A stretch of 64,000 nucleotides of DNA from Prototheca cutis. Its lineage: Eukaryota > Chlorophyta > Trebouxiophyceae > Chlorellales > Chlorellaceae. The first letter of the stretch is position 1. Each line of letters opens with the position of its first letter. Of the stretch, positions 1 to 64,000 are shown piece after piece. The position numbers were made by a program, and so were the translations under genes. The stretch lies in contig BCIH01000004.1 of NCBI GenBank assembly GCA_002897115.2, positions 1,392,057 to 1,456,056 on the forward strand, given 5' to 3'. Under the pieces are notes generated by a model. That model was not told the DNA's origin and did not search any database. It worked only from the letters and a program-made list of their open reading frames with translations.

Positions 1-1430
1 CTGCAGAGACGTCGTGTTGGCTGGGTCAACGACGTTGTTGACAGTGGCCAGGACAAATTCGCATGCCGCCTTGAATCCTGCCAAGGAAGGAAGGGATACC
101 CAAAACTCATCCGGGAGGGAATCGATGGGCTGTCGACTCATGCCGTTCCCGGCGCATTGTCAGAGCCGCTTCAGCAGCGCCGAGTGGATGCAGGCACCGC
201 TGGACTCCCCTTCCTCACAACACGCACGAAAACGCACAGCTTAGCCTCCACCTTCTGGGTTTCCGATGGGAAACAGCATGTTCAAAAGCTCTTCGGCGGG
301 GGCTTCATTCGTCAGCAGAATCTCCTTCATGGCAGGGTCGAAGCGATTGGACCGGGGGCTGCCGGCGCTCCCAGACAGCACCACAAAGTGGCTGTAGGAG
401 TCGCCGTAGAGTGCCGCCGAGGTCAGGGCGATCATGCCCCCCATGGACAGCCCCATGAGGTTGGGTGGCTGCGACAGTGCCAGGGTCTGCACGCTTGGAC
501 ATCGGGGCCGGTATGGTTGAGGGGCCACACGGGCCGTGCACTGCCAGGGATCGTGGCAAACAAACTTTCTGTCTCATCATGGGATCGCATGACGCACCAC
601 CGCTCACCTCAACAAAATTCTTGGTGTCCAGAGCCATGCCAGGAATAGTGAGCGGGCCCGTGGGGTCCTCATCCTGAAAGGGGATGTGGTAGCTGGGAAC
701 CAGGCTGCTTTGCCATGCATGAGTCCAGCACAAGGGTGACCGCTCACCACCCACCACGCACCGTGGAGAAACCCTGACCCCGGTTGTCAAAGACCACCAC
801 TTCCTGCTCCGTCGCCAACTGCCTGAGGATGGACACAGGCCACCCACTGATGGTCCCCCCGTATCCGGGGATCATGACAATGGCGGGCTTGTCCGTCTGG
901 TTGTTGCCAAACCTAAAATAGCCAATCTGAAATGGAGGGCAGACAAGTGGGGTCTGAGTCAGCACGACCAACGCATATACCCCCCACCCACAACCCCCCG
1001 GGCTCTGACGTGGAGCAGATTGTGTGTGGACCAGCTCCGCCCCAACTCTCACCTTGGCTGCCGGGATACGGGCGTACTGGAGGTCGCCCATAAACTCGTG
1101 TGCCGCGGGATTTACAGCTGGAACAGTGCTGTTGCATAGCTTGGCTACCTCTTGCAACTCTACAGAGGGCAAGGGGCCGTGTGGTAGATATCGGCTTGTT
1201 CGGAACCGGCAGGTGGTCCGACGTCCTGGATGCCGGGGCGGCGCGACATTCAAGACCCACCTCGCCCTGAGCAACGGCAGTCGGGTCCATCCCGTGCAAA
1301 ATTGTTCCTAGTTTTCAAAATGTAATTCATGGGGAGTTGCATGCCCCCTACCGGCTGGTGTGATGATCCCCGAAGTGCCGACCGCCAGCAGCAGCAGGCC
1401 GGCAAGCACCCATCGTGCCCGGCATCCCAT
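1..1430 (-). CDS. Secreted alpha/beta-fold hydrolase, 3' part beyond window
   Basis: Probable exons on the minus strand are 1430-1352, 1159-1053, 926-762, 673-608, 486-252 and 77 to beyond position 1; all phases close. The first exon encodes a short basic start followed by a Leu-rich hydrophobic core (AGLLLLAVG), so a signal peptide is likely. Exon 3 carries a strand-turn typical of the fold (MIPGYGG) and DNRGQGFS. Exon 5 carries the nucleophile elbow GLSMGG (G-x-S-x-G). The catalytic acid and histidine are not visible and would lie past the left edge. Known for the family: serine hydrolases of varied substrates (esterase, lipase, epoxide hydrolase types); the substrate cannot be told from this sequence. 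A stop codon at 241-243 would end the protein if the exon 5 donor were not used, but splicing to a phase-matched exon 6 is the better reading. Confidence 0.75.
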
Positions 1431-2235
1431 CCTGCACCGCCCCGTGTGCATCGACTGTTCTTGAGGGCCCATCACCAAAGCACAGGCGAATCAAGTTCTG
1501 AAAGGTTCAGTGCTCTCACACACTGCGCTCGGGTACGTGTAGGCTGGAGCTGTCGACGTGCGGTACGGCCGGACTCTCGGGTGGTGACAGCTGGCGATGG
1601 GGGCATCCTGACCCTTTCCGGAACGATGCTGGTTGGTGTCTATGTACCCTGTGACGCACCGGGTCAATTTTTTACGCCATTCTCAGGTGTTCTTCATGGA
1701 TCATAGGTTGTCCGCGCTGGGTGTATTCCGTCGCACGTCGCTGGACCGGGTTACCGAAAATTCGCCCTGTTCTGGGTTGGGCTGTGCAGTGGCGCGGCCC
1801 CCGAACTCTCTTTGGAAGAGGTATGCCCAACTATTGGGTCTTCCCTGTCCTCGCCTGAACTTTATTGAGACCTCCGAAACACTGCCATGGAAAAGGATGT
1901 TACTCAAGCTGTTCACATCAGATTCAGCGCTGAGACGATCCCACCATTGTAGAGGGGTTGCATGGCCGTCATCGCCCCCACATCAATGCACTCGGGCGGC
2001 CTGCAACCCCAAGCTTGACCACGTGCCGGTGCCAGTCCATGCGCATGCACGCATCAAAGCGTGCATGTCGAGCCCAATTGCGATGGTTTTATTCCCTTCA
2101 GGTTCCTCACTGGCTCGTGCCATTGTCCAGGTGCAGGCGCCTGCAACGACGGGATGAAGGTTGCGTGGCAGGCTTGTAGCAGCAGCAGCGGCCGAGCTGG
2201 GGAGTGCAGCATCATGGCCGCTTTCCCCTCATGCA
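1431..2235. other. Intergenic, no gene seen
   Basis: This 805-bp stretch lies upstream of the hydrolase start and downstream of the UDP-xylose synthase stop, both on the minus strand. It should hold the hydrolase promoter and the 3' UTR of the next gene. I see no conserved coding segment, tRNA or repeat in it. Confidence 0.5.
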
Positions 2236-3936
2236 TCAAAACAAAAGTCTCGTTTCTGTGCCATGTGCTTGGTCCCAGAGTCCCATCCCAGCAAAATCTG
2301 CAGCCCAGCAAATGGACAGCAACCTGGCCCACCTCTTGAAATCCTCCACCATACGCGGCAGGCCATCCCGCAGCGGGACCTTGGGCTCCCAACCCAGCAG
2401 GGTCTTTATCTTGGTGATGTCGGGCTTGCGGCGTGACGGATCGTCCGAGGTGTTGTCCACATAGATGATCTGCAAAAGGGTTGTGGGGCAGAGGTGGAAG
2501 GAGGTTGCTTGCATGGGGGCGCAGCTCCTGTATTGCGAGCAAGGCCACTCACGACAACGACACTTTGACATCCGACAGCAAACCAGTCAACCACTACCCA
2601 ACCACTCACCTCGGCCTTGGGATTGACCACTTCCTTGACCATTTCGGCGAGCTCCACCATCGTAAACTCGCCCGGATTGCCGACGTTGAAGGGCCCCAGG
2701 TGCACGTCGTTGTCCATCACCGCCACCATGCCTGGTTGTGCCGGAGAAGGTTGGAGGTTGGAGGCTGGGCTGGGCTGGGGTGAATCCACTGCCGCCACGA
2801 CGGGTCTCCTGAGGCGACAAAATACATCAACTCTCTTGATATTGCAACAATGTCCCCCCCCCCCCCCCCCNNNNNNNNNNNNNNNNNNNNNNNNNNNNNN
2901 NNNNNNNNNNNNNNNNNNNNNNNNNNNNNNNNNNNNNNNNNNNNNNNNNNNNNNNNNNNNNNNNNNNNNNCCCCCCCCCCCCCCCCCCAAAAAAAAAAAA
3001 GCCGCGCTATCACTCCAAAGCGCACCGCGGATGAGGTCTTCGACATACTGGAAGGACCGGGTCTGCTTGCCGTCGCCATAGAGCGTCAGGGGGTCGCCCC
3101 TGAGAGCCTGTGCCAAAAAGTTGCTGACCACGCGGCCATCATCCAGGGCCATGCGGGGCCCGTAGGTGTTGAAGATGCGGACGATGCGGACCTCCAGGCC
3201 GTGCTCGCGGTGGTAGTCCATGGTCAGCGTCTCCGCGGCACGCTTGCCCTCGTCGTAGCAGGAGCGCTCGCCGATGGGGTTGACGTTGCCCCAGTAGGTC
3301 TCGCGCTGCGGGTGTTCCAGTGGGTCGCCGTAGACCTCCGAGGTCGAGGTGAGCAGGAACCTCGCGCGGCAGCGCTTGGCCAGGCCCAGCATGTTGAGCG
3401 TGCCCACAAAGCTCGTCTTCATCGTCTTGATCGGGTTGTACTTGTAGTGCACAGGCGAGGCCGGGCAGGCCAGGTGGTAAATCTGGTCGACCTCCAGCAG
3501 CAGCCGCTCCACGACGTCGTGTCGGATCAGCTCAAAGTTGGGCTTGCCCAGAAGATGGGCAATGTTGTCCTTGCTGCCCGTGAAGAAATTGTCCACGCAA
3601 ATCACCTGGGGGAAATGGGTGGCGAAGGGCGGCATTGGCCCACTGGCCATCCCTCACCTGCTGCCCAGCGCACCACCCACCCACACGGGCACACTCAGCA
3701 AGCCCCGCAGCCAATGCAATGGCATGCCTGCGCCTGCATCATGCATACCACGCTTACGTAGAATAACAAAAAGCCAACCGTCACCCCATTAAACGCACAT
3801 GGTCGCCGCGGGTCACCAGGAAGTCACAGAGGTGGCTGCCCACAAAGCCAGCACCTCCAGTGACCAGCACGCGGTTCTTCTCCACGCGGGGCTTGGCCTT
3901 CACCGCGGGGCGATCATCCGATGATGCGCTCGCCGG
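2236..3936 (-). CDS. UXS: UDP-glucuronate decarboxylase (UDP-xylose synthase)
   Basis: Exons 3936-3799, 3605-3026, 2731-2610 and 2469-2236 join in phase and encode at least 357 residues. The enzyme converts UDP-glucuronate to UDP-xylose with bound NAD+, feeding cell-wall and glycan xylosylation. Visible family features are the Rossmann glycine motif GGAGFVGSH near the start, the D of VDNFFTG, the substrate-facing TSTSEVYGD, the catalytic YDEGKR (YxxxK), [10 protein letters not shown], and [10 protein letters not shown] near the C terminus. The body is about the length of soluble cytosolic UXS forms. The first exon shown begins at an acceptor (TAG/CCGG), so a short N-terminal exon with the ATG lies further upstream and was not identified. 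A membrane-anchored Golgi form is therefore not excluded. The third intron contains a 100-bp assembly gap flanked by poly-C. Confidence 0.9.
2871..2970. other. Assembly gap (100 N) inside poly-C
   Basis: One hundred N lie between two runs of about 18 C, followed by an A run, inside a UXS intron. The flanks suggest that assembly broke on a long C/G homopolymer like the 127-bp poly-G at 21858-21984. Confidence 0.9.
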
Positions 3937-4669
3937 CTAGAATGGTGGGAGTTGGAGGGCAGTGAGTACGTGCTTGCTAGCCACTCGGCGAGCACGCCCA
4001 CTCCCAACCATTCCCCAGGCACCCCGGTCGGACAGCTATGGGCCACACACGGAGTGCCCCTCGCAGCCAGCCAGATCTGTACTGGGGGCCGACGGTTATC
4101 CAACCATTCAACTTACAGTGCGCCTTTCGGCCGAGTTCGAGGTCATGCTGCCGCGCTGGACGTTGAGCGACCACGCTCGGACTGGATGGGCGGGTGCCTG
4201 CCGAATCGGCGCAGGCGGTCCTAGTTGTGTCCTCAGGCTTGCCAGCAATCAAGGCAACCAAGTACGATGTGCAGTGTATCTTGATCTGCAAATCCTAGGG
4301 AACTGCACTCCGCATCGGTGACATCCCCCGGCTGCCAGGTGCCCAATGACTGGAGATTCTGTGCCTCGATATGCGGTTCAGGGGCACGGTGTGCAGTCCG
4401 CCGGATGTGGTCATCCACCTCTCCCCTCCAGGCGGCTCCTCTTCCAAGAAAATGTGGCTTTCTTGAGTTTACGCGTTTTCATGGCCAATACGATCAGTGT
4501 ATTCGCATCTAGCTCCGTGAGGCAGCAAGTGGGCAGCACGCCGCCACGTTGCGGCGGCCTGTGTCCTGCGTGCTGACCGTCACCAAACCGCACCTGCATC
4601 CACAACCACAGAGACTTGGAGGAGATCCAGCTCTCTTTCATCTCAAGACCTGCATCGTGCCTTGATCTG
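3937..4669. other. Intergenic, or first UXS exon plus promoter
   Basis: This 733-bp stretch lies between the UXS exon acceptor and the stop of the WD40 gene. It probably contains the UXS start exon on the minus strand, but no candidate ATG exon could be chosen with confidence. No other gene is supported. Confidence 0.4.
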
Positions 4670-7448
4670 CTACTGTGCGCCGAGGTACAGGTGTATTCGA
4701 CCAGATGCTGTTGTGGCGGCAAGGGCAGGGCGAGTGGGGTGGAACGCGTTCCGAGATGGGATGGCCGTCATCAGCTCCGGCTCGGACAGCTGTCCCACCG
4801 TGCGTCCACTACTCGGGTCAAGGATGTCCACTGCCCTGTGCATGTTGCCTGCATGCGACGGCACGTTCATGTCGTGACACGGAGGATGTGTGAACATCAT
4901 TCTGTTGACAGGTGGGCGGTCCCCGGTCCTCGCCGGGCCCCCCGGCCAATTCCGTGTTCAGGGCCCCCCACCCTCTTCAAACCTCTCCCTCCCCCCCAAC
5001 ACACCTATCGCGATGGCATCGCCAGCCGGGGACCAAATTGCCCTAAAGGGCAGAACCCAGCGCCCCGTATTGTTGTTGTGCTTTATCTGGGTTTGGCGCT
5101 CCAGGCTGCCCTCCGCCGCCCCGCCCCAGACGGCGACGGTGTCGTCAAACGACGTTGACACCAGCCGGTGCGTGCCTGCGCAAGGATCCCGGATGGAAAG
5201 CATGAGCAATGGACGGGTCAGTCAGGCCCGTTGATGGTGGCTGGGGTCGTAGTTGGAAGCAGGGTTCTGATGTTTTGGGTAAGCCTGCACCGCTCCAGTT
5301 GCTGTGTTGACAGCCAAGATTCCAGACTGCATGCTCCCCGTCCTTGGCTGCTCCACGACAGAGACACCGGGCTGCTGGCACATGGATCACGCACGCCTTC
5401 ACCAACTGGTCCAACCGCCTCCCTCACCGTCTGCCGAAAAATGTGCTGCCTGACAGCCCTTGCTGTGCGTGGCCTCGGCAAGAGGCACCGACCGCCTTTT
5501 TTTTAATGCCCGGAGGTCCCACACCTTGATGCTCGTATCAGTGGATGCCGTCGCAAACAGCTGCATGACATGGTGCGGCCAAAAGGTTCAGCTTTGGTTG
5601 GTCTCATACCTGCCCCCTCCCCGCTGCACCGACTCCCCTAGTCACCATTACCAGCCAGTTTTCACCCGCTCACATGTTCAGCGCCGGGGTCAAATGATAC
5701 GGTGTTGACCTTGCGGCCGTGTGCCTCCAGGCCATCCTTTTCTTTGATCGCACACCGTGATCTGAGGTCCAGCAGGATGATGTCGCCGCCGGTGGTTCCT
5801 AGCAGGGCCGTTCTGCACGCATGGGAAGGGAATCACGGGCCTGATGCCACGGGCATGGGTGTTGATGCCCCGCCATAAACAGCATCACACTCACAGTGGC
5901 CGTCATTGTGCCCGCGCGCTCAGGGCGCTGGCAGTCACACATCGAGAAATCACAGGCTGCGCACTCCGATGCCAACCCCGCTGGTCTCCCCTCCTCTCCT
6001 CTCCCTCCCTTCCCCAGCAACAAAGAAATTAAAAAAACCTGCACACCTGCCATCAGGCTGCACATCAAAGGCAGAAAAGTCGAGATCTTCGGAAGTGGCG
6101 GCCAGCCTGGCTGTTTGGGTTTGGGGGTCTAGTCGCCGCACCGAGCCGTCATAGGACGCTGTGAACAGTTCCACGGGCTGTCCGTCCCCAGTCCCCGCCC
6201 ATTTCAGGCCCGATATGTAGTCCCGGTGGTATGGCAGCGAGATGATGCCCAGTTCCGAATCGGGGTCTGCTGTGTCCTGCTCATCTGCAGCACCAGCCGA
6301 ATAAACCACCGCGACTAAGGAGCCGACGAGCCGATTCGAGGCATCCAATGCAGCGTTTTGAAAATCAACAAGACCAACAATGCTCGACTGTTCAGTCCAA
6401 TCCCACTACCCAGCACATAAGAACATCCACCCATCCACCCTGAACCCCTGCATCGCCCACCTTGTTCTTGGCAGTGCCAGAGAGCGAGGTTTCCGCGTTT
6501 ATCGCCTGCTGCCAGGAGCCACGCGGTCTCGGTCGGGTGGAACCCCAGATGCGTGCAGGCAGAGGGCAAAACCTTGACTACCCGGTGCTCGGCCAATCCG
6601 GCGCCCGCCAGCCACGTGGAGACGGCCAGTGGGTGTGCTGCCTTGCTCTTGCGTGGCGTGCCCAAAATCAACGGCCCTGCTTTCTCAAGATAGCTGGCCT
6701 CCTGGTCCGGCATGTCTGGCAGGCTCCCAAGATCCACGTCATCTGCAAGGAGCACGTTAAGACCAGGTGGCATCCCAGGACCAAATGCATGTACTCCTTC
6801 CAAAGAGCCCCGAGCAGACGGTATGGCATGTATCACCGCACGACAAACACACAATAAAAACCCCACACATGCAACGGACCCTGCAAATGCCGTGTCTTCT
6901 CTCCAACCTCGAGTTTTGTTTCCTGCTGCTTTGCAGCATTGTAATGTGATGTGGTGACGTGGCCCCGCTCCTCTGCAGATGTGGATACCAACGCCTTGGA
7001 TGACTGCAGGCACGCCATGTGAATGTATTCATAGATTGTATCTGTCAAATCCGGTACCCCAACAAACCTGCTCCCACCTCCCGCACCAGTCTCGATCTGG
7101 TTGCCATCGGCCTCCAATCCGGCTACCCTGGCCGACCGTCGTGGCGGCTCAGATCGGTCTTGGGAAGGTTTCCTTCGAACCGCCCTAGCCTGCGCATAAA
7201 AAGTGTCCTGGTTTCACTAACCAATTCTATGGCATAAATAGTTCCTCCATGCCGCTGCAGACAGGCGCGCACGCCCATCAATGCCGTCGGATCACCTTGA
7301 TGGCGGGTGGGCAATGGACTGGCGTGACGGCAGCCTTGAGATTAGGAATGGACAGGGCATCCAGGCGCTCTCGATTCCGTTTCATGCGCTCCTGGCGCTC
7401 TCTCTCGTACTCATTCATGTCATCGACTTCCACCTTGACGCCGGGCAT
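4670..7448 (-). CDS. WDR76: WD40-repeat protein, WDR76/CMR1-like
   Basis: Eight exons (7448-7296, 7189-7087, 6742-6461, 6284-6047, 5812-5674, 5560-5428, 5175-5005, 4848-4670) join in phase to about 465 residues. The charged N terminus has a helical stretch (YERERQERMKRNRERL) followed by PPRRSARV, as in WDR76-type proteins. WD-like blades follow: FHPTETAWLLAAGDKRG, ELFTASYDGSVRRLD, LFATASTDTSIKVWDLR, RLVSTSFDDTVAVW and a last strand ending GRIHLY. Proteins of this family (yeast CMR1, human WDR76) are nuclear and bind DNA or chromatin at damage and stress sites. Length and blade spacing fit a full protein. Alternative assignment is a DDB2-like WD40 protein. The chosen ATG opens the exon ahead of the helix; an earlier start is possible. 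Confidence 0.8.
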
Positions 7449-7801
7449 CGTGACCTGCTCTCCTGGCGCACTTGCAGTCGGAAGGGAGCCGTGGAAGGCC
7501 CCCACGGCCACAGACTATCCAAGCAGCCCAGCTCTCAATCGAGGCAGCATTGTTCAAGGCGTTTTGTCGTGGTATACATGTGCTCGCATGCACGGTGCGT
7601 AGATGTAAATAAAATGCTGGGAGGCCTGCATGCTGTCCGTGCTGTGTTCGGACGGGGTTCCTGATAGGGCTTTCATCTGCGGAAAAAAAGATCCACCTCC
7701 AAACAGGCCAAGCGCACTTCTCTTTCTCTTACGAACCCGACAGCTCATGCAACTGGTAGTGGAACCAAAATTACTCTCTCTCATGCGAACACATGCTCTG
7801 T

Positions 7802-9363
7802 CTATGCAGCAGCTGCGGGCTGGATTTCGTGGTTGCAGAGCGGGCACACCTGCGACAGTAGGGGTTGGGCGATTGCTTGGGTGGTGCAGGTAAACAGCAG
7901 TTGACTGTGTGCCCAGTGCAGCACTGCGCTCCGTGCCTACCATGCGACCCATCCATGCTCACTGACTGACATTTCTGAATGATACAGGCCCTCGCACCTT
8001 GTTCAAATCTAGCCACTGCTGAATGCACTCGCCGTGGAAAATATGCTTGCATGGCAGTGTACACACCGTCTCCGCTCGCTCAAACTCCATGCGACAGATG
8101 GAGCACCTTGAAAACCAGAGGGGTTGGGAGTGGGGGTGGGCGATTATTGCGCTGGCTTGTTGGGGACGCCCATCTTTGTTCGGACGGACAGAGTATGCTC
8201 TTTTCTGCCCAAACACCCCGGCCGGGAGCAAGAGCACCCAATGAACCCAACAGAGAGCAGTGTTGCATACATGTCATCTGCACAGCCGCTGGGCGCATCT
8301 GGTTCCCAGCTCGTTCGGGGCAGGGCCGCGATGGCGTCTTCACCAAGCCCCTTGCTCACGACGCCGGCCACCTCTCCCAATGCGGTGAGCTCCTCATAGG
8401 TGTAGTTCTCTTCGGCGTAGTCATCCTCGGCTTCGTCAACCGGCCCTGCGTCTGGCAAGCCTGGCACATCCTGGGTGACCCACGCGCCACCACCTGTGTC
8501 ATCAGGGCACAGGGGGGACATACTAATGGCGCTGCCGCTATTGCAGCATTTGCATAACCGATGTAATACACGTCTCCAACCCAACCCGTCTGCCACGCAC
8601 CATTGTAGGTCTGGGCGAGCTCCCGCTGCTGCATCCACAGCGCGTACTCCTCGTCAGTCATGCTGGCTGGGAGATGGGCATCCTCCGCCCCTAGGTGTGC
8701 GTCTGAGGACTGGAGCGAGCCGCCAGACCTGCACACGATGGACGGCGCAGCAGTTCTTTGTTCCTTTCGCTCGCTCGCGTCCACCTCAAACCTGAACCAC
8801 AACCCAGGCACCCAGGAACACTCCTCCCACACGCGTTCCAGCACGGTGCTCACATCAACCTGTCTGCACCCGCGACCAAGTCCAGGAAAGCCTGCTCCTG
8901 GGCTTGCAAGATCATGGCCAGCTTGAGGTCGGCGTCCTGCACCACCAGGGGTTTCATGGACGGGGTGTGACAGGGTCCCTGGGACACGTCCCCGGGAGAT
9001 CTGGTCCGCGCATGCGACAGCACAAAGCCCGCGTGAATCGAATCTAATCGACGCACATGGCCTTGCTCGTCCGGCGCAGGCGTCGGCGTCGCCACCAGGG
9101 CACCGCCGACGTCCTCATGGTCTGCTGCCATGACCGTGCACACCCCCGAGCAACCAAGCCGGCTCCGAGAGGCACCCTCTCCAGTGGTCAAACAGCCATG
9201 CAATGTGATGGACAACTTGTGGTTGGGGTATTCTGCCTTTCCCCCCAGGTCGCCTGCCTCGGGACTGGCCTCGGCCGTCGTTGTTAACCACCGTGCGGGA
9301 TGGTGCCTCCACCTGTGCACGGACCATTCGAAACATCTCCTGGGCTTCCCCTGAATTCATCAT
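7802..9363 (-). CDS. RING-H2 E3 ubiquitin ligase, BIG BROTHER-like
   Basis: A multi-exon minus-strand gene starting at ATG 9363 (or the adjacent ATG 9360) and ending at 7802. The C terminus is a C3H2C3 RING split over the last two exons: CSICRMEFE, CxLPCKHIFHGECIQQWL, then VCPLCNHEI. Just before it is an acidic segment with YEELTALGEVAGVVSKGL followed by IAALP, the arrangement found in plant BIG BROTHER and RNF-type E3 ligases. An upstream exon has the helix LKLAMILQAQEQAFLDLV. The role is transfer of ubiquitin from E2 to unknown substrates. The junction between the first two exons near 9300-9150 is not settled, so the extreme N terminus is uncertain. No transmembrane segment is seen. Confidence 0.75.
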
Positions 9364-9612
9364 GTCAGCATTTCTCTGGGCCAACCCAAACACTTTTACC
9401 AACTTGACACACGCACACACACACAACACGATGAATTACAGCGGGCGATTATCATTCTCAAAAAAACAGCAATCAGCGGCAAAGTGCATCATGTCAGCGG
9501 CGCCACGGGACGAGGGGGCCTTTGTCTGGTGGCATTTGCTAGGGCAGGTCATCGAACAACCACTATCCTGCGGCTCCGCGTGACTCCCTCATCCAACAGG
9601 CCCACACCTTTT

Positions 9613-12600
9613 TCAAAAGGTGGTATCGAGGGCGTGCTGGATGAGCTCAGCCTGCTCCTTGGCATGGATGGAGCCAAAGCCCGTGGCCGTGGAGGCGGAG
9701 GTCTTGCGGCCCGAGTACTTGATGTGCATGGGTGGGGTCCTGCCGCACTCGGCGATGCAGGTCTGGAGTCGGGGCTGGACGTGGAGGTACGCGCCCATGT
9801 TCTTGGGCTCCTCCTGTGCCCACAGCACCTCGGCGTTGGGGTAGCGCCGGAGCTCGCGGGCCACGAGGTCAAAGGGGAAGGGCGCGAGCTGCTCGAGGCG
9901 CACGATGGCCACCTCGTCCTGCGTCTTGCCCTGCCGCGCGCGCTCCGTCGCCAGCTCGTAGTAGAGCTTGCCCGAGCAGAAAACGATGCGCTTGGTAGAG
10001 GCGACGGGCTGGGGGTTGGGCGAGCGGTCGGTGGCGCCCTCGTCCATGATCAGGCGCTTGAACCGCACGCCCTCGATGTGCTCGTCGTCGGGCGTGTCGT
10101 CAAACTCGCTCAGCGGCGACCGTGCCAGCGGGTGGCGCAGCAGGTTCTTGGGCGCGAACACGACGAGGGGCTTGCGGAACTGGCGGTGCACCTGGCGCCG
10201 GAGGACGTGGAAGTAGTTGGCGGGGGTGGTGCAGTTGACCACCTGCCAGTTGATGCGCTGGATCTGGGAGCCCAGGTGCCCGCCCGTGAACCAGTGCTTC
10301 TCGTCAATCTCGGGCGGCTGGTACGGGTCCTCGTCCACCATTTGCAGGAAGCGCTCCATACGCGCGCTCGAGTGCTCGGGGCCCTGGCCGTCGTATCCGT
10401 GCGGCAGCAGCACCGTCAGGCCCGACTGGCGCAGCCACTTGGCCTCGCCCGACGACATGAACTGGTCGAACACAATCTGCGCGCCGTTGGCAAAGTCGCC
10501 GAACTGCGCCTCCCACAGCACCAGCGCGTTGGGCGACTCGAGGCTGTACCCCAGCTCAAAGCCCAGCACGCCAAACTCGCTCAGCGAGGAGTTGGACACG
10601 GTAAACATGCCCGGGCGCTCGTCGCCAAACACGTGGGCCAGGGGCGTGTACTTCTCCCCGGTCTTTTGGTCGTGCAGGACGGCGTGGCGGTGGGAGAAGG
10701 TCCCGCGCTCGACGTCCTGCCCGCTCAGCCGCACGTGGTTGCCCTCGGCCAGCAGCGTGCCAAAGGCCAGGGCCTCGGCAAAGCCCCAGTCGACGCCGGC
10801 CTGGCCCGAGGCCATGGCCCGCCGGTTCTCGTACACCTTTGCGATCTGGCGGTGGGGCGTGAAGCCCTCGGGGATGCGGGTGATGGCGGTGCCGACGCTC
10901 TCCAGCAGCTCGGGGGGCACGCCCGTGTTGCGGATGCGCGAGAACTGCTTGGGCGAGTAGAAGCCCTTCCAGTGCGAGGAGAGCCAGTCGGAGAGCTTGG
11001 GCGTGTACTCCTTGGCGCCCTCGAAAGCCTCGGCCAGCTTGCGCTGCACCGTGGCCTGGATGTCGTCCACCGCCTCCTTGGAGACGGAGCCTTCGTTCAA
11101 CAGCCGGTCGACATAGACCTGCTGGACATTGGTGTGCTTCTTGATGGCCGTGTACATGAGTGGCTGCGTGAACATGGGCTCGTCAATCTCGTTGTGCCCG
11201 TAGCGGCGGTAACCAATCAGGTCAATCACCACGTCCGAGCCCCAGGTCTGGCGCCACTCGGCGGCCAGCTCGCACACACGGACGACGGCCTCGGCGTCGT
11301 CGGCGTTCACGTGGAACACGGGCGCCGACAAGGCCTTGGCCACGTCGGTGCAATAGGGCGAGCTGCGCGACTTGCGCGGGTCGGTCGTAAAGGCCACCTG
11401 GTTGTTCACCACCAGGTGGATCGTGCCGCCCACCGTGTAGTCGGGCAGCGCGCTCATGTCCAGGGTCTCGTACACGATGCCCTGCCCCGCAAACGCGCCA
11501 TCGCCGTGCAACAAGATAGGCAAATTTGCCTTGCGCTCGGCGTCGTCCGCGTACCACTGCTTCGCGCGGACCTTGCCCAAGCACACCGTGTTGACGGCCT
11601 CCAGGTGGCTGGGGTTGGCCATCAGGCTCAGGTGCACGTGCTTGCCCGTGATGGTCGGACGGTCGTACGACGTGCCCAGGTGGTACTTGACGTCGCCCGA
11701 GCCAATGTACAGCCCCGCGTCCTCGGGGTGCTTGCCCGCAAACTCGCTGAAAACCTGCTCCATCGGCTTGCGCATGACGTTGGCCAGGATGTTGAGGCGG
11801 CCGCGGTGCGGCATGCCGATCACCACCGAGTTGGTCCCCATCTCAGCGGCCGTGTCGATGATGGCCTTCATGCCCGGGATCAGGGCCTCGCAGCCCTCCA
11901 GTCCGAAACGCTTGGCGGCCGTGTATTTGTTGGCCAGGAACGACTCAAACGTCTCGCTCCATGTCAGTCGGTCCAGGATCAGCATCTTCTTCTCGGGCGT
12001 CAGCACCTCCCGCTCCGCGGTCTCGATGCGCGCGCGGATCCAGTTGCAGCGCTCGCGGTCGTTGATGTGCATGTACTCGTACCCGATCGGGCCGCAGTAT
12101 GTCTCGCGCAGGCGCGTCAGGATCTCGCGCAGCGTGCGCACGGGGCGGTCCTCCGCCAGGAAACCCTCCATGTTCCACGTGCCCAGGAAAAACTCGCGGT
12201 CGAGGTCCTCCTCGCCGAAACCGTAAAACTTGGGGTCCAGCTCGGGGGGAGGCGGGCGGTGCTCAAGGCCAAGAGGGTCCAGCTGGGAAGCCAGGTGACC
12301 CATCACCTGGTAAGCACGCACCATCAGCAGCAGACGCATCGACTCCTGGATCGTCTGAGCCGAAACCGCGGCCGCGGCCAGGGGGGAAGCGTTCTCGCCG
12401 CGCTCGAACGCATCGTACGCCTCCGCCACGGCCTCGGGGGGCACGCCCATGTCTGCGGTGTACAGGACGTTGGTTGGCGGGCTGGTGAAAGCAACGCTTG
12501 AAAGGGAGAGCACGTGGCGTGCAACGGCAGTGACAGCGCCAAAAAAAGGTGTGAGTGATCTGTGGGAGCATGGCCAGGCCTGTGCGGACGATCGGGCCGC

Positions 12601-13194
12601 CAAGCAAAACCAGGCGGTCGGTGGCCCACACCGGTTGACTAACCCGCCTTGCCCCTAACAAGCCAGGTCAGCCATGGGGGCAAGACAGGCCAGCGGGCCC
12701 ATGCTTGCCGCCATGTCGCTGAAAACCAACATACTAGGCCATTAGCAGTCGGCGCCGGCCCAGCAGGACGGCTCAACAGCCAGCTTCCCCACTCCAATAC
12801 CCCACCCCCCAGGCGGGCCGATGGATGACATGATATGCGGACAGAAAACCGATTCGAGTGCCTGCTCCGCAGGCCTCACAAGTCGTACGAAAATCATGAC
12901 ACAGCCGATCTCGTGCCCACATATGCCCCTCGACTATCACAGCCGCTCACCCATGGAGCGGAAGAAGGAGGCCCATGTCCGGTCCACAGACTTGGGGTCC
13001 TCGCGATAGCGCTGCTCCAGCTCCTCGAGGTAGGTAGAGCTGGTGCCATCCAGGAAGCTATCTTTCATCTTGGACAGCGCCACGGGCTTGGGATGAGCCT
13101 GGCCCGCATCTTTGCTGGAGTGCAACCAGCGCCCGGCCACGGCCAGGCGACTGCCCAGCCGGCCGCCCGCCCGCCGCGAGGTCAGCGCCAACAT
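9613..13194 (-). CDS. OGDH: 2-oxoglutarate dehydrogenase E1, mitochondrial
   Basis: Two exons, 13194-12951 and 12452-9613, join in phase to 1027 residues, the usual length of the E1 component. Exon 1 begins with an Arg/Ala-rich mitochondrial presequence (SRRAGGRLGSRLAV) and includes the lipoyl-enzyme binding start (SSTYLEELEQRY). Exon 2 contains MPHRGRLN, the thiamine-diphosphate segment HGDGAFAGQG with the following VNNQVAFTTDPR, GYRRYGHNEIDEP, and SHRHAVLHDQ, and closes with TGFGSIHAKEQ. The enzyme decarboxylates 2-oxoglutarate and passes the succinyl group to E2 in the TCA-cycle complex. The single very long second exon is unlike the intron-rich neighbours. A 1005-codon open frame on the opposite strand is a codon-bias shadow. 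Confidence 0.95.
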
Positions 13195-14158
13195 GGCGTG
13201 AGAAAATTCAGAGGTCTCACGCCGTGAGCATGCGACACGGGGTCGGAATGGGTTGGACAGGCTTGAGGCCGTGAGATTAGTCCGTGTGATGTGAGCTGGC
13301 CCTCACATGGGTGCTCCAGCGCGCTCGTTGCCGCGCTTTCCACCTGTCGAGGCTCTCCCATTCAACCGGGCCCTCCGTTTCCCATCCCAGGCCTCCCATA
13401 TGCGGCCCTGAACCACCCCCCGCGCGGTCCGAGCAAGGCCCAGGTGCCGATTGTCTCACTTTTGAAACGCCCAGCGACATGAACTGAGGTCGGAGGACGC
13501 GAGAGGAGTTCCGGAGACCCCTCTGGCGCGGAGAAACAGCGCTTTTGAGGTGAGGGCCTGGTCCATGGTGCGCAGCTGTCCCGGCCTCCTGAGCCCACCA
13601 ACACGCCCTTTCATCTGCTATATATCTTTGTGTGGGTGCCAATCAACTGTTCCGACATGCATGGGGCCTCCCGGATTGCAGTTTCTGCTCTGATGCGTGG
13701 TTTCGGATGCGTGGGCTCGGGATGGCAGGGGGTGTCTGCCGTGTAATCACGACATGGCATCCCCTGGGAATTGTTTTTGTGCGAGCCGGGCGGTGCATTG
13801 TGCATGCACCGCATGATTGTGGCAGTGGGATGAGAATAATCACATGGGATGGCCCTCTGACCGTGCGGATGTAGGGTGTTGGTCGGGCCAACCCGGCGCC
13901 GCCTGTGGGTGTGGGGCCGGACGGAACACCGACAGCTCCAGGCTCCCTGATCAACGGTTACCATGTCACCTTCACCACTTGTAATGGACAATCATGCCCT
14001 CTTGAACACGTGCAGGGGCTGTTTAGTACGCCTCGCGGCACACAACATTAAGAATAAGGAGTCAGGTGAGCCTTCCTGGCAGGACCCCCCCGACCACGGC
14101 GCAGACGGGCATGGCAGCGCTGGCCCGGAGACGAGGTTCTTGATCTCACAGTAAAACG
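13195..14158. promoter_or_regulatory. Shared divergent promoter region (OGDH / EAF1-like)
   Basis: A 964-bp stretch separates the start of the dehydrogenase on the minus strand from the start of the HSA/SANT gene on the plus strand. No coding exon, tRNA or repeat is evident, so it must contain both promoters. No clear TATA box was recognised. Confidence 0.5.
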
Positions 14159-17100
14159 ATGACAGCGGTCCAGTCAGCGGTCGTGGCGGCGGAGGTGGCA
14201 GCGACGCCCGACGGCAGCGCTGCTGCAGGCCCGACCGACGGCGCTGCTGCGCCAGCCGCGGTCCCTCCCGCGGCTGACGGCGACGCAAATGGGGCCGAGT
14301 CCTCAGCCGCGGCCGCTGCCCGGGCTCGTGAGGGCGCGGTGCTTGCCGCGTATGAATGTGTCGGGGGGGTTCGAGCGCTGCTGGCGCGAGCGTACACGCG
14401 CCCCTGCGCCGAGCCGCGCCGCCCGGCGTCTCATCGGGATGCGCTGCTGCACGAGGCGCGGTGGATGGCCTGGGACATGGCGCAGGAGCGGCTGTGGAAG
14501 GGCGCGGCGGCGCTGGCCCTCGCGGCCGAAGTCGCATCTTTGCGCGGCGAGTTTGGGCTGCGGCCGCCGCCCGAGGACTGCCGCGCCGCGCACGACGAGA
14601 TTGCCGTGGCGCGCGCCGCGGCCATCGCAGGCGTGGCCGCCGCGTCGACTAAAAGGTTGTCGGCCACTGCATGCGCCGAGGCAGGCAACGGTCTGTGCCT
14701 CGACCCCGAGGCCGACCCCATCTGGGCTGATCTCTTAGCACCCACCGAGTTAGCGACATCAAATGCGACGAACAATGACTCGGCGCCAGCAACGCCGCCC
14801 AATTGGGACGCGGGCGCGACGGCGCTGGTGTTTGAGACCGGGGATGCCGACCTCCAGCGCGAGCTGGAGGAGCTGCTAGAACGCGAGTCTGTCGAGGCAC
14901 GCATCGAGCGTGAGGGCCGCGAGCGTGCGTACCGCCACGAGCTGGAAGCCGCGCTGGCCTCGCACTTTGCCGCGGTGGGCGAGACGGCCCGGCACGCGTT
15001 GCGCCTGGACGCCGATTTAGCTGGCGGAGGTCTGCTGGGCGCGGGCGCCGGGGGGGCCGTCGGAGCCGAAGCCGACGACGGCGACCTGTACTTGTCCAAG
15101 GCCGGCGGCGCGGCCAACAAGGCACGCAAGGGTGCCGGCGCCGCTGCCAGAAGAGGGGGCTACCTCCTGGCCGACTTTGCCGAGCTGGGCGAGGGGTTCG
15201 ACCTGGGCACGCCTGGCGGGGAACGGTCTTCTGCTGCCGCCGCCGCAAACAAGCGCGGCGCGTCGCGGCAGTACATCGAGGACACGTACCTGCGCAAGCG
15301 CCGGCGCGAACGCTACCGTGACGCCGACGCCGACTACGAGGTCGGACTCGAGTCTGTGCAGGGGCGGTACGGCACGCGCCGTGCAACGGGAGCCCTGGCA
15401 CGGTCGGGGGCCGCACGGCCTGGAGCCGGCGCGCCGGGCGCGCGGCACCTGCACGGTGCGGGTGGCGCGGGGGTTGCGGGCCGGGCCGACGGCGCGGTCG
15501 GGGTGGCTGGGACAGCACAGCGTGCGGGCGGCGGCGGCGGCATGATGCGGCCTCGCGCGCCAGGTGCGCCCACGCCGGGTGCCATCCTCTGGGCCAAGCC
15601 CGAGGATGAGCTCCTGCTTGCCACCGTCCACGAGTTTGGGCTCAACTGGACACTGGTCTCTGAAGTCCTGTCATTGGGCCTGGGGCTCCAGGGCATCCAC
15701 CGACCCCCGGCAGCCTGCAAACAACGCTTTCGCCAACTCACGGTACTGAGTTGGATTCTGTTGGTTCCTGCCGAGTGCCCTGCCTGCCTTGAAGCACGTG
15801 CGCATCCACAGAAGAGTAAAGAAAACTACCCCAAAATGACCCCCTCTTTCCCCCCCAAAATTTGTAGGCACAGGACGCACAGGACTATACGGAGGAGCGG
15901 GCGCTGGCGGCACTGGGCGTGCGACTGTCCAAGGCCGCGGCGCGGGAGCTTTTAGCCGCGGCGCTGCCTGCCCGCGACGAGGCGCTGGCGCGGTGCCTCG
16001 AAGCGCTGACGCAAGTCGGCAGCGCCGCACAGGCGCGGCGGGCAGCGGAGGAGCGCCGCGCCGAGGCCGCGCGGTCGCGGCCGCCGGGCGACGCGCACCC
16101 CAGCCACGCTACGCTGGCCAATGCCGTGCGCACGCAGACCGGGGGGCGGACACTAGCGCCAGCGGACCTGGCCGCCGCCGTCAGCGCGGCCTATGCCACG
16201 CAGGCCAAGCAAGCCGCCGCTTTAGCGGAGCAAGCAAACGCACAGGTTGGCATGGGGAGGTTTGTGTTTTGAGTGGTTGGGGCAAGTGGGGTGAGTGGTG
16301 GAGGAGAGGAAAATGATGTGGTTACTTGGCAGAGCAATAACACATGCCCAAAGACGACGAGCTTGAGCATGTCACAGGAAACAACCTTCACACAAGATCA
16401 ACGAACCCAACACAGGCGGCGGTGGCGGCTGGGAGCGCGACGCCGCAGGCGACTGCCCAGCAGCAGCAGCAGCAACAACAACAACAACAATTCCAGGTTG
16501 GACAGATGCCCGGTGTGGCGTTGCCCGGCGGCATGCCTGCGGCGGCATTGCAACCGCAACAACAGCAGCAGCAGTATGGCTTACCCCGGCCCCCGAGCAT
16601 GGGCCTGGCGCCGCCGGGGGGCATGCCGATGCAGGCGCCTGGGACAGCACAGCCGCTGTCTGCGGACGGACTGCCCGTCGGGAGCAGTCCGCCGCCTATC
16701 CCAGGGCTCCAGCCGCCGGGCGCCGGCCCGGGCCCGCCGGCAAACGGCGGCCTCGCGTCGCCGCAGCGCCCCGCTGGTGCAGGCGCGACGCCGGCACCCG
16801 CGGTCGGGATGCCGCCCAGTACCCAAGCACCTCTTGGGCTGGCGCTGCCGCCGGGCGTGCTGCCGATGACCGCGGCGCAGCAGCAGCAGGCCATGGCCAT
16901 GGGTGGGCCACACACTCCGCCGCCCGGGTTTGGCGTGGGTCAGCCCGGCATGCCGGGCGGTGGGCCGGGTGGAGCGGGAGTGCACGGTGCTCCTGCCGCA
17001 CCGACACCGACGGTCGGTGGTGGGCCTGGGGCAGGTCCAGGGCAGCAGTCCGGCCTTGGGCAGCAGCCGGGCGCGGCCCCGGCCGCTGCCAAGCCCGGCC

Positions 17101-17798
17101 AGCCCCAGATCACGCTGCAGCAGCTCAACCTGATTCTGGCCAGCAACAAGCTGCCGAACGGCCAGCCGCTGAGCGCCGAGATGCGCGAGGCCATCCAGCG
17201 CAAGCGCGATGCATATCTGGGTCAAATGCAGGCGGCCCAGGCGGCAGCCCAGCAGGCGCGGCTGGCACAGATGCAGCAGGCAGCCATGCTGGCCGCACAG
17301 CAAGCACAGCGTGCGGGCGCGCAGGGCGGAGCGGGCACGCCGGGTCCGATGCCGGGCCATGGCCCCGCAGGCGTCGTCCCCGGCGCGCCAGCAGCAACTG
17401 CAGGCACCCCGGCTCCGCCACCGGGCTCGGCGGGCATGCCGGGCACCGACGTGTTTGGCGGCACAGCAGGCAGTGCCCCCGGCATGCTGCCGGGCATGGC
17501 CGGGCCAGGGGCGCTGCAGCTGGGTCTGGGCCCTGGGGGTTTGCTGCCCGCGGGCATGGGCATGGCGCCGGGCGGTCTCCAGCCGGGGATGGGCCTGCCC
17601 CCCGGCGCCGCGGCCATGGCTGCCGCGCAGCAGCAGCTGTTTGCACACCAACTGTTTGCGCACCAGCAGCAGCAGGCCGCGGCCGCGGCAGCGGCCGCGG
17701 GCGCCGGCACGATGCCGGGCGCGGGGCCGCCCGCACCGCAGGCCTCACCAGGGGCGGCACTTCAGAGCGTCGGCGGGCAGGGGCCGAGCATGGGTTAG
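14159..17798 (+). CDS. EAF1: HSA- and SANT-domain protein, EAF1/Vid21-like NuA4 scaffold
   Basis: Exons 14159-15742, 15868-16245 and 16416-17798 join in phase to 1114 residues. An HSA-like helix is near residues 95-135 (HEARWMAWDMAQERLWK), and a SANT/Myb domain near 475-528 (EDELLLATVHEFGLNWTLVS ... CKQRFRQL) is cut by the first intron. This HSA-then-SANT order is that of EAF1, the scaffold of the NuA4 histone acetyltransferase, and of the p400/Domino family without its ATPase. The last third is low-complexity: Gln runs near the exon 3 start, then Gly/Pro/Met-rich repeats (MPG, GMPG) and an Ala/Gln-rich coil. The N terminus is Ala-rich. EAF6, another NuA4 subunit, lies 22 kb away. Assignment rests on domain order; sequence outside the two domains is not diagnostic. 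Confidence 0.7.
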
Positions 17799-18356
17799 TC
17801 GCCGGTTCGCCCCATCCGATTGCCCAGGGGATCGGCAGGGGCCGAGACGCGTGACCCCCTGGACCCGCGCAGTTTTTCCGCCACTGTCCCCACCGTGACT
17901 GTCCGTCCCCTCATCAGGACGTATGGCGGGCCACAACGACAAAGATGTTTTTTGCAGTTGCCGCTTGACCACAAGTCACCGCGCGGCCCCAGCGCTTTGC
18001 TTCCTTGTGCGCTGGCGCTCCTCCTCTGCTGCTGTGATAGACACGTACGAGAGTGATCCCTGATCATAAGAGTGGCAGTACATGCGCACTGGGGGGTGCC
18101 CCAGAAAGTTCTCGACAATGGGAGAGCCGTCGGGGTGGGAACCAGCGCCGGCCCAGCCCAACCAGTGCCCTCAAACCAAACATGACGATCGCCTCGCGCA
18201 TACTACTGCACGCTGACATGGCCGTCGCCTCGCGCACCTTTCATGCACAATCCAATTACAATACATTCTGGGCTGTGAAATAGGCGAGGTGGAGAAATCA
18301 TGGATTGATCGCGGTGCAGGACCTGGGTGGAGATCACTTGTGCCCGGCCTGTGGCG
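17799..18356. other. Intergenic between two plus-strand genes
   Basis: This 558-bp stretch should hold the 3' UTR of the EAF1-like gene and the nicastrin promoter. No additional coding segment or structured RNA was recognised. Confidence 0.5.
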
Positions 18357-21300
18357 ATGGCCCGGCACGCCACCCTGCTGCGCTCTTTCCTGGTCCTAGC
18401 GGTCGGCATTACCACCGCATGGGCACACCCTGCTTTGCACGTGCGCACGGCCAAGGATCTGGCCCACGCCCTGTTTCACGAGGTGCAAGCAGACGCCTGC
18501 GTGCGGCTGCTGCACCGGAATGGCACGGTAGGCTGCGCCAGCCCGGGGCCCGGCCCCGTGCAGGGCCCGCTCCTGGACCTGAGGAACAACTCCATTGACG
18601 TGTTGCAATTGGATGACAGCACACGTGAGAACTGCTGCATGAAACAGGGGGGGATTGAGCGTTGCCCTGCACGAACACCCAGACGGCCACAGGCAGTTCC
18701 TCTGGTGCATGCATGCATGCGCCAGGAGTGTGACGGGCGAATGACTTGATTCTTCTCATCAAGTCATGGGACCCAGTGCCAAAAGCTAGAGCCCATTCTA
18801 ACACACCCCCCCCCCCCCTTTCCATGCCCACAGGCGGCAGCGTGGCTGTCGTGGATGCAGCAAATGTGGACGCCTTTCTCTCCCATTGTCTGGCAAATGC
18901 CAGCCTTGCCAGGCACTGGACCGCGGTGCTGGCAGTGGTCTCCAACGGCACGGTGCCGTCGCAGAACCCGCTGCCGTTCTGGGGCAGCATGGCCCTGGTG
19001 GGCGGCGCAGGTGGCAGCGCTTGGAACCCCGCGGGCACGGGGTCTGCAGCAAAGCCGTTGCCATTCCCGGCGTTTTTCGTGTCTGGCGCCGATGCCGATG
19101 CTGTGATTCAGGGAAGCAAGGAAAACACCGCGCGAAGGTCGACACGCTCCCCCGCGCAACATGCGCGGCTCGCGGCGCCCATGCAGACTGGCCCGGGCTC
19201 GAATTCCATCACTTGCATCCCCGCACGCCGGTGTCTCCCCGTGGGCGGGCACACCGTGTTTGCCATGCTCCCGGGTGGCGGCGGTGGGCATGGTCCTGGT
19301 GGTGATCCAGCGAACACCGCTGGCAGCCCGGCTGCCAGCCCCACCAACACAGCACCGGTGGTGCTGGCCGCTCGGCAGGACGGGGCTTCCCTGTTCCACA
19401 CTGCAGCATCAGGGGCAGACAGCCCCGCGTCGGGCCTCGTAGCTGTGCTGGCCGCGTTTCGGGGCCTGGGCAGGTGGCGCGACGTGCAAGGAATCAGTGG
19501 GCGAGCCCCGCTGCCGGCGACCGCCCGGCCTATTGTCGTTCTGACACTGGCCGGTGAGACCTGGGGCTCATTGGGCAGCAAGAGGCTGCTGTACGAGGCC
19601 TCTGCAGCTGGTGGTGCTTCGCCGCACCTCGCGCCCTTTGCATCGGCCCCCGCGGCGTTGGTGGAAGTGGACGCCATTGGTCGGCCGGTCAATGGGACGA
19701 CGCTGTTTCTTCATGGTGCTGGCGGGACGGACACGCTGCGCATGCTGGGGGCCTCTGTGGTCTCCGGGCTGCAGTTTGCCAACGCCACCACGCAAGGTTG
19801 TTGGCGTGAGGCATCCAAGGGTTTAGGAGTTGCTTTTGCGGGCACTTGCGAGGGTGTGTTTGACCCCATCTGCAGCGTCAGTTGTGAAAACGAGCCTTTG
19901 CCCCCTTCAGCCCCGCCATCACCATCATCAACAATGACGATGCAGGCTTGCCGCCGCATGCCGCGGCACGGTCCTTTGAACGCCTGTTTGGGGACCAGCA
20001 GAAGGAAGCCGTGTTTATGGCCGATTATGAAGCAGCGATGGCAGCAGACACCGGCACGCCACACGATGCCATTGCCACCCTGGACAAGAGTGCCGTGGCC
20101 AGGGCCGCTGCGGCGGTGGCTGCAGCCGCCGCGCGGCTGGCTGGCTGGGTGGACGCCGACGGCGCCGACGCTGCGATGACAAGCGCCCAACTCCCGGACG
20201 AGCTGGAGATGGCCGAGTACGTTGCAGAGCTGCTGCCTTGCCTAGAGGACCTGGGGTGTGACCTGGGCCGGCAGTTGCTGGGAGTCGTCGAGGCGGAAGC
20301 TGCGGGCGGGTGGCAAGCCGGCTACCCAGGCATCCTCCGCACCATCACCAAAGGTTTGTGCTAAAGTTACCGTGATTTGTCTCTTTTGTGTCGAACAGCT
20401 TTTTGCTGATGGTGGTGGTGGTGATGGTGGTGGGGGATCTGTCGTGTGGATGGTTGATGCCGCCTGTAGCACCATCCACACACCAGTGACACAAGACCAG
20501 ATGGTCCTAAATTCCGATGTTCACAGAGCCTCAGGCCCAGGACCCTGCGGCCAAGAGCCCCCGTGCGCGGTTTCTGTTTGCCTACGCCGCATATGCGGCC
20601 GCCGGGCGGGGTGCGCCGGGGACTGGTGGGGCCGCCGTGGCACCCGATGCGGCATCAACGTTGGCCTCTGGCCCCGCCGCCCAGCCGTGCACTGCAGACA
20701 CCGAGCTCCAGTGCCCCGGCGGCGGTGTTTGCGTCGGCCCACTCAACAGCGCAAGCACAGGGCACAGGTGCAGAGATTATTTATTTAATTTTTTTGGGGG
20801 GGGACTGATCTGGATGATGGGAAGATTATAACACTTCCTCAAGACATCACTGCGCGGGGGGAGGGGGCTGTTACCTCCAGATCCCTCCCCTCACACACAC
20901 ATGTGCACGCGCCCAAAATATCCACAGGGAGCAGCGTGGCGTGGGAGAGTGCCTGAACGTCACTGCAGGGTTTGTGCCGGCGTACCCGACGGCGCTGGCC
21001 TGCGAGGGTTGCGACGGTTCCCGAGCCGAGGGCAAGGGCTGGACGCTCACAGACGCCGCCCGGACTTGGTAAGTTTTCTTCTGTCTTTCTTTATTGTGTC
21101 TCTTAGGGATTGAGGTGTGTTGGCTGGTTTTGGTCGATGCTTGACAATCTCACGTCTTGACAACCCCCCCCACCTGCCCCCACACACAACACAGGGAGGC
21201 CAAGTATGACTGGCCGGAGGAAGACGTTTGGACCGAGAGCAATTGGCCGGCCGGGACGCCCTGGGTCAAATTGCTTCTGGTCGAGTCGGCGGCTCGGGAG

Positions 21301-21414
21301 CGCGCGGTGCTGGTGGCGGGGATCCTGGTGGCGGCGGCCTCGGTGGCAGCCACGATGGCCGTGCAGTGGGTCTGGCGAAAAAAGGGTGCCCCGCTCCCTA
21401 CCGAACCAACCTGA
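18357..21414 (+). CDS. NCSTN: Nicastrin, gamma-secretase subunit
   Basis: Exons 18357-18624, 18834-19796, 19946-20353, 20527-20767, 20928-21068 and 21195-21414 join in phase to about 746 residues. The start gives a signal peptide (LLRSFLVLAVGITTAWA). CVRLLHRNGTVGC is the conserved nicastrin N-terminal cystine segment. The M28-peptidase-like core shows VVLAARQDGASLF and VLTLAGETWGSLGSKRLLYE. Close to the end is one transmembrane helix (VLVAGILVAAASVAATMAV) with a short basic tail, giving the single-pass type I topology. Nicastrin gates substrate entry to the presenilin protease in the endomembrane system. The region around residues 180-240 is Gly/Pro-rich and unusually long, and an unrecognised intron there is possible. 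The exon 3 acceptor was chosen by phase. Confidence 0.85.
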
Positions 21415-21644
21415 TGTGCCTTCTTTCTTTCGTGACCAAATACCAATTCTGTTGAGCGTCGAGTCTGGACATGTCGGAGTGGAGTGCAAGCGGGAAAGAG
21501 CAAGGAGGGGGTGGCGCGGCAAGGGAGTCCAGTGCGTGGTTGGCAGCCAGTGTGCAGGCACGGTGCCGAACACAGCGACCAGTTCACCCCATGCGTGACG
21601 GGGCCATCCACCGCACACCCAAGAAAAAAATTAAGATGCAAAAC
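21415..21644. other. Convergent 3' intergenic spacer
   Basis: A 230-bp spacer between the nicastrin stop (plus strand) and the TIM14 stop (minus strand). It holds only the two 3' UTRs. Confidence 0.5.
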
Positions 21645-22330
<686 letters not shown>

Positions 22331-22738
22331 GTCTGGAACACTTGTTCACGACCAACAGCGACTCCAGCCAAGTGGTGAAGCAGGCGGCAGATTATCCCAA
22401 TGCAATTTCACAAATTTCAATGTCGAATAATCCATGCTACTTTCCGCATGCGGTGAAGCCATTCCTTTGGCTCTATTTCAGAAGCGCCCCGGTCTCTGCG
22501 AGGAGTGGAGAGGCCTCGTTACGTAAGCCACTGCCGTGGCTCGTGCGGTGCGCGCAGACTGGAGTCGATTTGATCAATAGTGCTGATCATTGGCCAGGAC
22601 ACATGAGACAGCCACACGCCGTGTTGTGTATACATGAAAATTCGGGTCCATCTCGCAAGCTTCTGGGGGCCGTGACATCTCAAGTGCTCTGGCCTCTGCC
22701 AGTGGTCTGCGGTGCAGTGCTCGACCCGGGGAGGTCCG
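22331..22738. promoter_or_regulatory. Divergent promoter, TIM14 / CMC1-like
   Basis: A 408-bp region separates two genes for small mitochondrial proteins transcribed away from each other, suggesting a shared promoter for co-expression. No specific motif was identified. Confidence 0.5.
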
Positions 22739-23352
22739 ATGGCTGAGCTTGATGTGCCCAAGAAGACTGAAGAAGGTCTGCGGGTTTGGGTGATGGAGGT
22801 GGGGATCTTTGCCGGCCCAGGTTGTGGGCAGCATGGCGTTGCCCAGGGCTATAGACCTGGCTGGCTCCGCTGGCAAGCTCACACCCCCAACTCACCACAA
22901 CACCGCATCCTGCCGCACGGATGCCACGCAGCACTGTTCTACCGGTTGAAGAAGAGGGGTTTTGAGCAGTGCAAGGAGATCGGCAAGGCCTATGCGGATT
23001 GCTGCGCAGGCAGGACTGTCTCAATGGCATGGGCCTGCCGGGACGAGATGAAGGCTTACAACTTCTGCATGTCCCAGCAGTGAGTGTGCGGTGGTAGGCC
23101 AGCCCTGCGGGGGTGATCCGAGGGGGGATGCTCTGCTCAACTGAATCATGTCAGCCGGGTCCCATAAACATCAAGGATGCTGCCAAAGGAGTGGTGCATG
23201 ATGGCCGTCAGTTGGACGGTAGTGCGGCCCCCCCCCAAAGAAACCCACCCACCCACTACAGCACGAGTCAACTTGACATCTTGAAACGGCGATGGGTGGA
23301 TGCGGGGCGGCCAACAAACCCAGACTGGGACACTCTGCTAGCAGGGCTTTGA
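22739..23352 (+). CDS. CMC1: CMC1-family twin CX9C mitochondrial assembly protein
   Basis: Exons 22739-22775, 22932-23079 and 23262-23352 join in phase to 91 residues. The sequence has two CX9C motifs (CKEIGKAYADC and CRDEMKAYNFC) separated by CAGRTVSMAWA, the coiled-coil-helix fold of intermembrane-space proteins oxidised by Mia40. The preceding LKKRGFEQ and following LKRRWVDAGRP match the CMC1/COX-assembly type, which handles copper and stabilises COX1 in complex IV assembly. The first 12 residues (start AELDVPKKTEE) come from a short exon. Reading through the first intron stays open, but splicing restores the family spacing. The protein probably lacks a cleavable presequence. Confidence 0.85.
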
Positions 23353-23791
23353 GCATATTTTTGTCCCCGGTGGGTAGGCAGAGCAGCATCTGTCCGAGAG
23401 CCATCCCCTGAGTGGCCGCCGGCAATGGTGCCACGAGACTGACTGTGCCCCATTACTGTTTTCTCCTCTCTCCTGGATACGTATGTCTGTGTGGCCTAGA
23501 ATTCATGCAGAGGATTCATTGAGCAATAGCTGTGCGCACCTCCGGAGACCGTGCTTCAAAACAGGGGGCTGGGGTGGGGCCCAAAAGGGAGTGGACCGCC
23601 AAAGGATCATGCATTCTCAGGGGAGCACAATGGACACGACGACATGCTTGGGAAAGGCTTAGCTCTTTCAAGGGTTCTTTCAATTTCATTGCGGCCACGA
23701 GTTTTCTAATTCTGCAGGGTCGTCAAGAAGCTGGCGCTCCCCCTGTCGAGGGGTGGCCAGGTGCTGGGCCAGGGGTTGGACCCCACCATGC
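23353..23791. other. Convergent intergenic, nothing recognised
   Basis: A 439-bp stretch between convergent stops. It should contain the 3' UTRs only. I see no gene, tRNA or repeat. Confidence 0.5.
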
Positions 23792-24539
23792 TCACTCGCA
23801 CTTGGTGGGGGTTGGTGTGCCCTTCTTTCTTCTGTTGGCCGGCCTCTGCCCCGGAGTGGGCGGAGGAGTGGTGGTGGTTTGTGGGCTGTCCTCTCCTGCC
23901 AGCATCTCGCTCCTGCCGTTAGACTCCTCCAACGCTCGTAGTGCCTGCGGTGCGGTCGGGCGCCGAGGGGGGTGGGAAACACGGATTCTTCTCCACGCAA
24001 CAGATCCTGCGTCCGCATTGATGTCGGTCGACAATAATAAGCAGCATTCCATAGCAAACCAGATCATGCGGCCTCACCTGCAACTCCATTGCCTCGCGAG
24101 CTGCACGCTGCAGCTTGCCAGAGCCTGCATGGTGTGGTCAGGCGTATGGCTCCAGTCAGTGCGCTGCTCCACAATGTGTGGTAGAACTCATTTCCCAGAA
24201 ACCAGGTCAATCCTACAATCATGTTGAACATCAACGCCGGCCAGCAACATCGTAACCAGCGTGGGTACCTGGTGGTCTGCCGGGCTTGCGCTTGACCACG
24301 CCAGATTGACTCTGGGGCACCACGGGCCCCGACGGCTGGGGGTGTTTGCGCGGCCGGCCACGCTTCTTGGGCTCCTGGGGCAGGGCGGCCGTCATCGTGA
24401 CCTCCCCATTCTCCCCAGTCCATTCAGGCACGCTCACAACAACCGGTTCTATTTTTTCCATGGGCATCTCCATGGGTAGGAGTGGGTGCTTGCGGGGTCG
24501 TCCGGGCCCACGCTTAACTGCGGCAGGCCCAGCGGACAT
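23792..24539 (-). CDS. AT-hook DNA-binding protein, three hooks
   Basis: Exons 24539-24269, 24124-24078 and 23944-23792 join in phase to 156 residues. Three AT-hook cores are present: KRGPGRPRKHP near residue 10, KKRGRPRKHP near 60 and KRKPGRPPG near 87, the last completed across the first splice junction. After them come a predicted helix (GKLQRAAREAMELQALRALE) and a Thr/Pro-rich basic tail. AT hooks bind the minor groove of AT-rich DNA, so a chromatin architectural or HMGA-like role in the nucleus is likely. No other domain is visible. The exon 3 acceptor at 23944 continues the helix; a nearby upstream AG would give another frame. Confidence 0.65.
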
Positions 24540-24865
24540 GGCTCTTTCCCGGCTCACCAGCCACCCATTGCGCAAGTTGTGCCAAGCAATGAGTGTTAAC
24601 AACAAGGAAAATTTTATGCAAATTATTGCAGGATTGCTTTCTGGTGGCCTACGCCTTGTACGGTCAAGGCGCTTCGAGGGCCTGCAGATCTTCCCTCCAG
24701 CAGCACCATTTTGGGTCGGGGCCGGGGCAAAAGCGTCAAAATCCAAAAAAAATGGTCGGCATTGGTGGGCATTGGGGACCCAGGGGGAGTGCATCGATGG
24801 GCTTGGCTTGGATTCATTTCCCCTTTACAGCAATTCTAAGTCATCTAAAAAACAATTTCGTGACC
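24540..24865. promoter_or_regulatory. Divergent promoter, AT-hook gene / ALDH22
   Basis: A 326-bp region between two divergent ATGs must serve both genes. It contains short A-rich stretches but no identifiable TATA box. Confidence 0.4.
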
Positions 24866-25898
24866 ATGATCACGGCACTGGTGGAGGGCTGGGCCTTGCC
24901 GGCTCTAGCGCTGGCCGCCGTCCTGGCACTGCTGGCCTGGGTTCGCCGCGTGCCCATTCCCAGCCTGGACGTCCGGTCTGACGGTAGGCATGCGTCACTG
25001 CTTGCTGCATCAGCTGTTTGCACATGATAATGTGGCGATTCACATCCCTGCTGCGTCTTTCTGCCCCGTAGATGTGCAGCAGCGTCTGCCAGCCAAGGCA
25101 GACAGTGCCCACACCATCCGATGCTACGATCCGGCAACGTTTGAAGAGTTTGGCTACGCCCACGCCATGTCTGCGGCCGAGGTATGTAAAGAGGTTGTCT
25201 GGATCGAGATTGGCTGGCTGTAAGAGAGGTGCTAGGGGGGAGCCTTGTGTGCCTCGGCGATGACCTGGCGTGCCCGGATGCCGCACAATCTTGGATAGTG
25301 ATCCTGGTGCATTACATAAGATCGAGGTCTTTCATCACCATGAATCTCATGATTATCCACGCATTGTAATCCATGAAAAACAGGTGCAAGAGGCCATCGC
25401 CAAGGCTAAGGCAGCCAGCAAGGTGCGTGGGGTGGGATTGGTGGATAGCAAGGCCTTGGGGACATGGCAGTGCTCTGTGTCGACATGCAGCTGTCGTTAA
25501 GGAATTATACTGTATCTTGGATGACTGTCCGACTCCAAGCGTGATCCACACCCTGCTGATTTCCATGCCTGGCTTCCCAGATCTGGCGGAAGTCCGGCTT
25601 TGGCCAGCGCCGGCTGCTGCTCCAGACCCTGCTCAAATACATCGTGGAGAACCAGGAGGCCATCTGCAGGCAAGCTGCTTGTTGGCGTTTGGTGCTCAGT
25701 TTTCCTGTTGAATTTCTGGTGCAACCCTGGACTCACAGGCACACTCCTCTCCAACAACAGGGTTTCGGCTCGGGATTCGGGGAAACCGCTGGTGGACGCC
25801 GCATTCGGCGAGGTGCTGGGCACGTGCGAGAAGATCTGGTGGCTATGCAAGGAGGGGGAGCACTACCTCAAGCCCGACCACCGCTCCGCCGGGTTCAT

Positions 25899-25984
<86 letters not shown>

Positions 25985-26014
25985 CATGTGTTCATGTGTG
26001 TGTGTTCATGTGTT

Positions 26015-26074
<60 letters not shown>

Positions 26075-28988
26075 CAGGGGGGTGCGCTGTGTTTCTTTTG
26101 TGTGAATGCAAGGCTGTGGAAGAGCTGGGGCTTGGACGCCTGATGCCATGCTGCCACGGGACACCCCAAGAGTGCCTCCACCTCGGCGGTCTGCCGGCCG
26201 GCCGATCCTTCTCCTCAACCGACATCCAATCGCCACACAGATGTTTTACAAAAAGGCACGCGTGGAGTACCACCCCGTGGGCGTGGTGGGGGCCATCGTG
26301 CCTTGGAACTACCCCTTCCACAACATCCTCAACCCCCTCACTGCCGCCGTCTTTGCCGGTAACGCCATCGTCATCAAGGTCTGGCTCCCTTCTGCCCGCC
26401 TCTGTGCATGCCTGGCTGGATGATTGGATGGGTTGCCCGCTTGATGAAACGGCATGTGTCACTTTACGGCCCATCCCGATGTCCGCCTTGACCCCTCCCC
26501 TCAACCCCTACCCAAAACAAAAAACTATAACAGGTATCTGAGCATGCCACGTGGTCGGGCCTGGTGTACCAGCAGATGATCGACGCGGCGCTGCAGGCCG
26601 TGGGTGCACCTGAGGGCCTGGTGCAGATCGTGACGGGATTCGGAGAGGCGGGCAACGCATTGGTCACCGGCGGTGTCGACAAGCTCATCTTTGTCGGCAG
26701 CACCACCATTGGCCACAAGGTGCGTTCCTGGGGAGGTTGGCTGTGTGCGTGTGTTGTGCAGGGTGCCTTGGCTCCCAAAAAATATTCTGGGTCGCACAAC
26801 TGCCAATAATGGCAAATGGCACTGGTTCCCCAGGTGCTGGAAGCAGCTGCAACGACCCTGACGCCTGTGGTGCTGGAGCTCGGAGGCAAGGACGCCTTTG
26901 TGGTGCTGGAGGACGCCAACCTCTCTGCGGTGAGATTGTGCGCTGGCTGGTGCGTGCATGCTCATGGCCCCGGCGCACTGAGCTGGTCCATTTTCTGTGT
27001 CCAAGCCAATGCAGCCGCTGATGCACCTGTGTGCAATCAAGCTGTTGACAAGAAGAGCCCCTTCACCCACCCTTTTTCCAGGTCATTCCCACAGCGCTGC
27101 GCGGCGCTTACCAGAGCTGTGGCCAGAACTGCGCTGGCGCGGAGCGCTTTATCGTCCACGAAAAGGTACAAGTTGGAAAGGGGTTGGGGCAGTGCGCCAC
27201 CATGTGGGTGCGATATGATGTGCCTGCTTCAGTGATAATTGCTGATGTTCTCCACATGCATGCATGCATGCATGTCCCTCATCACAACGCAGCACAAATG
27301 CCCTCTCAAATGGCTACCCCTCTTCTTCATTCATGCAGTTGTTTGATGAGTTTGTGCAGCGGAGCGTGGAGACCGCCCGCAAGCTGCGCCAGGGTGCGGC
27401 GGCGGGAGAGGCCATGGTGGACTGCGGCGCCATGTGCATGCCCGGCCAGGCCGAAAAAGTGCAGGAGCTCATCGACGATGCCGTCATCAAGGGCGCCAAG
27501 GTCGGTTGGACTCGCAATGTGTTTGGGGGGATTTGTCATGAACAGGCCCGTGCTGTGAGCCCAACCATGGCGGTGGTGGCGGTGCTGCGTCATGACAGTG
27601 CAACGATGGGGTGCCATGCATCACACATCCAGACATACATGTGTCACTGAATTACACACGAACAAAATCTTCCTCTGGCACTTAAAAAAAAAAAAACGCA
27701 ATTGCAGGTGTGGGTGGGTGGCAGGCTCCCTGATCAGAGCTCCGGGCTGTTCTACCCACCCACGGTCATCACCGGCGTGACCAAGGGCATGCGCATCTGG
27801 GAGGAAGAGGTATTTGGACCCGTCATGACCAGTGCGTCATCGAGATAGTTGTGGGATGAGATGGGTGGAATGGATGGATGCAATGAATGCTGGGAGATGC
27901 CTTGCTCTCAATGTGGCAAGGGTGTGTCCAAGGATTCGTGTGCATGCATGTGTGGAGGACCCCCCTAAAATATTGTCGCATGGCCCGAACCCCCCCCCCC
28001 CCCCCCCCCAACAACACACACACAAAACAAACTTGTAGTCGTCCCCTTTGCGACCGAGGAGGAGGCGGTGTCCCTGGCTAACGACTGTCCCTTTGGCCTG
28101 GGCTCTGCCGTGTTTTCTGCCTCTGCTGCCCGTGCCCGCCGCGTCAGTTCCCAGCTCGAGGTGCGGCGGTTGACAGTCGGTTGGATCTGCTTGAGTCAAC
28201 TGGTCGACAGATCTGTTCATGGATGCACCTTCCTTCCAGTCATTCTTCCCCAGCCACCCGCTCCCACGAAACGATCCAACTGCCAGGCCGGCATGACGAG
28301 CATCAACGATTTTGCGACGACGTACATGTGTCAGTCGCTGCCGTTTGGCGGCGTCAAGCACTCGGGCTTTGACCGCTTTGCGGGCGTCGAAGGCCTGCGC
28401 GGCCTCTGCGTACCCAAGGTGCGCGCTGGCTGTTGATGTCTGGCAGCGATTCTGGATGGCACGTCATCCTCCACATGCGGCCATGCACCCTGGGCCTGGG
28501 GTGTGCTGCGTTGTCGGGTGGGCGACTGTTGACCACATTTTCTCCCCTTCTTTTCACCCACCCCAAAATTTCCCTCCCACTCCAAACTGCCCCAAAAATA
28601 ACAAATGGATTACAGGCTGTGGCGGAGGACCGGTGGCCTTTCAGTACCGCCATCCCGCCGCTGCTGCAGTACCCCGTCAGCGATCGGGCCTTTGAGTTTT
28701 GCTCTGCGCTGGTCTGGATGTTTTATGCGCCAGGGATCAAGGGTACGCGTGTGTGTCGCGGTGTGCATTGGCTCCGTGCATGGAGGACGCCATTCATGGC
28801 AATGTCGGGCACGGCTGCCGGTCTCTGGGCAGCAGCGAAAGATGCGCCGACCATGCTGCGCATGGTTCGCACTCACCAGGGCTTTGCTTTTGATGAACCT
28901 CCAAAACGCAGGGAATGTGAAGGGCCTGTTCAACCTGATTGGCTGCTTCCTGCCCAAGTCCTTGGCCGGCAAGTCCAAGTCTGCATGA
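24866..28988 (+). CDS. ALDH22A1: Aldehyde dehydrogenase family 22, membrane-anchored
   Basis: Fifteen exons (24866-24983, 25072-25181, 25384-25422, 25581-25669, 25761-25899, 26241-26378, 26534-26719, 26834-26929, 27082-27165, 27339-27500, 27708-27831, 28039-28160, 28287-28418, 28616-28742, 28912-28988) join in phase to 580 residues. The N terminus is one membrane helix ([17 protein letters not shown]), as in plant ALDH22. The catalytic domain shows [13 protein letters not shown], the cofactor segment [10 protein letters not shown], the general base LELGGKD, the catalytic cysteine [17 protein letters not shown] and the late [14 protein letters not shown]. The enzyme oxidises aldehydes with NAD(P)+, and the physiological substrate of ALDH22 is unclear. 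Intron 4 has a GC donor, and intron 5 opens directly into a TG microsatellite. Confidence 0.92.
25900..26073. repeat. (TG)n microsatellite, ALDH22 intron 5
   Basis: About 170 bp of TG dinucleotides, interrupted by a few TTCATG units, begin exactly at the splice donor after 25899, so the donor GT is the first repeat unit. Confidence 0.95.
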
Positions 28989-29441
28989 CGATGCAGCAAG
29001 AGTTACTACACCTCGCACTCATCCCCCCAGCAGGGTGTTGGATCACTTGCCAGAATACTAGGTTTTTAAGAGCTGAAAATGACGTTCAGTAGGACGTCAG
29101 GATGCAGTGAGATCATGACAACAGAAGCATGGGCAACCAGCCTGTCGTCCGGCCATTGGTCCGGCCACAGCGCGCGCCCACGCGGTGTTCATGATGGCGC
29201 CTCTGGGAGAGATGCACACCGCCTTCAATGGCACGGGCGTGACGCACAGCCCGAGCATTTGTACGTGGTTCCCTCGATGCTGAGAGGGGGAACAAAGTTT
29301 GTTCGAGCGTTTTGTTCCCTGCAGCCCGGCCCGGCAGCCAGTGTCTGCTACCAACTGCGGCAGCCCAGGGCTTGGCAGAGGACCAGCTCCAGCTTCAGGC
29401 GGCCTGCGTGCTCGAGTGCCAGGAACGGCCACTTGGGAACC
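28989..29441. other. Intergenic between two plus-strand genes
   Basis: A 453-bp stretch holding the ALDH22 3' UTR and the AsnRS promoter. No further gene was recognised. Confidence 0.5.
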
Positions 29442-31929
29442 ATGGCACAGGCTGCGGAGGAGATTGAGGCCCTGCGCACGCAGATAGAGGAGCTGAAGGT
29501 GAGGTGGGGGTTGTGGTCATCGCGTGGCGGGGCCCTGGGTCGGCGGCGCAATTTCAACTGGTCTTCATGAATGTACATGCTTTGGATTCGTGTTCATGCC
29601 ATTGTTGGCCAAGCCGCGGGGGGACTGTCATGAACGGGCCCAGTCGTCACTGGCATGTATCGAACCATGGGGCAGGCCACATGGGGCAGGGCAGCGGCTT
29701 CTCCCAGCAGCAGGGGTTGACCGCTCTCTCCATCAGCATGCTCTGGTGCTCACGACAACCCTCTTGCATGTACCTGCTCGTTGCAGTTCCAGCTGCGGCA
29801 GAAGGAGGCAGCGACCCCCGAGCTGGTGGCACCCTACTCCCGCTCGTATGCCCGCGTGCCCGTGCGGACCATCCTGGAGGCCGATGGCGAAGGCGCCTCG
29901 CTGGCGGGACGGACCGTGACCGTGGGCGGCTGGGTGAAGACGGGTCGCGAGGCTGGTGCCGGTGCATTTGCTTTCCTGGAGCTGAACGACGGAAGCTGCT
30001 TTGCCAACCTCCAAGTCATGGTCGACCGCGAGGTGGCCGAGGCCGCCGGCGGCCTGGGGGCGCTGACCCCCACCTCCACCTGCGTGCTCATCGAAGGTCT
30101 GCTGGCCGAGACCCCCCCGGGAACAAAGCAAAAGGTCCCTTGCTGGTTTTTGCTGTTTTTTGGAGGGGGAAGGGAGCTGGAAGGAAGGGGGAGGTACCTG
30201 AGCACAAAAGCATGCATGCATGCATGCATGCAAAACGTGGCAATAGAGAGTGGCGTCCTAGCACTGTGCGCCCGCCGCCCAGTTCNGGGCGGGGGGCCGC
30301 CCGCCATGATGGACTCCTCTAGTTAGTTGCCACAAAGCACTTGTCTCGCTCCATTAAGGCAGATGCCGTCAGGGCCGTTTGGCCCATATGGGGCACCCTG
30401 TGTCGGAGGGGCGGCACATTTGTTTATTATCTTTGAACAAACTGCTGTGTTCATCACAGCGCCCATATGCATGCATGCCTGCCTGCGCACATGGTTTCAA
30501 ACTGGACGAGCGCTTGTCTTCCGACGTTCTACAGGTGGAGCTCAAGGCGCAGCGGGTGGTGCACGTTGGCGCGACCAATGCGGCCGAGTACCCCCTGGCC
30601 AAGAAGCGACAGTCGTTTGAGTTCCTGCGTGAAAAGGCGCACCTGCGCCCCCGGACCAACACCATCGGCGCCGTCGCCCGCATCCGCAACGCGCTGGCCG
30701 CGGCGACGCACGCGTTTTTCCAGAGCCACGGGTTCCTGTACGTCAACACGCCCATCATCACCTGCGCCGACAGCGAGGGCGCGGGCGAGATGTTCCAGGT
30801 CACCACCTTGCTGAGCGGCGCCGACGAGGCCTCCAACGGCGGCGCTGCGGACGGCAACTGTGGCCCCGCGACGGCCGCGGCCCCCGTCGACCTTGAAACC
30901 CTGCGCACGCAAGTATCGGAGCAGGGCGCGGCGGTCAAGGCGGCCAAGGCCGCGGCCGCGGCGGCCAAGGGCGACGTGGCGCTGGCTGCAACCTCGAAAT
31001 CCGCGGTGGAAGAGCTGTTGGCGTTGAAGGCCAAGCTCACGGCGGCGGAGGAGGCGGCGCGGTGCGTGGGCGGCATCCCCCGCCGCGCTGACGGCGGCGT
31101 TGACTATTCGAAGGACTTTTTCGGGCGGGCGGCGTACTTGACGGTTTCTGGGCAGCTCAACGGCGAGTACTATGCCTGTGGGCTGAGCTCCGTGTACACT
31201 TTTGGCCCGACGTTCCGTGCGGAAAACTCGCACACCGCGCGGCACCTGGCCGAGTTTTGGATGATCGAGCCCGAGATTGCCTTTTGTGGACTGGACGACC
31301 TGATGCGGTGTGCCGAAGACTACGTCCGCTTCTGCTGCCGCTGGCTGCTTGATCGCGCTGCCGCCGACGTGGATTTCGTCAACGGCATGATCGACAAGAC
31401 GGCACGGGCGAGGCTCGAGGCCGTGGCCGCCACGCCCTTCATTCGCCTGTCCTACACCGAGGCCGTCGCGGCTCTGGAAGAGGCCGTGGCCGCGGGGCGC
31501 AAGACGTTTGAGTTCCCCGTGTCCTGGGGCGTCGACCTGCAGTCGGAGCACGAGCGGTACCTGACGGAGGAGGTGTTCAAGGCGCCCGTGATCGTGTACG
31601 ACTACCCGCGCGGCATCAAGGCCTTTTACATGCGCGCCAACGAGGACGGCAAGACTGTGGCGGCCATGGACGTGCTGGTCCCCCGCGTGGGCGAGCTCAT
31701 CGGCGGGTCGCAGCGCGAGGAGCGGCTCGAGAAGCTGGAGCAGCGCATCACCGAGGCGGGCATGCCCCTCGAGGCGTACGCGCCGTACCTAGACATGCGC
31801 CGCTACGGCACCGTCCCGCACTCGGGCTTCGGCCTTGGATTCGAGCGCCTGGTGCTCTTTGCCACGGGCCTGGATAACATCCGCGAGGCCATGCCTTTCC
31901 CCCGCTGGCCAGGGCACGCCGAGTTTTGA
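29442..31929 (+). CDS. NARS1: Asparaginyl-tRNA synthetase, cytosolic
   Basis: Exons 29442-29498, 29787-30134 and 30535-31929 join in phase to 599 residues. The enzyme charges tRNA-Asn with asparagine. After a short coiled N terminus comes the OB-fold anticodon domain ([13 protein letters not shown] ... [15 protein letters not shown]), then the class II core: motif 1 around [20 protein letters not shown], motif 2 [20 protein letters not shown], and motif 3 [10 protein letters not shown]. An insertion of about 60 residues near 250-310 ([16 protein letters not shown] ... [16 protein letters not shown]) resembles a WHEP helix pair embedded in the catalytic domain, as in plant cytosolic AsnRS. Intron 2 holds a short GCAT repeat and one undetermined base at 30286. 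Confidence 0.93.
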
Positions 31930-32330
31930 GTACGCCGACGTCGATCGCATGGCTTGCGTTTCTGGCGGCCCGCATCGACGCGGCAACAGCTGTGTGCTGG
32001 AAGAAACCACCGCAAGCATCGCTGGGGTCAAACCCGCACATGCCAGCAGCCGCTCGCTGCTGCTGCTGCTGCACCCCAGCTGTAATGGTACATGCCTCTT
32101 GCGTGCTCACTGAATTCCTTCACGACGAGGATGATTTGGCACTGCAGGCGGGGGAGTCGTAAGACCTGTAACCAAGATGGGAGGCCCATGCATTCCTCCC
32201 TCCCCACACAACAATACAGTTGCAGCGCAAGCAAGGGAGGCACTCCTCACGAGTGCACTGTCGCGAACAAGGCGGCTGCAACGGAGGGGTTTTACCAATC
32301 CGGCAATGCCATGTGAGCACGCCGCCATTG
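31930..32330. other. Convergent intergenic spacer
   Basis: A 401-bp spacer between the AsnRS stop and the cornichon stop. Only 3' UTR sequence is expected, and nothing else was recognised. Confidence 0.5.
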
Positions 32331-33426
32331 TCAGTGAATGGAGGCCGCTGCTTCTTGGAACATTTTCTGCGCCGCCACGCGACCCGCCGGGGTCAACAGC
32401 TTGTCCAGGATGACGTGGATGAGACTGCGGGAGGGTGGGTCGTGTGCTGCCGGGTTTTCAGAACTTCTTGTATGGGCTATTGGTTGGCAACACCCAGATG
32501 GATTCCCGTGCCTCCGACCAGCCCTCCCGGCTGTGCACCAGCGCACACCTCCAAAAGTCGGCAAAGCAACAGAGACGGGGCAACCAGCAGGCACACAACA
32601 CGCCACTCACTGGTACAGGCAGACGACGAACATGGCCAGGTAGGCCACGGTGCGCCAGATGTATTCCATCTTTCTTGGCTGGACCTCGCGATAAATCTCC
32701 ATCACGTCAACTTTATGCCGCCGGTGCCGGTACTGGTGGCGTGGGGAGCGGGGGTTGGGCAAGCTCTCTCGCGCCGACGCTCTGGGTTCCTTGCTGCTGC
32801 CGCAACGCTAGTGACTGGGGGGACGCAGGGCCCCCGGGCACCACAAATCATGCGCCCGCGCAGTGTTGCGCCGGCCCAGAGCGCACCTTCCACGCACGCA
32901 GTCTCCAAGAATATCCCGTGACACCCCAGTCCATGCCCGCCTGGTAAGATGCAGCAGAAACGCACCTGGTGGAAGTACCATGCCACCATGAGGGCCGGAA
33001 TGATCGCGCTAAACCACCTTCCGTTCAGCAGGAGCCAGACAAGCACTGCTGTTTGCAGCCCAAACTCCGTCCCCTGCAGCAATGGATGGGAGTTGTATAG
33101 CGCAGCGATCAGGAGCGTGCATTCCAGGGGTTGGCGCTCCCAAATTGCCCCCTCACCAGCCCACTCCTTTGGCATCGCCGCTCGCGAGCGCACCCCTGGG
33201 AAGGGAGCACCAGGCATCCCCGCCGCACCCCAAGACCTCCGACGTCCATCAATCCCTGTCCCCGGTGTAGACATACCACGACGGCATTCACGCTTGCGGC
33301 GGCATCGTGCGGGTTGGTGCTGTCGCTCTCCAAGTCAGTGAACTGCATCAGGCTGTGGAGGCTCAAGCCCAACACCACGGCCTGCGCCAGAACCGCCAGG
33401 AGCCATACTAGAAACTCGTACGGCAT
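32331..33426 (-). CDS. CNIH: Cornichon/Erv14-type ER cargo receptor
   Basis: Exons 33426-33277, 33073-32966, 32732-32611 and 32424-32331 join in phase to 157 residues. The first exon gives the opening helix (FLVWLLAVLAQAVVLGLSLH) and the acidic FTDLESDSTNPHD. The second gives TM2 (FGLQTAVLVWLLLNGRWFSA). The third contains YRHRRHKVDVMEIYREV, the conserved segment after TM2, and a further helix ending LYH. The last exon is a cytosolic tail ending EAAASIH. Cornichons load membrane cargo into COPII vesicles at the ER. A readthrough of the third donor would end at an immediate TGA and lose the tail, but splicing is phase-consistent and gives the usual length. Confidence 0.88.
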
Positions 33427-33924
33427 TCTAAGGCCCCTGCCAACCACTCTTCATGATTCAAAAATCGGAATAACGATCACTGTCAACAGGCTTTGCGGAC
33501 ATGCGCCAGCAATCTGCATGCCCCTCCGCAGGCTTGGCGATCGGAAGCGCCCGGGACCTGGCCGAGACATGATCAGATCGCGCTTTCTTCCTGCTGCCAC
33601 GTTTGAATTAGCGACGTCGTTCCGGGTCTGGTGCGCCACCACGATGCGCGATATCTGTCTCACTGCGGAGCAGACGGCGAGTGATGACTGAAAAATGTCG
33701 ACGACGGGGGGATTGCCTCCGCGGACGCGGATCGTGACCTAGGACCTCCCCGCAGACGCTGCCTCCAGACAGACTGGAGGTCTTGGCAATCACGAGGTCC
33801 GCCAAGGTCCTCGGGAGCTGGGAATGTCCTAGCGCCGTTGCGACACAGAGCATCGGCCACTTTCTCGCGCCGTGCTGATCTCGATCGGTGTCCGCCCTTT
33901 GCAGACAGACGGACGGGACCGACC
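33427..33924. promoter_or_regulatory. Divergent promoter, cornichon / coiled-coil gene
   Basis: A 498-bp region between two divergent ATGs. No repeat or RNA gene is seen, and the promoters of both genes are expected here. Confidence 0.45.
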
Positions 33925-36900
33925 ATGGTGACAACACGGCGGAGCAGCATCGCCTTCAAACCTGCTGCAGGCTCGGGGGCCCTTCTCTCCTCAGAGGAAT
34001 ACGAACGGAGACGGGATGCCTGCACCGAGGAAGAACTCCGCAGGTGGCTCCCTGGATTGGGGGAATGGGCACAGTCTGTTGCACCGAAAATATGCGTTTC
34101 CTGGCAGGGACTGGCTGTCGGGAGTGTGGCAGACCTTGGACAGGACACTCTTTTGGCAGTGCATGACCGGGCCATTGAGTGCCGTGCTGCACATGCATGT
34201 ATTTCACGCACTTCCTATTCAATCATTCCGCCGCTCCCTTTCCACTGGACCACAGGCTGACGGAGTCCGACGAATTCAAGCGATGGGACCGCCAGCGCAG
34301 TGCGCGCCGTCCGCCCCGGCAGCTGCTTCGGGCGACGGCGCTTCCTCTCGTATTAATCCTGCTGCTGAGCGCCGCCGGTGCAGCTGTTGTGTTTAGCACA
34401 CATGGCGGCATTGGCACTGCAGCCATGAAGGCCGTGCCAGCCGCCTGGGCATCGATGGGATTGAGTCGGGGCAGCGAGCTGCCGGGCGTCGCCGTGCAGG
34501 CCGAAACGAGCACTGTGCAGGCTGCGGAGCACTCGCCTGTGGAGCACCGCAGCGAGCCCGCGGACAACCTGCTTCCCAGCGCTGCGGCGACAAGAACACC
34601 GGAGCCGGTCGAGCTTGCAGTCCCCACGACAGCCCGTCGCCAAGGACACCCCACCGAGGCTGCATCTCGCGCGACCCTGCTGGCCCTGGTGAGGCGGCTC
34701 AAATCCGCGGAAGCCAAGCTGGCACTGGCAGGTCAAGAGCATGAGCAAAAGGTGCAGTCCCTGAAGTCGCAGCTGGAAGAAGCGCGGTCTGCGTCCAGTC
34801 GCCAGGCCGCCGAGTTGGGGTTGCTTCGTGTGGCGGCAGCGGTTGCCAAAGAGAATGCGGATGCGGCTGACGAACTGGCCGACAGTCGAACCAAGCTCAT
34901 CCGGGAACTGGAACAGGCGAGGCGCGAGGCCTCCCACAAGTCGGCCGGCGGGCATGGGGGGAGCCCGATCCCCGAGGGCCTGGTGTCCAAGATGGCCTGT
35001 GCCTCGAGCACGCGTGAGGCGGTGGGCGCGACGGTGCGCCGTGAGCAGCGCGCCTGCGCCGCACGTTTCTCGGCCAGCGCTGGCAGCGGCAGGCTGGCGG
35101 CGTGGTCGGAGGAAGGTCTCGTGCTGGCGGCGGCCGTGGTGGTGATGCTGATGGCTGGCAGCGGCGCCGCGGGCTTTGCCCTGGGGCGTTTCGGTGGCTG
35201 GGGTTGCCGTGCTCCCGAGTACGGTGGTGCCGCGGTTGGACACGTGGCTGATCGTACCGAGGGCGTCGTGGATCCTGCGGCGGAGAACGAAACAGCAGCA
35301 GCAGCAGCAGCGCCAGAGGGACAACGGGTCGCACCAGGCGACGGTGAGGTTGTTGACGTTGCTGCCGTGCCCATGGCAGGCAATGGCAAGAGTGCCACAG
35401 CGACCATCGCGGCAGGCGTCGCCGCGGACTGTGTCTCGTCGGCCGTGCCCTTTGATGTCGGTGCCGTCACGGTCGAGTCGACGGGGGAAGAACAGAGCAT
35501 CGCCGCCGTTGAACCGGAAACCGACGGCACAGAGTCCATCGAGAGTCTGCGTGCCGCGCTGGCAGTGGCCGAGCACGAACTGGACCGTGCGCGGGCTGCA
35601 TTAGAGAGCGCGGCACCGGGCCGGCGCGAGATGGCCGGGCTGCGTCTGGAGCTCGAGCGCGAGCGCGAGCGGCTCGACGCGTGGCGCTGCGCCGCCGGGC
35701 AAGTCGCTGCAGAAGCTGAAGCGGCGGCTGCGGCCGCCTACGCGGCGGCTGGTCTGCCCGAGCCTGGTGCAGGCCGTGGGACGGTGTTGGCCGGAGGCGT
35801 TTCGGCAAAGTCCACGCCCGCCCGCACGCCGCTGGCGCCCCGCCAGCAAGCGTCCTCCGGACCGACGGGTGCTGTCGTCGACGGTGGCAGTGGTGCGGCG
35901 ACTGCGGGGCAGCTTCCATGGGCGACGGTGTGCGATGGGCCCAACGGTGTCGGCGGGGCCCGCAATCCCGACGGCGGTAACGGCGCTCCAGCGCCATCGG
36001 CGACGCATGGCGGCTCCCTCCCGCCGCCGCCACCACCGCAAGTCCCACAGTCGAGGGCACAGGAAACGGACGAGAACTGTCTGACGCCACTGCGGGGCAC
36101 GTCGCCAGCTCCCGGCGGTTTTGGTATGACAGCAGCGACGACTCCGTTTTCGACGCGGCGGTTGACCCCGGCGACGGCCCGTTTCCGAGCGTGGCTGTCC
36201 GGTTCTCCCGACCCCGTGCCCAGCGGGCCTGCGGGCGAGGACCCCGGTCCCTGGCTGGCAGGCCTGGCCGCTCGGATCGCGGGGCTCAAGGAGCGCGCGC
36301 TGGGAGCATCCCGTGCCGCCGCCGAAGCCGCCGCCGAGGTGGAGAACCTTCGTGGCGAGGTGGCTGCCTCGAGGCGGCTGGCCGTCGAGGCGGAGGGGAG
36401 AGCGGCGGCGCTGAGCGATGCGGCTGCGGAGGCCCAGAGGGAAGCTGCTGGGAGTCGACTGGCCTTGCAAGCGGAGCTGGAACTCGTGCGGGAGCAGCTC
36501 TCGGTCGTGCAGAGGGAGCTGGAGAAGGCACGCGCCGAGGCCGTTGACTCCCAGTCAACGCTGGCAAACTTCCGGCGCCAAGCCGAGAACCACGCGGCGT
36601 CGCTGGCTTCGCGGTCGGCTCGCGTCGCCGAACTGGAGCGCGAGGCGGCGTGCCTGGAGGCGCAGGTGGAGCAGCTGACGGCGGGGCTGACGCACGAGCG
36701 CGGGGCCCGTGCGGGTCTGGAGCGCGAGTTGGGCGAGGCCCGGCGCCGCTGCTGCGAGCTGGAACTGCTCGTCGAAGGTGCGGAGGGCGAGCGGGACGGG
36801 CTTGAGGAAGCCTTGGAGGCCGCGAGGGCGGAGATTGCCGAGTTGGCGGCTGCCGGCCGGGCGCTGGTCGACGCCGAGTCCGCCATCGCCGGCGCCCACC

Positions 36901-39343
36901 GCCGCGCCGACGCCTGCGCTGCCGGTGGCGCTGTGGATGGTCGGGATTGCCATGACGGTGATGGAGTGCGGGCCACGCTCGGAGGGCTACGAGGCGGCGA
37001 AGGTGATGATGCCAACGATGCGCAAATCATCGTCGCCGGTGAGACACCTGCTTCCGTTGCCGTTCAATCGGCTGCGGTTGCCCGGCAGCCCGCGACACCG
37101 GCGGCCTCAACGAACGCAGCAGCAGTGGAGCAGTCCATTGCAGAAGACCTGCGCCGGGCAGTTCAGGAAAAGGTGGCGGCGCTGGAGTTGCTGGCCAGCG
37201 CCGAGAAACGAATCCTGGAAGCCGAAGACGGCCGGGGCGACGGCGCCGACTGGGGCTCCGCTGCCAGGCGCGCAGGAGGACCTCACGGGGGAGGTGCATT
37301 GGGCACGCCCTGCGCCTTTGACATCGGCGGCAACGACGATGCCGGCGCTGCATCGTTCCGGGCTGCGCCCACCGGCTCGTCGTCTGTTGGGAATCGGACG
37401 GCCGGCGGCCATGCCGAACCGGCAGCTCCGCCGTCCACGGCGGCGTCGGGCCGCATGACGCCGGTGTCGTCGACGATGCTCGAGAGCTGCGATGCGGCCG
37501 CCCCGCTGCCCTCGAGCGGCGGCGTGGCGGGGTACCTGTCCAGCCAGCTGGGTCGCATGGCCCGGCTGCTGGCCGGGCCCATAGGCTCGGCAGAGCCGGC
37601 TGCCCGTGGCGGGTCGTTCTCGTCCCGCGCGGCGGCGGCGGCCGTTCCTTCGCCGGGCGCGGAGCCGTCGCCGGCAGCATCGCAGCAGGCGCTGGCGGCA
37701 TGGGTCGAGCGCACGCGCGCGCTGATCGAGGACGCCGACGCCGCGCTTTCCGATGGGACTGGGGAACCGTACGAGCATGCGGGGGGGGTTGTGGCCGGGG
37801 GGCCGCCGCCCGCAGCTACGACCGAGGCGCCTGAAGCGACGCCCAGCTTCTGGGCAGCAGCTGCTTCGGCGAGGGACCCCCGATCGCGGTCGGCCTCGCC
37901 GACCAAGCGCACGCTGTCCCCGTATCTCAGCGGGGCAGACGCTGTTCGCAACAATGCCGCGAGCGCCGCCGCCATGGCGGAGACGCTGACGGCCGGGCTC
38001 AGAGAATCAGAAGATGCGGTGGCGTCTCTCCTGGCGAGGCTGGACGCTGCCAGGGCCGTCGACAGGTCTGATGCCGACGCTGCGGCGGCAGTTCGGGACG
38101 GGTTGGTCGCAGCGGCTGCGGCAGTGCAGGCCGCCGAGCGAGAGCTCGCTGCCGCGTGCGCTGCATCGTCGCCGGTGCTGCTGACTGCGGAAGATAATGC
38201 GGCTTACGGCGAAGCTGCCTCTGACGCTCTGGAAAGGGCACGGGGCGAGCTGGACGCTGCGATGGCAGACAAGGCCGAGCTGGAGCGCGAGATTGACAGG
38301 TGTGTGAATTGGTTGACGAGTTGCAGCATCCCCATGCAATTGCAGTTCATTAATCTTTCTTTCAGGAACATACATGCATCCATATATGCCCAGAGAATCA
38401 CCCACACAAGTGTGTACACACACACAACAACAACAACAACAAACTGATCTTTTGCAGTCTGACGGAGGAGGTGGCACAGGCGCATGCGGCGCTGGATCGG
38501 GCCATGGCCCGGAAACTGGCGCTCGCAACTGGCAGCGCCACCCCGAGCGACAGCGTGACAAGCAGCCCTGCCGTCGACCCTCCCACGCCTGCTGAGTTTG
38601 AAAAGTGAGATGGCGTCACGGGTGGGTGTGATTTTTCTGCGTGCACAAATCAGGAACTGGGCTTAGCCAGACGCACACCCCACAGCCGCCTGTCCCGCCG
38701 CCCATCACCCAGCACTCCTACCCGACTCTGGCGTGCCTGCAGACAAGCCAGTCGGCGCTCCGAGGCCCAGCGGCGGCTGGAGGCGGCGCTGGACGCCAAG
38801 CGGCGGCTGGTCGCTCGGGTGGCGGAGGCAGCCGCGGCGGTCGAGGCGGCGCAGGCAGGCGCGGCCCGGGGCGCGGGCGAGGCGGGCGACACGCAGGAGA
38901 CCGCCGCCGGGGTTGCGGTGCGCCGCAGCGCTGCCATCGCAGCGCTGCAGGCCGCACAGAACGAGCTCGCGGAGTCTGTCGGCATCGCGCTCGCTCGGCT
39001 GGGCGGTGGTCTCGGCCGAGGAGGTGCTGGCGCCACAAGAAAGGGTTCTGCGGGGCCTTTGAGCACCGGTGCATGGCAGGGACGCGCCCAGAAGAGTCCC
39101 GGCGGCGGCGATGCATTGCGCATCAGCCACCGTGCTGCCAACGACAGCGACAATTACGAAGACTTGTTTGACGGGCTGCCGCCCCTGGGGGGTGCGTGGG
39201 ACGAGGAGGCGGTGGCCCTCGCGGCCGCCGACCCTGCTGCGGGCGAAGTTGTCGCTGCCTTGCTCGATGAGGGCTGGTGGCATGCGCCGGCCGGCGACGC
39301 TTCTTCCGACGCCGTCCGCCGGCGACACGGCGGCAGCGCGTAG
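33925..39343 (+). CDS. Large Ala-rich coiled-coil protein with two TM segments, unknown function
   Basis: Exons 33925-34043, 34256-38299, 38458-38604 and 38743-39343 join in phase to 1636 residues. I do not recognise a family. Residues about 69-88 (ALPLVLILLLSAAGAAVVF) and about 325-350 (LVLAAAVVVMLMAGSGAAG) are hydrophobic helices. Between and after them lie heptad-rich Ala/Glu/Arg stretches, the longest around residues 640-900 (AEAQREAAGSRLALQAELEL and similar), interspersed with Pro/Gly/Ser linkers. The C terminus is acidic and ends with an Arg/His tail. Such architecture fits an organelle or ER membrane tether or scaffold, but that is speculation. The 4-kb exon 2 is GC-rich with strong codon bias, so opposite-strand frames are also open. 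Confidence 0.7.
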
Positions 39344-39911
39344 ACCCGCTCCCTTGGGGATGCGGTTTGTCGATCCTGCAGTGCAGTTGGTTCGCCCCTA
39401 GCAGCCCGTTCTCGGCTCTTCCGCCGGTCAAGGGAAGCCCGAGCCGTAGAGCCACACTTGGCCGTTCTCTTGCCCATCGAGCGTCTCGAGGTCCCCGATT
39501 GCTCTTGAACCCCCGTGGCCTCATGGTGCGGCCGCGCACACGCCGTGTTCCATTGCCATGCACTGACACGAAACAGAGTTATAACAGACAAGTCCTGGTG
39601 TGGTGTTTTTATTTGTTCCCGCGCATTGCCCTGTTTCATGCATGGTACCCCGTCCCCCAGCAAACGCCATGTTGTCAGAGATTTTCGACTTGGCCACGAA
39701 ATCACGAAACGAGCAGTTCTTTTCAGCTGGCGGTGGGTCCTGCTGACCGCAGAAACAGAGGCAGTTTATTTGCAATACTCGGACGGAAAAGAGCTGCCTT
39801 TGCGTGCCTGCGCCCGTTTGTGTGGGGCCTCGCGGGAAGATGGCCCTCCTCTGACGACGACGCTCGTGCCGTTGCGCTCCTTGCGACTGGCTGCCTGGCC
39901 CGGGCGACGAC
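39344..39911. other. Intergenic between two plus-strand genes
   Basis: A 568-bp stretch carrying the coiled-coil gene 3' UTR and the EAF6 promoter. No coding exon was recognised. Confidence 0.5.
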
Positions 39912-40937
39912 ATGAGTCAGGCAATCGAGGCTCTGAAGGCTCGGCAGGAGCAGATTGGCGCCGACCTTGCCAAGATTGAGCGGAACGTAGGTCGCTCGGG
40001 AGGGGGAACGGGGAGGAAGGCCCAACTGAGAGGGACGACACGTGCCACCCTCCCCCCTGGAGCGCAGCGCTTGAGCCACGGCCCTGCACCCAGAGCATGG
40101 TCCCCAACCTCCACTCCCAACGCAGATCTATGACACAGAGACGGGGTACTTTACGGCAGAGTACACGAGCTTCGGCACGGTCTTGAAGGTAGTAGTTCCT
40201 GGTGGTGGACGGTCGTCGGTGGACGGTCGTCGGTGGACGGTTGGGTGCCAGGCGGGATCTGGTTTGATGGCTGGATGGGCCGGTGTCACAGCACTGGCAT
40301 CGGTACCTGCACCGCTGGCATCCCGTCGTGACAACTCAGCGGTATCGGCAACCCCCTCAAACAGGGTTTCGAGGGCTACCTCACGTCCAAAAACGCGGCT
40401 GCCAGGAACAAGAACCGCGTTTTTCGGCCCGAGGACCGTGCCTTCAGCCTGTCCTCAACCACCTCCCCAGCGGTGAGAGTGGCCTTTGGCTTTTGGGGTT
40501 TGATTGTTGCGATTTTGGTTCGTAGGGTGAGGCTTTCATCGGTGGAGGCGTACAGGAAAGGAGGCCGAACAGTGGGGGGTTGTGACCGCCTGTGCTCTAT
40601 ATTTGTTCCGAGGGAGGTGGGGAGGCCTTTAAAGGTGCATGTGTGGGCGTACGTACATGTGTGTGCGTACGTACATGTGTGCGCGTACGTACATGTGTGT
40701 GCGTACGAATATGTGTGCGCGCGCACGTGCGGGCTTTGACGCGAGGGGAAGGGCCCGTTTGTGGCAATAAATTATTCGGCCCTTTTACGGCCGTGCACTC
40801 TTTCCCCGCCGCAGACTCAGGAGTTGCTTGCCGAGCAGGACCAAGCCCGGGCAGAGGCCATGCAATACGGCCGTGCGGCGGGGGGCGCATACGCAATGCA
40901 GGCCAGCAATGGGTACGGCAAGGGCAGGCGGGGGTGA
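39912..40937 (+). CDS. EAF6: EAF6/MEAF6, histone acetyltransferase complex subunit
   Basis: Exons 39912-39986, 40126-40188, 40365-40472 and 40815-40937 join in phase to 122 residues, the usual small size. The N-terminal coiled coil (EALKARQEQIGADLAKIERN) is followed by IYDTETGYFTAEY, then GFEGYLTSK and FRPEDRAFSLSSTTSP, the conserved Eaf6 core. Eaf6 is a subunit of NuA4 and of MYST-type acetyltransferase complexes, where it pairs with the ING and bromodomain-PHD subunits. Introns 2 and 3 contain short tandem repeats (a GGTGGACGGTCGTC unit and an 18-bp CGTACGTACATG unit). The tail after the core is Gly/Arg-rich and not conserved. Confidence 0.88.
40648..40718. repeat. 18-bp tandem repeat in EAF6 intron 3
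   Basis: About four copies of an 18-bp unit (CGTACGTACATGTGTGTG and close variants) form an alternating purine-pyrimidine tract that could adopt Z-DNA. Confidence 0.85.
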
Positions 40938-41386
40938 GGAAGACGAGGAGTTGCGGGGCCGTGCCACCGCTACCGCCACCGCCACCGCCACCCTGCTGTA
41001 AGCAACGACAGGCCCGGGGGCAAGCAGGCCAAAGAATAGCATTCCACCGACAGGGGGTCGACAGGCAGTGTCAGGCTGGAGGGGCGGAGACAGGGGAGGG
41101 GGAGCCGCACTGCATGGCCAGCAGATGGCAATTCTAGCACACCCATGCGGGCCACGCTCAGGTTCCACAGCATCGGGGCGAGGCACACCCATGAACAGGC
41201 GGGCCTGGACGCAAATTCACAAGCAAGAGATCGATGCCTTGGGCGGTGGGTCGTGTCGGCGTAGTCGATTGCCTGCTTCGGCCAGCAAGCAGATGTTGGA
41301 AATGCGACATTGTTAAAAGCGGACGGTAGCAACAGCGTTCAGGCACCGCGTGGCTCGCATGACAAAGCCCGCGACAGCGCGGTGTC
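40938..41386. other. Convergent intergenic spacer
   Basis: A 449-bp spacer between the EAF6 and RCHY1 stops. It opens with a short CCACCG repeat, and no gene is seen. Confidence 0.5.
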
Positions 41387-41988
41387 TCATGCACCTGCTC
41401 CTTCCCATGACGGGACGTCCGGGTCGTCGCCCTCTCCCGGCTGCGGGTCGTCTGAGTCAGCTCGCACCATGGACACATCGTCCACGTCGTCGTCATCGAT
41501 CTCTAATTCACCTCCATCCGAGTCGGACATCACAGGCTCTTCTTCCGACTGTGGCGCCGGCGGCTGCGGCGCCGGCGCTGGCCCCTCCTCTGCAGGGCGT
41601 GCGTGTTCTGTCTGGTCCCCCAGCGGCCCGACGGCTGCCATCGCAGGCAGCTGCCGGGTACGACCGTGCTCGTCCGTGCCTTGTGCCGTCGTGCCAAGCA
41701 GGCTCAGCCTGCTGGTGTTGTAGGAGCCGCAGCCCTCACAGCGCAGGCCCACGATGTTGAAGGGCACGCGCGCGGTGCGGAGGCAGTCGTTGCACAGGAT
41801 GTCGGCTTCCCAGCCCTCGTACTCGGGCGGCTGCACCGTCGTGCGGGCGAGGAGGTGCATGCGCCGCCACAAGTCGGCGTTGTCGTGGATCGACCGCTTG
41901 CAGATGGGGCACATCGCGCACACCGCCATGTTTTGACTCTGCTCCAGCCGCTGCAGCAATCGATTGGTTGAATGATGTGTTTGTTTTC

Positions 41989-42085
<97 letters not shown>

Positions 42086-43196
42086 AGGGAGGGGAAGGGA
42101 GGGGAAGGGAGGGTGCGGCAAGAAACAAGCGGCCAGAGTTGCCTGGGGGCCAGATTATACGAGATTTGCATGTATCACCCCCTAGGCACACCTGCACACC
42201 ACCACCTCCTCACCGAGAGGCAGTCGCTGTGGATGGTGTGGCCGCAGGACAGGACGGTGGTGGAGGCGGTGGAGTCGAACAGGTACTCAAAGCAGACGGG
42301 GCAGTTGGCATGCATGGCCCGTTCCACGCAGCGGTGCGCCCCGCGCAGCTCCAGCGAGTAGCACGAGCCGCAGGTCTTGCAGTGGAAGTAGCGTTCGCGC
42401 CCTCCCACGCGGCACAGCCCACAGTCATCACAATGAAAAGGGCGCTTGGACAGGTTGTCGTCGTAAAAGGGACACCGCGTGCAGGTGTAGGCGCCAAAGG
42501 CCACGCCGCAGGAGACACACTCGGAGCCGATGGGCTGCCGCAGCCCACACAGCGCGCACACCACCTCCTTGACAATAGAACGATCCAGCGCGTGCCGCTT
42601 CTCGAGCGGCTGCGAGGCGAGGGTGTTTATGGCGCCGTCGTCGTCGGGGCGCGTCCACAGCTGGCTGGCCCGCCCGCTGTGTCGGCCACAGCGCACTATC
42701 CCTATTTTTCTGGACGCAGTCGAGCCTTCGTCCATGTTTTCCCTCAGATTCGCAAAACAGACAAACACATAAAACCAAAGGGACCCAGTCTGAGAGTGTT
42801 TGTTCACGCGCACCGCCCGGCCGGCCGGCCCCAACGCACCTCCCCACCCGCCCACCCTCACAACAACAGAACCCTCGGTCGTCCGCACCACGCTGGGCGC
42901 CTGCTGCGCCTCGTTGTGGCAGTGTCGACACCAGTAAACTTGGTTGCTGCGGGCAGGAACAATGCGTCGACCATGTTTATGTGAGCGCTGGCCGAGTTTG
43001 CATGCGGGCAGACCCTCTGGAGAGCTTACCAGCATGGCGTTACCAGCTTGACACGCCGGCGGTAATGTGCGCAGCCATGCTGGCCACGCCCTCGATCCCG
43101 GGGATTCTCCGCATTCGGCGCGCCGCAGTCGTCGCCAGATCCATTACGCCCCAGCACATGTTCTGGCTGGGTCTCGGCGGGCTTTGGGCGGTCCAT
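41387..43196 (-). CDS. RCHY1: CHY zinc-finger, CTCHY and RING E3 ligase, RCHY1/PIRH2 type
   Basis: Exons 43196-43030, 42946-42862, 42609-42214 and 41950-41387 join in phase to about 403 residues. The CHY finger begins in exon 1 (CAHYRRRVKLVTPC) and continues NQVYWCRHCHNEA and HALDRSIVKEVVCALCGLRQ. The CTCHY finger follows (YTCTRCPFYDD ... HCDDCGLCRVGG), then the RING (CPVCFEYLF, LSCGHTIHSDCL, CPICKRSI across the third intron) and the C-terminal zinc ribbon (DILCNDCL ... LRCEGCGSYNT). The order is that of RCHY1 and plant MIEL1, which ubiquitinate transcription factors. The tail is acidic (GGELEIDDDDVDDVSM). The Met at 43196 is the first in-frame ATG in exon 1; an earlier exon is possible. Confidence 0.9.
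41990..42082. repeat. (TG)n microsatellite, RCHY1 intron 3
   Basis: About 90 bp of TG dinucleotide, CA in the transcript, lie some 40 bp before the acceptor of the last exon. Confidence 0.95.
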
Positions 43197-43611
43197 GGCT
43201 GCAAGCGCCCCGATCGCCCTCGGCCGCCCCGCCACCCGGTTTGCTGCACCTCCCCCGTCCACTCAGCGCTCAAGGTGTTGCACAGGATTTGTCAAAGAAG
43301 CGCAAATTGTAATGAACTCCTCATGGTCGCGAGAGGCATAGACTGCTGCCTGCTGGTGCTTTACTCAGCTCCCCACCCCCCCTTTTGGGCATGTTTCGAC
43401 GGCTGCATTCGGGTGCCGGACAGGACGGGACTTTTGTCGCTTGCTTTCCCCTCCCCATCATTGAAACGGATCGCCGCGCCAGCTCTGGAGCCTTTCGTTC
43501 CACCACTTTCTCGAAGAAGAAAGTATTACGTGCACCAGAGCATTTGACTGTCGCGATGACTTGAGTGGTTCCAAGTTTGGGAGGGAGTGTCGGAGGAGGG
43601 GGTCCACCCCC
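43197..43611. promoter_or_regulatory. Divergent promoter, RCHY1 / RAB3GAP2
   Basis: A 415-bp region between two divergent ATGs, presumed to hold both promoters. No motif was singled out. Confidence 0.4.
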
Positions 43612-45692
43612 ATGCGCGCCGTGGAGTGGAGCAGCTTGGAGGCGCTGCCCAAACTGCTGACCCAGCACGATGACAACCCCGCCGTGGGCAGCGGCACGGA
43701 ACGTGAGCAGCTGCTCCAGGCCCTGGACTCTGGCGATCTGTGCATGGGGGCATATGCTTCAGGAGACGAAGGGTGCGTTTTCTGTTTGGTGGTTTGGGAG
43801 TTTGGGAGTTTGGGAGTTTGGGAGTTTTGGAGTTTTGGAGTGGAGTGGAGTTGAGTGGAGTGGAGTTGAGTGGAGTGGAGTGGAGTGGAGTGGAGTGGAG
43901 TGGAGTGGTTTCCTTTAGAGGGGTGTTTTCAGGGGGGAATTTTTCAGCAGGGAATCCCGCAGCATTTAGAAAGAGATGCAATGGGAATCAGCTTTTGTTG
44001 CTACAGCACATTCATGACTGGGGCATGATGACTTGGGATTGACTTGTGCGGCATTCCGACAGTGCGTTGTCCCGAGACATGCAGACGGGAGCGCTCCCTG
44101 CTACGCGTGCCGCGTCCTCAGCCGATACATGTCCTGTCGCCATCTCCATCTCGTCTCCACCCTTTCACCGCAGCAGCAGCTCATTTCTCGAGTTTGCGCT
44201 GCACCGACGGGTGGTCAGTGTCCGCGTGGCGGCTGGTGAGGGTGGGCAGCGCCCCGAGCCGGCCATGCACGACGTGGGACTAGACCCCGGCGAGGCGGTG
44301 TGCTCGTTGGCAATCTTGCCCCCGCTGCTGCCGCGGGGCAAGGCTTCAGGAGGTCCGCTGCTGCTCCTGGGAACCACCACGGGCGCGTTGCTGGTCTGCG
44401 GCGTGCGGGACGGGCGGTGCCGCCTGCGCCAGCCGCTGCTGGACGGTCCCCTGGCGTCGCTGGTTGTGGGCCCCGGCCCCGGCGGCGGCCTGCAGGTCAC
44501 GGCCACGGCCCCCGCGTCCGTGGCGCGGATCGAGGGTCTGGCCGTCGCGTCTGCCGCGACCTGGCGAGCTTCCGCCTGGGTGCGAGCCGCCGCGTGGGGA
44601 GGGGCCTCTCAGCCGCCGGTGCTTCCAGTCCAGCGCTGGGCGCTGGGGCGAGGGTTGGGGCCGAGGACGGCCGCCGCGGTGCTCCCCGGAAAATCGCTCT
44701 CCGCCCTGCACACAGCGCTCGCGGCCCTCAGCACGGGCCACGCGCCGGATCGAGCCGTGCAGGTCGTGGCCGTGGGCGGTCGGCCCCCGCTGGCGGCGTT
44801 TCTCGCGCCCGACGCCGAACCGACTCCCCGGCCGGGCCTGGCGCGGGCGGCCATGGGCGTGGCCGCCAGGGTGGCCGCCCGGGCCCGGGCGCACGTGCCG
44901 ACTCGCCTGGCGGCGTACGTTCCCGGGCGCGCGGACGGGGCCGACGTCGTCGGGGACGGAGCCGTCGGGGCATTGAACACGACCGTTCCTACCGGTGCCA
45001 CCACGAAGGCGACCCACGTGTGGGACGAGCGACGGGTCATAACGTCCCTGGCCGTGTCCTCCTGGTGCGTGTTTTTTGGGGCATCGATGAGTCATCATGC
45101 AGCGCGTGTGTGTTGGGGGAGCCCTTCGGGTTTGGACTCGTGCGCGAGCGTGTTTTTTGGGGCATCGATGAGTCGTCATGCAGCGCGTGTGTGTTGGGGG
45201 AGCCCTTCGGGTTTGGACTCGTGCGCGAGCGTGTTTTTGGGGCATCGATGAGTCGTCATGCACCGAGCGGGAGGCGGGGACGTCCCCTCACATCCCAGCA
45301 AACCCTCGAAACGGCGCAGCGGCTGTTGGGGCCTGGCCTGCGACTCGATGGGGCGCGTGCTGCTGCTGGACTTGGCCTCGGTGCTGGTGGCGGCGATGCT
45401 CAAGGGGTACCGCTCCGCCCAGGCGGCCTGGCTGGTCTGGGGCGCGTGTGCAGGGCCGAAAGAAGCGGCAGTCGTGTACGCGCCCCGCCGGGGGGCGCTG
45501 GAGGTCTGGGGCCCCGGTCTGGCGACGCGACTGGCGAGGTTGCGGGGGCTGGGGCCGCGGTGCCTCCTGGCCCAGCCGGGGGCGTCGCCGCAGCTCTGGG
45601 TCGCCGATCTCGAGCGCATGGCGTGCGCCGACCTGGCGCCCGCCCTGCGCCGCGCCGCAGGTGCCGGCGACGGCGCGTGCGACCGAGTGTGA
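43612..45692 (+). CDS. RAB3GAP2: RAB3GAP2-like regulatory subunit, N-terminal domain only
   Basis: Exons 43612-43772, 44174-45064 and 45299-45692 join in phase to 481 residues. Family signatures are the beta-propeller-like opening (LLLLGTTTGALLVCGVRDG), VWDERRVITSLAVSSW before intron 2, and DSMGRVLLLDLASVLVAAML with KGYRSAQAAWL after it. Animal RAB3GAP2 is about three times longer. This gene stops after the propeller-like N domain, which fits a shorter protist form rather than an obvious truncation because the stop follows well-formed coding sequence. The partner RAB3GAP1 makes Rab18 GEF and Rab3 GAP complexes at ER and lipid droplets. Intron 1 contains GGAGT repeats, and intron 2 is almost wholly an 81-bp tandem repeat. 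Confidence 0.75.
43794..43908. repeat. GGGAGTTT / GGAGT tandem repeats, RAB3GAP2 intron 1
   Basis: A run of TTGGGAG octamers changes into pentanucleotide TGGAG repeats directly downstream of the exon 1 donor. Confidence 0.9.
45067..45263. repeat. 81-bp minisatellite filling RAB3GAP2 intron 2
   Basis: Two full and one partial copy start at 45067, 45148 and 45229, exactly 81 bp apart. The copies are nearly identical (one base change in the first copy, one T lost in the third). The unit is a multiple of three and stays open for 27 codons in the upstream exon frame. Confidence 0.95.
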
Positions 45693-45718
45693 TGGGCGGT
45701 CGGCTGCGGCGGGGACGG

Positions 45719-45822
45719 CTCGCCTGGGAAATCGCGCATGGCTAGCAGAGTCTGCAAGGCTTGCTCGCCTGGGAAATCGCGCATGGCTAGCAGAGTCTGC
45801 AAGGCTTGCTCGCCTGGGAAAT
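45719..45822. repeat. 45-bp tandem repeat downstream of RAB3GAP2
   Basis: Two full copies and one partial copy of a 45-bp unit starting CGCCTGGGAAATCG lie just after the stop codon, at 45721, 45766 and 45811. Confidence 0.95.
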
Positions 45823-46946
45823 CGATTTCATACAGCACTGCCGGCCGCCCTCGGCACGCAGACGAACGACCGTCTGCGTGCTTGCTGGGCGCCAATGACA
45901 TCGATGGTGTTCTGCAAACGCCTTTCAGGATTGTCGTGTAAAATTTCGCCAGCTAGCTCGTACGTACCAGAATGCAGCTGTGGGTCCTCTGATCCAAGGG
46001 TTGCCGTGCCCGTGACGCAGCCCTAAGAACCCAAACGTAACGGCCCGAGCGCTGCTACATTTACTGTACAGCGCAAAAATAACGCGACCAGCCCGGCCGG
46101 CAGCAGTGTGTCCCTTGGGGTAGCACTGACTGGCAGCAAAATTCTCACGCCCTGCAGGGCAATAGGAAGGTGGAAACCCTCGACGATGGACCGGACCACC
46201 TCCTGGGCTTTGTGCCATGGGAAGGCACAGGAGGGCACGAAACCCCTGCTGGAAGGCCGTAACCTGCCAAGATGCATGCTTTGGCTTTGGGCGCCGGATG
46301 TCGTGTGCTCGCTACGCCATGCTGGTAGGTAGGTTGTTACACGGGATGCAAAGCATGTATTGCAAAAAGCCCCCCCTCCATACTCCCCCTCTCCCTCCCT
46401 CCCTCCCTGTGTGGCGGAGCGGGAGAAGAAGCACTGTGTGGGTGGGTGGTGGTGTATTTTCAAGGTTTTGCTTGGGTATCGTCAGGGTTAGGGTTGTTTG
46501 CTGAGGTGGGAAGGGAATCCATCCAGGTGTAGGAAACGTGATAAACCAGGAAAGGGAGCCTTGGATGGACGGGGCTTGGTAGAGTCCGGGAGTTGTGGGA
46601 AGTTTTGGTTGCAACAAGTGTCTTGCCAGGGTCATCTTTCTTCCAGGACCTTCTAAAACCTCCGTGCACGACCTGTGGTCGGTGCCAAGAAGGAAGGAGC
46701 CAAAGCCATTCTCTGAGCGACGCGGCCAGGGAATGCGGTCAACCAGGCATCTTGTTTGGGAAATGTGCCCATGCTGTTTACGTGGGGTCTTGTCACGAAT
46801 TTCAAGAAAAGAGTTTCGTCATTTTCTGCCGTTCATGTGAAACGGTTGGGTGCAAAGAGACGGTCCAGCGTTCATAGGCCTCGAATAAGGGTCGCCCAAC
46901 ATCAGAAAAGCCGAGGATCCAAGGGTTACGTTGGATGACGTGATCT
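45823..46946. other. Gene-poor stretch with dispersed repeat copy A
   Basis: No gene was recognised in these 1.1 kb. On the minus strand short coding-like patches occur (for example one reading HKAQEVVRSIVEGFHLPIAL near 46200) but no start, splice pattern or family is clear. Copy A of the dispersed repeat is inside. Confidence 0.4.
46315..46680 (+). repeat. Dispersed repeat, copy A
   Basis: This segment resembles 48210-48575 in the same orientation. Shared landmarks in order are GTAGGTTGT, GCATGTATTG, a C-run, a purine-rich spacer, CCTTGGATGG and GAAAGATG/CTTTC blocks near CTTCTAAA. Divergence is considerable, with several indels. It is not similar to the Fanzor elements. Confidence 0.6.
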
Positions 46947-47028
46947 CCCGTGGGACCGGGGTTCGAGTCCCCGTATGCGAATACACCGCTTCGCATATCG
47001 TATAGGTGGTTAGTATACACGGCTCTCA
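46947..47028 (+). tRNA. Circularly permuted tRNA-Glu(CUC)
   Basis: The 3' half (46947-46981) precedes the 5' half (46991-47028), with 9 bp between. Joined as 5' half then 3' half they form a complete 73-nt tRNA: acceptor TCGCATA/TATGCGA perfectly paired, D stem GTAT/GTAT with loop AGGTGGTTA, anticodon stem CACGG/CCGTG, loop CTCTCA+C with anticodon CTC, variable GGAC, T arm CGGGG-TTCGAGT-CCCCG and discriminator A. The break falls in the anticodon loop between positions 37 and 38. A T-rich stretch (47042-47060) downstream can serve as Pol III terminator. The B box is upstream of the A box. Known permuted tRNAs are circularised and then cut by splicing endonuclease and RNase P/Z. Confidence 0.93.
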
Positions 47029-47160
47029 TACGCCTCGAAATTGCTTTTTCTTTTTGTTGTTGAAGGATCTTAGGTTCTGGGGGAATGTGTGATGGCTGGG
47101 TGGAGTTTTGGCGTGTGCGCGCGTGCGGAGGGAGCGACGGGGCGGCTGGCCGGTGAACCG

Positions 47161-47770
47161 TCACTCCCAGGGTTTCAAGAACAAAGGCATTTCAAGGTTT
47201 CGAGATGGCACGATCAGCACCTGGACCCCATGTATGACTGCACGCACGAGAGCGATTATTCCGCAGCAAAAGCACAGTTTGAGAACAGGACGCGACCAGG
47301 AAGGAGCGCGCCCACCCGTGGGCGGGCACCGATCGACGCGAGCGTGTACTTCTCGTGGAACCGCGACGATGATTCCCCTGGGCACTTCCGGATCCCTGAA
47401 GGCCTTCATCCAGTGGCCAACAGCAAGGATTGCAGGGGGGGGTTGCCTGTCATGCTGCGCCAATGCTGCTGCATTTGAATGCCACCCGCTCAAGGCTTTT
47501 TCAGCCTCGGCATCCACTGCTCGGAGAGGTGTCCCAGGAACTTTTGCATTCGGCAGTGTGAGAATCGTCATCACCAGCCCAGCGGCTCGCTTGTCGGACG
47601 GCGGCGTCTCGCACTTCAGCAGCGCCTCCAGGAGCGCTCGTCTGCCGCCGCCGTCCGCATTGCGTGGCGCATTTTCACGCCGGAAATTTCGCAGGTGCCG
47701 GCGGCACAGGAACGCATGGGAGGGCTTCGAGCTGCCAGGTGGGTCTGGGGAAGGGACGCGGAGCGGGGCT
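47161..47770 (-). pseudogene. Coding-like stretch of unknown family, probably decayed
   Basis: The minus strand is open for about 200 codons ending at 47161 and has protein-like composition: FLCRRHLRNFRREN, ALLEALLKCETPPSDKRAAG, VMTILTLPNAKVPGTPLRA, IIVAVPREVHARVD. No ATG, intron pattern or known domain is evident, and the flanks are repetitive. It could be a remnant of a mobile element or an exon of an unrecognised gene. Confidence 0.3.
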
Positions 47771-48209
47771 TCGCGGACGCGAGGTCTTCAAGCTGCGAGC
47801 GGGGCCTGATGGCCGACCTTCCTAATAACCCTAGCCCATGCTCACGCACTCCAGGGCGAGGAGTTGCTGCATCAGAGAAGGCACAGGTGGTTCCCAGGAC
47901 GGGACCTGTTCCTTTAATCCAGCCAGCCATTTTTTTCGGGACGATAGGCTTGCTGTCGATCGTCAACGACGCGCGTCCTCTCCAGGATGGATGGATGGTC
48001 ATCGTGAACGGAGAGCCGATGCTGCATCGAAGGGTGTGTCGAACGGGCAAGCTATCAGCGGCAGTTCCGGGAGTCGACAACTCTGTACCAGGGGCTGTGA
48101 CGAGCGAATTTTGTTCACGTTGGGCCGGCCAAAGGCGTCGTCCACGGTCACGGGGAGGCCATTCCACCCGGAGTTTTTCGGCGTGAGGAGCAGGCAAGCT
48201 GTTGTGCAC

Positions 48210-48575
48210 TCTCTACGCAAGTAGGTTGTACACAAGATGCAGAGCATGTATTGTAGAAATGATCCCCCCGTATACTGCTGGGGGCATGGGTTATATAGTG
48301 TGGTGTGGGAAGCGCTACGGGGTGATCCAGTGTGTGATCTTCTGGGATGGGAAGGTAATCCAGGTGCCTTTGTAAGATAATCCATTGGGTAAGGCAGAAC
48401 AGGCCAGAAAGGGGGCCTTGGATGGGTCGGGGTTGTGTAGGATGCAGGAAATGGGAGGCTTGGGTTGCAGAGGTGCAACACAAGCCGTCCCCCAGGCCAA
48501 TCAGCCGGATGTCCTCGGAAAAAAACTCGTCCCATCTTTCGTACACCAGCTTTAGAAGGCTCACGCTGGGTCCAT
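48210..48575 (+). repeat. Dispersed repeat, copy B
   Basis: Second copy of the repeat at 46315-46680, same orientation, about 1.9 kb apart. The permuted tRNA-Glu lies between the two copies. Confidence 0.6.
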
Positions 48576-48946
48576 CATCCCTCCTCCACTCCGGCGGGGA
48601 GAACCTCTTTCTAGTCATCCTGCATGGAAGGAGACCACGGGAACGGAGCGTGCAAGGCGACTCTGGACAAGTCGCCCCCCCATGACTGACTGCGGTCGCC
48701 GCACGTGCTCGAGGGCTTGATTGGGTACGAGCAGATCATTGTCTGAAGTGGGAAATTGACCCAGCACAGGATCTGACGACCCCCCAGTGCAATTTCGATC
48801 AGCACGCGCGTCTGATGTGGTCGCCGACTGCCTGTCTGTCTCATGCGGGGAACACTCGCGTCGGGTTCACGCTCCAGCAATGCCAGCACTGCTCGCCGCG
48901 ATCCCGACGACAAAGGAGACGCATCTGTGATCCTGCTGGACACCGT

Positions 48947-49522
48947 TCACTCGGGCAACACGGCGGCCGTCCGTGGGGGGTGCGAAGAGAAAGAGCGCGG
49001 GGCTCCATCGATCGATCGATCGATCGATCGATCGATCGATCTGCGCTGAACGATCTTGAAGGACGCCTTGCAGCCCGCCTTCGTCGAGTCCAAAGGACCC
49101 TTGCCAGGGGCAGGATCCTTCCTCTCCAGGCCGTACCCATAGGGGTAGCAGATCCTGACAACGCTCGACCCCTGCACGGGCGTTTGGTTGGGGCAGCAGC
49201 GTGAGGTGTCGGACAGATCGTCAAGTCCTGAAACTCCACCCTCCTGGCTGGCCCACCGGAACTTTCTTTCTTGGCATCGACATGATAGGTCGTCCAGTGG
49301 CGCCTCTCCACCGCTCTCTTCGATAGGATCGGGTGTGCTGTACGGCGTGATGACGGAATCAAACTTTTTCCTTCCCCAGTTCGTCTCCTTCAGCGGCAGG
49401 TCTTCGACGACGACGTCGCCTGGCGGCGGATCGTGTACCGCCGGGCCCGCACTCCGCTCGTCCGTCTTCCAAGCCGTTCGCCGGATCCATGGCAAACAAT
49501 TATCTGCACGTGAAAGAACCAC
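48947..49522 (-). pseudogene. Unidentified coding-like stretch, possible transposase remnant
   Basis: The minus strand is open from 49522 to 48947. It has structured composition with DVVVEDLPLKETNWG, a Cys-containing segment VVRICYPYGYGLERK and KAGCKASFKIV, the last reminiscent of FAR1/MULE-type N-terminal zinc modules. It then runs into a GATC microsatellite. No full domain or catalytic triad is present, so this is at most a fragment. Confidence 0.25.
49008..49040. repeat. (GATC)n microsatellite
   Basis: About eight GATC units. The tract is self-complementary and rich in dam-type sites. Confidence 0.95.
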
Positions 49523-50470
49523 GTCTCGCGCTGCTCACAGGGGGGGACAGCTGTAGAGATCGGGGGTTTCGAAATTCGCGGACCCCAACTGTTGTCGTCG
49601 CAGAACGGAATGGATGCCACAAACCCAGCCCCAACCCCCGGGGGATGGGTATTGAAGGTGGCAACAAAACAACGGCGCGCTGTCCACGGCGTCGAGTGCG
49701 TCCGCGAGTGGCGCGGGTCGGTCGGAATCCTATCGATTTCTTTCGAGTCCAATCATGCCGCCCATCGCGGCCTGCCGGTAGAGTCGAGGGTTCAAGTCTG
49801 AAGCTCGTTTGAACGAGGAAAGACACCCGGGGGTTCATTTTTTCAACTGCCGTTTGAGGGCCTCGCGAGGTTCCGCATAATTTTGGATTTATTCGGTGTT
49901 CCTGCCAGGGCATCATCAGCCCCCACGAGCTACCGCATTCTTGAGACAAGGCCCATGGGAACCTCTGCTTTCCAAGTTTGTGTGGGTTTGCGACCCCATC
50001 GAATTCGATCCCCCCTTCCTGCGATCTGTCAGTTGCGTTATGCCCTGTCATCGGCCCTGGTCAGTTGCGTTATGCCCCGTCAGGCCCTGGTCAGTTGAGT
50101 TATGCCCCGTCAGGCTCTCTCAAACTGGCCTTGCCAAGTCATCCCCCCCCTGCCACGCCGTGCCTGTCGCTGCCTGTGTCTGACGCGATTTCCCGATCAT
50201 TTCCAGGGACTGCGTGCACGTTCGGACACGTTGCGGCAGGCAGAGCAGACCGAGGAGGTGTTCCGATGCATACCCAGCCGCCAGAGGGGCGGCGGCGCCC
50301 TTCCTCGACGCCCCTGCACCCCGAGAGTCGGCTCGCACTCCGTCNGGACCGGCCAGGGTTGCAGTCCCTCCGTCCAAGAAATNATGAACCGTGCTCCCTC
50401 CACGACGCAACGCAGGGCGGTGGAGTTACAAATTGGGTTACACATGTCCAAGGACGGCCCTGGAGCAGGC

Positions 50471-50477
50471 TATAAAA
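50471..50477 (+). promoter_or_regulatory. TATA box of Fanzor copy 1
   Basis: TATAAAA inside GGCTATAAAAAGGG, identical in copy 3 and placed about 380 bp before the coding ATG. The 5' leader contains an intron (donor 50723 GTGAGC, acceptor ending 50846) just before the ATG. Confidence 0.7.
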
Positions 50478-50854
50478 AGGGNCTTCCCGGCTCCTGCATC
50501 CACTCTTTTATTTTTTTTTGTACATTACATTTGCTCTGTATATTACATTACTTTTACAATACCTTGTACAATACATTATTTTACATTATCTTGTACAATA
50601 CCTTGTACGTTTACAGTTCCCTGTACCTTACAACCATCTGCAACGTTTTGTCGATCGCAACTGTTGTCGTCTCGGGAGGGAGGAAAGTTGCCCCGATCAC
50701 CCACCCAACTGGGCACGCATCGGTGAGCTGATCGTGGTGTGAGAAACAACGTGGCCCCTGCGATGTAGATTGCTTTCCGTCGACCCCACATGGGCACGTC
50801 GTTTCCTTGCCACCATCCATCCATGCATTGGCTCCTTGCATTGCAGCCAACGCA

Positions 50855-52618
50855 ATGGACGAGGACTGCTGGGGCCTCGGAAAGGAGGCCACCAGGGGCA
50901 CCATGTCGACTGTCAAGTCGTCGGTGCGTGAAACGTGGCAGGACGAACACCACAGCCCCCTGGAGGGACTCGTGATGAAGACGCATCACGTCACCTCCTA
51001 CGCCGCGCTCTTCGCCCGGCTCCTCATCCTCCAGGAGTTTGAGCGGGGCAACGTGCATCGCTTGCCCGAGATGGCGTCGGACAAGTTCCTGGCCCAGGTC
51101 TTCTTCTCGCTGGTCGTCTATCGGCAGAACAGCGCGAACTGCAGCCGCGACACGCTGCTCATGCGCCTCCGTCTGAGCGCCGCCTTGCCCAAGTTCCTCC
51201 AACTGACCGGGTATGAGCCGCCGTCCTTTCGCAGCCCAAACAGGGTGAGTCGGATGGGGTGCCAGGTGACTGGGTATTGGCGTTTTGACTCCTGCCTGCG
51301 TCGCTCGCTCACTTGCATGCTCGCTTGCTTCTGAAGGGCGGAGGTCCGATCACCCGTTTGACAGATCGATCAACGATTGCCCGGCCTGGGTCCANGACGA
51401 CCCCTACCGATGCGCAGATCGCCGTGTACTGGGCCGAGGGCTGGTGCCGGTCGATCTTGACCAACATCCGCCTGCACTTGGGCGAGCATCTGCGGGGCAC
51501 CGTCAACCTGCTCCTCGACATCAAGGCCCGGCGCAANGAGCTGCTGGAAAAGGCGAAGGAGGNGAACTGGGNCGCCGACAGACGCCGCGAGACGCTGGAC
51601 CGGGAACTCTACGAACCGGTCCGGCGCATCAAGGCGGGCCTCGGGCGGCTCGACCCGGCGGTCAAGGACCTGGACGCCGCCCAGCAGGCGGTGTACGACC
51701 GGCTGCTGGCGCTGCTGCGCTCTGCCTACCGGCCGGAGCACCGGTTCAAGAAGGGCACGCTCTACTACGACGTCCAGGCCANNNNNNNNNNNNNNNNNNN
51801 NNNNNNNNNNNNNNNNNNNNNNNNNNNNNNNNNNNNNNNNNNNNNNNNNNNNNNNNNNNNNNNNNNNNNNNNNNNNNNNNNNNNNNNNNNNNNNNNNNNN
51901 NNNNNNNNNNNNNNNNNNNNNNNNNNNNNNNNNNNNNNNNNNNNNNNNNNNNNNNNNNNNNNNNNNNNNNNNNNNNNNNNNNNNNNNNNNNNNNNNNNNN
52001 NNNNNNNNNNNNNNNNNNNNNATGGAGGCGCCCAACGGGCACAAGGCCTGCACCGTCTCGGCCTTCTCCGACTACCTGCGCGTGTTCGGCCAAGTCGAGC
52101 CGACGCTGACCGGGTACTACGCCCGGCCCATCTTCCGCACGCTCCACCTGTGGTCGTACAGCTCCCGCCAGCGCGCCTACGCGGCGCTGGTCGCGAAGCT
52201 GCGCGCGTTCGCCAACGGCGCGACGCTGGTCGTCGGCGACTGCTCGCCAGGCGCGGCACGTTACCACGAACCCACACCGAGCGTCGGCCTGCTGCGGGTG
52301 CTGGTCAAGGCGGGCTTCGACATCCTGCTCATCGACGAGTACTGCACCTCCCAGTTCTGCCCCGGCTGCGAGAAGCGCTCGGTGAAGACGTTCCTCGACG
52401 TGCCCAACCCCCGGCCGCACCGCAGGGAAAAGAACCCCACCGTGCGCTGCCACGGGCTCCTGCGCTGCGCCAACTGCAAGGTCAAGGATGGGCGATCTCG
52501 GCTCTGGAACAGGGACCTCATGGCCTGCCTCAACATGCTGCTCATCGTGCAGGGGCTCCGCGAAACCGGCAAGCGGCCCGAGCGCTTCCAGCGCCCCAAG
52601 CCCAAGAAGAGCTCCTGA
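50855..52618 (+). CDS. Fanzor RNA-guided nuclease, copy 1, interrupted by assembly gap
   Basis: Exon 1 is 50855-51244 (130 codons) and exon 2 runs 51418-52618. The intron (51245-51417) is phase 0 with GTGAGT and CAG, as in the other copies. Exon 1 encodes the N-terminal helical part (start MDEDCWGLGKEAT), and exon 2 opens IAVYWAEGWCRS. The 240-bp N gap 51782-52021 hides the middle including RuvC-I; copy 3 has 1007 bp there, so the gap is about 770 bp too short and the frame change across it is an artefact. After the gap come LVVGDCSPG, DEYCTSQFCPGC, RCANCKV and NRDLMACLNML. Near the zinc ribbon this copy differs from copies 2 and 3 (CEKRSVKTF for CEERSVEPF). It is probably intact in reality. 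Confidence 0.8.
51782..52021. other. Assembly gap (240 N) in Fanzor copy 1
   Basis: The gap lies inside the nuclease coding exon. Comparison with copy 3 predicts about 1007 bp of missing sequence including a repetitive Ala/Asp-coding linker, a plausible reason for assembly failure. Confidence 0.9.
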
Positions 52619-52797
52619 AGAGCACTCCTGTCAAACATCTCTCCGTGGCGGCTATTGCCGCTACACTTGCTGCCCTCGGGCAAGGAGGCGCCTTAATTCA
52701 AAAAAAAATTAACACGACTGATTTACTTCCTTGCCCTGCCACTGCCCTGTCCTGCCCTGCCCTGCCCTGAACGATCATCCTGCCCTGTAATAGCGAA
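52619..52797 (+). ncRNA. Candidate Fanzor guide RNA (fRNA/omegaRNA) scaffold, copy 1
   Basis: Noncoding tail directly after the nuclease stop. It is conserved with copies 2 and 3 and with the deletion derivatives: an AGAGCACTCCTGTCA-type start, CTCTCCGTGGCGGCTATTGC, a poly-A patch, then pyrimidine repeats of CCTGC/CCTG and the invariant CCTGCCCTGTAATAGCGAA. In TnpB and Fanzor systems the guide RNA scaffold overlaps the 3' end of the gene and ends at the element right end, and the guide is the flanking DNA. Transcription is not shown by sequence alone. Confidence 0.55.
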
Positions 52798-52919
52798 CCC
52801 TAACAGCGAATTCACAAGCCTTGGTCCGCATTCCATTCGTAACTTTAGGCAATCAGGGTGTGTGCCCCGGAAAGGCAGGGGTGGGGCGCCCACATGGAGG
52901 GCGGTCGATGACCCCCTCA

Positions 52920-53090
52920 TAGGCTGACTGCACGGACGCCTGTCACGTGGTCGGGCTGGGGCCAGCCCCCCAGTCCCCATGCGAGGGTCGAACGCTGCAC
53001 GCCAGAACGCCGGAAGACCGCTCGAAACGCAGCAAAATAAAATAGAATGCATTACATTGATAAAATAAATGCAAAAAGGGCAAAAGAAGC
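52920..53090 (+). repeat. Repeat block beside Fanzor right end
   Basis: A block with ACGTGGTCGGGC ... CCCCAG ... GGAAGACCGCTC and an AT-rich CATTACATxxATAAAAT stretch recurs at 57740-57890. Its first half also heads the deletion derivatives at 56860 and 63060. It may be part of a longer element end. Confidence 0.6.
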
Positions 53091-53467
53091 ATAGCATGGA
53101 GACATTTAGGGGAAGGAGAAAAATGTGGTGTCCCTTACTTCCCACTGCAGCAGGTTCGATTCCTGACGACACGCTGCGATTGGCCCCCCGCCCATGTCAG
53201 ACTCCCCGATCTGGTCATGACGCGACTGGATTATTTTTAATTCAGTTACATGAAACAAGGGTGCATCTCGGAGTCCAAAAGGACAACCTGAAGGCGTGCC
53301 TCCTCTTTCTTTCGTCGGCGTCCAGGTCCATCTGCAACACCACACACCACCCGTACGAGCATGTTCTCAAGTCACTTTGTCCGAGAAATTGTCAGAAATT
53401 CAAGCGGTTTGTTTTGAACATATTTACCCTGGTTTTGCTTTTTGAAATGCCACCGCGGCATGAATGA

Positions 53468-53473
53468 TATAAG
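53468..53473 (+). promoter_or_regulatory. TATA box of Fanzor copy 2
   Basis: TATAAG in GATATAAGAGCAGG, followed about 25-30 bp later by CTCATGCATC, similar in spacing and context to the CTATAAAAAGG box of copies 1 and 3 (CTCCTGCATC downstream). Confidence 0.6.
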
Positions 53474-53852
53474 AGCAGGCCTCCTCCGCTCATGCATCTA
53501 TTCCATCCCCCTATTCCATCCGCGCAAGAGAGGCAACGCAAAAAAGCACGATCGATCGCGACTGTTCTTTGTTTCAAGCACGGGCCACCCACCCACCATG
53601 ACGAAGAGCGTCGGGGCGTGGGTGTGGCAGCCCAGTCACCAGGAGCAGCCGGGCGAGTAGGACGCTGTTTCCAGCCCGACGAGCATCGGTGAGTCCCCTT
53701 TCCTCCCTCCCGTGATGCGACGAGACCAACACGATCGCGATCTCCGACGCTTGCCATGCCAGCTTGCCATGGAAGGGCGGGGCGACTCGAACACATCGAT
53801 TTTTTTGCCGCGCATCCATTAATTGATTAATGAATCCATCCATCCATCCATT

Positions 53853-53880
53853 CGTTCGTTCGTTCGTTCGTTCGTTCGTT
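53853..53880. repeat. CATC/GTTC microsatellites in 5'-UTR intron of Fanzor copy 2
   Basis: CCATC units, then seven GTTC units, then repeated ATTCCATCCATCAACGC motifs continue to about 53975, all within the 5'-UTR intron. Confidence 0.9.
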
Positions 53881-54005
53881 CCATCCATCCATTCGTTCGT
53901 TCCATCATTCCATCAACGCATTCCATCCATCAACGCATTCCATCCATCAACGCATTCCATCCATCAACGCATTCCAACGAGCGCAGGTGCAGAGACCTGG
54001 TCAGA

Positions 54006-56554
54006 ATGGACAAGGACTGCTGGGGCGCCGGGGAGGCATCCCAGGGCGGCATGTCGACCGTCAAGGGGTGGGTCGGCGCGGCGTGGAAGGAGGACTGCCA
54101 CAAGAACCTGGAGACCGTTGTCCGGAAGACGAATCACGCGGGGCCCTACTCCGTGCACTTTGTGCGGCTCGTCGTCCTCGAGCAGCTCGAGCTGGGCAAC
54201 GTGGGCTGCATACCGGAGCTGGTCTCCGAAAAGTTCTTCACCGAGGCCTTTCTCTCGCTGGTGACCTACGGCCAGCAAAAGGCCAAGAACGAAGACATCA
54301 TTCGCTTCCGCAAACTCTTGGCCGCCTACAAGCCCAAGTTCCGGGAGCTGACTCTGTACCAGGCGCCGGCGTTCAAGAACCCAAACCGGGTGCGTCGGGC
54401 GCGTGAACGGGACTGCGACCGACCGACCGCTGGTCGCATGCGGTGCCTGCCTGCTTGCTTGCTTGTGTTGAAGGCTGAGCGAGGGATTGCCCCGAAAGAA
54501 ACAATTGATGACGGACGGACATGGGGTTGGTTGGCGACGCACCCACCATACGATACACCGATCAACCAATAAATCGACCTCCTCGACGAAACTTTGCGCA
54601 GATCGCCACGTACTGGGGCGAGGCCTGGTGCCGGGCGACGGAGACCAACGTCCGAGTCCACTTCGGCGAGCATCTGCGGGGCACCGTCAACCTGCTCCTC
54701 GACGTCAGGGCCCGGCGCAAGGAGCTGCTCGAAAAGGGAAAGGAGGAGAACTGGGACGGCAAGAAGCGGCGCGATGTGCTGCACCGGGAGCTGTACGGCC
54801 CCGGGCAGCGGATCAAGGCGGGCCTCGGGCGGCTCGACCCGGCGGTCAAGGACCTGGACGCCGCCCAGCAGGCGGCGTACGACCGGCTGCTGGCGCTGCT
54901 GCGCGCCGCCTACCGGCCGGAGCACCGGTTCAAGAAGGGCACGCTCTACTACGACGTCCAGGCCAGCCCACGGGAGCACGTCGCCGCGATGATCGCGCTG
55001 TCGCGCCTCCGCGCCGAGGAAAACCTGCCCGCGTTCCAGGCCGTCCCCGCGCGCGCGTCGTTCGTGCCCGGGGCGGTGGAGATGGACAACCAGGCCGCGG
55101 CCATGAACGTCCTGGGCTGGCGCAGGGTGCCAAAGGCGACCGAGCAGGACGCCGTCTGGAAAAACGGCCTGCTGCTGCCAAAGCGCCGCGAGATCAAGGA
55201 CGCCGCCGGCGGCAGAAAGCACTGCGGGCACGTCTACACCGACGGCAGATCGTGCTGCTACGTGAAGAAGGACCCGAAGCAGACCGGCAAGGGCCGGCAC
55301 AAGCGCCCCGAGTGTGGCGGCGGTGGAGCCAAAGGCGGCGGCAAGTGTGGCAAAGGCGGCAATCCAGCGGAGCCAAAGAGGCAGAAGCTGCCCGATGGAC
55401 GGTGCGGAAATGTCAGCGACGACGCAAGCAAGGTCGGTGACAGCAACGACAGCAACGACAGCAACGACAGCAACGACAGCAAGGGCGACGCTCCCGAGCG
55501 GCGCAGCGGCGGCGGGGAGCCCAAAGGGCTCGACTCAAGCGCGGAACGTGAAGTGGCGGCCGGCATTAGTGCTCGCACCAACACAGGCGCAGAGGCGAGC
55601 ACCTCGGGTGCCCCGCCGCCGCCGAGCCACCCGGGGGCGCAGCCGGCCCGCCGGCGGCGCGCGACCAACAAGCGCGCGGGGCTCGAGGGCCTGCAGTACG
55701 TCGAGGACGTCGACCCCGCGGTGCTGCGGACGCTGAAGCTGGTGTTCATCGACCCCAACCGCCGCGACCTGCTGTTCTGCCTGCACGAGGACTCGCGGTC
55801 GGGGAGGAAGCACTGGAAGATCATGCGCTTCACCTCCAACGAGTGGGCGTACTGGACGCGGTCGCGCAAGCTGCGCAGACTGCGCCAAGCGCTCATGACC
55901 CAGGAGGTGCGCGCGTGCGAGCGGCGCCTGGTGATGGAGGCGCCCAACGGGCACAAGGCCTGCACCGTCTCGGCCTTCTCCGACTACCTGCGCGTGTTTG
56001 GCCAAGTCGAGCCGACGCTGACCGAGTTTTACGCGCAGCCCTTCTTCCGGGACGCCCGCTTCTGGGCGTACAGGAACCGCCAAAAGGGCTACGCGGCGCT
56101 GGTCGCGAAGCTGCGCGACTTTGCAAAAGGCGCGACGCTGGTCGTCGGCGACTGCTCCCCGGGCGCGGCGCGCTACCACGAGCCAACCCCGAGCGTCGGC
56201 CTGCTGCGGGTGCTGGTCAAGGCGGGCTTCGACGTCCTGCTCATCGACGAGTACTGCACCTCCAAGTTCTGCCCCGGCTGCGAGGAGCGCTCGGTGGAGC
56301 CGTTCCTCGACGTGCCCAACCCGCGCCCCTATCGCAGGGCACAGTACCCCACCGTGCGCTGCCATGGGCTCCTGCGCTGCGCCAACTGCAAGGTCAAGGA
56401 TGGGCAATCTCGGCTCTGGAACCGGGACCTCATGGCCTGCCTCAACATGCTGCTCATCGTGCAGGGGCTCCGCGAAACCGGCAAGCGGCCCGAGCGCTTC
56501 CAGCGGCCCAACAAGGGGAAGAACAATAAAGACAACGACGAGAAGAAGAGCTGA
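54006..56554 (+). CDS. Fanzor RNA-guided DNA endonuclease, intact copy
   Basis: Exons 54006-54389 and 54602-56554 join in phase 0 to 778 residues. The protein is a TnpB-like RuvC nuclease. RuvC-I is VFIDPNRRDLLFC with Asp512. The segment LVVGDCSPGAARYHEP carries Asp645 and Glu655. DEYCTSKFCPGC follows with Glu678, an alternative catalytic acid of the type described for Fanzors. RuvC-III is NRDLMACLNML with Asp737. The zinc ribbon uses Cys685, Cys688, Cys721 and Cys724. Exon 1 and the start of exon 2 form the helical, RNA-binding N part. A disordered linker near residues 370-490 contains Gly/Lys and Asn-Asp-Ser repeats ahead of RuvC-I. All catalytic positions are present, so activity is plausible. 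It is expected to enter the nucleus and cut DNA guided by its right-end RNA. Confidence 0.9.
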
Positions 56555-56753
56555 ACGAAGAGCTCTCTTGATTCCGGCCTGTTACTGCAGTGTCCACTTT
56601 TGCCGAATGAACCTCGGGGCTTCCTTGGCCTCCAGGAGACGGTAGGCTGGCGCGTTAATCCCAAGAAAAAACAAATGTCTTTGTTTGCGCTTTTGCCTCT
56701 GCCCTGTCATGCCATGCATCCTTTCCTGCCCTGCTCTGCCCTGTAATAGCGAA
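56555..56753 (+). ncRNA. Candidate Fanzor guide RNA scaffold, copy 2
   Basis: The tail after the stop keeps the plan of the other copies (GAAGAGCTCTC, an A-rich patch, CCTGCC/CTGCC repeats, CTGTAATAGCGAA) although the middle is diverged. Sequence after the AGCGAA terminus (TCCACACGCC...) would be the guide if the same boundary rule as in TnpB holds. Confidence 0.5.
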
Positions 56754-56859
56754 TCCACACGCCCTGGCTTGATCACGTAAGAGAAGGGAAGACAGCGGGA
56801 GCTTGTTGCCTGTCAGATAAGATTGCGGGCAAAAAAGAGGTGCGGAGTACGTGGTTTGG

Positions 56860-57636
56860 GCCTCGGCTGATTACGTGACCAGGGCCCGGCCCGGTCCCCA
56901 GCGTCGAGTGTCCAAAAAACCTGCACGCTGGAGGGCCGGAAGACCACGGAGATCTCAGTGTACTGGGCCGAGGCTGGCGCCGGGTGACGGAGACAGCCCG
57001 TCAAGTCCACTCGGGCGAGCACGTGCACCGTCGACCTGGTGCGCAGCATCGAAGCTGGCGCAAGGAGCCGCTGGAGCAGTGACTGGGGAGAGGAGACTGG
57101 GACGGCCACGGCGGGACAGGGCAGCCAGCCCACGGGGTGCTTCTATGCCTGTGCTGGTGCGAGCGGCAATGCGTGCCGCCACTCCAGCGAAGAAGAGCAC
57201 TCCCTGCCAGCACCTCTCCGTAACCGCTATCGGCGCTCGTTCCACTAGCTGGGCCTTGGGCAGGCCGGTGCCTGCAACTTGCTCACAAAAGCCCAAAGTG
57301 CCTTTTCCTTCCTGCCGTGCCACGTCTGGCTTGCCCTGCCTTCAGGGGGGAGGCGCGAGCACCCCTTTTCTTTAAAAACCTGCCCTACCCTGTGTACCCC
57401 CCAATAAAAAGACTGATTGTGCGTTCCTGCCCTGGCCCCGCCCTTGAACTCACCAAAAAGAACGTACTTTCCTGCCGTGCCACGTCTTGCTTGCCTTCAG
57501 GGAGGCGAGCACCCTTCCCAAATGAACTAAAACAAAAAACATTGATTGCACTTTCTTGCCCTGCCCTGGTCGATAATCCTGCCCTGTCCTGAACGATCAT
57601 CCTGCCATGCATCCTTTCCTGCCCTGTAATAGCGAA
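56860..57636 (+). mobile_element. Non-autonomous Fanzor derivative 1, internally deleted
   Basis: The middle retains a mutated piece of exon 2 (GTGTACTGGGCCGAGG, then a GGGCGAGCACGTGCACCGTC stretch matching the region coding AEGWC and GEHLRGTVNL), then jumps to the tail (CTCTCCGTAACCGCTATC) and the right end at 57636. The RuvC and zinc parts are absent and frames are broken. The tail is duplicated: TTCCTGCCGTGCCACGTCT occurs near 57311 and 57471. The intact ends suggest mobilisation or guide-RNA production in trans. Confidence 0.7.
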
Positions 57637-57902
57637 ATTCATACACCCTGGCTTGATCACGTAAGAGAAGGGAAGACAGCAGAGGGCGATTGTCTGTCAG
57701 AAAAGATTGCGTGCAAGAGGTGCGGATTACGTGATCGGGCCTCGGCGGATTACGTGACAAGGGCCCACGTGACAGGGGCCGGCCCCCGTCCCCAGCATCG
57801 AGGGCCGAGAACGGCGCGCTGGAGGCCCGGAAGACCGCTCCAAAAGCGCCAAAATAAAGAAAAAAGCATTACATGCATAAAATGAAGCGTAAAATGGCAA
57901 AA

Positions 57903-57994
57903 TAGCAGGGAGGCGCCTTAACCACTCGGCCACGTTGTCAGAACGCTTGTCGACAACGGCAGGATTCGAACATGCGCCCCTTGCGGGACCTCCT
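57903..57994 (-). tRNA. Circularly permuted tRNA-Ser(GCU)
   Basis: On the minus strand the 3' half (57994-57951) comes first, then 11 bp, then the 5' half (57939-57903). Rejoined they give an 81-nt type II tRNA: acceptor GACAACG/CGTTGTC perfectly paired, TG, D arm GCC-GAGTGGTTAAG-GC, anticodon stem CCTCC/GGAGG, loop CTGCTA+A with anticodon GCT, a long variable arm with CCC-GCAA-GGG, T arm GCATG-TTCGAAT-CCTGC and discriminator G. One T-stem mismatch (position 52-62) is the only flaw. The break is again in the anticodon loop after position 37. A TTTT run follows the 5' half. The gene lies between right ends of two Fanzor-type elements. Confidence 0.88.
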
Positions 57995-58184
57995 GAATGC
58001 TTGTTGGGGAGGCAACATTATTCCCGCCTGAAATATCCGAAATCCCATTTACCATTTCCCATGTACGGTCCCGACAGGCATGGCATTTGCTGTCGCTGAA
58101 GGTCAGTCCCTCAGTTTTTCCAGGCACATTATCTAATCTAACAGGTATTTCTTACGTGATCTACCCTCACCAGGGCATGTAGAT

Positions 58185-58384
58185 TTCGCTATTACAGGGC
58201 AGGATGATCGTTCAGGGCAGGGCAGGGCAGGACAGGGCAGGGGCAGGGCCAGGGGCAGGGGCAGGGAAGAAAGGACAATCAGTCGTTTCATTTTATTTTT
58301 TTTGAATTAAGGCGCCAGCCTGCCCGAGGGCAGCAAGTGTAGCGGCAATAGCCACCACGGAGAGATGTCTGACAGGAGTGCTCT
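58185..58384 (-). ncRNA. Candidate Fanzor guide RNA scaffold, copy 3
   Basis: Tail after the stop, nearly identical to copy 1 (AGAGCACTCCTGTCAGAC, CTCTCCGTGGTGGCTATTGC, A-run, CCCTGCC repeats) but with an expanded pyrimidine repeat. It ends CCTGCCCTGTAATAGCGAA at 58185. Confidence 0.55.
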
Positions 58385-60915
58385 TCAGGAGCTCTTCTTG
58401 GGCTTGGGCCGCTGGAAGCGCTCGGGCCGCTTGCCGGTTTCGCGGAGCTCCTGCACGATGAGCAGCATGTTGAGGCAGGCCATGAGGTCCCGGTTCCAGA
58501 GCCGAGATCGCCCATCCTCGACCTTGCAGTTGGCGCAGCGGAGCAGCCCGTGGCAGCGCACGGTGGGGTACTGTGCCCTGCGATAGGGGCGCGGGTTGGG
58601 CACGTCGAGGAACGGCTCCACCGAGCGCTCCTCGCAGCCGGGGCAGAACTTGGAGGTGCAGTACTCGTCGATGAGCAGGACGTCGAAGCCCGCCTTGACC
58701 AGCACCCGCAGCAGGCCGACGCTCGGGGTTGGCTCGTGGTAGCGCGCCGCGCCCGGGGAGCAGTCGCCGACGACCAGCGTCGCGCCGTCGGCGAACGCGC
58801 GCAGCTTCGCGACCAGCGCCGCGTAGGCGCGCTGGCGGGAGCTGTACGACCACAGGCGGAGCGTGCGGAAGATGGGCCGGGCGTAGTGCCGGGTCAGCGT
58901 CGGCTCGACTTGGCCAAACACGTGCAGGTAGTCGGAGAAGGCCGAGACGGTGCAGGCCTTGTGCCCGTTGGGCGCCTCCATCACCAGGCGCCGCTCGCAC
59001 GCGAACACCGCGGGGGGCTTCATCTCCCTCCGCACGCGGCGGTACTTGCGCGACCGCNTCAGGAACGCCCACTCGTTGGCCGTGAAGCGCATGGTCCTGC
59101 GCTTGCCCTTGCCGGGCTGGGAGTCCTCGTGCATGCAGAACAGCATGTCGCGGCGGTTGGGGTCGATGAACACCAGCTTCAGCTGCCGCAGCTCCTCGGG
59201 GGGGACGTCCTCGACGTACCGGACGCCCTCCATGCCCCGGCGCTGGCGGCGCTTGCGGGTCTTGCGNGGNGCCGCGTCGCCCGGGGCGTGGAGGGCGTCC
59301 CCTACGTTGGCCGCGCCGCTGTCAGCAGCAGCTGCATTGCTGCCATCAGCAGCAGCTGCAGCGGCATTGCCAGCAGCAGCAGCTGTAACGGCAGCGCCGC
59401 CAGCATCATCAGCAGCTGCAGCGGCATCGCCGCCATCAGCAGCAGCAGCTGCAGCGGCATTGCCGCCGGCGCCAACAGCAGCTGCAGCGGCATTGCCGCC
59501 GGCGCAGGCATCGGTAGCGGCGGCGCCGCCATCGGCAGCGGCGGCGCCGCCATCAGCAGCAGCGCCGCCATCGTCAGCGCCGTCATCGTCACAACAGTCA
59601 TCGTCAGCGTCGTCGTCGTCACAACAGTCATCGTCGTCGTCACACGCGGGTCGCTTGCGCCGCCCCTTGCCGGTCAGGCTCGGGCGCTTTTTGATGAAGC
59701 AGCACGACCTGCCGTCGGTGTAGACGTGCCCGCAGAACTGTCTGTCGCCGAGGTCCTTGATCTCGCGGATGCCCCGCTTCAGCAGGCCCTCNATCCAGAT
59801 CTCCTCCTGGTCGGCGGAGCCCGGCGCCCCGGTCCAGCCCAGGACGTTCATGGCGGCGGCCTGGTTGTCCATCTCCACCGCCCCGGGCACGAACGACGCG
59901 CGCACGGGGACGGCCTGGAACGTGGGCAGGCCNTNCTCGGNGCGGAGGCGCGACAGCGCGATCATCGCGNCGANGTGCTCNNGNGGGNTGGCCTGGACGT
60001 CGTAGTAGAGCGTGCCCTTCTTGAACCGGTGCTCCGGCCGGTAGGCAGAGCGCAGCAGCGCCAGCAGCCGGTCGTACACCGCCTGCTGGGCGGCGTCCAG
60101 GTCCTTGACCGCCGGGTCGAGCCGCCCGAGGCCCGCCTTGATGCGCCGGACCGGTTCGTAGAGTTCCCGGTCCAGCGTCTCGCGGCGTCTGTCGGCGNCC
60201 CAGTTCNCCTCCTTCGCCTTTTCCAGCAGCTCNTTGCGCCGGGCCTTGATGTCGAGGAGCAGGTTGACGGTGCCCCGCAGATGCTCGCCCAAGTGCAGGC
60301 GGATGTTGGTCAAGATCGACCGGCACCAGCCCTCGGCCCAGTACACGGCGATCTGCGCATCGGTAGGGGTCGTCNTGGACCCAGGCCGGGCAATCGTTGA
60401 TCGATCTGTCAAACGGGTGATCGGACCTCCGCCCTTCAGAAGCAAGCGAGCATGCAAGTGAGCGAGCGACGCAGGCAGGAGTCAAAACGCCAATACCCAG
60501 TCACCTGGCACCCCATCCGACTCACCCTGTTTGGGCTGCGAAAGGACGGCGGCTCATACCCGGTCAGTTGGAGGAACTTGGGCAAGGCGGCGCTCAGACG
60601 GAGGCGCATGAGCAGCGTGTCGCGGCTGCAGTTCGCGCTGTTCTGCCGATAGACGACCAGCGAGAAGAAGACCTGGGCCAGGAACTTGTCCGACGCCATC
60701 TCGGGCAAGCGATGCACGTTGCCCCGCTCAAACTCCTGGAGGATGAGGAGCCGGGCGAAGAGCGCGGCGTAGGAGGTGACGTGATGCGTCTTCATCANGA
60801 GTCCCTCCAGGGGGCTGTGGTGTTCGTCCTGCCACGTTTCACGCACCGACGACTTGACNGTCGACATGGTGCCCCTGGTGGCCTCCTTTCCGAGGCCCCA
60901 GCAGTCCTCGTCCAT
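58385..60915 (-). CDS. Fanzor RNA-guided nuclease, copy 3 with repetitive linker
   Basis: Exons 60915-60526 and 60352-58385 join to 785 residues, open throughout apart from undetermined bases. Domain order follows copy 2: N helical part, KGTLYYDVQA, EMDNQAAAMNVLGW, a linker, RuvC-I LVFIDPNRRDMLFC, LVVGDCSPGAARYHEP, DEYCTSKFCPGC, RCANCKVEDG, NRDLMACLNML. All acidic catalytic positions and zinc cysteines are present. The linker (about 59240-59655) is expanded into Asp/Cys repeats and then Ala/Gly/Asp repeats coded by GCAGCA-type triplets, quite unlike the Asn-Asp-Ser linker of copy 2. The antisense strand of this exon is also open, a codon-bias effect. Likely functional if the ambiguous bases are ordinary. 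Confidence 0.85.
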
Positions 60916-61292
60916 TGCGTTGGCTGCAATGCAAGGAGCCAATGNATGGATGGATGGTGGCAAGGAAACGACGTGCCCATGTGGGGTCGACGGAAAGCAA
61001 TCTACATCGCAGGGGCCACGTTGTTTCTCACACCACGATCAGCTCACCGATGCGTGCCCAGTTGGGTGGGTGATCGGGGCAACTTTCCTCCCTCCCGAGA
61101 CGACAACAGTTGCGATCGACAAAACGTTGCAGATGGTTGTAAGGTACAGGGAACTGTAAACGTACAAGGTATTGTACAAGATAATGTAAAATAATGTATT
61201 GTACAAGGTATTGTAAAAGTAATGTAATATACAGAGCAAATGTAATGTACAAAAAAAAATAAAAGAGTGGATGCAGGAGCCGGGAAGGCCCT

Positions 61293-61299
61293 TTTTATA
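61293..61299 (-). promoter_or_regulatory. TATA box of Fanzor copy 3
   Basis: TATAAAA on the minus strand in GGCTATAAAAAGGGCC, identical to the copy 1 box, about 380 bp before the coding ATG at 60915. Confidence 0.7.
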
Positions 61300-62082
61300 G
61301 CCTGCTCCAGGGCCGTCCTTGGACATGTGTAACCCAATTTGTAACTCCACCGCCCTGCGTTGCGTCGTGGAGGGAGCACGGTTCATNATTTCTTGGACGG
61401 AGGGACTGCAACCCTGGCCGGTCCNGACGGAGTGCGAGCCGACTCTCGGGGTGCAGGGGCGTCGAGGAAGGGCGCCGCCGCCCCTCTGGCGGCTGGGTAT
61501 GCATCGGAACACCTCCTCGGTCTGCTCTGCCTGCCGCAACGTGTCCGAACGTGCACGCAGTCCCTGGAAACGATCGGGAAATCCCGTCAGACACAGGCAG
61601 CGACAGGGCACGACGTGGCAGGGGGCCGATGACTCGGCAAGGCCAGTTTGAGAGAGCCTGACGGGGCATAACCGGGAGCCTGACGAGGCATAACCCAAAT
61701 GATCTGAGCATGACGGAGCATGACCGCCGGTATGACGGGGCACAAACTGGCAGATCGCAGGAAGGGTTTCGACGAACGGATTTCGACGACCGGTTGCACA
61801 CCCCACGAACACTTGAAACCAGAGGTTCCCACGGAATAGAGAAGCTTGTCTCAAGAATCCGGTGAATAGTGGGGGCTGATCATGCCCTGGAACACCGGTT
61901 AAATGCATGTTGAACCTCACGAGGCCCTCAAACGGCAGTTGAAAAAAATGAACCCCCGGGTGTCTTTCCTCGTTCAAACAAAACGAGCTTCAGACCCGCA
62001 GCTCCTTCTGGGAGAACTCTCCAGCTCCACCGGCATGCCACGGCATTCGACGACGGCATGACTGAACCAGAAGGTTATAGAA

Positions 62083-62126
62083 TTCGAACCTGCGCCACTT
62101 GCGGGACGCACTCGACGCTATGGACA
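62083..62126 (-). pseudogene. tRNA-Ser 3'-half-like fragment
   Basis: The minus strand reads a variable arm CCCGCAAGTGG, GCGCAGG, then TTCGAAT, aligned with the 3' half of the permuted tRNA-Ser at 57951-57994, and the following flank also aligns (ATTATTGCC, CCTG). The T-stem 3' strand and acceptor are degraded (TCTATAACC) and no 5' half follows, so it is nonfunctional. Confidence 0.6.
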
Positions 62127-62532
62127 GGACGCCATTATTGCCACCTGCAGTATCCTTGACGGGTGGACGACTTTCCTTTTATTGCCCCCAAACTCATCCT
62201 CTGGCAACCCATCTTCCTGATGCCCCCGAGGTTGACAGATTGATATGGAAAACCGCATCCTTGTTTCCACCTCCAGTGGGCATCCTAATACTAGAGCGGT
62301 AGCGTAACCTTGCAGTGAAGGCATACAGTTGGTGCAGGACAGCATGGGGATTGGCTGTGCGCTCATTGGTACGCCTGATTGGGTCGCTCCGGTATGGTCC
62401 CGGCAGACAGGTGATTCTCTATAGCATTTTGCTGCAGTTCAGAGTCCAGTCCTTCCGACACAGTTTTTCCAGGCACATTATCTGATCTGACAGGTTGTCT
62501 TCCCTTACGAAATTCACCCAGGTCATGTGCAT
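62127..62532. other. Flank between tRNA-Ser relic and Fanzor derivative
   Basis: These 406 bp contain a segment homologous to 58090-58184 (TTTTTCCAGGCACATTATCT near 62464) but no gene. Confidence 0.5.
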
Positions 62533-63060
62533 TTCGCTATTACAGCGCAAGGCACGGCAGGGCGGATGCAGGACAGGGCAGGGCACGGCAGGAGAGTAAA
62601 GACGCTTGGCTGTGAGTTGAAGGCGGGCCGCTGCCTGGGACCCAGCCACGTAACGCCGGTTACGGAGAGACGTCGACAGGCAGTGCTTTTCAGGAGCTCT
62701 TCTTCGCTGGAGTGGCGGCGCGCATTGCCGCTCGCACCAGCACAGGCGTACAAGCACCCCCCATGGGCTGGCTGCCCTGTCCCGCCGTGGCCGTCCCAGT
62801 CTCCTCTCCCCGGCCACTGCTCCAGCAGCTCCTTGCACCGGGCCTCGATGCTGCGCACCAGGTTGATGGTGCACGTGCTCGCCCGAATGGACTTGACGGG
62901 CTGTCTCCGTCACCCAGCGCCAGCCCTCAGCCCAGTACACCGAGATCTCCGCGGTCTTCCGGCCCTCCAGCGCGCCGTTCTCGACTCTCGACCCTCGACG
63001 CCGGGGCCGGACGCCCGTCACGTGGGCCCTGGTCGCCAATCACGTAACCCGCCAGCCCTG
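62533..63060 (-). mobile_element. Non-autonomous Fanzor derivative 2, internally deleted
   Basis: The minus strand carries the same head (GGCGTCGAGGGTCGAG ... GGAGGGCCGGAAGACC), the same exon 2 remnant (GTGTACTGGGCTGAGG, TTCGGGCGAGCACGTGC), the deletion, GAAGAAGAGCTCCTGAAA, CTCTCCGTAACCGG and the right end GTAATAGCGAA at 62533. It is a sibling of derivative 1 with the same deletion and so represents an amplified subfamily. Confidence 0.7.
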
Positions 63061-63099
63061 CTGGGTCTCCCGACGTGCTCTGGCAGGCGTGCATTCGCG

Positions 63100-63900
63100 G
63101 TTGCAGCCCGAGGGAGCGCGCTCAGTGGTTTTCGGAAAGGGGTGCTTTACTCGCGCTGAGGGCGAGCGGCAGGGAGGTCGCAGACAGCGCCCTGGCCGGC
63201 CCGGGCCGGGCCCTGCCCGGGGGCGCCAGCCGCCAGGGAGGGACGTCGACCGGGAGTGCTGTCCTTCGGTGGAGCGGTCGCAGCCAGTGCCGGGTGCAGG
63301 CGAAGGCCCAGCAGCAGCAGCCCGCCGTCTGTCCCTCCTGGGCCCCGGTCCAGCAGCCCTTCGATTTGACGACCCGCCGCGCACGCGGCGGCCCTGCCGC
63401 TGGACGTCCCGCCCGGGTGCACTGGGACGCCGCCGGTCTCCGTCGCCCGTCGCCGGCCCTCGCCCAGGGCGCCGTCGAGCGCCGAGTTGTTGGTCGATGG
63501 ATTGGGTGTTTGGTCGGCCGAGTCGCCGCGTGGTGGTCTGGGCGCCGTCCCTTCCCACTGGATCGGTCCGTCCGTTGACTGATCGATGGACGGGAGCCGC
63601 TCGACCGGGGGATCGGCCCTTGACGCAGGCAGGCGGGCGTCCGCCCGGCGTCGAGTCAGTCCTGCTGGACGTGACGCCCGGCCGGCCGGGTGGTCGCAGC
63701 AGCGAGACTGGCTCTGGCGGCCGGGCCGCCGGTGCAGGTCGCCCACGGCCGGCGTCGACGATGCGCGTGCTGATCGTCCGAGGGGGTGCGCGCGCTTCGT
63801 CGCGAGAGGGAGGTTCCTTGCGCGTGCGTGCCGATGCAGGCGGCGGTGACGCGCACTGACGGCGGTGAAGCCTTGTCGAGCTTTGTCGACTGCCACGTGA
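63100..63900 (-). mobile_element. Highly degraded Fanzor-like remnant
   Basis: On the minus strand, GGGCGAGGGCCGGCGACGGG with GACGGAGACCGGCGG and CACCCGGGCGGGACG aligns loosely with the exon 2 remnant of the derivatives. Upstream, CCCCGGTCGAGCGGCT and ATCGATCAGTCAACG resemble the Fanzor coding intron, and downstream CACTCCCGGTCGACGTCCCT resembles the tail. The sequence has drifted to very high GC. The alignment is weak, and the right end is not visible. Confidence 0.35.
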
Positions 63901-64000
63901 GCGGGGCGGGCATGTCTCCCAAACAAGTGCCTGTGTGATCAGATTCCATCGCTGCGTCGCTCGGAGAATGGGTTGCGTTCCTTTTTGAAGGGCAGGGTGG

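Follow-up and report, generated by a model that had tools for sequence, protein, structure and literature searches.

Fanzor1 proteins are eukaryotic relatives of the RNA-guided DNA cutters ancestral to CRISPR-Cas12; Fanzors are candidates for genome editing, and little is known of what they natively do in eukaryotic cells. Among the closest described systems, SPu-1 of Spizellomyces punctatus, the mobile element encoding SpuFz1, has one ORF; its inverted repeats measure 33 bp and are accompanied by putative TA duplications, and 134 “ghost” loci of this element are devoid of the gene (PMC3627910). Two other Fanzor1 proteins, PpFz1 from Parasitella parasitica (PDB 9cf0) and GtFz1 from Guillardia theta (PDB 9cer), are hallmarked by a cyclophilin-binding FRI insertion within RuvC and by an asparagine at the third catalytic place, respectively (PMC11423790). 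In Auxenochlorella UTEX 250-A, the most abundant repeat encodes a Fanzor and was called uncharacterised (PMC12633428).

The window studied here, i.e., the whole stretch of 64,000 nucleotides, harbors a Fanzor1 gene cluster (copies 1–3; Table 1) in a genome of 19.9 Mb, that of a green alga belonging or close to the Auxenochlorella/Prototheca lineage; a second Fanzor1 subfamily is dispersed through this genome. Since the Auxenochlorella repeat, alike in algal lineage and Fanzor coding, has already been reported, the cluster is not the first of its kind. That repeat, known by description and not by sequence, is probably kin of the dispersed subfamily; in the passages of PMC12633428 on this repeat, neither its ends nor derivatives are described, nor is a local cluster devoid of ends. 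The window protein resembles SpuFz1 in the Fanzor1 fold and catalytic residues (PMC3627910; PMC10432273). The dispersed family, in turn, resembles SPu-1 in its inverted repeats flanked by TA and in its gene-less elements, although the genes here have two exons and the repeats are about 17 bp long in the dispersed family and were not found in the window. Compared with PpFz1, the window protein is distinguished by an extended low-complexity linker that precedes RuvC-I; GtFz1 shows but a weak similarity to it (E 8.5e-4). Overall, we find it fairly likely that the cluster represents Fanzor1 genes of a branch sister to the dispersed family, spread by local duplication, devoid of recognisable ends, coding for at least one full-length protein, and probably stranded rather than mobile. 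It looks stranded because, unlike related elements elsewhere in the genome, it lacks recognisable transposon ends.

Table 1. Features of the Fanzor1 cluster (positions within the window)
Feature	Position	Strand	Remarks
Copy 1, exon 1	50855..51244	+	130 aa
Copy 1, exon 2 start, up to the assembly gap	51418..51781	+	
Copy 1, N run	51782..52021	+	240 N over the RuvC-I part; the length really missing may differ
Copy 1, final 198 codons with stop	52022..52618	+	Includes E, the zinc ribbon, and the RD motif
Copy 2, exon 1	54006..54389	+	128 aa, N-terminal part; gene model and match to Parasitella Fanzor1
Copy 2, intron	54390..54601	+	GT-AG, 212 nt; the sequences flanking it are collinear with the homologue
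Copy 2, exon 2 including stop	54602..56554	+	Rest of WED/REC, low-complexity linker, RuvC (D512, N514, E678, D737), zinc ribbon
Copy 2, 3' flank	56690..56840	+	Other genomic matches found all inside the cluster
Copy 3, exon 1	60526..60915	-	130 aa
Copy 3, exon 2 including stop	58385..60352	-	Open; N in several codons; aspartate/alanine-rich linker
Shared block, copy 1 side	50163..51782	+	Inverted partner 59988-61607
Shared block, copy 3 side	59988..61607	-	Inverted partner 50163-51782
Decayed fragment D1	56873..57198 (about)	+	Exon 2 start joined to the gene 3' end; 88% to 63023-62696
Decayed fragment D2	62696..63023 (about)	-	Layout as in D1

The product of copy 2 is a Fanzor1: sequence, profile, and fold searches all ranked this group first, which bears out the original prediction of a Fanzor (eukaryotic TnpB) identity. 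The protein groups with Fanzor1, not with Fanzor2 or TnpB (fold comparison was taken up for Fanzor, Cas12, and TnpB matches; the mean pLDDT of the model is only 63). The Fanzor1 motif as defined in PMC3627910, D-X(125,275)-[TS][TS]XX-C4 zinc finger-X(5,50)-RD, was located by hand at D512, T681 S682, C685 C688 C721 C724, and R736 D737 (copy 2 numbering exceeds that of the 677-aa ORF by 101). The residues D512, E678, and D737 align to D383, E541, and D606 of SpuFz1. The first two (D411 and E577 of the ORF) are invariant across a structure alignment of 16 rows, i.e., the window ORF and 15 homologue matches (13 rows displayed), and the third (D636) is kept in at least 90% of it. The homologues were recovered with residues 385-672 (15 matches of 1975 candidates); when the entire ORF was used, 1 match emerged from the 8000 candidates scored, which low-complexity words had probably crowded. 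In the tree built from 11 of the 15 matches and six sequences of this genome, with N-bearing residues removed, the window copies, the dispersed copies, and the algal homologue P0001 form one clade (100/99) separate from the fungal rows. Like GtFz1, P0001 carries asparagine at the third catalytic place, whereas the window copies carry aspartate.

Copy 2 (54006-56554) has two exons and codes for 778 aa, with neither internal stops nor Ns. Its intron is the sole in-frame GT-AG pair free of a premature stop among the donors at 54375-54399 and acceptors at 54560-54611 scanned. Exon 1 alone matched residues 517-619 of the Parasitella Fanzor1 chain (E 6.5e-6), and the exon 2 match begins at residue 630; since the two matches adjoin, the splice joint agrees with the solved homologue, and the claim of a complete copy 2 holds. 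The motifs named in the original prediction (FIDPNRRD of RuvC-I, GD..HEP, DEYCTSK, CPGC..CANC, and NRDLMACLNML) were all found in copy 2 together with the catalytic D, E, and D; the same motifs occur in the open frame of copy 3, where several codons hold N. A permuted tRNA-Ser(GCU) gene adjoins copy 3. In copy 1, the visible coding sequence is confined to the N-terminal part and the last 198 codons, the protein middle including the D of RuvC-I being replaced by Ns. Thus, of the three two-exon genes proposed originally, copy 2 is intact and copy 3 open, while copy 1 has a gap at RuvC-I and copies 1 and 3 are probably not fully independent in sequence.

The latter reservation stems from the inverted block of 1620 bp shared by copies 1 and 3, which is identical at 1607 positions and contains two mismatches; seven positions are N in both copies (six isolated Ns plus the base at which the N run begins), one is N solely in copy 1, and three are N solely in copy 3. 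The similarity is lower 5' of the block, at 82% ungapped (68% of all columns), and beside it over 52022-52797, at 94% ungapped (92% of all columns). Because of the two mismatches, the seven common N positions, and the less similar flanks, the block is probably one assembled piece used twice. An extension of this idea, that repeats collapsed during assembly account for most of the arrangement and notably for the inverted position of copies 1 and 3, would also fit the block boundaries, which coincide with the copy 1 N run and with an N cluster in copy 3, and the more than 500 N found in 11 of the 20 large Fanzor stretches examined. We regard it as very improbable, however: copy 2 is N-free and differs from copy 3 by 8.8-49.6% depending on the segment, and beyond the block, copy 1 is distinct from copy 3, including 5.4% over 199 compared end codons.

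Coding capacity has been kept in copies 2 and 3. They display no internal stop in 743 compared codons, whereas random placement of their substitutions would yield 8.1-9.2 (1.6 of these within the badly aligned linker), and at most 0.05% of the simulations were stop-free; the shortage is significant for the whole only, the stop-free share per segment being 0.11-0.54. The dN/dS ratios (NG86) of copies 2 and 3 were 0.78-1.58 by segment, those obtained against the terminal portion of copy 1 were 0.34-0.54, and the overall nonsynonymous observed/expected ratio was 0.78, all of these being distorted by a GC3 near 0.9. The amino-acid constraint on the window copies is weak. The dS between copies 2 and 3 amounted to 0.54 in exon 1, 0.12-0.15 in the first parts of exon 2, 0.96 in the linker, and 0.08-0.09 at the C end; since silent divergence varies so strongly along the gene, conversion or chimeric assembly may blur the cluster history.

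Copies that stay in frame despite a nucleotide divergence of 22.5%, reside locally, and lack recognised ends might also constitute a domesticated host gene family, i.e., an immobile Fanzor1 retained because it serves the cell, for instance by controlling the dispersed elements. Their own TATA-like sequences (at about 50471 and 53468) and the leader splice-like motif GCATCGGTGAG, resembling a donor and common to the regions upstream of copies 1 and 2 (all spotted by eye), would accord with such a role. We deem domestication quite unlikely. An argument for it from purifying selection was discarded, since the constraint is no stronger than in dispersed elements: the exon 2 observed/expected ratio is 0.75 for copies 2 versus 3 and 0.61-0.72 in five dispersed pairs. 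Moreover, decayed fragments lie within the same cluster (D1 and D2, absent from the original prediction).

The dispersed family differs from the window copies in its sharp element ends. TA was present at all 22 of the 5' ends examined (18 + 4) and at 22 of 24 3' ends (20/22 + 2/2); the genome contains 193+186 matches to the terminal repeat versus 0+0 in the control. The terminal ~150 bp are conserved, and the family includes deletion derivatives, miniature copies, and gene-less elements. Some Fanzor matches lay in very large open frames (about 2000-6600 aa), which were rejected as fusions because N gaps had been translated as coding; L005 showed this directly, and other loci were judged by their N counts, with C12:309847, C2:1300081, and C3:144280 left out. 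No SPu-1-like combination of terminal inverted repeats and TA was found at the window copies: the window displayed no match to the sister-type terminal repeat with up to three mismatches, none to the 5' or 3' 350 nt of the sister family, and no inverted-repeat pair beyond shuffles. The 3' flank of copy 2 was found in four genomic places, all inside C4:1448746-1454641 (the search skips simple repeats). The local confinement of the window copies holds as far as the genome search reaches.

The window copies could nevertheless be mobile with ends escaping recognition, e.g., short degenerate CAGGGCA repeats, or could move in the one-ended manner of Helitrons, as Fanzor elements of Chlamydomonas do; Fanzor1 in one-ended Helitrons was described by Bao and Jurka (PMC3627910). 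For copies 1 and 3, a CAGGGCA core similar to the sister terminal repeat does exist both upstream and in the 3' flanks, but 5' of the genes the homology of these copies extends past this site, and within the 3' flank TGCCCTG also forms a local satellite. Together with the finding of no terminal-repeat pair above shuffles and of no copy 2 3' flank outside the cluster, this makes continued mobility unlikely in our judgment.

Hence, stranding after local duplication is the reading retained here. By homology to SpuFz1 and PpFz1, the protein translated from the spliced mRNA, which comprises WED/REC, RuvC, and a zinc ribbon, would associate with an omega RNA and cleave DNA beside a short adjacent motif. 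In the sister family, a TA-duplicating transposase would act in trans on elements with short inverted repeats, and cleavage by the Fanzor at the site left empty, or at its homologous counterpart, would let repair bring the element back. The cluster in the window would have spread via local direct and inverted duplication, its branch having lost, or never possessed, recognisable ends and a structured 3' end. No guide RNA was seen at the window, where the fold of the 3' flank (z +1.0) is not beyond chance; the 3' end of the dispersed family gave z -2.1. Support for the latter structure by covariation was abandoned, since the sequences are too alike (both-side changes in only 1 of 45 pairs). Near the cluster, Pfam revealed no transposase at E 0.1 in ten flanking open frames hand-picked from 86. 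Mariner-type transposase profiles gave no match either, but PF13358 detected only three of 14 controls and PF03184 and PF01359 detected none, so absence is not concluded.

A small algal genome here contains side by side an intact Fanzor1, hundreds of sister terminal-repeat copies, RuvC-less derivatives, and an end-less cluster. It is a natural test bed for the use of a Fanzor to its element, for guide RNA in gene-less elements, and for the retention of immobile copies. These questions are testable because Auxenochlorella, a photosynthetic relative kept in the laboratory, can be manipulated by homologous recombination (PMC12633428).

The RuvC-less derivatives, truncated Fanzors keeping mostly WED/REC, invite a bolder scheme of three Fanzor1 life styles: mobile nucleases, a stranded cluster kept by the host, and truncated Fanzors in multicopy deletion derivatives. 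This scheme appears distinctly doubtful; if true, the truncated Fanzors would be a eukaryotic counterpart of the nuclease-free regulators derived from TnpB. In six derivatives, the retained stretch of 198 codons has no stops and a length change in one, although two of them (L030 and L053) show only a partial exon 1 match. The nonsynonymous observed/expected ratio was 0.64 in the six versus 0.65 in five copies without deletion, the pairs compared not being independent. The leftover C-terminal codons have decayed, diverging from L031 by 10.7-18.0% in the derivatives versus 2.4-4.5% in four copies without deletion; the idea that the derivatives carry the 3' coding region for the sake of its RNA is therefore not supported, the retained tail being less conserved than in other copies. 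Since the derivatives do not form one clade (0% of 200 bootstrap trees), this divergence may be older than the deletions or may stem from conversion.

A cluster of Fanzor1 genes, RNA-guided nuclease homologs by family, occupies about 49.6–63.0 kb of the 64-kb high-GC eukaryotic window. Its second gene, copy 2, is complete and encodes a protein of 778 aa carrying the catalytic residues of the family. Exon 1 of this gene matches chain residues 517–619 of the solved Parasitella Fanzor1, and exon 2 matches from residue 630 on; since the two exons correspond to neighboring stretches of one protein, the splice joint is supported, and the two-exon gene with an intact copy 2 in the original prediction is borne out. 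The intron position, judged by eye, looks common to the window copies and to a sister Fanzor1 subfamily dispersed elsewhere in the genome. These are genes of a known kind, and Fanzor has already been noted in this lineage: the most abundant repeat of Auxenochlorella is, according to the part of the source consulted, an uncharacterized Fanzor-coding element (PMC12633428), and this work alone was found in the literature pairing Fanzor with Prototheca.

Features of the window and miniature elements found outside it
Feature	Position in window	Strand	Remark
N run	2871–2970		
2-Oxoglutarate dehydrogenase gene	9613–12603	-	
Tandem repeat	45067–45228		81-bp unit
Fanzor1 cluster, gene order			copy 1 (+), copy 2 (+), decayed fragment D1 (+), copy 3 (-), decayed fragment D2 (-)
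Copy 2, exon 1	54006–54389	+	
Copy 2, intron	54390–54601	+	
Copy 2, exon 2	54602–56554	+	
Permuted tRNA-Ser(GCU) gene	57993–57951 + 57939 to about 57903	-	
Miniature element L056			about 122 bp, from Fanzor element ends
Miniature element L057			about 109 bp, from Fanzor element ends
Miniature element L058			about 363 bp, from Fanzor element ends

The count of three genes fared less well. In copy 1, a run of 240 N interrupts the RuvC-I region, and this copy shares with copy 3 an inverted block of 1620 bp (1607 identical positions, 2 mismatches, N in both copies at 7 positions and in one copy only at 4). Beside this block, ungapped identity between the two copies is 82% on the 5′ side and 94% on the 3′ side (68% and 92% with all columns counted), and the block limits coincide with the N run in copy 1 and the N cluster in copy 3. 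Because of the near-identity with shared Ns, the less similar flanks and the limits at Ns, we read the block as a single assembled piece probably used twice. All single Ns of the window lie in or upstream of copies 1 and 3, except that at 30286. Overall, the original prediction was a correct and well-read observation, yet somewhat overstated on copy number and activity.

Between copies 2 and 3, dN/dS is 0.78–1.58 by segment and dS ranges along the gene from 0.08 to 0.96, while comparisons with the end of copy 1 give dN/dS of 0.34–0.54. No stops were seen between copies 2 and 3, versus 8.1–9.2 expected with the observed substitutions placed at random (a deficit not significant in any segment taken alone), and amino-acid changes amounted to 0.78 of expectation. 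These patterns indicate that the reading frame of the window copies is protected and the amino acids weakly so; five pairs of dispersed copies gave 0.61–0.72, with no sign that constraint in the window exceeds that in these elements. Since exon 1 and the linker are fast and the core is homogeneous, conversion or chimeric assembly in copies 2 and 3 is suggested.

A search of the genome (19.9 Mb, 23 contigs) with the exon-2 open frame of copy 2, in which 66 of 248 candidates were scored, returned at least 79 matches (E ≤ 0.001), 5 of them within the window and the other 74 at 39–74% identity over the matched parts. More than 500 N occur in 11 of the 20 large Fanzor stretches, so copy counts and open-frame lengths are unreliable there. 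The main dispersed subfamily has sharp element ends, seen in large and smaller stretches: at the 5′ end, TA is followed by CCATGCAGGGCAAAAATGATGAA (from locus L049; the first ten bases differ among copies), and at the 3′ end ATTTTTGCCCTGCATGG is followed by TA. TA stands 9 or 10 bases ahead of the GGCA anchor in 22/22 5′ ends and is terminal in 22/24 3′ ends. Searches with the 150-bp 5′ and 3′ ends gave at least 40 and 41 matches (40 scored each of 324 and 293 candidates), and the 19-base terminal repeat, TA included, occurs 193 + 186 times genome-wide with ≤2 mismatches (control, 0 + 0). Among the 100 places listed, at least nine convergent repeat pairs, counted by hand, delimit miniature elements spanning, ends included, 109–122 bp (four), 358–368 bp (four) and 601 bp (one). 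L056 is an almost perfect palindrome of the 3′ end of the family; the TA ends of the three fetched elements (L056–L058) follow from the search pattern itself. With its miniatures, the subfamily is reminiscent of Spizellomyces SPu-1 and the associated “ghost” elements, as described in the parts consulted of PMC3627910 and PMC10432273.

The terminal repeat with ≤3 mismatches has no match in the 64-kb window (0.14 expected by chance), neither dispersed-family end matches in 49000–63100, and no inverted-repeat pair beyond simple block shuffles surrounds copies 1–3. The 3′ flank of copy 2 occurs at four places in the genome, all inside the cluster (the search skips simple repeats), and folds no better than shuffles (z +1.0), versus z -2.1 (6/200 shuffles as good) for a dispersed-family 3′ end. 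As no dispersed-type ends were found at the window copies and this flank was found only in the cluster, these copies probably spread by local duplication. What is new is the presence, in one small genome, of a TA-flanked dispersed family versus a local cluster without recognized ends.

Nine of the search matches end at residues 224–227 of the exon-2 frame. In the six loci inspected (L030, L051–L055), this point is joined to the last ~70 codons, which removes RuvC; these recurrent derivatives lie outside the window. Their C-terminal tail is decayed and the N-terminal frame largely intact: the retained 198-codon stretch has no stops, a length change in 1/6 (likewise in 1/5 comparison copies without the deletion) and an observed/expected ratio of 0.64, versus 0.65 in those five copies, some of which contain N runs elsewhere. 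Since the derivatives do not group as one clade in the tree, the conservation may reflect older history. Among the papers found on Fanzor, nuclease-dead proteins and TldR, none treats a RuvC-less Fanzor, and among those listed for Fanzor and domestication none treats a domesticated one, as judged by titles and the beginnings of abstracts. A second deletion class (L038, L041, L042) lacks about residues 171–474, with the RuvC and zinc-ribbon portions retained; the longest open frames of this class are other than the Fanzor frame. In L032, which represents a third subfamily and matches exon 2 of copy 2 at about 49%, a repeated insertion of the KNGRECKSERGC type lies close to the zinc ribbon. At the third catalytic position, P0001, an algal-type Fanzor homolog of 647 aa, shares an asparagine with GtFz1.

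Fanzor homologs perform RNA-guided cutting beside a short motif, according to the parts consulted of PMC10432273 and PMC11423790, and by analogy the window Fanzor1 would cut DNA. In the dispersed elements, a guide RNA would come from the 3′ end, a TA-duplicating transposase would move the elements in trans, and the element would be restored at cut sites. The latter idea stems from bacterial TnpB work. Transposase profiles PF13358, PF03184 and PF01359 had no match in the genome, with controls responding for PF13358 only.

The window's 2-oxoglutarate dehydrogenase gene shares 87% identity with its Auxenochlorella counterpart, 77–78% with those of Chlorella and Micractinium and 73% with that of Helicosporidium, which places the genome in or near the Auxenochlorella-Helicosporidium-Prototheca lineage; its size and divergence would suit a Prototheca. 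The 81-bp tandem unit repeats at 99% identity inside open frames. In the circularly permuted tRNA-Ser(GCU) gene, 11 nt separate the leading 3′ half from the 5′ half; ARAGORN detects no tRNA in the sequence as it stands, but calls tRNA-Ser(gct) after the halves are reordered. Permuted tRNAs have been reported in Auxenochlorella, in the part consulted of PMC12633428. At least 17 tRNA matches were found in the 19.9-Mb genome (63 of 246 candidates scored), and because these are so few, many permuted or intron-bearing tRNA genes would fit.
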